A DNA stretch of 64,000 nucleotides. Source: Yamagishiella unicocca. Its lineage: Eukaryota > Chlorophyta > Chlorophyceae > Chlamydomonadales > Volvocaceae. The stretch is from NCBI GenBank assembly GCA_003116995.1, contig BDSL01000002.1:1510001-1574000 (forward strand), given 5' to 3'. A program made the translations under genes and the position numbers. The notes beneath the pieces are model-generated. The model searched no databases. It was not told where the DNA came from and saw only the letters and a list, made by a program, of their open reading frames with translations. Of the stretch, positions 1-64,000 are shown piece after piece (the first letter of the stretch is position 1; the number at the start of each line of letters is the position of its first letter).

Positions 1-3000
1 TAGCTCCTTGCTCTGTGCTTTGCTAACCACCATGGCCATTTTGAGGTACCTCTTGCGGTTTGCTGCTGGCCCCAAAAACTTTCGGTATTGATTATAAATA
101 TCATTGAAAGATCAAAGCGCAAGTTTGGTGTCATTTGGTCAAGGCACTGCACCTGTAGGACAAGGCAAACCTGGGCAGTTAGCTCCTTGCTCTGTGCTTT
201 GCTAACCACCATGGCCATTTTCAGGTACCTCTTGCGGTTTGCTGCTGGCCTAAGAACTTTCGGTTTTGATTATAAATATCATTGAAAGATCAAAGCGCAA
301 GTTCGGTGTCATTTGGTCAAGGCACTGCACCTGTAGGACAAGGCAAACCTGGGCAGTTAGCTCCTTGCTCTGTGCTTTGCTAACCACCATGGCCATTTTC
401 AGGTACCTCTTGCGGTTTGCTGCTGGCCCCAAAACCTTCGGTATTGATTATAAATATCATTGAAAGATCAAAGCGCAAGTTTGGTGCCATTTGGTCAAGG
501 CACTGCACCTGTAGGACAAGGCAAACCTGGGCAGTTAGCTCTTGCTCTGTGCTTTGCTAACCACCATGGCCATTTTCAGGTACCTCTTGCGGTTTGCTGC
601 TGGCCCAAAACTTTCGGTATTGATTATAAATATCATTGAAAGATCAAAGCGCAGGTTTGGTGTCATTTGGTCAAGGCACTGCACCTGTAGGACAAGGCAA
701 ACCTGGGCAGTTAGCTCCTTGCTCTGTGCTTTGCTAACCACCATGGCCATTTTCAGGTACCTCTTGCGGTTTGCTGCTGGCCTAAGAACTTTCGGTGTTT
801 ATTATAAATATCATTTAAAGATCAAAGCGCAAGTTCGGTGCCATTTGGTCAAGGCACTGCACCTGTAGGACAAGGCAAACCTGGGCAGTTAGCTCCTTGC
901 TCTGTGCTTTGCTAACCACCATGCCATTTTCAGGTACCTCTTGCGGTTTGCTGCTGGCCCCAAAACTTCGGTATTGATTATAAATATCATTGAAAGATCA
1001 AAGCGCAAGTTTGGTGCCATTTGGTCAAGGCACTGCACCTGTAGGACAAGGCAAACCTGGGCAGTTAGCTCGTTGCTCTGTGCTTTGCTAACCACCATGG
1101 CCATTTTCAGGTACCTCTTGCGGTTTGCTGCTGGCCCCAAAAACTTTCGGTATTGATTATAAATATCATTGAAAGATCAAAGCGCAAGTTTGGTGTCATT
1201 TGGTCAAGGCACTGCACCTGTAGGACAAGGCAAACCTGGGCAGTTAGCTCGTTGCTCTGTGCTTTGCTAACCACCATGGCCATTTTCAGGTACCTCTTGC
1301 GGTTTGCTGCTGGCCCCAAAACTTTCGGTATTATTATAAATATCATTGAAAGATCAAAGCGCAAGTTTGGTGCCATTTGGTCAAGGCACTGCACCTGTAG
1401 GACAAGGCAAACCTGGGCAGTTAGCTCGTTGCTCTGTGCTTTGCTAACCACCATGGCCATTTTAGGTACCTCTTGCGGTTTGCTGCTGGCCCAAAACTTT
1501 CGGTATTGATTATAAATATCATTGAAAGATCAAAGCGCAAGTTTGGTGTCATTTGGTCAAGGCACTGCACCTGTAGGACAAGGCAAACCTGGGCAGTTAG
1601 CTCCTTGCTCTGTGCTTTGCTAACCACCATGGCCATTTTCAGGTACCTCTTGCGGTTTGCTGCTGGCCTAAGAACTTTCGGTATTGATTATAAAATCATT
1701 GAAAGACCAAAGCGCAAGTTTGGGTGTCATTGGTCAAGGCACTGCACCTGTAGGACAAGGCAAACCTGGGCAGTTAGCTCCTTGCTCTGTGCTTTGCTAA
1801 CCACCATGGCCATTTTCAGGTACCTCTTGCGGTTTGCTGCTGGCCCCAAAAACTTTCGGTATTGATTATAAATATCATTGAAAGATCAAGCGCAAGGTTT
1901 GGTGTCATTTGGTCAAGGCACTGCACCTGTAGGACAAGGCAAACCTGGGCAGTTAGCTCCTTGCTCTGTGCTTTGCTAACCACCATGGCCATTTTAGGTA
2001 CCTCTTGCGGTTTGCTGCTGGCCCAAAAACTTTCCGGTATTGATTATAAATATCATTGAAAGATCAAAGCGCAGGTTTGGTGTCATTTGGTCAAGGCACT
2101 GCACCTGTAGGACAAGGCAAACCTGGGCAGTTAGCTCCTTGCTCTGTGCTTTGCTAACCACCATGGCCATTTTCAGGTACCTCTTGCGGTTTGCTGCTGG
2201 CCCAAAACTTTCGGTATTGATTATAAATATCATTGAAAGATCAAAAGCGCAGGTTTGGTGTCATTTGGTCAAGGCACTGCACCTGTAGGACAAGGCAAAC
2301 CTGGGCAGTTAGCTCCTTGCTCTGTGCTTTGCTAACCACCATGGCCATTTTGAGGTACCTCTTGCGGTTTGCTGCTGGCCCCAAAACTTTCGGTATTATT
2401 ATAAATATCATTGAAAGATCAAAGCGCAGGTTTGGTGTCATTTGGTCAAGGCACTGCACCTGTAGGACAAGGCAAACCTGGGCAGTTAGCTCGTTGCTCT
2501 GTGCTTTGCCTAACCACCATGGCCATTTTAGGTACCTCTTGCGGTTTGCTGCTGGCCCAAAACTTTCGGTGTTTATTATAAATATCATTAAAGATCAAAG
2601 CGCAGTTTGGTGTCCATTTGGTCAAGGCACTGCACCTGTAGGACAAGGCAAACCTGGGCAGTTAGCTCCTTGCTCTGTGCTTTGCTAACCACCATGGCCA
2701 TTTTCAGGTACCTCTTGCGGTTTGCTGCTGGCCCAAAACTTTCGGTATTGATTATAAATATCATTGAAAGATCAAAGCGCAGTTTGGTGTCATTTGGTCA
2801 AGGCACTGCACCTGTAGGACAAGGCAAACCTGTCATTGCAAGGCACATTTGGCAATTTAGGACAAGGCAAACCTGGGCAGTTAGCTCGTTGCTCTGTGCT
2901 TTGCTAACCACCATGGCCATTTTCAGGTACCTCTTGCGGTTTGCTGCTGGCCCCAAAACTTTCGGTATTGATTATAAATATCATTGAAAGATCAAAGCGC

Positions 3001-6000
3001 AAATTTGGTCAAGGCACTGCACCTGTAGGACAAGGCAAACCTGGGCAGTTAGCTCTTGCTCTGTGCTTTGCTAACCACCATGGCCATTTTCAGGTACCTC
3101 TTGCGGTTTGCTGCTGGCCCCAAAGGTACCATTTGGTGCATTTGGTCAAGGCACTGCACCTGTAGGACAAGGCAAACCTGGGCAGTTAGCTCCTTGCTCT
3201 GTGCTTTGCTAACCACCATGGCCATTTTCAGGTACCTCTTGCGGTTTGCTGCTGGCCCCAAAAACTTTCGGTATTGATTATAAATATCATTGAAAGATCA
3301 AAGCGCAAGTTTGGTGTCATTTGGTCAAGGCACTGCACCTGTAGGACAAGGCAAACCTGGGCAGTTAGCTCCTTGCTCTGTGCTTTGCTAACCACCATGG
3401 CCATTTTCAGGTACCTCTTGCGGTTTGCTGCTGGCCCCAAAACTTTCGGTATTGATTATAAATATCATCGCAATTTGGTCAAGGCACTGCACCTGTAGGA
3501 CAAGGCAAACCTGGGCAGTTAGCTTTGCTCTGTGCTTTGCTAACCACCATGGCCATTTTCAGGTACAAGGCACATGCACCTGTAGGACAAGGCAAACCTG
3601 GGCAGTTAGCTCCTTGCTCTGTGCTTTGCTAACCACCATGGCCATTTTCAGGTACCTCTTGCGGTTTGCTGCTGTTTCGGTATTGATTATAAATATCCTG
3701 GCCAAGGCGCAATTTAGCTATTTGGTACAAAACTTTCGGTATTGATTATAAATCATTGAAAGATCAAAGCGCAGTTTGGTGTCATTTGGTCAAGGCACTG
3801 CACCTGTAGGACAAGGCAAACCTGGGCAGTTAGCTCCTTGCTCTGTGCTTTGCTAACCACCATGGCCATTTTCAGGTACCTCTTGCGGTTTGCTGCTGGC
3901 CCCAAAAACATTTCATATTGATTAGGACAAGGCAAACCTGGGCAGTTAATATCATTGAAAGATCAAAAGATCAAAGCGCAAGTTTGGTGTCATTTGGTCA
4001 AGGCACTGCACCTGTAGGACAAGGCAAACCTGGGCAGTTAGCTCTTGCTCTGTGCTTTGCTAACCACCATGGCCATTTTCAGGTACCTCTTGCGGTTTGC
4101 TGCTGGCCCCAACTTTCGGTATTGATTATAAATATCATTGAAAGATCATTTGGTGTCATTTGGTCAAGGCACTGCACCTGTAGGACAAGGCAAACCTGGG
4201 CAGTTAGCTAACCACCATGGCCATTTTCAGGTACGCGGTTTGCTGCTGGCCCCAAAAACTTTCGGTATTGATTATAAATATCATTGAAAGATCAAAGCGC
4301 AGTTTGGTGTCATTTGGTCAAGGCACTGCACCTGTAGGACAAGGCAAACCTGGGCAGTTAGCTCTGTTGCTCTGCTTTGCTTTGCTAACCACCATGGCCA
4401 TTTTCAGGTACATTGAAAGATCAAAGCGCAATTTGGTCAAGGCACTGCACCTGTAGGACAAGGCAAACCTGGGCAGTTAGCTCTTGCTCTGTGCTTTGCT
4501 AACCACCATGGCCATTTTCAGGTACCTCTTGCGGTTTGCTGCTGGCCCCAAAAACTTATTATTATAAATATCATTGAAAGATCAAAGCGCAAGTTTGGTG
4601 TCATTTGGTCAAGGCACTGCACCTGTAGGACAAGGCAAACCTGGGCAGTTAGCTCTTGCTCTGTGCTTTGCTAACCACCATGGCCATTTTCAGGTACCTC
4701 TTGCGGTTTGCTGCTGGCCCCAACTTTCGGTACCAAAGCGCAGGTTTGGTGTCATTTGGTCAAGGCACTGCACCTGTAGGACAAGGCAAACCTGGGCAGT
4801 TAGCTCTTGCTCTGTGCTTTGCTAACCACCATGGCCATTTTCAGCCTCTTGCGGTTTGCTGCTGGCCCTTTCATTGGAAAGATCAAAGCGCAGGTTTGGT
4901 GTCATTTGGTCAAGGCACTGCACCTGTAGGACAAGGCAAACCTGGGCAGTTAGCTTTGCTCTGTGCTTTGCTAACCACCATGGCCATTTTCAGGTACCTC
5001 TTGCGGTTTGCTGCTGGCCTAAAGGTATTGATTATAAACATCATTGAAAGATCAAAGCGCAGGTTTGGTGTCATTTGGTCAAGGCACTGCACCTGTAGGA
5101 CAAGGCAAACCTGGGCAGTTAGCTTTGCTCTGTGCTTTGCTAACCACCATGGCCATTTTCAGGTACCTCTTGCGGTTTGCTGCTGGCCTAAAAACTTTCG
5201 GTATTGATTATAAATATCATTGAAAGATCAAAGCGCAGGTTTGGTGTCATTTGGTCAAGGCACTGCACCTGTAGGACAAGGCAAACCTGGGCAGTTAGCT
5301 CCTTGCTCTGTGCTTTGCTAACCACCATGGCCATTTTCAGGTACCTCTTGCGGTAAGGCACATTTGCCATGGTAGGACAAGGCAAACCTGGGCAGTTAGC
5401 TCGTTGCTCTGTGCTTTGCTAACCACCATGGCCATTTTCAGGTACCTCTTGCGGTTTGCTGCTGGCCCCAAAAACTTTCGGTATTGATTATAAATCATCA
5501 TTTGAAAGGCATCAAAGCGCAGTTAGCTTTGGTGTCATTTGGTCAAGGCACTTTGGTGTCATTTGGTCAAGGCTGCACCTGTAGGACAAGGCAAACCTGG
5601 GCAGTTAGCTCCTTGCTCTGGCCATTTTCAGCCTCTTGCGGTAACCACCATGGCCATTGTTCAGGCTACCTCTTGCGGTTTGCTGCTGGCCCAAAAATCA
5701 TTGAAAGATCAAAGCGTATTGATTATGGGCAGTTAATATCAGGTAAAAGATCAAAGCGCAAGTTTGGTGTCATTTGGTGGGCAGTTAGGCACTGCACCTG
5801 TTTGCTGCTGGCCCAAAAACTTTCGGTATTGGCAAACCTGGGGACAAGGCAAACCTGGGCAGTTAGCTCTCTGTGCTTTGCTGGCCATCAGCCTCTTGCT
5901 TTGCTGCTGGCCCAAAACTTTCGGTATTGATTATAAATATCATTGAAAGATCAAAGCGCAAGTTTGGTGTCATTTGGTCAAGGCACTGCACCTGTAGGAC

Positions 6001-9000
6001 AAGGCAAACCTGGGCAGTTAGCTCGTTGCTCTGTGCTTTGCTAACCACCATGGCCATTTTCAGGTGCTTTGCTGCTGGCCTTTCTATTGATTATAAAATC
6101 ATCATTTGGTGTCCATGCAAGGACAAGGCAAACCTGGGCAGTTAGCTAACCACCATTTTTCAGGTACAAGGCCATTCATTTGGTGTCATTTGGTCAAGGC
6201 ACTGCACCTGTAGGACAAGGCAAACCTGGGCAGTTAGCAAGGCCATTTTCAGGTGCGGTTTGCTGCTGGCCTAAGGCAAAAGATCAAAGCGCAAATTTGG
6301 TCATTGTAGGACAAGGCAAACCTGGGCAGTTAGCTTTGCTCTGTGCTTTGCTAACCACCATGGCCATTTTGAGTACCTCTTGCGGTTTGCTGCTGGCCCA
6401 AAAACTTTAATATTTATGATTATAACATCATTGAAAGATCAAAGCGCAAGTTTGGTGTCATTTGGTCAAGGCACTGCACCTGTAGGACAAGGCAAACCTG
6501 GGCAGTAGCTCATTCTCTGTGCTTTGCTAACACCATGGCCATTTTCAGGTACCTCTTGCGGTTTGCTGCTGGCCCAAAAACTTTCGGTATTGATTATAAA
6601 TACTTGAAAGATCAAAGCGCAAGTTTTGTGTCATTTGGTCAAGGCACTGCACCTGTAGGACCAAGGCAAACCTGGGCAGTTAGCTCGTTGCTCTGTGCTT
6701 TGCTAACCACCATGGCCATTTTGAGGTACCTCTTGCGGTTTGCTGCTGGCCCAAAAAACTTTCAATATTGATTATATACATATTCTTGGAAAGATCAAAG
6801 GCGGCAAGTTTGGTGTTCATTTTTGGTCAAGGGCACTGGCACCTGGTAGGACAAGGCCAAACCTGGGCAGTTAGGCTTCGTTGCTCTCTGTTTGCTAACC
6901 ACCATGGCCATTTTCAGATACCTCTTGCGGTTTGCTGCTGGCTCCAAAAACTTTCGGTATTGATTATAAACATCATTGAAAGATCAAAGCGCAGGTTTGG
7001 TGTCATTTGGTCAAGGCACTGCACCTGTAGGACAAGGCAAACCTGGGCAGTTAGCTTGTTGCTCTGTGCTTTGCTAACCACCATGGCCATTTTCAGATAC
7101 CTCTTGCGGTTTGCTGCTGGCCTAAGAACTTTCGGTTTATTATAAACATCATTGAAAGATCAAAGCGCAAGTTTGGTGTCATTTGGTCAAGGCACTGCAC
7201 CTGTAGGACAAGGCAAACCTGGGCAGTTAGCTCGTTGCTCTGTGCTTTGCTAACCACCATGGCCATTTTCAGATACCTCTTGCGGTTTGCTGCTGGCCTA
7301 AGAACTTTCGGTATTGATTATAAACATCATTGAAAGATCAAAGCGCAGGTTTGGTGTCATTTGGTCAAGGCACTGCACCTGTAGGACAAGGGCAAACCTG
7401 GGCAGTTAGCTCCTTGCTCTGTGCTTTGCTAACCACCATGGCCATTTTCAGTACCTCTTGCGGTTGCTGCTGGCCTAAGAACTTTCGGTAATGATTATAA
7501 ACATCATTGAAAGATCAAAGCGCAGTTTTGGTGTCATTTGGTCAAGGCACTGCACCTGTAGGACAAGGCAAAACCTGGGCCAGTTAGCTCGTTGCTCTGT
7601 GCTTTTGCATAACCACCATGGCCCATGTTGCAAGGCAAACCTCAGTTGCCGTTGCTCTGTGCTGCTGGCCTCAGATACCTCTTCGGTTGGTGTTAGAACT
7701 TTCGTTTTATATAATATCATTGAAAGATCAAAGCGCAAGTTTGGTGTCATTTGGTCAAGGCACTGCACCTGTAGGACAAGGCAAACCTGGGCAGTTAGCT
7801 CGTTGCTCTGTGCTTTGCTAACCACCATGGCCATTTTGAGGTACCTCTTGCGGTTTGCTGCTGGCCCCAAAAACTTTAATATTTATTGATTATAAATATC
7901 ATTGAAAGATCAAAGCGCAGGTTTGGTGTCATTTGGTCAAGGCACTGCACCTGTAGGACAAGGCAAACCTGGGCAGTTAGCTCGTTGCTCTGTGCTTTGC
8001 TAACCACCATGGCCATTTTCAGATACCTCTTGCGGTTTGCTGCTGGCCCCAAAAACTTTAATATTTATTGATTATAAATATCATTGAAAGATCAAAGCGC
8101 AAGTTTGGTGTCATTTGGTCAAGGCACTGCACCTGTAGGACAAGGCAAACCTGGGCAGTTAGCTCGTTGCTCTGTGCTTTGCTAACCACCATGGCCATTT
8201 TCAGGTACCTCTTGCGGTTTGCTGCTGGCTCCAAAAACTTTCGGTATTGATTATAAACATCATTGAAAGATCAAAGCGCAGGTTTGGTGTCATTTGGTCA
8301 AGGCACTGCACCTGTAGGACAAGGCAAACCTGGGCAGTTAGCTCGTTGCTCTGTGCTTTGCTAACCACCATGGCCATTTTCAGATACCTCTTGCGGTTTG
8401 CTGCTGGCCTAAGAACTTTCGGTGTTTATTATAAATATCATTGAAAGATCAAAGCGCAAGTTTGGTGTCATTTGGTCAAGGCACTGCACCTGTAGGACAA
8501 GGCAAACCTGGGCAGTTAGCTCGTTGCTCTGTGCTTTGCTAACCACCATGGCCATTTTCAGGTACCTCTTGCGGTTTGCTGCTGGCTCCAAAAACTTTCG
8601 GTGTTTATTATAAATATCATTTAAAGATCAAAGCGCAGGTTTGGTGTCATTTGGTCAAGGCACTGCACCTGTAGGACAAGGCAAACCTGGGCAGTTAGCT
8701 CGTTGCTCTGTGCTTTGCTAACCACCATGGCCATTTTCAGGTACCTCTTGCGGTTTGCTGCTGGCTCTAAGAACTTTCGGTATTGATTATAAACATCATT
8801 GAAAGATCAAAGCGCAGGTTTGGTGTCGTTTGGTCAAGGCACTGCACCTGTAGGACAAGGCAAACCTGGGCAGTTAGCTTGTTGCTCTGTGCTTTGCTAA
8901 CCACCATGGCCATTTTCAGATACCTCTTGCGGTTTGCTGCTGGCCCCAACAACTTTCGGTATTGATTATAAATATCATTGAAAGATCAAAGCGCAAGTTT

Positions 9001-12000
9001 GGTGTCATTTGGTCAAGGCACTGCACCTGTAGGACAAGGCAAACCTGGGCAGTTAGCTCGTTGCTCTGTGCTTTGCTAACCACCATGGCCATTTTGAGGT
9101 ACCTCTTGCGGTTTGCTGCTGGCCCCAAAAACTTTAATATTTATTGATTATAAACATCATTGAAAGATCAAAGCGCAGGTTTGGTGTCGTTTGGTCAAGG
9201 CACTGCACCTGTAGGACAAGGCAAACCTGGGCAGTTAGCTCCTTGCTCTGTGCTTTGCTAACCACCATGGCCATTTTCAGATACCTCTTGCGGTTTGCTG
9301 CTGGCCCCAACAACTTTCGGTATTGATTATAAATATCATTGAAAGATCAAAGCGCAAGTTTGGTGTCATTTGGTCAAGGCACTGCACCTGTAGGACAAGG
9401 CAAACCTGGGCAGTTAGCTCGTTGCTCTGTGCTTTGCTAACCACCATGGCCATTTTGAGGTACCTCTTGCGGTTTGCTGCTGGCCCCAAAAACTTTAATA
9501 TTTATTGATTATAAATATTATTGAAAGATCAAAGCGCAAGTTTGGTGTCATTTGGTCAAGGCACTGCACCTGTAGGACAAGGCAAACCTGGGCAGTTAGC
9601 TCGTTGCTCTGTGCTTTGCTAACCACCATGGCCATTTTCAGGTACCTCTTGCGGTTTGCTGCTGGCTCCAAAACTTTCGGTATGGATTATAAATATCATT
9701 TAAAGATCAAAGCGCAGGTTTGGTGTCATTTGGTCAAGGCACTGCACCTGTAGGACAAGGCAAACCTGGGCAGTAGCTCGTTGCTCTGTGCTTTGCTAAC
9801 CACCATGGCCATTTTCAGATACCTCTTGCGGTTTGCTGCTGGCTCCAAAAACTTTCGGTATTGATTATAAATATCATTTAAAGATCAAAGCGCAAGTTCG
9901 GTGCCATTTGGTCAAGGCACTGCACCTGTAGGACAAGGCAAACCTGGGCAGTAGCTCGTTGCTCTGTGCTTTGCTAACCACCATGGCCATTTTCAGGTAC
10001 CTCTTGCGGTTTGCTGCTGGCTCCAAAAACTTTCGGTGTTTATTATAAATATCATTTAAAGATCAAAGCGCAAGTTCGGTGCCATTTGGTCAAGGCACTG
10101 CACCTGTAGGACAAGGCAAACCTGGGCAGTTAGCTTGTTGCTCTGTGCTTTGCTAACCACCATGGCCATTTTCAGATACCTCTTGCGGTTTGCTGCTGGC
10201 CCCAACAACTTTCGGTATTGATTATAAATATCATTGAAAGATCAAAGCGCAAGTTTGGTGTCATTTGGTCAAGGCACTGCACCTGTAGGACAAGGCAAAC
10301 CTGGGCAGTTAGCTCGTTGCTCTGTGCTTTGCTAACCACCATGGCCATTTTGAGGTACCTCTTGCGGTTTGCTGCTGGCCCCAAAAACTTTAATATTTAT
10401 TGATTATAAATATCATTGAAAGATCAAAGCGCAAGTTTGGTGTCATTTGGTCAAGGCACTGCACCTGTAGGACAAGGCAAACCTGGGCAGTTAGCTCGTT
10501 GCTCTGTGCTTTGCTAACCACCATGGCCATTTTCAGGTACCTCTTGCGGTTTGCTGCTGGCTCCAAAAACTTTCGGTATTGATTATAAACATCATTGAAA
10601 GATCAAAGCGCAGGTTTGGTGTCATTTGGTCAAGGCACTGCACCTGTAGGACAAGGCAAACCTGGGCAGTAGCTCGTTGCTCTGTGCTTTGCTAACCACC
10701 ATGGCCATTTTCAGGTACCTCTTGCGGTTTGCTGCTGGCTCCAAAAACTTTCGGTGTTTATTATAAATATCATTTAAAGATCAAAGCGCAAGTTCGGTGC
10801 CATTTGGTCAAGGCACTGCACCTGTAGGACAAGGCAAACCTGGGCAGTTAGCTTGTTGCTCTGTGCTTTGCTAACCACCATGGCCATTTTCAGATACCTC
10901 TTGCGGTTTGCTGCTGGCCTAAGAACTTTCGGTATTGATTATAAACATCATTGAAAGATCAAAGCGCAGGTTTGGTGTCATTTGGTCAAGGCACTGCACC
11001 TGTAGGACAAGGCAAACCTGGGCAGTAGCTCGTTGCTCTGTGCTTTGCTAACCACCATGGCCATTTTCAGGTACCTCTTGCGGTTTGCTGCTGGCTCCAA
11101 AAACTTTCGGTGTTTATTATAAATATCATTTAAAGATCAAAGCGCAAGTTCGGTGCCATTTGGTCAAGGCACTGCACCTGTAGGACAAGGCAAACCTGGG
11201 CAGTTAGCTTGTTGCTCTGTGCTTTGCTAACCACCATGGCCATTTTCAGATACCTCTTGCGGTTTGCTGCTGGCCTAAGAACTTTCGGTATTGATTATAA
11301 ACATCATTGAAAGATCAAAGCGCAGGTTTGGTGTCATTTGGTCAAGGCACTGCACCTGTAGGACAAGGCAAACCTGGGCAGTTAGCTTGTTGCTCTGTGC
11401 TTTGCTAACCACCATGGCCATTTTCAGGTACCTCTTGCGGTTTGCTGCTGGCCTAAGAACTTTCGGTGTTTATTATAAATATCATTTAAAGATCAAAGTT
11501 CAAGTTCGGTGCCATTTGGTCAAGGCACTGCACCTGTAGGACAAGGCAAACCTGGGCAGTTAGCTCCTTGCTCTGTGCTTTGCTAACCACCATGGCCATT
11601 TCCAGGTACCTCTTGCGGTTTGCTGCTGGCTCCAAAAACTTTCGGTATTGATTATAAACATCATTGAAAGATCAAAGCGCAGGTTTGGTGTCATTTGGTC
11701 AAGGCACTGCACCTGTAGGACAAGGCAAACCTGGGCAGTTAGCTTGTTGCTCTGTGCTTTGCTAACCACCATGGCCATTTTCAGGTACCTCTTGCGGTTT
11801 GCTGCTGGCCTAAGAACTTTCGGTGTTTATTATAAATATCATTTAAAGATCAAAGTTCAAGTTCGGTGCCATTTGGTCAAGGCACTGCACCTGTAGGACA
11901 AGGCAAACCTGGGCAGTTAGCTCCTTGCTCTGTGCTTTGCTAACCACCATGGCCATTTCCAGGTACCTCTTGCGGTTTGCTGCTGGCTCCAAAAACTTTC

Positions 12001-14156
12001 GGTGTTTATTATAAATATCATTTAAAGATCAAAGCGCAAGTTCGGTGCCATTTGGTCAAGGCACTGCACCTGTAGGACAAGGCAAACCTGGGCAGTTAGC
12101 TTGTTGCTCTGTGCTTTGCTAACCACCATGGCCATTTTCAGATACCTCTTGCGGTTTGCTGCTGGCCTAAGAACTTTCGGTATTGATTATAAACATCATT
12201 GAAAGATCAAAGCGCAGGTTTGGTGTCATTTGGTCAAGGCACTGCACCTGTAGGACAAGGCAAACCTGGGCAGTTAGCTTGTTGCTTTGTGCTTTGCTAA
12301 CCACCATGGCCATTTTGAGGTACCTCTTGCGGTTTGCTGCTGGCCCCAAAAACTTTAATATTTATTGATTATAAACATCATTGAAAGATCAAAGCGCAGG
12401 TTTGGTGTCGTTTGGTCAAGGCACTGCACCTGTAGGACAAGGCAAACCTGGGCAGTTAGCTCCTTGCTCTGTGCTTTGCTAACCACCATGGCCATTTTCA
12501 GATACCTCTTGCGGTTTGCTGCTGGCCCCAACAACTTTCGGTATTGATTATAAATATCATTGAAAGATCAAAGCGCAAGTTTGGTGTCATTTGGTCAAGG
12601 CACTGCACCTGTAGGACAAGGCAAACCTGGGCAGTTAGCTCGTTGCTCTGTGCTTTGCTAACCACCATGGCCATTTTGAGGTACCTCTTGCGGTTTGCTG
12701 CTGGCCCCAAAAACTTTAATATTTATTGATTATAAATATCATTGAAAGATCAAAGCGCAAGTTTGGTGTCATTTGGTCAAGGCACTGCACCTGTAGGACA
12801 AGGCAAACCTGGGCAGTTAGCTCGTTGCTCTGTGCTTTGCTAACCACCATGGCCATTTTCAGGTACCTCTTGCGGTTTGCTGCTGGCTCCAAAAACTTTC
12901 GGTATTGATTATAAACATCATTGAAAGATCAAAGCGCAGGTTTGGTGTCATTTGGTCAAGGCACTGCACCTGTAGGACAAGGCAAACCTGGGCAGTAGCT
13001 CGTTGCTCTGTGCTTTGCTAACCACCATGGCCATTTTCAGGTACCTCTTGCGGTTTGCTGCTGGCTCCAAAAACTTTCGGTGTTTATTATAAATATCATT
13101 TAAAGATCAAAGCGCAAGTTCGGTGCCATTTGGTCAAGGCACTGCACCTGTAGGACAAGGCAAACCTGGGCAGTTAGCTTGTTGCTCTGTGCTTTGCTAA
13201 CCACCATGGCCATTTTCAGATACCTCTTGCGGTTTGCTGCTGGCCTAAGAACTTTCGGTATTGATTATAAACATCATTGAAAGATCAAAGCGCAGGTTTG
13301 GTGTCATTTGGTCAAGGCACTGCACCTGTAGGACAAGGCAAACCTGGGCAGTAGCTCGTTGCTCTGTGCTTTGCTAACCACCATGGCCATTTTCAGGTAC
13401 CTCTTGCGGTTTGCTGCTGGCTCCAAAAACTTTCGGTGTTTATTATAAAAATATCATTTAAAGATCAAAGCGCAAGTTCGGTGCCATTTGGTCAAGGCAC
13501 TGCACCTGTAGGACAAGGCAAACCTGGGCAGTTAGCTTGTTGCTCTGTGCTTTGCTAACCACCATGGCCATTTTCAGGTACCTTTTGCGGTTTGCTGCTG
13601 GCTCCAAAAACTTTCGGTGTTTATTATAAATATCATTTAAAGATCAAAGCGCAAGTTCGGTGCCATTTGGTCAAGGCACTGCACCTGTAGGACAAGGCAA
13701 ACCTGGGCAGTTAGCTTGTTGCTCTGTGCTTTGCTAACCACCATGGCCATTTTCAGATACCTCTTGCGGTTTGCTGCTGGCCTAAGAACTTTCGGTATTG
13801 ATTATAAACATCATTGAAAGATCAAAGCGCAGGTTTGGTGTCATTTGGTCAAGGCACTGCACCTGTAGGACAAGGCAAACCTGGGCAGTTAGCTTGTTGC
13901 TCTGTGCTTTGCTAACCACCATGGCCATTTTCAGGTACCTCTTGCGGTTTGCTGCTGGCCTAAGAACTTTCGGTGTTTATTATAAATATCATTTAAAGAT
14001 CAAAGTTCAAGTTCGGTGCCATTTGGTCAAGGCACTGCACCTGTAGGACAAGGCAAACCTGGGCAGTTAGCTCCTTGCTCTGTGCTTTGCTAACCACCAT
14101 GGCCATTTCCAGGTACCTCTTGCGGTTTGCTGCTGGCTCCAAAAACTTTCGGTATT
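1..14156. repeat. Satellite array 1, ~179-bp tandem monomer (about 79 copies)
   Basis: Head-to-tail copies of a monomer of 178-186 bp fill the whole interval; successive equivalent positions are 8068, 8247, then 9144, 9323. Each monomer carries the landmarks TTGATTATAAATATCATTGA, GGTCAAGGCACTGCACCTGT, CTAACCACCATGGCCATTTT and GCGGTTTGCTGCTGGC. Variants differ in the linker (AATATTTATTGATTAT, GGTATTGATTAT or GGTGTTTATTAT) and in TTGAAAG versus TTTAAAG. Each monomer is open in one frame on each strand for about 60 codons, but the plus-strand frame has no conserved ATG at its start, so I treat it as non-coding. It runs off the left edge. It ends inside a monomer at 14156, where unrelated coding-like sequence begins. 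A centromeric, pericentromeric or subtelomeric satellite is possible but not shown. Confidence 0.97.
2800..7700. repeat. Scrambled core of satellite array 1
   Basis: Monomers here are truncated, internally duplicated or joined at short microhomologies, for example around 2820-2880, 3560-3600, 3700-3760, 5500-5880, 6100-6300 and 7610-7700. Pieces of 15-60 bp from different parts of the monomer are spliced together. The flanking stretches (1-2800 and 7860-14156) contain mostly full-length regular monomers. Confidence 0.8.
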
Positions 14157-17100
14157 TCGGCACCTCCGCCTCTACGCGGCCGCCGGTAGCGTTGTGGCGG
14201 AGAACGGAACCAGCGCCCATGCGGATAAGCAGCAGCCTGAGGCGGAGGCGGAGGTGCCGGCGAAGGTAGCTGTGGTATCGGCGGCGACGCCACAGCCGGC
14301 AGCGGCGGAGGCAGCAGAGCTGGCGGAGGCACAGGCTGCGCTGGCGGAGGCACGCGCGGGCGCAGAGGCGTCGCAGCTGGCCGCGCAGCAGGCGGCAGCG
14401 GAGGCGGAGGCGCTCCGACAGCGCGTGGGAGTACTGGAGGAGCAGCTGGCCGCCGCTAACAAGAAGGTACGGTACCGTATGATGTGTCGCGATGCGGTTG
14501 CGCCATTTTATTGCGGCGCTTGGTAGGTCGTGTGTTGCGACAACTGACGCAATGACTATCGCACTGTCGCTCTAAGGTCGCTGGCTGTGGTTTGCGTAAA
14601 CTACGACACCGCCAAATCAAACCCGACCTTGTTACAGATGCTGTGCCGCCCAACCTCAGTCCCCCCTTCCCCGGTTCACTGTGTCGTATCAATCGGCTTT
14701 CTCGCCCCCCACCCCTCTTCCCCGGTTCCTTTTGTTGCAACCCCTCTTCTCTTGTCTGCCTGCTTTTATTTGCTTGTGGCACCCAGGCGTCTCTGTCCGC
14801 CAGCCTGACGGCTCTTATGGACGAGCTCAGCTCCCGGAATGACCAGCTCGCCGCTGAGCTAGCCACCGCCCGCGCAGCCGCCAGCGATGTCGACCCCGAG
14901 TACGTCGAGGAGCTCCGAGACCGGGTGGACGAGCTGGAGGCGCAGCTCGTGGCCGGCGCCACCGCCGCGGCGGCGGCGGCGGAACGGGGTGCCTCCCTGG
15001 AGAGTCAGCTGGAGGACGCGCTGGCGGCGCTGCGGGCGCTAGAGGTGCAGAAGACAGGGCTGGAGGAGGTGGTGCGGGAGCTGCGGCGCCAGGCGGAGGA
15101 CGCGGCGGAGACGGAGGAGGCGGCGGAGACGGAGGAGGCGAGCGGTCGCGTGGGCGAGCTGGAGACGCAGCTGCTGATGCGCGACTCGGAGCTGGCCCGC
15201 CTGACGTCGCAGGTGCGGGGTGGGGGAGGGCGGCATAACAGCACCTGGCAAGGTGGTCTGTTGGATGTGAGGGACGCACAAACTGTGCGCTGTGCGGGGC
15301 GGGGTATGAGAAGGAAACCCGTGGGTCGGGGCAGCTAGGGCAGGCGGTGGGGTAGAGGAAAAGCGGTGGGTCGGAAGGCGGGCGCGGCGGCGAGGTGGGA
15401 GTACCGCCCAAGGGGAAATGGGATGGCGTCCGATGCGGGACTTGGACTGACTGGACCCTTACTTGGGACCCTTACTTCGGGCGGTGGGTATCCGCCGTCA
15501 CTATCCTCGGCCTCATGTCCTCATCACGTCACTTGATACTGTCTAATACGCTCCAAACCGGCGCAACCAGTGCAACCACCACCTCAACTGCCACCACCGC
15601 ACCGCCACTGCCACCAGGTATCCCGGATGGAGGGGCAGCTGGAGGAGGAGCGGGCTGCCCTGGCCCGGGGAGCCGACGAGGCGGTGGCGCTGGCCGCCAG
15701 CGCGCAGGAGGCCGCTGAGCTGGCTGGCGCGCAGCTGGACGCGGCGCGGGCGGAGCTGGAGGCGGTGCGTGCGCACGCAGACGAGCAGCGGAGGGCGCGG
15801 GAGGCGCTGCAGGATGAGATAGAGCTCAGCGGGATGGGTGCAACACGGGGGGCCCCAGAGTGCGGGGATGGGGGGGTAGCAGATTGGGGGTCCGTGTGGC
15901 GCTGATGCCACCGTCGTGGTGGTTTACCCTGGGTGGTGGCCGCACAGCCCCAGAGTGTTAGTGGGCGCCAGCATGAGGCTACCGCTGGGTTGTCCCGAGT
16001 CCATAGCAAACTGCGCGTCGATATGCCATGGCTTACTATTTGATCGTTTGGCGCCTCCCTGCCCGCTCCTGACCCTCGCTCCCCGCCCGCAGGTCAGTTG
16101 GCCACCGGCGAGCAGCGCGTGCTGGAGCTGGGTCAGGAGCTGGAGGTCGCCCTGCGGCACGCTGATGGCGCCCGGGAGGAGGTCGCGGCGGCGAAGACTG
16201 CTGCGGCAGACATGCAGCTGCGGATTGACACGGCTCAGGTAGGGGCTGGGGCAGTGGCGGCGCTGGACTGGAGCCCGCTTGCGCGCCAACGTCGTTGACA
16301 AATTGAACAGTGGTTAAGCAGCACCCTTACTCACTCCCCTTTCCTGCCTCCGCTGTCTTATCTCTCCCCGTTTTTGCCTCTTCCTGCACCCCTGGTCGCG
16401 CTGCCAAACGTCACACATTATACGAATGGTCGAGCAGGAGCAGCTGGGCCGTCTGGCCGAGCTGCAGGAAGCTGCGGACGCCGCCGCCGCCGCCCGCATC
16501 GCCGCGGTGACGCAGCTTGCGGACCGGGAGCGTCGGCTGGCCTCAGCGGAGGGCCAGGTGGACGACCTGCAGGGTGAGCTCATCGGCAGCCGCATGCGGG
16601 CAGACTCAGCGGAGGCAGCCGTGGCTGCAGCCCAGCCTGTCGCTGCTGCAGCCGTGGCGGCCGAGGCCGCCACGGCGGCTGCCGCTGCTGGCGGCGGCGC
16701 CCGGATTTCTGAGCTTGAGGCCGCGTACGAGGCCCTGCAGCGGGAGGCCGATGAGCTGCGCCTGCGCGCCGCCGCCGCTGATGACGCGGCAACGGCGGCG
16801 GAGCTGCTGCGCGCACGGGTTTCGATCGGAGCTCGAGGCAGCGACGGCGGCGGACAGTGCCAAGCTGATTCGCGCGAGGGAGACAGTCACCCGGCTGCAG
16901 TCCGACAAAAAGGACGCGTCAACTAGGCTTGAGGAGGTGCAACAGCAGCTGGCGGAGGTACGTATGAGTAATGCGCAGCTGGAGGCGTCGCTGGCGGCGC
17001 TCAAACGGCATCAGGAGCTGGTGCGGGACGGGCTGGCTGACCCGGACCCGGCAGGTATGCCGGCGGTGGTTTCCGTCTCTCGCAGCATCCCAACTGAGGC

Positions 17101-18283
17101 CACGGACGCTACTTCAGCGGACACCTCGGCGGAAGCCGCAGCGACGGCGGTGGCGGCGGCGGATGAGGCGGCGCAGCAGCTGGCGGACGCGTATGAGGAG
17201 ATGGCGGGTCTGACTCGGCGGCTGGAGGAGGCGGAATCGGCGCTGGCGGAGGCGGGAGAGCGGTTGTTGGACGCGAAGGAGGAGAATGCGCTGCTCACAG
17301 CTCGTTGCGCGGAGTCGGAGGCCCAGGTGGAGGCTGCCAGGAAGGACCTTGCGGCAGCGCAGGAGGAGGTGCTGCAGGCGGCCTCGGCGGCGGACAAGCG
17401 CTGCACGGAGCTGCTCGAGCAGGCCGCCAGCGTCGCCGCCGCCGCCGCCACGGAGGCGGCGGCGGGAGCTGCCGGCGGCAGTCGCAGCCGCCGCGGCAGC
17501 GACGGTAGCGGCTGGCGGCGGCGCCGTCCCGGGAGGTCAGAAGCCGCCCCCGCAGCCGGTGCGGCGACCGTCCCGAGATACGGCCGAGGGCTTTATGACC
17601 GCCACGGCGCCGGCGGCGGCCGCCACCGCTGACGCTGTACGGCGGGCCGTCCGCGACGACGCTCGCGGCGTGAGCGCCATCCTTGCCGGCGCACACGAGC
17701 GAGCGGTCGGTCTGGCGGCTAGGCTCAGCCGGTCTCAGAACCTCATGGCGGAGCTGGAGATGGTGAGGAGGGGAGCGAGAACCAGTAGGGCTGGACCGGG
17801 GGCGAGATAGAGGTGGCGGCTGAGGCCATGGCGCTGGCAGGTTCTGCAACTCGGAAGGCGGCTTTACCCTGGGCTCTGGCGTGAATGCGCGAGGGGTTGC
17901 ACTGAGGACGCATAATTCTAGGAGCATCGACAGCCACACCGCCTAGCACTCCCTAGCATTGCTGGCGTGTGTTTGGTGACTGCCGGGATTCGACGGACGT
18001 GCCGATGCCGCCGGCCATGGAAATGCCGTTTCAGGTCCTTTTCAGGAACCATGGCCATTTCGTTCGTTCCACGCGTCTCTGTATTACTAATGCCTCTCCC
18101 CGGAGCTGCTCCTCAACACAGCCCATCTCGCCTACGAACGTGCGAACGCGCAGGCCACGGCCGCCGCTACCTCGTCCTCGTCCTCCTCGGGCAGCAAGGG
18201 CAGCGCACAGCTGCCCGAGTTTTCGGAGCTACTGCAGTGCGCAGTGGCGCTGGAGGGGCTCATGGTGGTGCTGGAGGCTGGAG

Positions 18284-18294
18284 TCAACCAGCAG
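18284..18294 (+). repeat. Target-site duplication, left copy
   Basis: TCAACCAGCAG lies in the golgin exon directly before the retroelement. An identical copy follows the element at 22864-22874. Removing the element and one copy restores an in-frame exon reading VNQQQQDLHAK up to a donor at 22896. Confidence 0.9.
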
Positions 18295-18303
18295 CGCTCA
18301 AGC

Positions 18304-19115
18304 TGCAGCACGACTATGCGGGACCCCAGCCCATGCACCGCCTTGCAGGCGCCAGCTGCTACTACGTAACCCTAAAACAGCTATCGCTGGCAAGGGAGAG
18401 CGGGATCGCCATCACGGCCGCCGGTCAGCCCTATGCCCCAGAAATCAACACCCTATATGAGGCGGTCCAGCTAGCGAGGGGTCGGGCCGACGCCCAACTC
18501 CCACTGCCCTATCGGTATGTTATGCCCCTAGTGGAGCTCGGCCTAGATCTGCAATCTCTGGTGGACCAGAACACCGGGGCCCACCTCATCACCAGTGCCG
18601 AACTGCAGAACCTCTTCATCAACAAAACCAGGATCCAACGCCGGCACAAAGTTGCGCTCAACCGTCTTAGCCTTGCGCTCAGCGCACACTGTGATCCCCT
18701 TGAACGGGGCAAAGACATGGACCCCAAACGCTACGCCAGCGCGGCACCCCTAGGGGACAGGCGCCTCCGGCGGATACCAGACGTGCCCGCATTTGCTGGC
18801 TTGCTATCCAAATCGCGCGTGCCCAACGCTGCCGTCATGCCCTCTATGGACTCACATACCCTGCGCACCCGCCGCGGGGTAGTGCCAGGAGAGCACGGGG
18901 GCAGGCGCCTGCAAATTGCCCCAATGCCAGAGGCCACGGGAGCACAATACCCCCGACATGGCATCGCCGTAAACCCGACTCCGAACGGGCCCCGCCCGAG
19001 GTACCGACCACCAGGACCCACCATCGCCTCAACGAGAGACCTCCCGGCGGGGGCGCAAGCGCAAAGGTGTTACAGCCCGGCAGGAAGAACTCATCGCCAA
19101 AAGCACGCGGTGTGA
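18304..19115 (+). pseudogene. Retroelement ORF, 5' part (frame 0)
   Basis: An open frame enters from the golgin exon and continues through the element to a stop at 19113-19115. It contains conserved-looking helical stretches such as LPYRYVMPLVELGLDLQSLV and RRHKVALNRLSLAL, then low-complexity Pro/Arg sequence. I do not recognise a domain; it could be the region immediately after the RT palm/thumb of the full-length element. The frame overlaps the open frame of the next part: in that frame the last upstream stop is at 18970-18972 and it is open from 18973. A single indel between about 18973 and 19115 would join the two parts into one polyprotein. Confidence 0.6.
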
Positions 19116-22044
19116 TAACAATAAGACACGCACGGCCAAGGCCAGAATCCATGATGTACCGGCACTTGTGCAGCTCCATGCCGAAGAAGAAGGGAAACCT
19201 GCAACACAGTGGGCCCGCCTGTGGGCCGGCACCGACGACGATGTGGCCGCTTTCTGGCGGGCGGTCCTGGAAGATATGCGGCCCCATGTCAAAAGCCTGG
19301 GGCGAAGGCAACAGCCGACACAGACGCACGCACCGCAATTACGACTTACCGACCAGGACGGTGATGAGGGAAGATGGGACGCTGACCCTATCCACGAACC
19401 CACCGACGCAGAGGGCATCCCACTCCTAAACACGGCAGACATACATGAGGCCCTGCCCCCACTAGCTGAAGCAGCGACTCCGCAGGCAGCCCGCCCGCTG
19501 GGCGAGCCATGGGAGCCATGGCGCGTCGCAAGGGCGCAAATCCTGGCAGACCAAATACCCTGGCCGGGCATGGGCGACACGACGGCAGAACACCAACTTA
19601 CATATGACCTGTACCGCGACACAGAAGTCATCAGTGAGGTCGTAGCCGGCCCATTCACAGTCAGGCATACCACTACAGCGGCCGCCACCAAGAAGGCTCG
19701 TAAGCAAGCGAACCGGAAGAGGCGGCACGCTGATAATCACCCGGAGCGGCAGGATGACGACCCGGCAACCACCCAGGGCGCCAGCAGCCACGAAACCCAA
19801 TACACAGTCGCATGGCCCCACTCGATCATCCCGCTCTCTGTCCTGCGGGCATACGTTCGACAAGGATACACCTACGAAAGCGTCCAGGAAGTGCAGGACG
19901 AGCTAGGACCGCACCTCGACAAATATTTCCGCAAGGTCACCTGGAAAACCTCCAACATGGCACTCTGGAACCTGGAAAGGGACCCGAATTTCCCCGCGGC
20001 ACTGCAGCGATACAAGGCCGCCCGCAACACACCAAGAGACCCCAGGCCAACCCGCCCGGCCCCAGCGAGAGACCAATCTCTCACCAACGCCCAAAAGCAG
20101 GGCCGGTGGGACCCGCCTGACGAACACGCTGCGACCCGGAAGCGCACCCTACGGGGCAACACCACCATCAACACTATATCCCAGAACCCTCACTTGGATG
20201 TGTATCCCCCAGGCCGGTACACCATCCAGTTGGGGACGCGTGCACCCTTAGCTACAAGCCTTGTAGCCGGCACGGAATACACAGCGCACGTGTACGACCC
20301 GCGTGGGGTGTGCGTGGGCCGCCTCACCGCAGCCCGGCTACACCTCCTCCGTGCACGCTGGCAGCATATGAAGGACCGGACGCCCGAGCTCCACTGCAGC
20401 CTCACCGCCCAGGGCGGATTCGAAGAGGATGTAGCCCGCCTCCTGCACCGAAGTCAAGCGGGGGCAGACGGCAGGAAAGGGAAGTCTACACCCCGCTCGG
20501 AGACCACGCTCAACGTCTCCCTAAGCGGGCACCTAGTGAGCGCCCTGCGCAACCTCCAGGCTGGACATGTGACGGAGCGGTTTGCCTCCCCACTCAACAG
20601 CCTGGGCACGGCCGACTGCTACTTCAGTCGCCACAGCGAAGACCAGCTTTTCGGTGCATGCACAGAAGGCTACAGCCACCGCTTCACCGGCCTATCCATG
20701 GCACACCCGGACCCTACCCCAGAAAGTGCCAAACGAGCCCTTGGCTGGGCCATCGCCAGTGCTGAAACAGTGGCAACTTCCCCTGAACCCACCGTCACCC
20801 TTATCGCCCTCCCATATGACCGAACGGGCCCGTACACGCACCTCACCGAGAGCGCACTAGTCCACCGCCTCGCCCAGCTGTGGGACGGCGACCTCTCCAG
20901 CCTAACCACTGGTGATGGCACAGCCTCCAGCGCCCCGCGATATGCTCGTGGAATCGACATCCTCTTAGTGGCCAATAGCGCAGGCTTAGAAGCCTTCAAT
21001 AATTGCGCATGGAAACAACTCCGCACGACCCTAATGCAAAGCGGGGACGGCGTTAAACAACTCGCACCCACGCGTATAGAGCAAAAGCAAGGAGAATCGG
21101 ACAAGCACTGGTGTTGCTGGAGAGCCCGGAAGAGGGCTAAGGAACTACGTGCGCAGCCGCCCAGCGCGCCGACACTCACGGTATGCATCGCGGCAACCGA
21201 CGCGCACGAACGCCCGATTCGGACGGACTTCCCCGCCACGCTGGGCCTCCAATATGACGCTGACAGCATCACCTGGACCGATGGCAGCTGCCTTAAGCCC
21301 GACGAGGAAGGAGGGCCGCAGCGCACTGGGGCCGCCTACTACAAAGCTGGGAAGACAACCCACGTAAACCCCAACGGTATCGACTATACGAACACTATCC
21401 AAAGAGCTGAACTAGCAGCCATCAGGGCCGCTCTCGCCGACCCAGAGGTGCAGGAACAGTACCGGGCTACTATTGCTACCGATAGCATTGCCTCACTCTA
21501 CCTAATAAGGCGTGCAATTAATGCGCCAGAAAAGCTTCACATTTCCAAGCACAGAGCACTACTACTATCGATAGTCGACCTGCTCCGAAACTACGCCGAG
21601 GCCGGCACTAAGATACACCTGCTGCACGTACGTTCTCATACTGGGCTCCACGGAAATGACATGGCAGACGCTGGAGCCACGGCTACGGCCTCCGGAGAAG
21701 TCGCTGCTGATATAATAGAGGAAGCTGAGAACGAGGGATACCGCCACATCCACTGGGCGGCACGCAGCAGGGACACCTGTTTTGTGTCGGACCTGAATAG
21801 GGGACTCCTAAAGCATCTCCCGTCAGAGATGTACGGCGGTTACACCAACGACCCCGAGTCAACCGCACGCTGGAGGGAGGCTGCCCCCGAACTCTCCGCC
21901 CGATTCAGCAACGCCTATCTCACCACAAACCGTATGGGCCACTGGCTCGCAAAGCAGGTCCTGTACGCGCGCTATGGGTACCTTCACAATGCCCGACTCA
22001 AACAGCTCTACGGCCGAGGCGGGGACGGTAAATGCCCCCTCTGA
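18973..22044 (+). pseudogene. Retroelement ORF: PCIF1-like MTase domain, RNase H, start of zinc knuckle
   Basis: Residue numbers count from the codon at 19168. Residues about 470-605 begin with ERFASPLN and contain FGA and EPTVTLIALPY. This order matches the catalytic region of PCIF1 (cap m6Am methyltransferase family). The position of its NPPF motif reads AHPDPT, so the catalytic motif is probably degenerate. Residues 701-840 form an RNase H with the acidic set Asp705 (in TDGS), Glu748 (in RAEL), Asp772 (in ATDS) and Asp831 (in HGNDMAD), preceded by VRSHTG. The frame ends at TGA 22042-22044, exactly where the second Cys of the knuckle C-x2-C is expected. No reverse transcriptase is present. 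The protein would serve retrotransposition; the role of the methyltransferase-like part is unknown. Confidence 0.75.
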
Positions 22045-22743
22045 CGCCACAGCCGGGAAGGCCCCACAACTGACTCCGGCAGTCACATCCTCGGGGGCTG
22101 CCGTCACAAAACTATGGTAGGGGCGTACATTAACCGACATAACAGCGCCGTACGGGCAGTCGCTGCATGCCTGCACAACGGCAACAAAGGAGGAGGCCTT
22201 ATGGTCATGGATGCAGGAAGGGCGGAAGAGCTCCCTGAATACTGTGCGGGAAACAGGCCACCGCTCTGGATGTTCACGGAAACCGACCGACGAGACCCCA
22301 ACGTCAGCAAAATGCGCCCGGACATCATGTTCATCCCTAACCTACCCGGAAACAGAATCCCAAGAAACGCTACTACCTGCCGATTGCCTGGACCCAAGAA
22401 CCAATACCCTGTGTACATCATTGAGGTACGCTACACCAGCGACCTGAACCACTCGGACAAATGTACGGAGAAAACCATTCAGCACAAGAAACTTTCCGAC
22501 GCCCTGGAGCGAGCGGGCTGGACGGTGCACTACACCAGGAATGAGGTAATTACCCTAGGTGCCACCGGCACCATCCCCAATACGGTCAAGCCACTACTCC
22601 AAACCCTGGGAGCCAGCGCTGAACAAGCCAACAAATGCTGCCTACACCTCCACCAACATGCGGTGGTTAGCGCCGGCGCCATCATCAAGAACCGCCGAGT
22701 GCTGGAAAACGGACCGCAGCAGGGAGCCAGGGGGGTGGGCTAA
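22045..22743 (+). pseudogene. Retroelement ORF, C-terminal restriction-like endonuclease
   Basis: This is the same frame as the preceding segment after the in-frame TGA. It begins with the rest of the CCHC knuckle (HILGGC; His and Cys present). It then shows the restriction-like endonuclease signature: MRPDIMFIP, about 30 residues, YIIEVRYTSD, and a downstream AEK/QHKKL-like helix (KTIQHKKLSDALERAGW) ending near LGATGTIPN. In site-specific and RandI-type non-LTR elements this nuclease nicks the target DNA to prime reverse transcription. The stop is at 22741-22743, followed by about 100 bp of 3' UTR and the (ATT)n tail. Confidence 0.8.
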
Positions 22744-22844
22744 GGGTAACTTTTTGACCCCACAGGTGGCGCGAGCGTATAGGGTGTACTAACACCCTCA
22801 CCGCCCCGCCCCCGTAATACATGCTAGGCCTAGTGCCAGCGTAC

Positions 22845-22863
22845 TCATTATTATTATTATTAT
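22845..22863 (+). repeat. (ATT)n 3' tail of the retroelement
   Basis: About six ATT repeats sit immediately before the right target-site duplication. A microsatellite tail is the usual 3' end of several non-LTR clades. Confidence 0.85.
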
Positions 22864-22874
22864 TCAACCAGCAG
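22864..22874 (+). repeat. Target-site duplication, right copy
   Basis: TCAACCAGCAG is identical to 18284-18294. The golgin exon resumes at 22875. Confidence 0.9.
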
Positions 22875-24127
22875 CAGCAGGACCTGCACGCCAAGGTTTG
22901 TCCGATGGGTCGCCGGATTCAGGAGATACCGAGCGGGCATTGGGGGCATTAGAGGCCAGGTTATGCCTCTGGCAAGCGCAATCCCGTTTTGTCCCTCCCT
23001 CCCTCTGGAGTGTACGATGCCCCCTATGACTAACCTCTGATTAACCTCACTACCACCACCGACGCGCCGCACCGCAGGCAGAGCAGGTGACCCAGATGTC
23101 CAGCCTGCAGGCCCGCGCCACCACCCTGGAGCAGCAGAACCAGCTGCTGCAGCAGGAGCTGCGGCGCTGCGAGACGGTGGCGGGCAGCGGCGGCGTGGGC
23201 GGCACCAGCATCGCGGCCGCCGCCGGCAATAATGGTGCCGCCGACGAGGGCGGCAGCATCGCTGTGCAGCTGCTGCCCCGAATAGGAGTTCCGGCAGCTG
23301 GGGGCAGCAGGCCGGTGAGTCGCGCATGTGTGCATGCGTGCGCAAAAAGGCTGGCGGCTTACACCATTGTGGTGATTGCACCATTATTGCTCCCTCCTCG
23401 TTCCTGTCAGGCCATGAGGGCCCCAGTTAAGCAGGGGGAGCGGCGTTTCCTCTGCAGGGCCGGGCAAGCGCCGTCATGGGGAAATCGTAGACTGCGCAGG
23501 ACAGTCCAACTTTTCAGGAAGCGCATACGCGCAGTACCGCCAAGCAAAATGGGTATATGGCCCCATGGTCCGCTCCTTGCTGTCACCCAGGAGCGTGCAC
23601 CTACATGCCGCAACGCCCGACCACTTTTTTCCTGTTGCGGCTAACTGTCGCCAATCCTCCCGTCCCTCCTCACCCTCCCCTGCTGCAGACCGCCGCAGCG
23701 CGCCACCGCGCAGCGCCATTCGACATCGAGGCAGGCTGGGGCGGTGGCGATGCCTCCACCGCCGCAGCTGGCGGCTCCGCCGTTCCTGTCTCCGTCGGCG
23801 CAGGCGGCGACCCTCTGTACGACAGTGACGTGGAGGACGCCACCGGCGCCGTGGCGGCTTATGCTAACGGCAGCAATCGTCGGCTCAACCTGGACTTCCG
23901 GCCGCTACTGTCGTCGCCTCTGATGCGCGGCGCGCACCCGCACGTACGGCAGGCGATCGACGTATGTGGACCAGGCCAGCGTGTTCGCAGGCCACTGGCT
24001 CACGAGCCGTCCGACGCTGCGCCTGGGCGCGCTGACGTATGTGCTGGTGCTGCACCTGATTGCGCTCACGCTGTTCTCGTTGGGCCGGCACTGTGGACCC
24101 GCCGCTGGGCGCCTGAGTGCGCCGTGA

Positions 24128-27100
24128 GGAGGAGGAAGGGGGAACGGGGTAGATGGTGCGGCGGTGATGTTTTTCGAAGGCTAAGAAAGGCAGGTGGAGG
24201 GGTGAGTTTGGTGAGAGGCAGGACGGTGCCTGGGATTGGGGCTTCATGCCACGCGACCAAGTGGGGACGCAGCGACTACTGGATGTGTTTTATTGGCACG
24301 TGAGCCGCGTACATGTTGTGTGCCTACCTCAAGTGACCGTTGCGGGTCGCTGTAGGGTGGCCCGAGTCTTTTGCTTCGGACTGGTGCTGCCTCATGAATG
24401 GCAGCCGCCCACCCACGCATGGCTAAATTGACCTACCCGTAGGAGGTCGTATTTATGCAATAGCTGCCGCGCACGTTGCCGTACTCCTGGCTGCGTGAGA
24501 TGTGACAAATCATGATGGGGTGCGACAAGACAGTAGTTTACAGACGGCGTTTGCCAATTAAATGGACAATACTTCGGGACACACGATTCCACGTTATGCA
24601 TGGTAATCTTATGGTATATGACCTGCTGGTCGGAAAACTCCAATAAACATCGTGTGGTAAATCCTCTCCGTGTATCGAACTACATAGTAATGATTTGTCA
24701 CAGTTGCGGCCCGGAGCTTGGGTGTGACGCCGGGAGGTAGCATGTAGGTAGGGTTTCGCCTGGTTTCGGTTCTCCAGACGATGGGCTGCTGTGCAGGTGC
24801 GTGCGCACGAACGTGCGTTCGTGCCAATATTGCTGGAGCGTCCGTCCTTCACACCTTTTTCGCACATTCAATCGACCAGCTTGCAGGTCTCAATGCTGCA
24901 GTTGTGTGCGCCGTTACGTGTCTCCGAAATCGTCCAGGAGCAGCTCTTAACTCCCGATGGCCTATCCTACGTCGTACACATCGTTGACATAGGAAGGCAT
25001 TTCTATGGAGACCCGGAACAAGACCGGAACCAAGCGTGCCCACTGATTGTTTGTTTCAAGGGCATTCGGAAGAAAGCGTTGAACAAGTTACCTTTCTGTT
25101 ACACGGACTTGGGAACATCGTTGTTAAGAAATGTGCCGCCGACAAACGAGGAGGCAATCGCGCCGCTACTGGCATTGCATTAACAACGGCTTATGTGCTT
25201 GCACATTTTGATTTGCGAAATGGCGAGGTTCTTATTGATTATACCAACCGCTGTCATCGTGGCCGGGCCTCCGCAGAATGGCGGAGCAGATCACCGGAGC
25301 AAATGGGCCAACACACCCGGCATCCCAACGTATTTGCCGCCATGGTGCACACATGCCCATCAGGTGGTTAAATTTGGGGCTTCTTCGTCAGTCATGCTCC
25401 CACTATGTCCAGGTGGGAAATGCGATGGTCATCTGATCAGCGGTGCTTGTTATTCGGCAGCATATTCCTTAACGGCGGTGTCTCCCAAGTCCGTGCAAGA
25501 TAAGGGATCTAGTCCAATGCTGTCGCATGAATGCCCTTGAAAATAAAGGATCAGTGGGGAAAACGCTATTTCGAAACATGCTTGTCACATATTTGTTCCG
25601 CCTAGACAGCTACCTTTATGTGCTTGCACCTGTGGTGCTGTTGCACAGCTGCGTACGTGCTGCGCCACTCTCTTGTCACCGCTGCATCTGGTGCCGTGGT
25701 GCACGCCAAACATAATAGCGGGCCTTACGTAGCTCTATGCCGGGTTGTGTTTCGGCTTACCAGATAGCCCAATCAGGAGAACCCAAAGCCATCCCCAGAG
25801 AGATGCACCCTGTTCCAGGCCGAGCAGTGATAGGACATAAATGCGCGCTTTGTGGCATTCATCTTTTGGAATATATGGCAAAGCGTGTTAACCTTTCATC
25901 AGCCTTTACCCAGGCCGTTACGGGGCGTGTTTGGTTTCGCACACGAATGATGAAAACGCGCGATTGGTAGCTTAACAGCACACCATAGATTTGTAATAAA
26001 GATGTACTGTTATTGAGCAGTCCGCACTCGTAGCCCTTTTGCAAACTGTAACTACACTTGTACCTACAATTTTTGGTACACTATATAAAAAAGCTTACCG
26101 CGGCTTTACAGCAATAAATTCATTTTTTCCTAATATTAGCGCGTTGCACTGCGCGCACAAAACATAGTACCCAGGCGTACGCAGGCGAACCCCTCCTAAC
26201 GCACAGGCCTTCCCTGACCAATGCACGGACGGATAGTGAATAAACATAGGATTTATCAGGATGTATCGGCCCACTGAGGCCCACTGAGACTGCGAAGGGT
26301 CTCCCAACGGTCTTAACGACGGCCTGTAGGAAACCGTACTACACCAGCGACGTTAGTTAACCATAGTTTACCCAGAACTCAAACATGTTGGATGTGGTTT
26401 ATAGCCATAGCCAGGCATCAGTGCGTCGGATTACTATTTTAGTGCCCGCTTCTTTCCCTTCACAGGCCGGCGACGCACAAGGCAGGGCCACCATCCCAGC
26501 CCCAGCAGCTTTAGGTGACGGACTTCATCACGTATCCCATCCAACGCAGATTGACCCGGTGAACGCCTCGATTTACGCTGGATGGAGCGCATAAGTAGCC
26601 CACTCTCGGAAAATGTCACAACACCTACTGCCGGCAGCAGCGGGAATGACATTGTAGCGGTGCACGTATTGGATACTATCCGCGAATTGTTACAAGCATT
26701 GGTAGCATGGCGCTTTCCTCCAGCAGTCGCCCCGAAGATCAGAGGTGCATCGATCCAGGAGCAGCCGCTGCAACGACAACGCCGCCATCGAGCCATGATA
26801 TCCCCAGTCCGCGAAAGCCAACACGCTAGAAGCCGACGGCGTCAGGGAGACAGCGACCAGAGAGCGCCAGTGAGCCCAGTGGAGAGTGCTGGCTGACTCG
26901 GACTGGGGCGGCTCCGGAGTTGAGTCGGACGCCCACCGCCCGGCAAAGGCCGCAATCGGACCCCCACCGCCCAGCAAAGGCAGCAAAGGCGGCCTCGGGG
27001 GGAACGACAACCTGGGGCGGGAAGTAGGGGAGCCGCCCAGCACCAGTCGCCGGGCAGCAGAGGTTTCGCCGGCACATCGGACACAGGCGGGAGACAGGCA

Positions 27101-28795
27101 AGGCCGCTGACCACACGCACGCCACACGTTTTTGGGCAGGCAAAAGCAAGCCGCGCACAGCCAATCGCCAGCAGCGTCCACCGTGAGGAGGTCAAGGGGC
27201 CGGGAAGCCGGGTGGAGGAGATCCAGGTAGACCTGCAGCGCCTGCTGCCACGGGTGCAATGCCCGCGGCGCGACGGCGGAACCATCCCCTGCACGTCCCC
27301 AAAGCAAGCACAAAGCGCGCCGCCCAGCAAGCATGGCGGACCAGCAAGTAAGTGGCAGTACAGCGGCAGGGCGCCGAACCCGCCAGCAGGCGCGCGCGGG
27401 GTGACCGACGAGGACGGAGGCGCGCAGGCAGGGACACGAATGTGTTTTGGGGAAGACCAAAGCATTCCATGTGCCGGGTCAGCCGGTGGAGGCCATAGGC
27501 GCCCTCGCGCGGTCGTCCGATCGAAGGCGGAGAAGTTCAATTGCTTCCATGGCTGGGGCCGTGGGGACGTCCGCGAAGGGCAGGTTATTAAGGGCCACGG
27601 CTTAGGCAACGACGTGGAGGCCCCCTAGGCGCCAGGTGGGCGCGCACGGCGCGGTAGAGGTCGGCTGGGATGCCGTTGGTGGACGATATGTCGGTGGACG
27701 ATATGACGAGCCGCTTGAAGACTTTGCTGAAAACCATGCGCGACAGTCGCGGTAAGAGTGCGTGTGTGCACTCAGTGTGCAGCCGGAAGTAAGTGCGGTC
27801 CGTCTTCATCACACGTGACGCATGCGAAGGATGTCCGTCTTCATCACAAGGTAGTCCGGCAAAGGATGCGTATCGTCCAGAAGGGATTTTGGAACCAAAA
27901 CCGGTCAGGGACGCTAAACTGGTACAGGGACCCTAAACCGGTACGGTGCTCCGGAACACTACGCACGCAGGGGGCCTTACGTACACGGATTGTCCCATAT
28001 TTACGTGCGGCAGCGGTACCACATCTTCGTTCCCAACCGGGAACCCTACCTGGCGTTCGAACAGAACACTACCGTGCGTGCTGGTTGCACATGACCGCCG
28101 CCGCCGGTCCTGCATGCCGGCACCTCCCCCAGGTACGTAGCTAGGGATGATCCCGCCCACCGGGGAATATCTCTTGGGTGCTTATTATTAGGGTCCATGC
28201 ACACCTTCACTACAGCCCGAGGGACCCTAGACCGGATTACGCACGGACCCTACAAGAGCTTAGAGACGCACGGCGGGTGTTGCGACCCTGCCACCCTGCT
28301 GGTAAACCAGTTCAGGACGGCGTATATAGGAACTAAATTATTAGGGACCTACAGTAAACCGGTAACCTCATCCTTTTATGCGCAGCTTACTCATGACGAC
28401 CTTCATTTCCGACCACAGGCCAAACGAGTGCGCACGCAGTGGCACATATAGCTAGCAGTATTCATATGCAATGAGATTTCCATGGCTGGATGTGCGTCGG
28501 ATGGCGAACTAAGCTGAATACCATGCGCGACAATTGCAGTCAGCGTGCCATCCTCAATTTCCTCTCAAGTTTGGAGGGAATGCAAATGCGAAGTAACATT
28601 TACAATCACTTCATGCCCAGAGAAGAAGTGACCTTGCTTCTCAGGGTTCTCACCTTCGACTGCACTGCATGTGTACGGCCGCAACAGGGTCCTCATTCTG
28701 GACAGCATATAAGCAGGGATAAGCAGGGACAAACTACTAATAATGAACTAAACTCACGACTTTCCGCACCTCGGACAAAACACAAAGGGGACTAG
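24128..28795. other. No supported gene
   Basis: This interval has mixed composition, and several stretches are more AT-rich than the golgin gene. Open frames are short (up to about 130 codons) or are antisense Pro/Arg-rich frames. The plus-strand frame 24791-25183 has a fairly normal amino-acid mix (for example SYVVHIVDIGRHFYGDPEQD) but matches no family I recognise and shows no clear splice context. A TATA-like ACTATATAAAAAAG lies near 26080, and TGTAA signals occur at 25993 and 26047, but neither can be tied to a gene. Confidence 0.5.
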
Positions 28796-29690
28796 AGGCC
28801 TTCCCTTCGTCCATTTCTGCTGCCTTCCCAGACCGACCTCGAGACTGTAGTGGGTGGGCCCCCCAAAATCCGACCACAGGCGGCTTCAATAACACAGAGG
28901 AGACATCGAATATCAAGGTGAGTTCAGTCTGGTCGATGCTACTTTCCTTGCGAGTACAGACATCCTCAATCACCGGACAAGCGCTCGACCGCGCGACGCT
29001 GCACTTCGTTCATGGTCATGTTAGGATTGCTTGTATGCGGGTTTGCTAGCTTTTGCACTCAAGCTGAGGTGACCTGTTTTGTGGAGCGGAATGCGCGCAA
29101 ATGTAATGGCGACTCCGCTTTAGCAAAAGCTGACTATACTTCTGCAAATCCCGTTCCTTGATCGTTCAGGATGAATCTCCATACAAGGGCTTGAGGCCTT
29201 CTCGTCTATTTCTGCCTTCCAAGACCGACCTCAGTTCAGTAACCGACTCCCAAAACCCGGCCACAAGCGGCTTGATTTGCACAGAGGAGATCTCAATTAT
29301 CAAGGTGAGTTAAGTCTGGTCGGCGCTATCATTCGCAAGTGCCGATATGGTCCTGAATTTGTGGACCGACATGCGCGCAAATAATGTACTGTACTTGTGA
29401 CTCGGCTTTCGCAAAAGCTAACGATACTTCTGCAAATCCCGTTCCTTGGTCGTTCAGGATGAATCTCCACACCAGGGCTCGAGGCCTTCTCATCTACTTC
29501 CAAGACCGACCGACCTCAGTACAGTAACCGACTCCCAAAACCCGGCCACAAGCGGCTTGAGGTGCACAGAGGAGATTTCAATTATCAAGGTGAGTTAAGT
29601 CTGGTCGGCGCTATCACAAGTACCGATATGGTCCTGAATCAACGGACGAGCTATCAACCGAAAGTGCTGAACCACGCCTGACCACGTGCG
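28796..29690. repeat. Three degenerate direct repeats, ~290-385 bp apart
   Basis: Three copies share GACCGACCTC, CCCAAAACCCGGCCACAAGC (the first copy is diverged), a GCACAGAGGAGA-type segment and TATCAAGGTGAGTT followed by GTCTGGTCGGCGCTATC. The TCAAGGTGAGTT landmark falls at about 28913, 29298 and 29586. Copies two and three are the most alike. Confidence 0.75.
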
Positions 29691-29974
29691 TACGCCACGC
29701 TACACTGCGCTCATGGTCAGATTAGGATTGCTGATGTGGCTTACTTAAACTCTGCTTCGCACTCGAGCTGATGTAACCTTATTTTTTGCTTAATGCGCGC
29801 AACTACACTGGCGACTCCGTTTTCGCAAAAGCTGACTTATTCCGGCAAACCCCGTCCATCATCCAGGATGAATCGAGATACTATGCCAGCGCGTTTTCCT
29901 TATCCTGCTGGCTGGTCCGTGGCCTTCGAGATGGCAATCTACGCTTACCCAAGCAAGCAAGTCACACGCTTCAT

Positions 29975-32900
29975 CCTCAGCAAACCCAGGACCAACGCTC
30001 AAGACTTCCGATCGATCAAGACCGTTTCCACCCCTCCATCTACCCCTCCCCTCCGTCCCCTCTCCTCCTCCTCTTCCTGGGTTGTGTTTCGGTTTGGGTT
30101 TCGGAACCCAAGACCTACGCTCAAGACCGACCTACGCTCAAGACCTACGATCAAGGCCGTTTCCACCCCGCCCGCCCTCCCTCGACCCCTCCCCTCACCT
30201 CCTCCTACCTCTTCCTGGGTTGGGATTATTTGGTTTCGGTTCCAGACTGTCACTGGGTGTTGCAACACCCAAGGACGGCACTTTGCATTTTCTTTACGAG
30301 GAGCATCGGACTCTGACACCCACATTTTCGCCCCCCCCTAATGCAGGTTGCGCTACGAACCGAGCGAAACACCTCGTTGAACCCAAGACCTACGCTCAAG
30401 ACCGACCTACGCTCAAGACCTACGCTCAAGACCGTTTCCACCCCCCCCGCCCTCCCTCGACCCCTCCCCTTACCTCCTCCTACCTCTTCCTGGGTTGGGA
30501 TTTGGTTTCGGTTCCAGACCTAGCAAGTGTTGCAACACCCAAGGACGGCACTTTGCATTTCCTTTACGAGGAGCATCGGACTCTGACACCCACATTCCCC
30601 CCCTAATGCAGGTTGTCGCTACGAACCGAGCGAAACACCTCGTTGAACCCAAGACCTACGCTCAAGACCGACCTACGATCAAGACCTACGCTCAAGACCG
30701 TTTCCACCCCGCCCGCCCTCCCTCGACCCCTCCCCTTACCTCCTCCTACCTCTTCCTGGGTTGGGATTTGGTTTCGGTTCCAGACCTAGCAAGTGTTGCA
30801 ACACCCAAGGACGGCACTTTGCATTTCCTTTACGAGGAGCATCGGACTCTGACACCCACATTCCCCCCCCTAATGCAGGTTGTCGCTACGAACCGAGCGA
30901 AACACCTCGTTGAACCCAAGACCTACGCTCAAGACCGACCTACGCTCAAGACCTACGCTCAAGACCGTTTCCACCCCCCCGCCCTCCCTCGACCCCTCCC
31001 CTTACCTCCTCCTACCTCTTCCTGGGTTGGGATTTGGTTTTGGTTCCAGACCCAGCAAGTGTTGCAACACCCAAGGACGGCACTTGCTTGGCATTTTCTT
31101 TACGAGGAGCATCGGACTCTGACACCCACATTTTCGCCCTCCCTCTAATGCAGGTTGCGCTACGAACCGAGCGAAACACCTCGTTGACCCCAAGACCTAC
31201 GCTCAAGACCGACCTACGATCAAGACCTACGATCAAGACCGTTTCCACCCCGCCCGCCCTCCCTCGACCCCTCCCCTCACCTCCTCCTACCTCTTCCTGG
31301 GTTGGGATTTGGTTTCGGATCCAGACTGTCACTGGGTGTTGCAACACCCAAGGACGGCACTTGGCATTTTCTTTACGAGGAACATCGGACCCTAACACCC
31401 ACATTTTCGCCCTCCCCCTAATGCAGGTTGTCGCTACGAACCGAGCGAAACACCTCGTTGAACCCAAGACCTACGCTCAAGACCGACCTACGATCAAGAC
31501 CTACGCTCAAGACCGTTTCCACCCCGCCCGCCCTCCCTCGACCCCTCCCCTTACCTCCTCCTACCTCTTCCTGGGTTGGGATTTGGTTTCGGTTCCAGAC
31601 CTAGCAAGTGTTGCAACACCCAAGGACGGCACTTTGCATTTCCTTTACGAGGAGCATCGGACTCTGACACCCACATTCCCCCCCCTAATGCAGGTTGTCG
31701 CTACGAACCGAGCGAAACACCTCGTTGAACCCAAGACCTACGCTCAAGACCGACCTACGCTCAAGACCTACGCTCAAGACCGTTTCCACCCCCCCGCCCT
31801 CCCTCGACCCCTCCCCTTACCTCCTCCTACCTCTTCCTGGGTTGGGATTTGGTTTCGGTTCCAGACCCAGCAAGTGTTGCAACACCCAAGGACGGCACTT
31901 GCTTGGCATTTTCTTTACGAGGAACATCGGACTCTGACACCCACATTTTCGCCCTCCCTCTAATGCAGGTTGCGCTACGAACCGAGCGAAACACCTCGTT
32001 GACCCCAAGACCTACGCTCAAGACCGACCTACGATCAAGACCTACGATCAAGACCGTTTCCACCCCGCCCGCCCTCCCTCGACCCCTCCCCTCACCTCCT
32101 CCTACCTCTTCCTGGGTTGGGATTTGGTTTCGGATCCAGACTGTCACTGGTGTTGCAACACCCAAGGACGGCACTTGGCATTTTCTTTACGAGGAACATC
32201 GGACCCTAACACCCACATTTTCGCCCTCCCCCTAATGCAGGTTGTCGCTACGAACCGAGCGAAACACCTCGTTGACCCAAGACCTACGCTCAAGACCGAC
32301 CTACGATCAAGACCTACGATCAAGACCGTTTCCACCCCGCCCGCCCTCCCTCGACCCCTCCCCTCACCTCCTCCTACCTCTTCCTGGGTTGGGATTTGGT
32401 TTCGGATCCAGACTGTCACTGGTGTTGCAACACCCAAGGACGGCACTTGGCATTTTCTTTACGAGGAACATCGGACCCTAACACCCACATTTTCGCCCTC
32501 CCCCTAATGCAGGTTGTCGCTACGAACCGAGCGAAACACCTCGTTGAACCCAAGACCTACGCTCAAGACCGACCTACGCTCAAGACCTACGCTCAAGACC
32601 GTTTCCACCCCGCCCGCCTCCCTCGACCCCTCCCCTCACCTCCTCCACCTCTTCCTGGGTTGGGATTTGGTTTCGGTTCCAGACCCAGCAAGTGTTGCAA
32701 CACCCAAGGACGGCACTTGCTGGCATTTCTTTACGAGGACATCGGACTCTGACACCCACATTTCGCCCCCCCTAATGCAGGTTGCGCTACGAACCGAGCG
32801 AAACACCTCGTTGAACCCAAGACCTACGCTCAAGACCGACCTACGATCAAGACCTACGATCAAGACCGTTTCCCCCCGCCCGCCCTCCCTCGACCCCTCC

Positions 32901-35430
32901 CCTCACCTCCTCCTACCTCTTCCTGGGTTGGGATTTGGTTTCGGTTCCAGACCTAGCAAGTGTTGCAACACCCAAGGACGGCACTTTGCATTTCCTTTAC
33001 GAGGAGCATCGGACTCTGACACCCACATTCCCCCCCCTAATGCAGGTTGTCGCTACGAACCGAGCGAAACACCTCGTTGAACCCAAGACCTACGCTCAAG
33101 ACCGACCTACGCTCAAGACCTACGCTCAAGACCGTTTCCACCCCCCCCCCCTCCCTCGACCCCTCCCTTACCTCCTCCTACCTCTTCCTGGGTTGGGATT
33201 TGGTTTCGGTTCCAGACCCAGCAAGTGTTGCAACACCCAAGGACGGCACTTGCTTGGCATTTTCTTTACGAGGAACATCGGACTCTGACACCCACATTTT
33301 CGCCCTCCCTCTAATGCAGGTTGCGCTACGAACCGAGCGAAACACCTCGTTGACCCCAAGACCTACGCTCAAGACCGACCTACGATCAAGACCTACGATC
33401 AAGACCGTTTCCACCCCGCCCGCCCTCCCTCGACCCCTCCCCTCACCTCCTCCTACCTCTTCCTGGGTTCGGATTTGGTTTCGGATCCAGACTGTCACTG
33501 GGTGTTACAACACCCAAGGACGGCACTTGGCATTTTCTTTACGAGGAACATCGGACTCTTAACACCCACATTTTCGCCCTCCCCCTAATGCAGGTTGTCG
33601 CTACGAACCGAGCGAAACACCTCGTTGAACCCAAGACCTACGCTCAAGACCGACCTACGCTCAAGACCTACGCTCAAGACCGTTTCCACCCCCCCGCCCT
33701 CCCTCGACCCCTCCCCTCACCTCCTCCTACCTCTTCCTGGGTTGGGATTTGGTTTCGGTTCCAGACCCAGCAAGTGTTGCAACACCCAAGGACGGCACTT
33801 GCTTGGCATTTTCTTTACGAGGAACATCGGACTACTCTGACACCCACATTTTTGCCCTCCCTCTAATGCAGGTTGCGCTACGAACCGAGCGAAACACCTC
33901 GTTGACCCCAAGACCTACGCTCAAGACCGACCTACGATCAAGACCTACGCTCAAGACCGTTTCCTCCCCGCCCGCCCTCCCTCGACCCCTCCCCTCACCT
34001 CCTCCTACCTCTTCCTGGGTTGGGATTTGGTTTCGGATCCAGACTGTCACTGGGTGTTGCAACACCCAAGGACAGCACTTGGCATTTTCTTTACGAGGAG
34101 CATCGGACTCTGACACCCACATTTTCGCCCCCCCCCTAATGCAGGTTGCGCTACGAACCGAGCGAAACACCTCGTTGAACCCAAGACCTACGCTCAAGAC
34201 CGACCTACGCTCAAGACCTACGCTCAAGACCGTTTCCACCCCCCCGCCCTCCCTCGACCCCTCCCCTTACCTCCTCCCACCTCTTCCTGGGTTCGGATTT
34301 GGTTTCGGTTCCAGACCTAGCAAGTGTTGCAACACCCAAGGACGGCACTTGGCATTTCCTTTACGAGGAGCATCGGACTCTGACACCCACATTCCCCCCC
34401 CCTAATGCAGGTTGTCGCTACGAACCGAGCGAAACACCTCGTTGAACCCAAGACCTACGCTCAAGACCGACCTACGCTCAAGACCTACGCTCAAGACCGT
34501 TTCCACCCCCCCCGCCCTCCCTCGACCCCTCCCCTTACCTCCTCCTACCTCTTCCTGGGTTGGGATTTGGTTTCGGTTCCAGACCCAGCAAGTGTTGCAA
34601 CACCCAAGGACGGCACTTGCTTGGCATTTTCTTTACGAGGAACATCGGACTCTGACACCCACATTTTCGCCCTCCCCCTAATGCAGGTTGCGCTACGAAC
34701 CGAGCGAAACACCTCGTTGACCCCAAGACCTACGCTCAAGACCGACCTACGCTCAAGACCTACGCTCAAGACCGTTTCCACCCCCCCGCCCTCCCTCGAC
34801 CCCTCCCCTCACCTCCTCCTACCTCTTCCTGGGTTGGGATTTGGTTTCGGTTCCAGACCCAGCAAGTGTTGCAACACCCAAGGACGGCACTTGCTTGGCA
34901 TTTTCTTTACGAGGAACATCGGACTCTGACACCCACATTTTCGCCCTCCCTCTAATGCAGGTTGCGCTACGAACCGAGCGAAACACCTCGTTGACCCCAA
35001 GACCTACGCTCAAGACCGACCTACGATCAAGACCTACGCTCAAGACCGTTTCCACCCCGCCCGCCCTCCCTCGACCCCTCCCCTCACCTCCTCCTACCTC
35101 TTCCTGGGTTCGGATTTGGTTTCGGATCCAGACTGTCACTGGGTGTTACAACACCCAAGGACGGCACTTGGCATTTTCTTTACGAGGAACATCGGACTCT
35201 TAACACCCACATTTTCGCCCTCCCCCTAATGCAGGTTGCGCTACGAACCGAGCGAAACACCTCGTTGAACCCAAGACCTACGCTCAAGACCGACCTACGC
35301 TCAAGACCGTTTCCACCCCCCCCGCCCTCCCTCGACCCCTCCCCGCATGCACCTCCGCCTACCTCGGCTCTTCCCGGGTTGGGTTTCGGTCGGTTCCGGT
35401 TGCGGATTGTCACTGGATGTTGCTAAGGCC
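29975..35430. repeat. Satellite array 2, ~271-bp tandem monomer (about 19-20 copies)
   Basis: The landmark AATGCAGGTTG recurs at about 30340, 30605, 30871, 31147, 31420, 31687 and so on to 35228, giving a period of 264-277 bp. Each monomer contains GACCTACGCTCAAGACCG sub-repeats, a C-rich tract, TCTTCCTGGGTTGGGATTTG, a palindrome around TGTTGCAACA, and TTTACGAGGA. The first and last copies are diverged. Monomers are nearly free of stop codons in some frames and so give open frames up to 309 codons, but with repeat-derived composition, several competing frames and indels. I do not call them genes. Confidence 0.95.
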
Positions 35431-36043
35431 GTTGGCAATACGCCAATACCCAGGGACGACCGCGTTGTGCGTGTCTGGCGCCATCTTCACTCGTCACCTT
35501 TGCGGCGGTGTGTGACCTCCTGCGATGAGGTGAGGGTTATGATAGCGCATCATAGGCAGAATATTACATTAATGCACACGCCGATGTCAAGCCCAGCTGC
35601 CCGCACTTGCTTTCCTTTTCCTCTGCGTCCAGCAGGTTGTACGATGGAGCTAACGCTGTTCAAGGTCTGCGGGCCTTTGCTGATTTGCCACGAAATGGAG
35701 TTGAGCGTTACGGTACGTCGTCCGCGCTTCAGGCCATTAAGTATACGAGCCGGCAGTTTAAGACTGTTTGAAATCCTACATATTCATAATACATAATAAG
35801 GCTGGCTTTGTGCTCATATCCTGCGACGGCCTCATCTTGTCAGCACAGGCCGGTGTTCATGTTTCTTTTGTAGACATCGTATCATATCGTATCATATATA
35901 TAATAGTATCATGCACCGTGCAGGATGTCCTGTTGTTTGGATGTGATGCGTGTCATCGTCGCCGCCTACGGAGGAGCTCATGGTCGCAGCTCGCGCTTTC
36001 ATTGAAGTAAGGTAGGATCGTTCTGCACCGGGATGGGCGGACT
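35431..36043. other. Spacer between satellite 2 and the 1.6-kb array, with one exon-like unit
   Basis: The spacer is non-repetitive, except that 35945-36040 closely matches the 154-bp units at 44262-44650 (shared GTCGCCGCCTACGGAGGAGC, CAGCTCGCGCTTT and GTAAGGTAGGATC). A short frame starting ATG at 35980 (MVAARAFIE) ends at a GTAAGG donor at 36007 in phase 0. It could be the first exon of the hybrid first array copy. Otherwise I see nothing. Confidence 0.45.
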
Positions 36044-36915
36044 TTGAGAAGGCGAGGGGGGACAAGGACCTTATGCGCGGGCTGTGGCTGCGGCCATGTG
36101 TTGAGAAGGCGAGGGGGGACAGGGGACCTTATGCGTGGGCTGTGGCTGCGGCCATGTGTTGGGAAGGCGAGGGCGGACAGGGGACCTTATGCGTGGGCTG
36201 TGGCTGCGGCCATGTGTTGGGAAGGCGAGGGTGGACAGGGGACCTTATGCGTGGGCTGTGGCTGCGGCCATGTGTTGGGAAGGCGAGGGTGGACAGGGGA
36301 CCTTATGCGTGGGCTGTGGCTGCGGCCATGTGTTGGGAAGGCGAGGGGGGTCAGGGACCATATGCGTGGGCTGTGGCTGCGGCCATGTGTTGGGAAAACA
36401 GGGACCTTATGCGCGGGCTGTGGCTGCGACCATGTGTTGGGAAGGCGAGGGGGGACAGGGGACCTTATGCGTGGGCTGTGGCTGCGGCCATGTGTTGGGA
36501 AGGTGAGGGGGGTCAGGGACCTTATGCGTGGGCTGTGGCTGCGGCCATGTGTTGGGAAGGCGAGGGTGGACAGGGGACCATATGCGTGGGCTGTGGCTGC
36601 GGCCATGTGTTGGGAAGGCGAGGGGGGACAGGGACCTTATGCGTGGGCTGTGGCTGCGGCCATGTGTTGGGAAGGCGAGGGGGGACAGGGGACCTTATGC
36701 GTGGGCTGTGGCTGCGGCCATGTGTTGGGAAGGCGAGGGGGGACAGGGACCTTATGCGTGGGCTGTGGCTGCGGCCATGTGTTGGGAAGGCGAGGGGGGA
36801 CAGGGGACCTTATGCGTGGGCTGTGGCTGCGGCCATGTGTTGGGAAGGCGAGGGGGGACAGGGACCTTATGCGTGGGCTGTGGCTTTTGCCATGTGTTGG
36901 GAAGGCGAGGGGGAC
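36044..36915 (+). repeat. 59-bp minisatellite, 15 copies
   Basis: A GC-rich unit of 55-60 bp (GGACCTTATGCGTGGGCTGT, GGCTGCGGCCATGTGTTGGG, AAGGCGAGGG) is repeated 15 times. The last unit carries GGCTTTTGCC in place of GGCTGCGGCC. Three-copy versions with the same diagnostic last unit recur in each later 1.6-kb unit (for example 38323-38515, 39924-40125, 41528-41721, 43128-43321). The minisatellite lies between a putative donor and the acceptor of exon 2, so it is most likely intronic. It is open in all three plus frames by composition. Confidence 0.93.
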
Positions 36916-36954
36916 AGGGTGGACGATGTACGGCAACTGGCTCATTGCCTGCAG

Positions 36955-38122
36955 TTTAGGTGGCCTATCCAGGAGACGTTCGGACAAGCACGTACGCAAG
37001 ACCATCTTGGCAGGTGGGTACAGCATGGTGTGCTCGCGTTCAGTGCTGATGCTCACCTATGTTACAAACCCACACAATGTTATCTAAACCAAAACACTGC
37101 TCCCCACGGATTACAGGCGGCGGAGCTTCCTTCAGATGCTGGTGCGTGATGCGGCGATGACGAGGACCGCCGTTGCTACCGCTGTGGCTGGCGGCAACTC
37201 GATCCCGACTGCAGCGACATTACTGGGCAGGAATAACGTACGGCAAGGTGCGCACAGCTGAGTCCGGGCACGGGGGTGGCCCGCGGGGTTTCGGTTTGGG
37301 GGTGAGGTATGGCCAGCAGGGCAGGCAGGCCACTTGGCCAGCGACAAGTAAGGTCAGGTTCGGGAAACCTTCGTTGGGCTGCAAGCCACGTGGCTTTGTG
37401 TAACTTCAGTGGGATGCTGCCTGCTGCTCGCAACGCGCGCGCTTGCCACGGACGATCGATCGGGTGGGGCAAGGTACCTGCTGCACTGCTCAGCCGGTAC
37501 TTCAGCCAGCAGCCAGCAGCGGCGCGCAACCCTTCAGCGTCAGCCACCCGTCAGCCACCCGCGCAGCCTTCAGCAGCAGCCAGCTTTCTCACAGCAAGAA
37601 TCTAGCCTTCGGTGCAGCGGATACCTTGCCCCGCCCTTCGCATCGTCCCGGCGTTCCCTGTGCGTGTGCCAAGCCCCATATATACGTACACGTCACCGAC
37701 CGTTGTGCACCGTGCACCAACTAAGTGCCCCCACTTCCTCCCACACCAATTCTGTCTGCCACCCTGCATCGCCCGAGCTGGCCTGCCCTTCGTCGCTGGA
37801 GACCTCCGTGCGACTACTGCGCCCCGGCCGGACTCCGGAGCTCGGAGCTCCCTGCCTGCTGCAAGAATCTGCGCCTGCAAGGGCTACGCTGGTGAGGCAG
37901 GTGCGGGTCCCGGGGGGAGCTGTGTGGATGAGGGAGGTGCACGATGTTGGCAGCGTAAAGGGGGGTCATTCGTTCAGCACGCGGGATGGAATACGATGCT
38001 GGCGCGTAATAAACAGTCATCACGAATCAACTAACGCAGTCTTCATCATCAATGGTGTCCCGCAGATACCCTACGCTAGCTCCAGGGGAGCTCCGCAGCA
38101 CCGGTTCGGGGGTGGCAAGTAA
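36955..38122 (+). CDS. Array gene copy 1 (hybrid; exons 2-4, first exon uncertain)
   Basis: Exons 36955-37013, 37117-37247 and 37494-38122 follow the model of the complete copy at 38186. The unit's own first exon is missing because the array starts inside intron 1, which here is expanded to 15 minisatellite units. The exon-like frame at 35980-36006, ending in a phase-0 GTAAGG donor, could supply an alternative start. Function is not recognised. Confidence 0.35.
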
Positions 38123-38185
38123 GCTAGCAGTTGCCGCCGTCGTCGTACGCTAGCTGTCGCAGCTGCTGGCCAGCAGACGCCCACC

Positions 38186-39722
38186 ATGGAGGAGCTTCTT
38201 TGGCCGTCGCGGAGTCCTGTCAAGGTAGTGTGCTTGCTCAGGGATGCTCGGGAATCGTTTACGGCATGTGCTGGGCTGGGTTTGGGGTCAAGAACGGCAT
38301 GCCTCGGGGTTTGGTGCCATGTGTTGGGAAGGCGAGGGGGGACAGGGACCTTATGCGTGGGCTGTGGCTGCGGCCATGTGTTGGGAAGGCGAGGGGGGAC
38401 AGGGGACCTTATGCGTGGGCTGTGGCTGCGGCCATGTGTTGGGAAGGCGAGGGGGGACAGGGACCTTATGCGTGGGCTGTGGCTTTTGCCATGTGTTGGG
38501 AAGGCGAGGGGGGACAGGGTGGACGATGTACGGCAACTGGCTCATTGCCTGCAGTTTAGGTGGCCTATCCAGGAGACGTTCGGACAAGCACGTACGCAAG
38601 ACCATCTTGGCAGGTGGGTACAGCATGGTGTGCTCGCGTTCAGTGCTGATGCTCACCTATGTTACAAACCCACACAATGTTATCTAAACCAAAACACTGC
38701 TCCCCACGGATTACAGGCGGCGGAGCTTCCTTCAGATGCTGGTGCGTGATGCGGCGATGACGAGGACCGCCGTTGCTACCGCTGTGGCTGGCGGCAACTC
38801 GATCCCGACTGCAGCGACATTACTGGGCAGGAATAACGTACGGCAAGGTGCGCAAAGCTGAGTCCGGGCACGGGGGTGGCCCGCGGGGTTTCGGTTTGGG
38901 GGTGAGGTATGGCCAGCAGGGCAGGCAGGCCACTTGGCCAGCGACAAGTAAGGTCAGGTTCGGGAAACCTTCGTTGGGCTGCAAGCCACGTGGCTTTGTG
39001 TAACTTCAGTGGGATGCTGCCTGCTGCTCGCAACGCGCGCGCTTGCCACGGACGATCGATCGGGTGGGGCAAGGTACCTGCTGCACTGCTCAGCCGGTAC
39101 TTCAGCCAGCAGCCAGCAGCGGCGCGCAACCCTTCAGCGTCAGCCACCCGTCAGCCACCCGCGCAGCCTTCAGCAGCAGCCAGCTTTCTCACAGCAAGAA
39201 TCCAGCCTTCGGTGCAGCGGATACCTTGCCCCGCCCTTCGCATCGTCCCGGCGTTCCCTGTGCGTGTGCCAAGCCCCATATATACGTACACGTCACCGAC
39301 CGTTGTGCACCGTGCACCAACTAAGTGCCCCCACTTCCTCCCACACCAATTCTGTCTGCCACCCTGCATCGCCCGAGCTGGCCTGCCCTTCGTCGCTGGA
39401 GACCTCCGTGCGACTACTGCGCCCCGGCCGGACTCCGGAGCTCGGAGCTCCCTGCCTGCTGCAAGAATCTGCGCCTGCAAGGGCTACGCTGGTGAGGCAG
39501 GTGCGGGTCCCGGGGGGAGCTGTGTGGATGAGGGAGGTGCACGATGTTGGCAGCGTAAAGGGGGGTCATTCGTTCAGCACGCGGGATGGAATACGATGCT
39601 GGCGCGTAATAAACAGTCATCACGAATCAACTAACGCAGTCCTCATCATCAATGGTGTCCCGCAGATACCCTACGCTAGCTCCAGGGGAGCTCCGCAGCA
39701 CCGGTTCGGGGGTGGCAAGTAA
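38186..39722 (+). CDS. Array gene copy 2, predicted four-exon unknown protein (285 aa)
   Basis: Exons are 38186-38224, 38555-38613, 38717-38847 and 39094-39722, all with GT...AG borders and matching phases (0, 2, 1), totalling 858 nt. The start ATG sits in CCCACCATGG, a good eukaryotic context. Residues 1-13 read MEELLWPSRSPVK. Exons 2 and 3 give a basic region (FRWPIQETFGQARTQDHLGR) followed by an Ala/Thr-rich stretch with TAATLLGRNNVRQ. Exon 4 is Ser/Arg/Pro/Cys-rich and ends in FGGGK. No domain, signal peptide or membrane segment is recognised. Intron 1 contains the 59-bp minisatellite. An alternative reading ends exon 4 at a GTGAGG donor (39492) and continues in frame into the next unit. 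The model rests only on frame and splice consistency. Confidence 0.42.
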
Positions 39723-39785
39723 GCTAGCAGCTGCCGCCGTCGTCGTACGCTAGCTGTCGCAGCTGCTGGCCAGCAGACGCCCACC

Positions 39786-41329
39786 ATGGAGGAGCTTCTT
39801 TGGCCGTCGCGGAGTCCTGTCAAGGTAGTGTGCTTGCTCAGGGATGGGCGGGCTTCGGGAATCGTTTACGGCATGTGCTGGGCTGGGTTTGGGGTCAAGA
39901 ACGGCATGCCTCGGGGTTTGGTGCCATGTGTTGGGAAGGCGAGGGGGGACAGGGACCTTATGCGTGGGCTGTGGCTGCGGCCATGTGTTGGGAAGGCGAG
40001 GGGGGACAGGGGACCTTATGCGTGGGCTGTGGCTGCGGCCATGTGTTGGGAAGGCGAGGGGGGACAGGGACCTTATGCGTGGGCTGTGGCTTTTGCCATG
40101 TGTTGGGAAGGCGAGGGGGGACAGGGTGGACGATGTACGGCGACTGGCTCATTGCCTGCAGTTTAGGTGGCCTATCCAGGAGACGTTCGGACAAGCACGT
40201 ACGCAAGACCATCTTGGCAGGTGGGTACAGCATGGTGTGCTCGCGTTCAGTGCTGATGCTCACCTATGTTACAAACCCACACAATGTTATCTAAACCAAA
40301 ACACTGCTCCCCACGGATTACAGGCGGCGGAGCTTCCTTCAGATGCTGGTGCGTGATGCGGCGATGACGAGGACCGCCGTTGCTACCGCTGTGGCTGGCG
40401 GCAACTCGATCCCGACTGCAGCGACATTACTGGGCAGGAATAACGTACGGCAAGGTGCGCACAGCTGAGTCCGGGCACGGGGGTGGCCCGCGGGGTTTCG
40501 GTTTGGGGGTGAGGTATGGCCAGCAGGGCAGGCAGGCCACTTGGCCAGCGACAAGTAAGGTCAGGTTCGGGAAACCTTCGTTGGGCTGCAAGCCACGTGG
40601 CTTTGTGTAACTTCAGTGGGATGCTGCCTGCTGCTCGCAACGCGCGCGCTTGCCACGGACGATCGATCGGGTGGGGCAAGGTACCTGCTGCACTGCTCAG
40701 CCGGTACTTCAGCCAGCAGCCAGCAGCGGCGCGCAACCCTTCAGCGTCAGCCACCCGTCAGCCACCCGCGCAGCCTTCAGCAGCAGCCAGCTTTCTCACA
40801 GCAAGAATCCAGCCTTCGGTGCAGCGGATACCTTGCCCCGCCCTTCGCATCGTCCCGGCGTTCCCTGTGCGTGTGCCAAGCCCCATATATACGTACACGT
40901 CACCGACCGTTGTGCACCGTGCACCAACTAAGTGCCCCCACTTCCTCCCACACCAATTCTGTCTGCCACCCTGCATCGCCCGAGCTGGCCTGCCCTTCGT
41001 CGCTGGAGACCTCCGTGCGACTACTGCGCCCCGGCCGGACTCCGGAGCTCGGAGCTCCCTGCCTGCTGCAAGAATCTGCGCCTGCAAGGGCTACGCTGGT
41101 GAGGCAGGTGCGGGTCCCGGGGGGAGCTGTGTGGATGAGGGAGGTGCACGATGTTGGCAGCGTAAAGGGGGGTCATTCGTTCAGCACGCGGGATGGAATA
41201 CGATGCTGGCGCGTAATAAACAGTCATCACGAATCAACTAACGCAGTCCTCATCATCAATGGTGTCCCGCAGATACCCTACGCTAGCTCCAGGGGAGCTC
41301 CGCAGCACCGGTTCGGGGGTGGCAAGTAA
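39786..41329 (+). CDS. Array gene copy 3
   Basis: Exons 39786-39824, 40162-40220, 40324-40454 and 40701-41329 are equivalent to copy 2. Intron 1 is 7 bp longer because of a GGGCGGGCTTC variant just upstream of the minisatellite. The protein differs from copy 2 at very few positions. Confidence 0.4.
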
Positions 41330-41392
41330 GCTAGCAGCTGCCGCCGTCGTCGTACGCTAGCTGTCGCAGCTGCTGGCCAGCAGACGCCCACC

Positions 41393-42929
41393 ATGGAGGA
41401 GCTTCTTTGGCCGTCGCGGAGTCCTGTCAAGGTAGTGTGCTTGCTCAGGGATGCTCGGGAATCGTTTACGGCATGTGCTGGGCTGGGTTTGGGGTCAAGA
41501 ACGGCATGCCTCGGGGTTTGGTGCCATGTGTTGGGAAGGCGAGGGGGGACAGGGACCTTATGCGTGGGCTGTGGCTGCGGCCATGTGTTGGGAAGGCGAG
41601 GGGGGACAGGGGACCTTATGCGTGGGCTGTGGCTGCGGCCATGTGTTGGGAAGGCGAGGGGGGACAGGGACCTTATGCGTGGGCTGTGGCTTTTGCCATG
41701 TGTTGGGAAGGCGAGGGGGGACAGGGTGGACGATGTACGGCAACTGGCTCATTGCCTGCAGTTTAGGTGGCCTATCCAGGAGACGTTCGGACAAGCACGT
41801 ACGCAAGACCATCTTGGCAGGTGGGTACAGCATGGTGTGCTCGCGTTCAGTGCTGATGCTCACCTATGTTACAAACCCACACAATGTTATCTAAACCAAA
41901 ACACTGCTCCCCACGGATTACAGGCGGCGGAGCTTCCTTCAGATGCTGGTGCGTGATGCGGCGATGACGAGGACCGCCGTTGCTACCGCTGTGGCTGGCG
42001 GCAACTCGATCCCGACTGCAGCGACATTACTGGGCAGGAATAACGTACGGCAAGGTGCGCACAGCTGAGTCCGGGCACGGGGGTGGCCCGCGGGGTTTCG
42101 GTTTGGGGGTGAGGTATGGCCAGCAGGGCAGGCAGGCCACTTGGCCAGCGACAAGTAAGGTCAGGTTCGGGAAACCTTCGTTGGGCTGCAAGCCACGTGG
42201 CTTTGTGTAACTTCAGTGGGATGCTGCCTGCTGCTCGCAACGCGCGCGCTTGCCACGGACGATCGATCGGGTGGGGCAAGGTACCTGCTGCACTGCTCAG
42301 CCGGTACTTCAGCCAGCAGCCAGCAGCGGCGCGCAACCCTTCAGCGTCAGCCACCCGTCAGCCACCCGCGCAGCCTTCAGCAGCAGCCAGCTTTCTCACA
42401 GCAAGAATCCAGCCTTCGGTGCAGCGGATACCTTGCCCCGCCCTTCGCATCGTCCCGGCGTTCCCTGTGCGTGTGCCAAGCCCCATATATACGTACACGT
42501 CACCGACCGTTGTGCACCGTGCACCAACTAAGTGCCCCCACTTCCTCCCACACCAATTCTGTCTGCCACCCTGCATCGCCCGAGCTGGCCTGCCCTTCGT
42601 CGCTGGAGACCTCCGTGCGACTACTGCGCCCCGGCCGGACTCCGGAGCTCGGAGCTCCCTGCCTGCTGCAAGAATCTGCGCCTGCAAGGGCTACGCTGGT
42701 GAGGCAGGTGCGGGTCCCGGGGGGAGCTGTGTGGATGAGGGAGGTGCACGATGTTGGCAGCGTAAAGGGGGGTCATTCGTTCAGCACGCGGGATGGAATA
42801 CGATGCTGGCGCGTAATAAACAGTCATCACGAATCAACTAACGCAGTCTTCATCATCAATGGTGTCCCGCAGATACCCTACGCTAGCTCCAGGGGAGCTC
42901 CGCAGCACCGGTTCGGGGGTGGCAAGTAA
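41393..42929 (+). CDS. Array gene copy 4
   Basis: Exons 41393-41431, 41762-41820, 41924-42054 and 42301-42929 are equivalent to copy 2. The sequence is almost identical, including splice sites and stop. Confidence 0.4.
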
Positions 42930-42992
42930 GCTAGCAGCTGCCGCCGTCGTCGTACGCTAGCTGTCGCAGCTGCTGGCCAGCAGACGCCCACC

Positions 42993-44319
42993 ATGGAGGA
43001 GCTTCTTTGGCCGTCGCGGAGTCCTGTCAAGGTAGTGTGCTTGCTCAGGGATGCTCGGGAATCGTTTACGGCATGTGCTGGGCTGGGTTTGGGGTCAAGA
43101 ACGGCATGCCTCGGGGTTTGGTGCCATGTGTTGGGAAGGCGAGGGGGGACAGGGACCTTATGCGTGGGCTGTGGCTGCGGCCATGTGTTGGGAAGGCGAG
43201 GGGGGACAGGGGACCTTATGCGTGGGCTGTGGCTGCGGCCATGTGTTGGGAAGGCGAGGGGGGACAGGGACCTTATGCGTGGGCTGTGGCTTTTGCCATG
43301 TGTTGGGAAGGCGAGGGGGGACAGGGTGGACGATGTACGGCAACTGGCTCATTGCCTGCAGTTTAGGTGGCCTATCCAGGAGACGTTCGGACAAGCACGT
43401 ACGCAAGACCATCTTGGCAGGTGGGTACAGCATGGTGTGCTCGCGTTCAGTGCTGATGCTCACCTATGTTACAAACCCACACAATGTTATCTAAACCAAA
43501 ACACTGCTCCCCACGGATTACAGGCGGCGGAGCTTCCTTCAGATGCTGGTGCGTGATGCGGCGATGACGAGGACCGCCGTTGCTACCGCTGTGGCTGGCG
43601 GCAACTCGATCCCGACTGCAGCGACATTACTGGGCAGGAATAACGTACGGCAAGGTGCGCAAAGCTGAGTCCGGGCACGGGGGTGGCCCGCGGGGTTTCG
43701 GTTTGGGGGTGAGGTATGGCCAGCAGGGCAGGCAGGCCACTTGGCCAGCGACAAGTAAGGTCAGGTTCGGGAAACCTTCGTTGGGCTGCAAGCCACGTGG
43801 CTTTGTGTAACTTCAGTGGGATGCTGCCTGCTGCTCGCAACGCGCGCGCTTGCCACGGACGATCGATCGGGTGGGGCAAGGTACCTGCTGCACTGCTCAG
43901 CCGGTACTTCAGCCAGCAGCCAGCAGCGGCGCGCAACCCTTCAGCGTCAGCCACCCGTCAGCCACCCGCGCAGCCTTCAGCAGCAGCCAGCTTTCTCACA
44001 GCAAGAATCCAGCCTTCGGTGCAGCGGACACCTTGCCCCGCCCTTCGCATCGTCCCGGCGTTCCCTGTGCGTGTGCCAAGCCCCATATATACGTACACGT
44101 CACCGACCGTTGTGCACCGTGCACCAACTAAGTGCCCCCACTTCCTCCCACACCAATTCTGTCTGCCACCCTGCATCGCCCGAGCTGGCCTGCCCTTCGT
44201 CGCTGGAGACCTCCGTGCGACTACTGCGCCCCGGCCGGACTCCGGAGCTCGGAGCTTTAAGTCGCCGCCTACGAAGGAGCTCTCCGGTCGCAGCTCGCGC
44301 ATTTCTTAAAGTAAGGTAG
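42993..44319 (+). CDS. Array gene copy 5, 3'-truncated with new tail
   Basis: Exons 1-3 (42993-43031, 43362-43420, 43524-43654) are intact. Exon 4 (from 43901) follows the other copies up to 44257, then switches to the 154-bp exon-like repeat. The frame stays open for about 20 more codons (including RRLRRSSPVAARAFLK) to a stop at 44317-44319, or could be spliced at the GTAAGG within that segment. The break marks the right end of the array. Confidence 0.35.
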
Positions 44320-44655
44320 GATCATTCTGCTCTGGGATGTGCGGGCTCAGGTTTGGGTTGAAGGTATCATTCGCCGGGCAGGGAGTCTTGTGGTTTGGAA
44401 GGGATGCGTGTTATCGTCGCCGCCTACGGAGGAGCTCACCGGTCGCAGCTCGCGCTTTTCTTGAAGTAAGGTAGGATCATTCTGCTCCGGGATGGGCGGG
44501 CTCAGGTTTGGGTTGAAGGTATCATTCGCCGGGCAGGAGTCTTGTGGTTTGGAAGGGATGCGTGTTATCGTCGCCGCCTACGGAGGAGCTCACCGGTCGC
44601 AGCTCGCGCTTTTCTTGAAGTAAGGTAGGATCATTCTGCTCCGGGATGGGCGGAC
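44258..44655 (+). repeat. 154-bp exon-like tandem units (about 2.5 copies)
   Basis: Units starting near 44262, 44417 and 44570 share ATCGTCGCCGCCTACGGAGG, CGGTCGCAGCTCGCGCTTTT, GAAGTAAGGTAGGATCATTC and GGGATGGGCGGGC. In one frame each unit encodes RRLRRSSPVAARAFLE (the first copy has -LK) up to a canonical GTAAGG donor. A single diverged copy lies on the other side of the array at 35945-36040. Confidence 0.75.
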
Positions 44656-44814
44656 TTGGGGGGCGATGGACGGCATGTGCAGGGCTGGGTTTGGGTTCAG
44701 GTACGGCATGGTTAAAGGCCTATGGTCAAGACACTACGCTCACGACCAGCCTGTCAGAAAGACCTGCGCTGATGGTCTACGGATCGGTTATTACCAATTG
44801 GAGAACCTGGGGGC

Positions 44815-45056
44815 GTCGGCCTTGAGCCGGTATCAATTGCCACTGGCAGGGTCAGGGGGTGTCGGCCTCGAGCCGGCACCAGTTATTACCAATGGAAGGC
44901 GTAGGTGTCGGCCTTTAGTCGGCATCGTTTATTACCATAGGAGGATGAGGAGGCGCCGGCCTGAAGCCGGCACCAGTTACCGATGGAAGGATCAGGAGGC
45001 GTCGGTGTTGAGCAGGCCACGGTTCTAAGCAATGGGAGGATCAGAAGTTGTCGGGT
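44815..45056. repeat. ~47-bp imperfect tandem repeat with a small palindrome in each unit
   Basis: Units start at 44815, 44861, 44906, 44954, 45001 and 45050. Each begins with a variant of GTCGGCCTTGAGCCGGCACC, whose arms GCCGGC/GCCGGC (best in the 44954 unit) can pair. It continues with AGTTATTACCAATGGAAGG-like sequence. The copies are diverged. Confidence 0.7.
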
Positions 45057-45071
45057 CACGCCGTCGTTCAA

Positions 45072-45239
45072 GGCCTGCAGTCTACGTTCAAGGGGCTTCT
45101 TTGTCACCCTCGACCTCCCTCCCCCCCTCCCGCTAACATCGTCGACTCCCCGAGATCGAGGAGTCGACGGTGATAGCGGAAGGGGAGGAGGAGGGTGGTC
45201 GAGGGAGGCGAAGGCGCCCTTGAACATAGACTGCCGGCC
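45072..45239. repeat. 168-bp imperfect inverted repeat (long hairpin)
   Basis: The left arm begins GGCCTGCAGTCTACGTTCAA. The right arm ends with its near-complement (TTGAACATAGACTGCCGGCC). The arms pair with scattered mismatches over about 78 bp each, including CCCTCGACC/GGTCGAGGG. They close on the perfect stem GTCGACTCC/GGAGTCGAC around the loop 45150-45159. It could be a fold-back mobile element or a small-RNA precursor-like hairpin. Confidence 0.8.
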
Positions 45240-46156
45240 TTGTTCGCCTAGAGATATCACAGTTTCGGATATGGGAGACGATGGCGGATTCGGGACGTGG
45301 CATATCTAGGCGTCCTTGTTGCTGCTTTGTAGGAGATACATGCATACTGTGCTCGATGTGCATCTAGCATGACATCTGGCAGGATTGGATGCGACTTTGG
45401 CGGTGTTTGGCCTCGTTCGTGATCGGGTGACACCATACAGTCTGGCGACTGCATCCCTTAGCTCACCAAATCCAATGTAGTCATGGGCACACCATCTCAG
45501 CCTGGAACCTGCGAATTATTCGAGGAACCTGCCGCATCATGGACAGACCCTATACCTGCACCACGGCCTCTGCATCCCAACACGTACCGGTGTCTGGCAA
45601 ACACTGTTGTCTGGCAAACACTGTAAATCACGACAAGCCGATTGTTCCAATTGGACTACACGCTTGGGTAGGAGGGTCCCGAACTGTCAGCCCAGGGGCT
45701 TAAGGCTGAATGTTTCGGGCCTTCGCCGTTCCAAAGCTGAAGTCGTGTGCACCCTTACGTTAAAGACGTTAAAAAACACGTCCCAGCCCCCAACACCTCT
45801 GGCAGCCGATGGAGAGGTGTGTGAGAAGACCCTTTTCCACGACAGAAGACGGAGGATAGGAACTAGCTGGCGCATAGTCTTCGGACACGTGGTTGTGTGT
45901 GCGAGGGGAGCTACCTCCCGTCCTCGACAACAGGCCCAACACAAACCACCTGCCAGACTCGCCATCGCTAACCCGAACCATCAAGGACCGATTTCTGCAC
46001 ATACACAGCGGCGGCCGCCTTATTCCCTTCCCGCCCAAACTCCAGCGACCGATGGGTCCCCAGTGGGTCCGCCATCCGGGCCTTCCTCATCAATCCACGT
46101 AGTCAGTGCTGCGCAGTTTTGCCGAGCGCCTGCCCGCCGCCCCTGCCCCTGCACCC
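45240..46156. other. No supported gene
   Basis: A GC-balanced stretch ends in a GC-rich part (45900-46150). A plus-strand frame from 45607 runs into the satellite island and has no recognisable domain. Confidence 0.45.
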
Positions 46157-46796
46157 ATCTAAAGATCAAAGCGCAGGTTTGGTGCCATTTGGTCAAGGCA
46201 CTGCACCTGTAGGACAAGGCAAACCTGGGCAGTTAGCTCGTTGCTCTGTGCTTTGCTAACCACCATGGCCATTTTCAGATACCTCTTGCGGTTTGCTGCT
46301 GGCCCCAAATACTTTCGGTGTTTATTATAAATATCATTTAAAGATCAAAGCGCAAGTTTGGTGTCATTTGGTCAAGGCACTGCACCTGTAGGACAAGGCA
46401 AACCTGGGCAGTTAGCTCGTTGCTCTGTGCTTTGCTAACCACCATGGCCATTTTCAGATACCTCTTGCGGTTTGCGGCTGGCCCCAAATACTTTCGGTGT
46501 TTATTATAAATATCATTTAAAGATCAAAGCGCAAGTTTGGTGTCATTTGGTCAAGGCACTGCACCTGTAGGACAAGGCAAACCTGGGCAGTTAGCTCGTT
46601 GCTCTGTGCTTTGCTAACCACCATGGCCATTTTCAGATACCTCTTGCGGTTTGCTGCTGGCCCCCAACCTTTCAGTATTTATTATAAACATCATTGAAAG
46701 ATCAAAGCGCAAGTTTAATGCCATTTGGTCAAGGCACTGCACCTGTATGTAGGACAAGGCAAACCTGGGCAGTTAGCTCGTTGCTCTGTGCTTTGT
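46157..46796. repeat. Dispersed island of satellite 1 (about 3.5 monomers)
   Basis: Monomers of the 179-bp satellite reappear 32 kb away from the main array in the same orientation. The island starts inside a monomer (CTAAAGATCAAAGCGC) and ends inside another (CTCTGTGCTTTG, then TAAGGG). Linkers are mostly of the GGTGTTTATTATAAATATCA / TTTAAAG type, the variants frequent at 8.6-13.6 kb. Confidence 0.95.
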
Positions 46797-48829
46797 AAGG
46801 GCGACAACATCCCAAACACACTGCTCGCAGCCAGGGGGGGCTTGCACCACAGCCCTACACGGGCCAGTGGCCGAACCCAAGTGTGGGCAGCTATCGGCCG
46901 ACCACGCAGGGCAGCCCGCAGCGCCACCGCTTCCGCCGGGTGATCGGTGTTATTCCGAGCACACCGATCACCGCACGAGCCACAGGGCAGTGCCAGAAGT
47001 GGTACAGGCGAGGAGTGGGTGAGTGCAATGTAAGCAAGGGCGCGGTATGCGGACGGTGTGGCGCTGAAGTTGCACACCATATGTGCAGAGGTAAAGCTGC
47101 CACGCCCCAGCGCCGGCACGTACGTTTCACCGGCACTGGTTCCGGAGCCAGGACATCTGCGTTTCCGCTTGTATGCTGTTGCCGTAACTACAGCGCCTCT
47201 GTTGCTGTTAGGATTGATTGCGTCATGGATTCGGTTTCCACTCATTCCGACAACGATGGGGACACGTGTGAATCTCGCGATTCAGGTCGGGCGCAGGGCC
47301 CTTCTGACCAAATCCGTTGGTGCCGCAGAGTATTTAGCGGAACCACGCCTCATTCCTCGGCGTGGTTCTTCTGCTTGGTTTTGTTGGTTGTGTTGGTTAC
47401 TTTGGTTGTGCTTCTACACAATGTAACACACCGCGCTTGAAGAACGCCCGCGGCTCCTTGCTGCGTGAATAGGTCACTAGGTCGACGCAGCCGCAGTCAG
47501 CGCCGCCTTTACGTTTGGAACCTGAGACCCTGCAGCTTGGTAACCTGCAGCCCGCCTGCCAGCAGCGCCAGTCCGCGGGGCTGTGGTGCCGCGCGCCCGC
47601 GCCACCTAGCATCAGGTCGAGAAGTGTTACACCTGGTGTCGGCGACAGGTGATGCCTGCTGTGGGGCATGACAAAGCTGCACGGTACTATACGTGTAGTG
47701 CGTCCATTTGCTTTGTAATGGAAGGAAGCAGGCAGGAATGCGTTTGTGGGCGTGGCAGTAGGGCTGGGTCGCGTGCTGTCGAGGTGCTTTGTGGGCGCGT
47801 AGTGGTAGCACGCTTTACCGTTGCGTGCAGAGGGCGCGATTCAAGGTGGTGTAATGGCCGTGTAGTGCGCGGACTGCATGCGGCCACACGAGGCCATACT
47901 GGCGCATTACGTACATGAGGATGAGGTATGGCATGCACAGTGTCCAGGGAGAATAAAAGCACTGAGCCCAGGGAGAATAAAAGCACTGAGCCCGGTACGC
48001 AATGTATTTGTCAAGTGTAGTAGACCCGTCAAACATGTCCCGCCCAACTGGAAAGAGGTAGGGGGACAGCACGGACCCTGCTGGAAGGCCCTCCAAGGCT
48101 GAGGCGTCCTGGTTGCGCAGCCCTGGGCGACGACAGCGAGGTCCATCATGGCGCATCTGGGTTGCGTGGAGCCAGCGCGCCAGGAGTGTATCTGGTGACA
48201 TGGGCATGTGCGTGCGTGCGCCCGGACCCTGTCACAGCTAAACCCGTGGCCCTGAACCCAAGACGTGCAGTGAGCTGACTCCCCCCCAGCCGGTGGGGAC
48301 GCCGCGACTTGTCGTTGCCCCCCTCGGCATTCACACATTGTGATAGCCCCAAACAGTAGTACGCAATGCGGACGCATACGAGGCCGACAGCAACGTCATG
48401 CGGTATAGTCCGCGAGACTATAATGACGGCACGTTTGCGGCCCTAGCTTTGTTGGGTAGCACCTGTACGGTCCTCCAGGGTCCTCCACATCGGCCGCGTT
48501 GCGGACGGCATACGCTGGCTTGCCGAGCTTGCCGAACGACCATGTCCTGTCATCAGTCTTCGTCTCGTGATACTTTCTTGCAACACGTCCCGGCATTGAC
48601 GTTCGGCCAAGTCTGGCCGCAGCATGCGCAGCGCAGGCGGCATCGCGCTATGTGCGGCATACACCGCCTTCCAATCGATCGATCATGGCGGCATTGGTTT
48701 TCAGTATCGATGGGAGGAGGTGTTATGTGGGCGCCTAGCGTAGAGATGGACCTGAAGCGACGGCAGAAGCCGGCCGGCATCGTTTCGCAAGCCACATTCA
48801 TATGTTGATAGTCGCAACAGGCGGTTGCT
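46797..48829. other. No supported gene; two small hairpins and a 24-bp duplication
   Basis: Open frames are short and lack recognisable domains. A perfect 12-bp stem occurs at 46939-46950/46961-46972 (GGTGATCGGTGT) and a perfect 10-bp stem at 47340-47349/47359-47368 (GAACCACGCC). A 24-bp motif, GGGAGAATAAAAGCACTGAG plus CCCA, is present twice in tandem at about 47946-47993. Confidence 0.5.
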
Positions 48830-49229
48830 CACCGGGGGGAATCCCACCGGGGGAATTCACGCTGCAGGCTCCCCTACCAGGACCCGACCACCAACAACAC
48901 CTAACCGACGCACAACCTATGAACCAGTGGAGCGCCGCCACGATACAATCAGGATAACTGCCCGCCTCTCATCCCAGAAATCGCAAGCCCCAAGCAGGAC
49001 ACACACACCCAGGAACAAGGAAAACAAGGAGCAAGGGGAAAATCCTGCCACCACGCAGGGGCCGATCACGATTCCACAGGCATGTCGTGCCGCCCCTCGT
49101 ACACAAGGCGACCGGATCGAGGTCCCACAGCGGCCCAACCCTTCCGGGAAAGCCCAAACGCTGCAAACTCCAGAAGAAGGGCCCAAAACTTTACCACCCC
49201 ACGGCGGACGACACAACCCTGGAGATTAA
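48830..49229 (+). mobile_element. Retroelement 5'/ORF1-like fragment, plus copy
   Basis: The open frame from about 48825 to 49229 encodes a basic, Pro/Thr/Gln-rich sequence including RRHDTIRITARLSSQKSQAP. The DNA at about 48855-48990 aligns with the reverse complement of 61780-61925. Shared blocks include GGCTCCCCTA, CCGACCACCAAC, GAACCAGTG, GCGCCGC and CCGCCTCTCATCCCA. Two inverted copies 13 kb apart imply a dispersed repeat. The protein style resembles the N-terminal low-complexity region of algal non-LTR elements. The exact ends are unknown. Confidence 0.55.
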
Positions 49230-50300
49230 TAGGTTAAACCCAGGGACATCAAGAGAGCCAACAGCCCCCGACGTCTTCAGGACCGCAGCCATAAACCGGC
49301 ACCCAATATCTATGGCTGGCAGTAACGGCGGCAACGAAAACCACATCCCAGACGCAGGGTTGCACGGCCAGGGGGCCCTGTACCAACCAGACCTGTGCCC
49401 GGGGGCAACCCCTTCACCAATCCGGACCGCTAGTTGGTCAACCACAGCCTGAGCCACCGGACTGAACCACAAGTGGTGCATGCGAGGGAGACCTCCCCCG
49501 GATGCTCCCCAGGTGGCGCGCCACACCTACAGGGAGCGGCCGCCACGCCCCGAGTATGCTGGGTTCCCAGAGGGGGTTCCCATCCACGGTTAGCCGCCAC
49601 CATCCCTCCTCATGGAAAGGCTCCCACTTCACCCCTAACCAGAACCACGTGCTGCAGGGCAGCAAGGGCTGCTGGCTGTACAGGCCCGGTGTGCCCACGC
49701 TCTTCTCTCACAAACAGCTCATGTGCTGCCCGCCGAGCGTCCGCGACCCCGGCCAGCTGTATAGCCGTCCCAACCCGAACAGTCATCTCCCTCAGCGCCA
49801 GGGGCGGGCCCCCTCCCAGGCGCGTGGCCAGCATGAACCACCTCCCCAACCGAGAGCCCAGTGGCAGCACTAGGGCTTACTCTGCAGTGTGGTATGCCCA
49901 CGGTCCTCTGGGTGAACTGTAACGTAATTCATTCGGGTAGGGTCAGGTCGTTGTCGTCCGGATTAGCAAGTTGGCCTCGAGAGACAGGGGCCGCAACTCA
50001 GTCGCAGACAGGAGGGGGAAGGGCGGGACCGCGGTGGCCGTCGGGGGAGCGTGCAGGGTGTGCAAGTGCGGCACTGGGGCCTAGCTGGTCCCACTGAGGC
50101 CTAGCCGGCCCCTAGCTGGGGCCTAGCTGGTCCCACGCGAGGCGGCTGCGGCGTGCCGCAATAAGTGCGGACTGAAAGCTGCATCCCGCCTCCTTACTCG
50201 ACACAATTGAGCGGAGACTGGTGCGTTGCTGCTGCCCTAAGCCGTTACGAAACAAAGCAATCCGTTGACGATCAAGGCAAAGGAGGAAATGCCCTTCACA
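49230..50300. other. No supported gene
   Basis: This stretch may include more of the adjoining retroelement fragment. Overlapping Pro/His/Arg-rich frames occur on both strands without domains. A small GGCCTAGCTGGTCCC-type repeat lies at 50078-50140. Confidence 0.45.
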
Positions 50301-50305
50301 TTACA
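50301..50305 (-). terminator. TGTAA poly(A) signal of the EF-hand gene
   Basis: TGTAA on the minus strand lies about 110 nt past the stop codon at 50415. TGTAA is the usual poly(A) signal of Chlamydomonas-type algae. Confidence 0.6.
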
Positions 50306-50414
50306 CCATTCCAAAGAGATACGTCCTGAATACAAGGCGCAGCTCTGCGTGGCAATTCGGGTTGCGTATCCGTATATATATATACATCCGTATGCCTGGT
50401 TACTGTCCTGCCTA

Positions 50415-53400
50415 TCACAGTGGTAGCGGTGCAAGCCCCCCCGGCCGAGGCAGTGACCCGCCTATCGGCGCCAGCGCACCCATCCTCCCGCCCAGCGGCT
50501 CCAGTGCGGGCTTCATAGGGAGAGGCGGCGGCAACGCACTGGCCGCCGCCTGCGCCCGCTCCTGCATGGACTGGGCTGCATCACTGGCTGCCCCCTCCGC
50601 CTGCCCCATGGCCGCCTGCCCCTGCTCCCGTGCTCCCTGGGCAGCCATCTCAGCCTGTTCCCGCCCCTGCGCCACCGCCGCCTGCCCCTGCTCCCTGGCT
50701 CCCTGCGCGGCCAGCTCAGCCTGCGCCTGCAGTGCTGCCGCCTGTGCCTGCCCCGCCGCTGCTCCAGCCGCAACAGCAGCCCCCCCAGGTGCGAGGCCTG
50801 GCTGCGGAACCGCGCGTGCGATGGTGGGTGGTGGCTTTCCGAACTGAGCCAGCGCCGTGAGGAGCTCGTCCATGCCGATGCTCTGGTCCCTGTCCTGGTC
50901 GTGGTGATACAGGTAAGCCAGGATGAATTTCTTTTCGTGCGGTTCCAGCCCCGGTATGGACGCCACCAGCTCCTGCATCTCGGCATGGTCCAGGGTGCCG
51001 TTGCTGTTCTCGTCGTATTGCTCGAAGGTGTCTCGCAGGATCTGCTCGTTGTCGGTCAGGTATTCCTGAGCCGCAGTGAGCGCAAGTGCAAGCGGGGATC
51101 GGGCCTAGGTGAGGTGCGCAGTGGGCGACGTGATGTTGCTGAGCTTCATTAAGAGCATTCGACACCGCTCAAGAAAGATAGATATTGCGATCTATAGGGA
51201 GAAAAGACGAGGGTAGCGCCTAATTACGTGCAGCAGCAGCCGGAGGGCCGCTCACCTGCAGCCGCAATACCACCTCGTCGTCGTCGCGGCCAGAGCGGAC
51301 CAGCTCCTGGATGCGCACGTTCTCCGGCAGCCCCTTTGTGAACTCCTCGCGGCTCAGCAACCGCTCCTTCGCAGCGAGAAGCAGGTTGAAGAAGTTTGCG
51401 GGGCAGTTGGGCGGATGGGGACAACGCACGTCAGCGGTGGTCGACGCGGGTTTGAAACGGAGCTGCGGCAACTCGGAAACAAGGACTGTACACACCCGAA
51501 CCCACGCAGACACAGATAAGGGCGGAACACGTTGGGCTTTACCTCTCCCACAGCTAGGGCATCCGTGTCCAACATGGCCTGGAAGTGCTTGACGTCCATC
51601 TTGCTTGCACCGGGAAGGTAGGCGTGCATCAGCGCCGTCAGCTCCGCAGTCGACAGCTGCCCGTTGCCGTCTCGGTCGTGCTCGGCGAAGGCGGCACTCG
51701 GCGTCTTGCCGGCCTGCTGCAGGGCCTTATCCAGCCGGGAGAACACATCCGGCGCGGCCGGCGGCGGCGGCGGTGCGCCCGCCGCCACTCCGTTGTCCGG
51801 CAGCGGCGGTGGTGCCGCCGACTGCGCAGCCGTCACAGCTACAACAGCAGCCGCCGCTGCCCCTGCTGTGCCCACTGCCGCTGCCGCCCCTAACGCTGCT
51901 GCCGGTGCCGCAGCCAGGGGCGGCGCCGTGCCCACAGGCGCGATTGCCTCTGGCGGTGGCGGCCCGGGCGGCAGCGGTGCGCTGGCCACCGTCGGTGCGC
52001 TCGACGCCGCTGGCGGCCCCGCGCTGACGGCAGCCTCCCCGCCGGGCGGCGGCACGCCTAACAACACGTAGCGGTTGAAGTACAGGTCGATGGCGGGTAT
52101 GGTGCTGGATATGAGGCTGAGCTGCTTAGTGGTTGGCTCTTCCATAAAGGTGCACAGCATGTAGCCGCCCAGCGCGTCATCCGCCGCCGCGAAGGGCACA
52201 GTCGTCAGGTTCCACAGCTCCTTGAGCAGCGCCGCCCCCTCTCGCGGCGCCTCAACCACGCGGCACCCCAGCAGGTCCACTCGCCGCCCATCCGCCGTGC
52301 CGGACAGCGCCACGCAGCCCGCCAGCACCCGCCAGAACTGCGAGAGCTCGGTCTTCGTGGCCAGCTTGTCCGCTGAAGTTCCGGAGCCCTCCAGCAGCCC
52401 CACGGTGCCGGGCTTGCTGCCCGGGGCCACCACCCCTATGGACACCACCTTCTGCGCTCCGAGCACCTTCTTCACGTAGCGTAGCAGCTCCTGGGAGGCG
52501 GTGCGGTGCGCAGTGTTGTGGGGGCGAAGGCGGGCGGGTCAGTGGGTGAGATGGGTGGGTGAGTGGGCCCAGCGCGGGGCAGAGATGACGGAGCCGGAGC
52601 AGGTCACGGTCTTCAGCAGTCGTGCCAGCCCGACCCATGTCAGAACGGGAGGAGGCCTGAGAACCTGCTCGGCCTGTAGAGGCCCCAGCACCTGCATCGC
52701 CGCGACCCGAACAGCCCGGAGCGTCTCCGGGTGGCTGCAGCCCACCCCGCGTGGGCCCTGGCCTCACCTGCAACGTGAAATTCTTCCAATCGTAAACAAC
52801 GTAGGCTACGTTCGGTAGCACTGAGCGAGCCACCTGGAGGGGTAACGGCAGGGGACAGGGGCGGAGGTGGGGCAATGTGGGCCAGGGGCTGACAGCAGCG
52901 AGCGCAGGGAGCATCGAGGAAGGCGCGGGCGGCCCCACAACCGTCTCTGAGGACCTGTACCGTATTATGACTGGATTTCGTACGTAGCGTTAGCAACTTA
53001 TGCATGCTCAGTAGAAGCCCATCGCTGCTCGTGCGCGAAAGTGCTCCGCCTTAACCATGATGTCTGCAGTTATCCGCCCCACGCCACAACTCAGCAAAGA
53101 CCCTGAACCCGCAGCGTGCCCGGCCAACCCTAACATGGACTCGTGCCCGTCCATGTCAGCCAGTCAAGGCATTTGACTCGCACATTGGCGAGGCAGTTCA
53201 AGGTGTGCTTGCTTGCGATCCCGCCCTTTCCCCCTCGCCCCAGGCCTTCCATGGCCGTTTTGCGCCCGCTCCTCCTGGACTAATCCACAGCCGTTTATGC
53301 CCGCCCCTTCTTGGAGCACTGGTCTCTCGTGGCCGTTTGGCGCCCGTCCGTCCCTGGACTGGACCACCGGCCTCACCATGTCGGCGTTGTGCACGCGAGA

Positions 53401-53614
53401 CGAGATGAGCAGCAACCGCTCGTACGGCGGGTCGGTTGCCAGCCGCGGATTTGACACCAGCGGACTGTAGGTGGGCGGCGTGACCGGCGTCAGCATGATG
53501 CCGGGGGGAAGCCGCTGCGGGTTGCCGTGCCAGGGCGGCACGGGGCCCGCACCGGGGGGCAGCCCCAATGGCGGCGTCTGTTGGCCTGTGCCCGCGCGCA
53601 GCGGATTGGCGAGA
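50415..53614 (-). CDS. DUF4347-like domain plus EF-hand calcium-binding protein (5' end uncertain)
   Basis: Exons on the minus strand in transcript order are about 53590 to 53377, 52833-52768, 52490-51543, 51366-51256 and 51065-50415. All junctions are phase 0 with GT/AG borders. The N-terminal part (ERLLLISSRVHNADMVARSV through DLLGCRVVEAPREGAALL and AAADDALGG) matches the DUF4347 pattern: a strand-rich opening, the DLLGC core and the ASD-like end. A Pro/Ala linker follows, then an EF-hand with loop DRDGNGQLSTAE. Two more EF-hands have loops DENSNGTLDHAE and DQDRDQSIGMDE. The C-terminus has Ala/Gln/Glu-rich repeats with EQGQAA motifs and a Pro/Leu end. It is probably a cytosolic or ciliary calcium sensor; that role is inference. 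The first coding exon could not be fixed, and 53.7-54.1 kb may hold it. Confidence 0.7.
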
Positions 53615-54171
53615 GGGGCCGAGTCAGCAATCAGTGTCGTGGGTCGGGGTCACCCACCAGCCTCCTGCTTAGGCACAGAGCTACTTCGCCTGCGAGCACG
53701 TGCCTCGCGAGTACGGCACACGGACTCCGCTCCGGCCAATGCGCCTCATGCACCCCTATCGACAACGGGACAGACAGCGCATCGGTGTCCGGCCCGAGGT
53801 TCACAAAAGGCCGCGGCGCTCGCTGTGTTGCCGGTGTAGCCCCGAAACCGCCAGCGAAACCGTCTGGTGCCCGAACGGGACGGGGGCTGCGGTTTCAAGT
53901 CCGTAACCGCGTAAGGCCCAGTGGAGGGCGTGACGCCGCACAGCCAGCGCCTGGGCGCCGCAACACCACCGGCCCCGCTCCCCTGGAGCTGCCCCCGCCA
54001 ACGCTCCAGTCCCTCGTACGGCCAACACCGCAGGCAAACCCATCGGGCCCACCTGATACGATCTGGCTCGGCGGCGGCGTGACCATGCCTCCCGCCGCCA
54101 CCTTATCGGCGGGGACGGTGGCGGGTGACAAACCCCGCTCCACGTCGCCGTCCTGCGGTCGTGCCAATGAG

Positions 54172-54955
54172 CTACTTTAGCTCGCGGTTGCGCAGGCTGG
54201 GGTCGTACGCCGCGCAGTACTGGCAGTAGACCGCCGCCGCTTCAACTCCCTCCAAACCTCCGTCTCTTTCACCGACCCACTGTGAGACGAAGACGGCCCG
54301 TCGTCGCACAAGTGCCGTACCTTGCTTATAGCTGCATTGGCACTGGGCGCGACCGGCGAGCTCCTTCCCCGGCCACATTTGGTGACGATGGCCCAAATGA
54401 TGAGGGCTAAGAGGAACAGGCCGATGACAACCGACAGAGCAATGATGGCCCATTTGAAGGTGTTGCTGTCCAACACCGAGGTCAGGTGACGGCGTTCTGG
54501 GGGATGCATTTGGGGCGGTCGGGATATGGGTTTTCGGGTGTGTGGAAGGGACAGGGGGAAGGTCAGGAGGGGAAAGGGGAGGGTGGGTGTTCGCCGGAGG
54601 CTAGGCGGTTCGCTGACGGGCTAGGCCTTTGCTCAAGTTGGACAGCACGGTTGGAAAACAAAACGACGGCTCTGCCTGGCCTGCTACTGCATTGTGCACA
54701 CACCCGCAAAGCGCCAGCTGACGCACAGGATACAATCTTGTCGCGCTGCTGCGCTGCACTCGCCATTTCTGTCAGCGGCCCGGCTTCCAGCAACTCACGT
54801 GTGTTCGGCCAACTCGAGTCCAGGACGAAACTGTCCATTCCACCGTGGAAGCCAATATCACCAATCCTAACCGTGGCAGCCGCTAGTCCTGTCCAGCCCA
54901 CAATGCTCCCTCTGACATCGGTCGTTCCACGCTGGGCCGCGGGCCTGTTGACCTT
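54172..54955 (-). CDS. Single-pass membrane protein, C-terminal exons
   Basis: Exons in transcript order are 54955-54799 (possibly not the first), 54496-54321 and 54279-54172, with consistent phases (1, 0) and a TAG stop. The sequence before the membrane includes VRIGDIGFHGGMDSFVLDSS. Its spacing is reminiscent of the end of a fasciclin (FAS1) domain, but I hold that weakly. The hydrophobic helix TFKWAIIALSVVIGLFLLAL continues as IIWAIVTK. It is followed by a basic cytosolic tail with the pair CQYC and the end RNRELK. The topology suggests a type I surface or endomembrane protein. It shares the strand of the EF-hand gene, but its stop codon separates the two. Upstream exons were not found. 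Confidence 0.55.
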
Positions 54956-55492
54956 CTGATTGTTGTCAAACACTAGATAGCAACCATTGTAACGCCTGTG
55001 TTGCTTTTTGCAGCTGGATGATTCGAGTTGGAAGTCGTCGCCTTAAAGCGAAACCTACGCGTTGGCGTGGCGTCGCTATTTAAAATGCATAATTTATCAA
55101 AAATGTGAAAGGCCATACACCAATATCGACCATATTGTAATCCTTTCGCCCGTTGACAACGAGATAGTCAATGACTAGTTGACCCCGTACATGGCCGACG
55201 TACCTAGCGGCCGACGTAACAAGGCGTGCATTTTCCTGGACCTGATCCATTTACACATCTGGTATGCTTTTACATCCATTTTTACACATACTTCCCATGT
55301 TTGCGTAAGTTCGACGCCGCTTCGGACGCCGACCGCGGCACACTCGGGCGCAATATGCTGAGCTGGCTTATGCATATAAGGATGCTTAATATCTCCTAGG
55401 CGTCTGGATAGCTGTTCATTGTGGGGCTTGGCCCCGAGCCCTGACCCATCTAGCGACGCAAGACCAGCAGCGCTTGACAGCGGGCGAACATC
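54956..55492. other. Divergent intergenic region
   Basis: This is an AT-richer stretch (notably 55070-55180) between the minus-strand membrane protein and the plus-strand gene at 55493. It presumably holds the plus gene's promoter and 5' UTR. No clear TATA box was assigned. Confidence 0.45.
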
Positions 55493-58400
55493 ATGGAGGA
55501 ATTTGAACCGCAGGCTGTCGGGCATGGCGTGGTGGCTAGGCCCGCGGCACCGTCGGCGCCGATTACGGCACGACTTCCAGCTGCAGCTCGAGCCCCCACA
55601 ACACCCCAATACAAACAAGCGCTTGCCAGCAAGATAGGTGAGTATTCTTAACGACGGACTGATACGCGATGTGCGAGGGTTGGCACGTGGGTGAAAGTAG
55701 ATAGTTGTCTCGCCTATTTGCCAAATCGTCCCAGCGTTGTCGCGGGCGCTGCAAGAATTGGGCAGCTGCAGGTAGCCAGAACCGAATCCAACCCCTGCGT
55801 GCGATCGTGGCCCTGCGACCTGGCCCACAGCCCTGCATATCTCTCCCTCGCGCCAGCTCTGCCCTCTTCCTGCTTGTTCCCTTCCGCAGACTTACCCAAG
55901 TCGAAAGCCGACGGTCTTGCGCGGCCTCCTTCAGCGGGACTTTCCGCTTGGGAGGATGATTCTCCCCAGCCTGAGGCGGATTTGATGGCGTATCTGGGCA
56001 GGGTGAGCGCGTAGCGACCAGACCGCGACGGGCGGTTGGGTTGGCGAGGCAGCGAGACCCAATCATGTATCGCATAGCAACCTGATGGGTCAGGACTCGC
56101 GAGTGTCAGGGCTTGGGCATCGGTGGCGCAGCCCCCACCCCTTCGGATACATTTTTACCCCTTCGGACCGGCCGTGCGGTAAACACTCCCCACGTTACTC
56201 ACGCATTGAATCCTTGTTAACATCGTTTGCATCGCGTAACAGCTGTCAGCAGTTGTCATGGGTGCCGCTGCTCCAAAAGCTGTGGGAACAGTCGCGGCAG
56301 GGGGCACACGGCCTTGCAGCGAGCCGTGGCCACGGTCCAGCCCCACGCGGGGCGCACCCTCCCCCTCCCTGGAGAGCCCCTTCACTCACGCACCCCAGGC
56401 ACAGTCCTAGGGTATTGTTCACTGCCATGCGGCCGTGTTTCCTGTTCGCTAGGTCACGGATGCGGCCGCGGTGCGATCGCGGATCTCCTCCACGGAGGCC
56501 TCTCCCCGCCTGACGCTCCCACGCCACTCCACCACCGCACTCCCCCAGGCTGACAGCATCAACAGCGGGGGCTCTACCACGCCGCGCGTCCCCGGCCCCA
56601 TCAGCGGCGATGGCAACCTGGCTCAGGCGCTGCTGCACGGGCGCAAAGCAGCGGAGAGCGCACGGCAGTCCTCCGCTAGCGGCGGGGACATCCTGGAGCC
56701 CCCCGCTTCCCAGCGCTCCCTCAACAGCGACGATGCGGCAAGCGGCGCAGAGGTCAAGCGCCCCTCCGCTCGACTGGCCCGTGTGTCGGGAAGCAATGCG
56801 GATGGCCAGCAGCAGGTGGCCGCCGGAGCGCCGGCAGCCGTGGGGGAGGAAGCACGGGAAGGGGAGGTGGAGGCGTCCGAACAGCTCGGGGGAGGGGCAT
56901 CGCGGCTGGGGCGGTTGCAGGCTGAGGAGACGCCGCTGACGGGGCCGGAGTCCACGCAGGCGTCTTTGTCGCCGGCGGCTGGCGCCGGCGGGGCTGGCGG
57001 CGGCGGCGGGGACGGGGACAGGTTGCGTGGTCTGCTGTACAGTGACGATGATGACGGCGACGAAGATTACCAGGACCTTATGACTGCGGACGACGATGCG
57101 CTGTTTGGGGGCCTGGACCCCGGCAGCGGCGGCACGGGCGGGGCTGCTCGCAGCGGCGGCGGCAGTAGCCGCGCACTTGTGGCGCCAGCTGGCGGGCCGG
57201 CGGGCCTCCGTCCCAGCAGCGGCGCCGCCGCCGTCGGGGGCGGCAGCATCAGCGCACCGCGCGGCGTCGATAACGACGCGGTTCTTGCCAGCGCGCCATC
57301 CGGTGAGGACAGCGGCCCTGCCGCTGCGGACGTGGACGCCGTCGCAGCTGCCGTAGGCAGCAGCCCTCGAGCCGACGATGCCGCCAGCAGCGGCACCGCA
57401 GCCGCGTCCAGCACAGCCGCCCCGGCCCCTCCGTCCCTGGGCCTCTCCTTCTCCCCGTCCTTCTCCGCCAGGTCGGGCAACGACGGGGCACCAGTCCGGG
57501 GAGGCAGCTTCCGAATGGCGGCGGGGCCCGCCGAGGTGGCGGCCCCCATGCTGGCCCGCACCTCCGCGCCCGGGTTCTCCGGCCGGCCGTCGGACGGCGG
57601 CGGTGCGGACCCGCAGCCGCCCCAGTCGCCGCACCCGCCCCTGCATGCCTCGCAGCACCACGCCCAGCAGCAGTACGCCACCCTACCCACAGCGCAGGTG
57701 GGGGAGGGCCTCCGGCAGCACCCGCCGGGGCCAGCTCGCCGGCTGTACACGCCAGGGTGAGAGGGGCCAGGGTGAGAGGGGCCAGGGTGAGAGGGGCCAG
57801 GGGGAGAGGGGCCAGGGGGGGTGTCCAGGCTCTGACCGCCGCTGGGTTCAAGCCGGTGGTAGGGGCAGGGAGGGGCCGGGAGAGCAGGGCTGGCCACTGC
57901 TCACTGCGCCCATCCTCACGTTGGGTTCTTGGAAAACCGGGGGCTGCGGGAAGTAGGCGGAGAGGAGGAGGAGGGCCGGCGAAAGGACGCCTCGTCGCGC
58001 TGAAACACCACAACCCCTGAGGCTCCACACACGCCCCTCGCTGGCCCGCTCCCCGCCGCTTCCTCCCTGGCTGCCAGGCAAAATAACCGGTCGCCGGTGC
58101 GCGGTTCGGGGTACGTGGTGTCGCCCGCCGGCGTGAGACCGACCTCGCCGGCGGTGTCCCCGGGGCGGACGACGCCCCACTCCCAGTACCACAACGCGGG
58201 TGAGGCGGAGGAGGGGTTCCGTGGCGCAGGGGGCCGGGGCTGGAGGGACAGGGAGTGGAGGGACAGGGAGTGGAGGGAAACCAGGGCAGCGATCGCCCCT
58301 ACGCGGGGGGTAGGAGTCGCCCCTACGGGGGGGGGGGCAGGTGTGGACCTGCAGGACTGGGGTCGGGACACTGCACGTGGCTTACAGGGGGCTGCTGGGC

Positions 58401-60452
58401 AGTCCCTGGGAACGAGATGTCCGGCAAGCGGATGAGGCCGGCTGCTCCCGGGCCTTCTTTCACCCTTCCAACGCGGCCTCCACCCTCAACCTCACCCCCC
58501 CCCCTTCAATCCCCCCTCCCACCCTCTCGCACGCTTCCTCGCCCGCCATGCAGGTCCCCGGCGGAGCTCCACGTCCTCCCTGACCGCCATGACGGTCACC
58601 GCCGTGCCGCTGTCCCGCTCCCGGTCCCCGAGGGAGTCCCACACGTCAGCAGGCTCCAGCGGCGGACCCTACGCGGCTGCGGACGGCGACGACCCCAGCC
58701 CCTTGGCCGTCACCTTCGGCTTCGCAACCAACCCCGCGCCGCAACACCACCACGGCCCTTTCCTGAACGGCCACTCCATGGGCGGCAGCTTCAAGATCGG
58801 GTCATGGAGCAGCCAGGGGCCAGGGTCCGCGGCTCCCAGCCATAGCACCGTCAGCCGCTTCCCGCCTGCCTCCGTGCAGCACTTCGTGGGCGGGCAAGTG
58901 TATCGCTCCATGCCCATCAGCCAGGTGCCGGGTAGCCCGTCGGAAGAGTCTCCGGGGGCAGCGGCGGCGGCGGGTGGTGGGGGCGGCGGCGGTGGAAGCG
59001 GCGGTGGCGTGGGGCCTGCGCCGGTGCGGAATTCGGTCAGCCCTGGTCGGCTGAGCGGTCGCGGAGGGCGGGTGAGTGGCGGGCAGCCGACGCCGGGGGC
59101 GGGGCGCGGGGTAGCGTGCGTGGGCTGCACTTACCGCATTAGCGTGTTTTTGCCTGGGTTTGTCTACTGCAAACTCAGTCCTAGCATCACACCTCCCACG
59201 AGGCTGTTCGCCCCTCCCGCGGGCAATGAGCGGGTTGATGGGTCTGAAGTAGGTAGTTTTTGTAAGACTTGAAGTGAGGAGGTTTTACTTTTAAAGTGAA
59301 GGCAGGATGCGGTGTCCCCATCGTATCTCACCGGTCGTGTGTATCCGCACCGCGTCGCCTACTCCACGTCATTCACTCGACTGACCCCTTGACCTCCTCC
59401 CCCTTGACCTCCTCCCTGCGCCTCCCCACCAAAACACACAACCCGCGCAGCCGCAGCAGCGCACGACGCCGCCCCCCTCGCCGGTTGGAGCCACCGCCGC
59501 CGCAGGCGGCGGCGCCTTCGGGGTCCACATCCGCGACCGCTATGGCAGCTACTCGGCACCTGCGCGACCCTCCACCTCTCCCAGCAAGTCCCGCTCCGCG
59601 CACGGCACATCAGCCGCCAGCGGCACATCCAGATCCCCCAAGCGCGGCGCCGTCGCCGCCGCCATGTCGCCCTCGTCAGCCACCGCCATCTTCGGTAACG
59701 GCGTCCTGGCCGTGCCCGCGGACGCCGCCGACGCGGCGGCGATGGCCGCCAACATGCCGCGCAGTCTTGTCGTACCCGCGTTGCCGCAGTACGGCACAAC
59801 CCTGGGGATTCGGCACGGCGGGTTCAAGGCGACGCTGCCCGGGGTCAGCGGCGGCGGCGGCGCCGGTGGCGCGACCGTTGCCATGCACGGCGCGGGCGCC
59901 GGCAGCAGCTGCGGGAGCGGTTTGTACGGCTCGACGTTCTCCGCCAGCCGCCAGAAGGCTACGGACGAGCGCATGAGGTCTATGATGCTGGCCAAGATCA
60001 TTGCAAGCGCGGCGGCCAAGGAGCAGCACATGCCTCCGCCGGACTATTCCGTGCTACACATGTACCCGCAGTCCCCTCGCGGGGGAGGGGGAGGGGGCTT
60101 CGTCGACAGCGGCGGACATGCAACCTTTGATCCAGGTGCCTCCGAAACCGCCGCCGGTTCGGAGCCTTTGTCACAGCTGCAGCGCCGCGGCTCGCTGCCG
60201 CACCTCCTGGCGGCTGCGTACCAGTCAGAGCAGGCGGCGGCCGCCAGCTCGCCGCACCACAGCCACAGCCATGGCCACATGCCGCAGCAGCCGCAAGCGG
60301 CAGCGCCGGGGCTGGCTTTGTACGGACGGTCTGCCGTCGGCAAGAGTACTACGGCGTATGAGAACGGGCTTCCTGCCGTGCAGGGTCAAGTGGCCGCAGG
60401 GATGCGCACTTTCAGCTTTGATGTCTCCCGCCGCGCCATGTCGCGAGCCTAA
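55493..60452 (+). CDS. Six-exon low-complexity protein of unknown function (1067 aa)
   Basis: Exons are 55493-55637, 55890-56002, 56453-57756, 58078-58199, 58554-59071 and 59451-60452. All have canonical borders and matching phases (1, 0, 2, 1, 0), totalling 3204 nt. The start MEEFEPQAVGHGVV is the first ATG of the open exon, and its donor is GTGAGT. The protein is Ser/Gly/Ala/Pro-rich and probably largely disordered. It has an acidic patch near residue 280 (SDDDDGDEDYQDLMTADDD), a poly-Gly run in exon 5 and a His-rich HSHSHGH segment. An RRGS site (QLQRRGSLPHLL, near residue 977) resembles a basophilic-kinase or 14-3-3 site. A short helical stretch, DERMRSMMLAKIIASAAAKE, lies in exon 6. No enzyme domain is recognised. 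It may be a scaffold or regulatory protein, but that is a guess. Intron 3 begins with a minisatellite of its own donor. Confidence 0.72.
57752..57825 (+). repeat. 15-bp minisatellite that duplicates a splice donor
   Basis: GTGAGAGGGGCCAGG is repeated about five times. The first copy is the donor of intron 3. The later copies are GTGAGAGG, GTGAGAGG and two with GG in place of GT (GGGAGAGG). Confidence 0.85.
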
Positions 60453-60597
60453 GGATGCGGAACCGCTTAGCTGGTTGGAAGGGAAGAGGGGGGAAGGATT
60501 GCGTTTTGAGAATCCCTGGGGGCTGCACTGCACGCCTGGGGGGCAATGTGGTACATACAACGTAGCCGGCATGATGGCCAATGACAATGTGATTAAC

Positions 60598-60602
60598 TGT
60601 AA
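60598..60602 (+). terminator. TGTAA poly(A) signal of the six-exon gene
   Basis: TGTAA lies about 145 nt after the stop at 60450-60452, the usual distance for a volvocine poly(A) signal. Confidence 0.6.
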
Positions 60603-61590
60603 GTCATCTTGAGGCGGTGCACTAGCACCGAGCACTGATGCGTGGACGGTACGGGGTGGTTGATCGACCGGTGTTATGGGCCCACCAGCAACTCGGAGAT
60701 ATCGTCTGCGACCGTGCGGTTGGTTGCTGTTCATGGGCAGGGTGAAACACAAAGGCGCGATGCTCGGGACAACTGATACTCCGCATTCTCGCGGTCGGTG
60801 GCTTGAAGCCGTTCCCGCACGCACGCATTCATTCCGGCAGGGGTTGTGAACACCGACTGACTGCGGCATTGGGTGCCTGGCAGTCGGACCCCATGTGGCA
60901 GAATGTGCGCTGGAGGCTGCAATGCACACGTTTTTGGCTAACTGTCGCGAGGGCCAGCTACCACAGTAGTTACCAATACCTGAATAATTGTTGCAGTCAC
61001 TTCGGTGCCCGTGTGGATCTCAGGAGCCCGTCTCTCTTGTAAACTGGACGACTGCGCATTAGGTAATTCTTCTTCATATTATGGCTTGGTGTTTTTCGCC
61101 GTGTTCAACTGCGGTCACGGTTTCAAATGGATGTGCGGGTCGTCACGGTGGGGCTGCGCGTCGTCCTGTTGTTGCGCTCTGATACGGCGTCTGAGGCGAG
61201 TCCCGTTTCTTGGCTGCTCTTTCCGCTGTTTGCGGTTGTGCATGCGTTCATTCCGCCCGCCGACTGCAAAGTCGTCGGATGGACCTTCTGCTATCGATGA
61301 TTCGTCAGGTGGACCTTGGGTCGTGCCTGGTAGTGATAACTGCGCTGCGCCTGCTACTTGTGCGCCGGGTAGGTGTTGAACGAGGCCCCACCCTGGATGT
61401 GGACCAATTATACCCCTCAACAAGGAGACTCGAGGGCAGCTTGTAACGTAAACAGGGAATTCCAGTGAACGTGTCATGGTGGGTCGGCCAGCCCGGGGGA
61501 ACGGGTCCGTCAAGAAGGGCTGGTAGTGTCTAGCGCCTTGTCAGCTAGTATCGACAGGCTCTGGGTAGTGTCAGCAATGGGTCTGGTCGT
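60603..61590. other. No supported gene
   Basis: Only short open frames without recognisable domains are present on either strand. Confidence 0.5.
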
Positions 61591-61599
61591 GCAACCACA

Positions 61600-61950
61600 C
61601 AGGCGATCATAGATCAAGCCGGTTGGGAGGCTTAATTAATAAGCAAGGGAGCGTCGCCCAGAGCAACACGCGCATTGGCGTATGCTCGACACACGCAGGC
61701 TCCGCCTCCCTACTCAACGGTGGAAGTGGTCCCTGCGCGCGACCCTGCCAGGGCAGCGAAGCCTCACCACCAGTTTGAGCCCCGCTAGGGGTCCGTGTTT
61801 TTTGGGATGAGAGGCGGCTGGTTCCGATGCTTGCATCGTTGCGGCGCTTCACTGGTTCGTCGGTTGCTGGGCTGTTAGGTTGGTTGGTGGTCGGTTCCTG
61901 ATAGGGGAGCCTCTAGTGCAAATTCCACCTGGGGTACTGGCTGCTGCTCT
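61600..61950 (-). mobile_element. Retroelement 5'/ORF1-like fragment, minus copy
   Basis: The reverse complement of about 61780-61925 aligns with 48855-48990 (see that entry). It encodes KRRNDASIGTSRLSSQK in the equivalent frame. After this point the two copies diverge. The downstream part (61600-61740) is an unrelated or highly diverged Pro/Glu-rich frame. Confidence 0.55.
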
Positions 61951-64000
61951 GTGTGCCTACGGCCTGTCGATTTGGTGTTCTGGTGGGTTGCCTTTGTTCC
62001 GGTGCACATCGGTCTTTGTCTACTCCGTCTTTCTCAGTGTCAGGCGATGTGCCCGATGGTTCTACCTCTTGGTCTGGAACCCACCGTAGCCGTTACAACA
62101 ACACCACCAGTTCGTCACCGCCTGGGATAAGAACCCTGCGTGCACCAAAACACGAGGGCCGTATGGCGAGTGGGTTGCGATCACGAGGCTCCCCCGACTG
62201 CTGGGCATTGGCGCGCATGACTGGCACGTGCCCAGCCGTGTACCATCGCACCCTAGGTCACACGGGCTGCAGAAGGGGTCGCTCAGTGCGCGTGGCGGGG
62301 TTATGGCGAAGGTGGAACAAAACCCCGCGCGAGATAAGCCCCGATGGCTACCCCACGCACCACGAGGCACCCCCCCGCCATCCATTGCGCAGTTGCAGGC
62401 ATTCCCAACCAGCCGCTGTCCTCAGGCATACTCGAGACATACTCGACAGCCCTAATGGAAGATCCCCATGCAACAGTACCGGTAATTCCTCAGCAACACC
62501 TCCAGGTAAGCCCGATTGGAACGCTTTTGCCTGTCGGGTTGCGGCTCTGTCCTCAGCTGTCGGGCGGCAACGTGGCCCTTTCGACTTCCTGACCAGCCTG
62601 CGGTCCCCAGGATGGAGGAGCTGTCTGAGCCGTTACGTTTGAGGATTGCCGACCTGCCTTTTTCTCTGTTGCTCGCCGTATCATGCTTCCGCGTCCAATA
62701 GTGCGGCAACAACCAAATCACACTACTCGCGCATTGTCCGTGGGCACGGTGGAGCCAATGCGACGTGCTCACAAAGCGTCCATTTACTCCTACTGCGCCG
62801 GGAAAAGCGGGTGGACTACTGCCGTGTGGGATACCGGTTGTGCACGACTGTGCGTCGATATCCAGGCGCCAAATGGCAGACACAGGCACTTTCAATCAAG
62901 TACTACGCAAACTAGCATGAACATATAAATGCGGCAGCTGGTTCAGCCCCGGTGAGCGGGCTGGACCTGCCGTCACAGCCATCCTTACTACCGATATTAT
63001 CGATCTGCCTGCATCTGCCTGCGTTTGCCTGCATCTGCCTGTGCCATAATATGCATCTGTAATATCACCCTTGGTTAAGTATCCATTTCGGCGGTCGCTA
63101 CTTAACCGCCGCGGTCCTGTGCACTCGAGCATTTTACGTGCTGAAATCCCCACCCTGAGGTTCTTATGGAATGCCATCATTACTCACTGATTTTGGAAGC
63201 CTAAACATACACAACCATCCATCATGCAGACAGATGAACACTCCCATGGGGCCTTTGCCAGTTGCGACGGCGTGTCGGGTCCGACATAGGCGCAAGGTTT
63301 TCGCTTTTTTATTAACTGAAGGAATGGCTACAGGTATTCGGTAAGGTAAACTAGAGTCCAAGTTTCATTGAAGGGGTGTCGTAACATGCTCAACCGCGAT
63401 GGGAAACCGCACCCAGTACATGTATATGTTTCCCGTTAAACAATTACTAGCAACAATATATTTCAACAGCCACGCATTTTGTTAACGATTGGCCGACATT
63501 TCCTCGTCCACGACCTTTTGCTATCGGCCGGGTTTTGTGAGAAACTTTTGCTGCTGTATAGCTTGACGTCATGACAAGTACTTAGGTGTGGCTGTTGGGG
63601 TCTGCGACTAAATTCGTTGGTTCTTGCACCCCAGCTGAAAAGCCAATGGGGCCGCTGCGGCGCCTATGGAAGCGAATCCGCAGCCGGGGCGATGCAGTTA
63701 TCACTGACCAGGCAGCTCGGGTCTCCTTGAACGCTGAATCCTTGAGGCGCCATACGTCAGCCATAAGTGCCATGTCGCAAGAAACGCACTGCGGCAGCCG
63801 ACGGCAACTACGCGACAAGGACGGCAATGAGCAACTAGCAGACGCCTTTATTTCCGGGCCACACCTCGTCAATGGTGACGAGGAGGAAGACCAACTTCGG
63901 GAACGGACGTCTTACGCGAAATCCCCCGAATCTCTTTTCGGCAACTTGGAAGAGCGACAGGCTACGGCGTTATCCCGCGAGACTGTTCCCATCATGGGAA
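61951..64000. other. No supported gene; small CTGCCTGCAT repeat
   Basis: Frames are short. A degenerate 12-bp repeat (CTGCCTGCATCTGCCTGCGT...) spans about 63006-63046. A short plus-strand frame at 62683-62928 contains VWDTGC, but nothing else supports a protease. Confidence 0.45.

Follow-up and report, generated by a model that had tools for sequence, protein, structure and literature searches.

PCIF1-type methyltransferase domains and Dualen-like retrotransposons

PCIF1, also known as CAPAM, is a cap-specific N6-methyltransferase that acts on the first adenosine of animal mRNAs, an Am next to the cap; it has an N-terminal WW domain and a helical domain ahead of its methyltransferase domain. 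According to PMC10544176 (in part), there is no other m6Am methyltransferase, and a section of PMC8868631 treats it as the sole member of its group and omits it, as a long branch, from the tree of N6-methyltransferases. FASPLN marks the start of its active-site loop (F479–P494), and residues N553–C557 form the catalytic loop (PMC10544176, same part). The name of the Pfam family PF12237, 'PCIF1_WW', is misleading: according to passages in PMC7641849, the model covers the CAPAM-like methyltransferase domain and not the WW domain. The same passages report choanoflagellate proteins in which a CAPAM-like domain is joined to Tudor/DCD domains, the one relative outside PCIF1 itself among the texts consulted. 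Drosophila Pcif1 is reported in an excerpt of PMC9479742 (and, by its title, in Franco 2023) to be catalytically dead, with NPPF changed to NPPH.

Capture of nucleic-acid methyltransferases by mobile elements has been described for cytosine methyltransferases, which retrotransposons of dinoflagellates and charophytes have acquired (PMC5890265, in part). Dualen is a group of LINEs with both endonuclease types (PMC4640811, PMC3636483, each in part), and Dualen families occur in every core-Reinhardtinia species compared in an excerpt of PMC8226300. Within the accessible part of PMC3636483, which treats the non-LTR element Dualen, the word 'methyltransferase' occurs in the reference list only. Among the literature matches listed, taken by their titles and the starts of their abstracts, there is no report of a PCIF1-type domain in a retrotransposon. 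Iyer et al. 2016 may mention retroelement-linked PCIF1 domains, and Dualen/RandI non-LTR retrotransposons were reportedly treated by Kojima and Fujiwara in 2005. What appears to be new here, judged on sequence, is a PCIF1-like domain additional to this known LINE group.

The retrotransposon copy in the window

The window is a stretch of 64,000 nucleotides from a 133-Mb assembly of Yamagishiella unicocca in 1415 contigs (G000), and it holds a truncated and broken non-LTR retrotransposon copy (Table 1). The 5′ limit of the copy (18296) coincides with the onset of similarity to longer copies. By blastn it is 97.9%–98.7% identical to four of these—L009 (with L010), L011, L012, and L019—and is therefore young. 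The reading frame changes near 18973 (by eye), and a stop codon occurs at a place through which L011 is open. Scanning the frame against NCBIfam gave a weak RNase HI match, one chance hit, and nothing more. The best Pfam match in the restriction-like endonuclease region is weak (Uma2, E 0.2), and the RPD...IEV core and the zinc finger were recognised by eye.

Table 1. Features of the retrotransposon copy and its PCIF1-like domain (positions within the window)
Feature	Position	Strand	Basis or remark
Target-site duplication, 12 bp, left copy (TCAACCAGCAGC)	18284..18295	.	abuts the first base common to other copies
Non-LTR retrotransposon copy, Dualen-like, 5′-truncated and broken	18296..22863	+	blastn against longer copies
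Open reading frame (1023 codons) covering the region after RT, the PCIF1-like domain, RNase H, and the first part of the zinc finger	18973..22044	+	
PCIF1/CAPAM-like domain, predicted methyltransferase fold	20212..21048	+	stretch aligned with PCIF1
ERFASPLN, matching the place where the active-site loop of PCIF1 (F479–P494) begins	20575..20598	+	
DQLFGA, counterpart of PCIF1 D..FG	20641..20658	+	aligned with PCIF1
AHPDP, opposite ANPPF in the catalytic loop of PCIF1; Asn and aromatic absent	20701..20715	+	
ILLVANSAG, corresponding to VLFLQNDPG in a late strand of PCIF1	20959..20985	+	
RNase H	21265..21687	+	Pfam RNase_H, E 2.7e-13
Zinc finger of C..C...H...C type	22033..22107	+	read directly; interrupted by the stop at 22042–22044
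Probable PD-(D/E)XK restriction-like endonuclease core (RPD ... IEV)	22312..22440	+	read directly
(ATT)n tail, end of the element	22847..22863	+	
Target-site duplication, 12 bp, right copy (TCAACCAGCAGC)	22864..22875	.	

The copy lies, by eye, within an apparent exon (18230–18295 and 22864–22905), whose frame, ...LEGLMVVLEAGVNQQ, resumes past the duplication as QQDLHAK and is followed by a GT splice-donor-like site; thus, the LINE insertion appears to interrupt a host gene with a coiled coil.

Much of the surrounding sequence is repetitive. Arrays of a satellite of approximately 178 bp occupy positions 1–14156, with 19.6 and 43.6 copies in two main rows, and a smaller patch lies at 46156–46795; units like these also occur in L015, which holds a fragment of the second LINE family described below as well. 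A 274-bp unit, in which short CAAGACCTACGCT repeats are contained, forms an array at 30104–35308 (19.2 copies, 93% match). Between 38316 and 43349, a 57-bp repeat occurs in blocks spaced roughly 1600 bases apart (38316, 39923, 41523, and 43123), which suggests a 1.6-kb higher-order tandem.

The longer copy L009 has a frame of at least 3333 codons that is open at both ends and that contains, by Pfam, an APE-type endonuclease (Exo_endo_phos, residues 1016–1238, 30.4 bits versus a cut-off of 24.5), a reverse transcriptase (RT; RVT_1, residues 1711–1992, 3.7e-33), and an RNase H (residues 3110–3250, 6.3e-13). The endonuclease is missing from the truncated window copy. The PCIF1-like motif ERFASPLN stands at residue 2880 of L009, between RT and RNase H, and around 700 residues separate RT from the PCIF1-like domain.

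Two LINE families with the PCIF1-like domain are present in the assembly. Family A, to which the window copy belongs, comprises in our alignment the window and 35 other copies at 97.8%–99.4% identity, and family B (L013, L014, L015, L016, and L018) looks older and is about 50% identical to A. Over four compared stretches of L013 and L014, identity between the families is 41%–52%, being 46.8% in the stretch that holds the domain, 51.5% in the later RT and what follows it, and 40.9% in an N-terminal stretch. L013 (5072–10000, minus strand) also has a match to a Josephin-like protease (E 4.1e-5) that, at 23.9 bits, is below the curated cut-off of 26. The Pfam scan of L009 lists no Josephin match; however, a C...H...NNLL stretch can be seen by eye at residue 602, and hydrophobic stretches precede it. 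The C/H/NN combination is the signature of a Josephin-like cysteine protease, and a cysteine protease is a feature of Dualen/RandI elements. By predicted domain content, the make-up of the element is that of Dualen.

A host PCIF1 gene was also sought in the assembly with PF12237, and the only two matches were family-B LINE copies. The same search missed the window family, and introns could hide a split gene from it, so it is a weak test of the absence of a host PCIF1.

Kinship of the domain with PCIF1

The motifs reported in the initial annotation—ERFASPLN, FGA, AHPDP in place of NPPF, and EPTVTLIALPY downstream of it—are all found in the open frame at the positions given there, and the block lies upstream of an RNase H as had been claimed. 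Its extent had been put at 20572–20990; the block is indeed there, but the domain is larger, as the stretch aligned with PCIF1 begins before and ends after it (Table 1). Within a 10-row alignment, E, R, A, S, L, and N of ERFASPLN are invariant, as are all three residues of FGA (10/10 rows); in the wider set, P0012 deviates with EHVASPLN. Pfam gave no WW domain for the window frame at E ≤ 10 or, at E ≤ 0.1, for the 3333 residues of L009, the ends of which are open, so that a short N-terminal piece is unseen.

The domain had also been expected to match a PCIF1 profile, which it does significantly once relatives are included, but not when the window or its local family is used alone. The window sequence scores 13.4 bits (E 0.059) against PF12237, below the gathering cut-off of 31.1, and in a protein search with residues 440–760 of the 1023-residue frame, none of the 7998 candidates scored reached E ≤ 0.001. 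Two profiles were built: A1 from six local copies, and A4 with relatives added. In hhalign, A1 aligns with PCIF1 at a probability of 22.9% (E 9e-4, single comparison), with the catalytic loop out of register, and A4 aligns with two PCIF1 stretches at 96.5% (E 8.6e-10); the RNase H control gives 0.05%. Searched against the PDB, A4 retrieves only zebrafish PCIF1 (7.3e-6) and human PCIF1 (6.4e-5), with nothing else at E ≤ 10; these matches span most of the catalytic domain and place ANPPF opposite aNPeY. PDB searches with the single sequence and with A1 gave unrelated weak matches and no PCIF1.

The relatives themselves carry the PCIF1 signature. The 10 proteins retrieved with A1 have E-values from 1.7e-49 to 1.6e-8 (database size 5.8 billion, 7997 candidates scored); nine of them match PCIF1_WW at E ≤ 0.01, and five exceed the curated cut-off. 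P0005 and P0006 contain both PCIF1_WW and RNase_H, in the same order as in the window. PF12237 is precomputed for eight of the 10, in two cases together with RNase_H, and thus the pairing is already visible in databases. Pairwise comparison of the window gives E 7e-24 with P0004 (32% over 253 columns) and E 2e-18 with P0005. The A4 search found 18 proteins, 16 of them new (P0011–P0026); Pfam scans of 10 of the new proteins gave eight matches to PCIF1_WW at E ≤ 0.01, four of them over the cut-off. The PF12237 cut-off is thereby reached by nine of the 20 proteins scanned (P0004, P0005, and P0008–P0014), from 26 relatives found. Repeated scans of the viral_contigs and genome_contigs sets yielded no relatives.

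P0026 (397 residues), a fragment from the NPEY side described below, has, upstream of its PCIF1-like domain, a C..C...C..C..H..C...C..C cluster that looks PHD-like by eye and that no Pfam model names.

Fold comparison gave the expected result as well: the window domain is predicted to adopt a Rossmann-type methyltransferase fold that is closest to PCIF1. Confidence in the structure model is intermediate (mean pLDDT 70.9), and its fold alignment begins at human PCIF1 residue 417. On these profile and model comparisons, the predicted fold of the domain is that of a PCIF1-type methyltransferase, with a resemblance beyond chance.

The catalytic loop across relatives

The loop was compared across 20 rows, consisting of the window, L013, and 18 of the 26 proteins, aligned together with two PCIF1 stretches. 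P0001, P0018, P0020, and P0022–P0026 were left out, six of them for want of intact loop coverage; P0018 and P0023 visibly read NPEY. RNase H places the window, P0005, and P0006 within LINEs, as does position in a LINE for L013; P0013, P0017, and P0019 show YTDGS/YSDGS after the domain by eye, P0004 has the same upstream flank, and LINE membership of the remaining rows is assumed from kinship.

NPPF occurs in none of the 20 rows, which fits the earlier surmise that the domain is probably inactive or that the family uses the fold differently. NPEY is read in 14 rows, and the window and its nearest kin have HP[DE]P. The first place, Asn553 in PCIF1, is N in 14 rows, H in five, and E in one; the third, Pro in PCIF1, is never Pro, being acidic in 19 rows and S in one; and the fourth, Phe in PCIF1, is Y in 15, P in three, and C and H in one each. 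Decay of a single copy was considered as the origin of AHPDP and rejected, as all 36 aligned family-A copies share it and five family-B rows likewise begin with H.

A tree of the loop rows groups the window, L013, P0002, and P0003 (support 98) and the NPEY rows (support 76), with a very long branch to PCIF1; P0006 (AHPEC) and P0007 (TEFEY) join the NPEY side with a support of just 58. The third Pro is absent on both sides of this tree and hence was probably lost before the 20 rows parted. The motif of m6A enzymes is given as [DNSH]PP[YFW] in an excerpt of PMC7927073; a first-place His alone therefore does not demonstrate inactivity.

Selection on the domain

Substitutions were counted in the best 36 of 78 matches (the window and 35 others), some of which are partial or have small insertions. 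Over these 36 copies, the domain has a pN/pS of 0.25, with 25 changes over 213 synonymous sites and 18 over 624 nonsynonymous sites (Fisher p 5e-6), and the linker after the domain has 0.52 (five at 49 and eight at 152 sites, respectively). Smaller sets give 0.10 for the domain and 0.15 for RNase H (seven copies), 0.10 for RT and 0.19 for APE (four copies), and 0.20 for the stretch from RT to the domain (five copies). All counts come from young copies with few changes and were made without a tree; RT and the domain were measured on different sets of copies, and the value of 0.25 over 36 copies has no RT counterpart. The domain nevertheless seems constrained, within the range of the neighbouring enzymes, and the counts fit purifying selection.

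What the domain may do

We think it rather likely that the domain is a captured PCIF1/CAPAM-type module kept by selection as a putative pseudo-methyltransferase, serving for binding in a Dualen-like LINE. From the predicted fold, the homology, the place in the element, the changed motif, and counts that fit purifying selection, we infer capture, loss of catalysis, ligand, and role as follows. A non-LTR retrotransposon with dual endonucleases would have captured a class I N6-adenosine methyltransferase domain of the PCIF1/CAPAM type, which now lies in the polyprotein between RT and RNase H. With HP[DE]P in place of NPPF, the domain of the window branch has most likely lost its N6-methyltransferase activity. 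The domain would then most likely hold adenosine or a single strand of the element's own RNA, perhaps with S-adenosylmethionine in the pocket that has been preserved, as the adjacent RT and RNase H copy and clear the RNA. METTL14, like Drosophila Pcif1, is a precedent for a methyltransferase that is retained although inactive.

It had been suggested that such an element might mark its own RNA or DNA; this is unlikely in the window branch, whose loop has lost Asn as well as the aromatic. In the NPEY branch, Asn, Pro, and an aromatic are still in place, and weak or altered catalysis may survive there. An active methyltransferase with a non-canonical loop is a reading that we regard as unlikely; in it, Asn, the Pro backbone carbonyl, and the aromatic of the NPEY branch would still carry out the chemistry on the element's own RNA or cDNA, the window branch having lost or altered the activity. 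N-P-x-Y is present in 14 of the 20 rows, including P0010 from Pyramimonas, and the first and fourth places, which NPEY keeps, are those mutated to kill PCIF1 (PMC10544176, in part). Enzymes of the Erm/KsgA type work with N-I/L-P-Y (PMC8868631, in part); the motif therefore tolerates change at the second place. Set against this are the missing third Pro in all 20 rows, its acidic replacement in 19, and the window branch with neither Asn nor aromatic. In METTL16, altering the N, the PP pair (to AA), or the F of the motif abolishes methylation (PMC7927073, in part); the effect of the PP-to-AA change also speaks against activity. A fuller version, which strikes us as rather doubtful, would have a widespread LINE family use a PCIF1-derived NPEY methyltransferase to mark its own transcript or cDNA, the window branch having turned into a pseudo-enzyme that binds SAM or adenosine and so licenses or times reverse transcription primed at the target.

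It is improbable that the conserved acid at the third place marks a new common activity, with different chemistry or a different bound group. The acid is found in 19 of the 20 rows and in both branches, never giving way to Pro, and yet it could equally mark a binding site. That the domain is a functionless passenger in decay is very improbable: loss of the catalytic motif and the broken state of the window copy speak for it, but pN/pS is 0.25 over 36 copies and 0.10 over seven, and the stretch with the domain has kept 46.8% identity between families A and B versus 51.5% in the later RT and what follows it and 40.9% in the N-terminal stretch. Chance resemblance to PCIF1 can be dismissed as scarcely credible, since, although the window alone stays below Pfam significance and its local family reaches only 22.9% in hhalign, profiles enriched through intermediate sequences and the fold comparison agree, and the RNase H control stands at 0.05%.

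A divergent, mobile, and apparently selected branch of the PCIF1 fold within a LINE suggests that retroelements may have used RNA-modification machinery. The NPEY and HP[DE]P loops offer a ready set of natural catalytic-site variants, and a domain borne by a LINE would allow a direct test of its role in retrotransposition after catalysis has been lost.

Comparison with known systems

The elements resemble Dualen/RandI in the APE-type endonuclease, RT, and RNase H, which L009 carries in one frame, and may also do so in the Josephin-like match of L013 and the probable restriction-like endonuclease; they differ from Dualen/RandI in the extra PCIF1-like domain, which the published description of that group is not known to contain.

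With PCIF1/CAPAM, the domain shares the predicted fold of the methyltransferase domain, FASPLN and D..FG, their order and distance to the catalytic loop, and the late strands. It departs from PCIF1/CAPAM in the replacement of NPPF (HP[DE]P in the window and NPEY in 14/20 rows) and in its place within a LINE polyprotein, where the scanned part has no WW domain. The choanoflagellate Tudor/DCD fusions likewise have a PCIF1-type domain outside PCIF1, in a multidomain protein, but these are cellular proteins and the present elements are LINEs. Drosophila Pcif1 offers a parallel in that the PCIF1 domain is retained after the catalytic motif is lost; however, it is a host gene with a different motif change. 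A further parallel is with the retrotransposons described in part of PMC5890265, in which a nucleic-acid methyltransferase domain was likewise captured by a retroelement; these carry C5 cytosine methyltransferases, in contrast to the predicted PCIF1-type fold of the LINEs described here.
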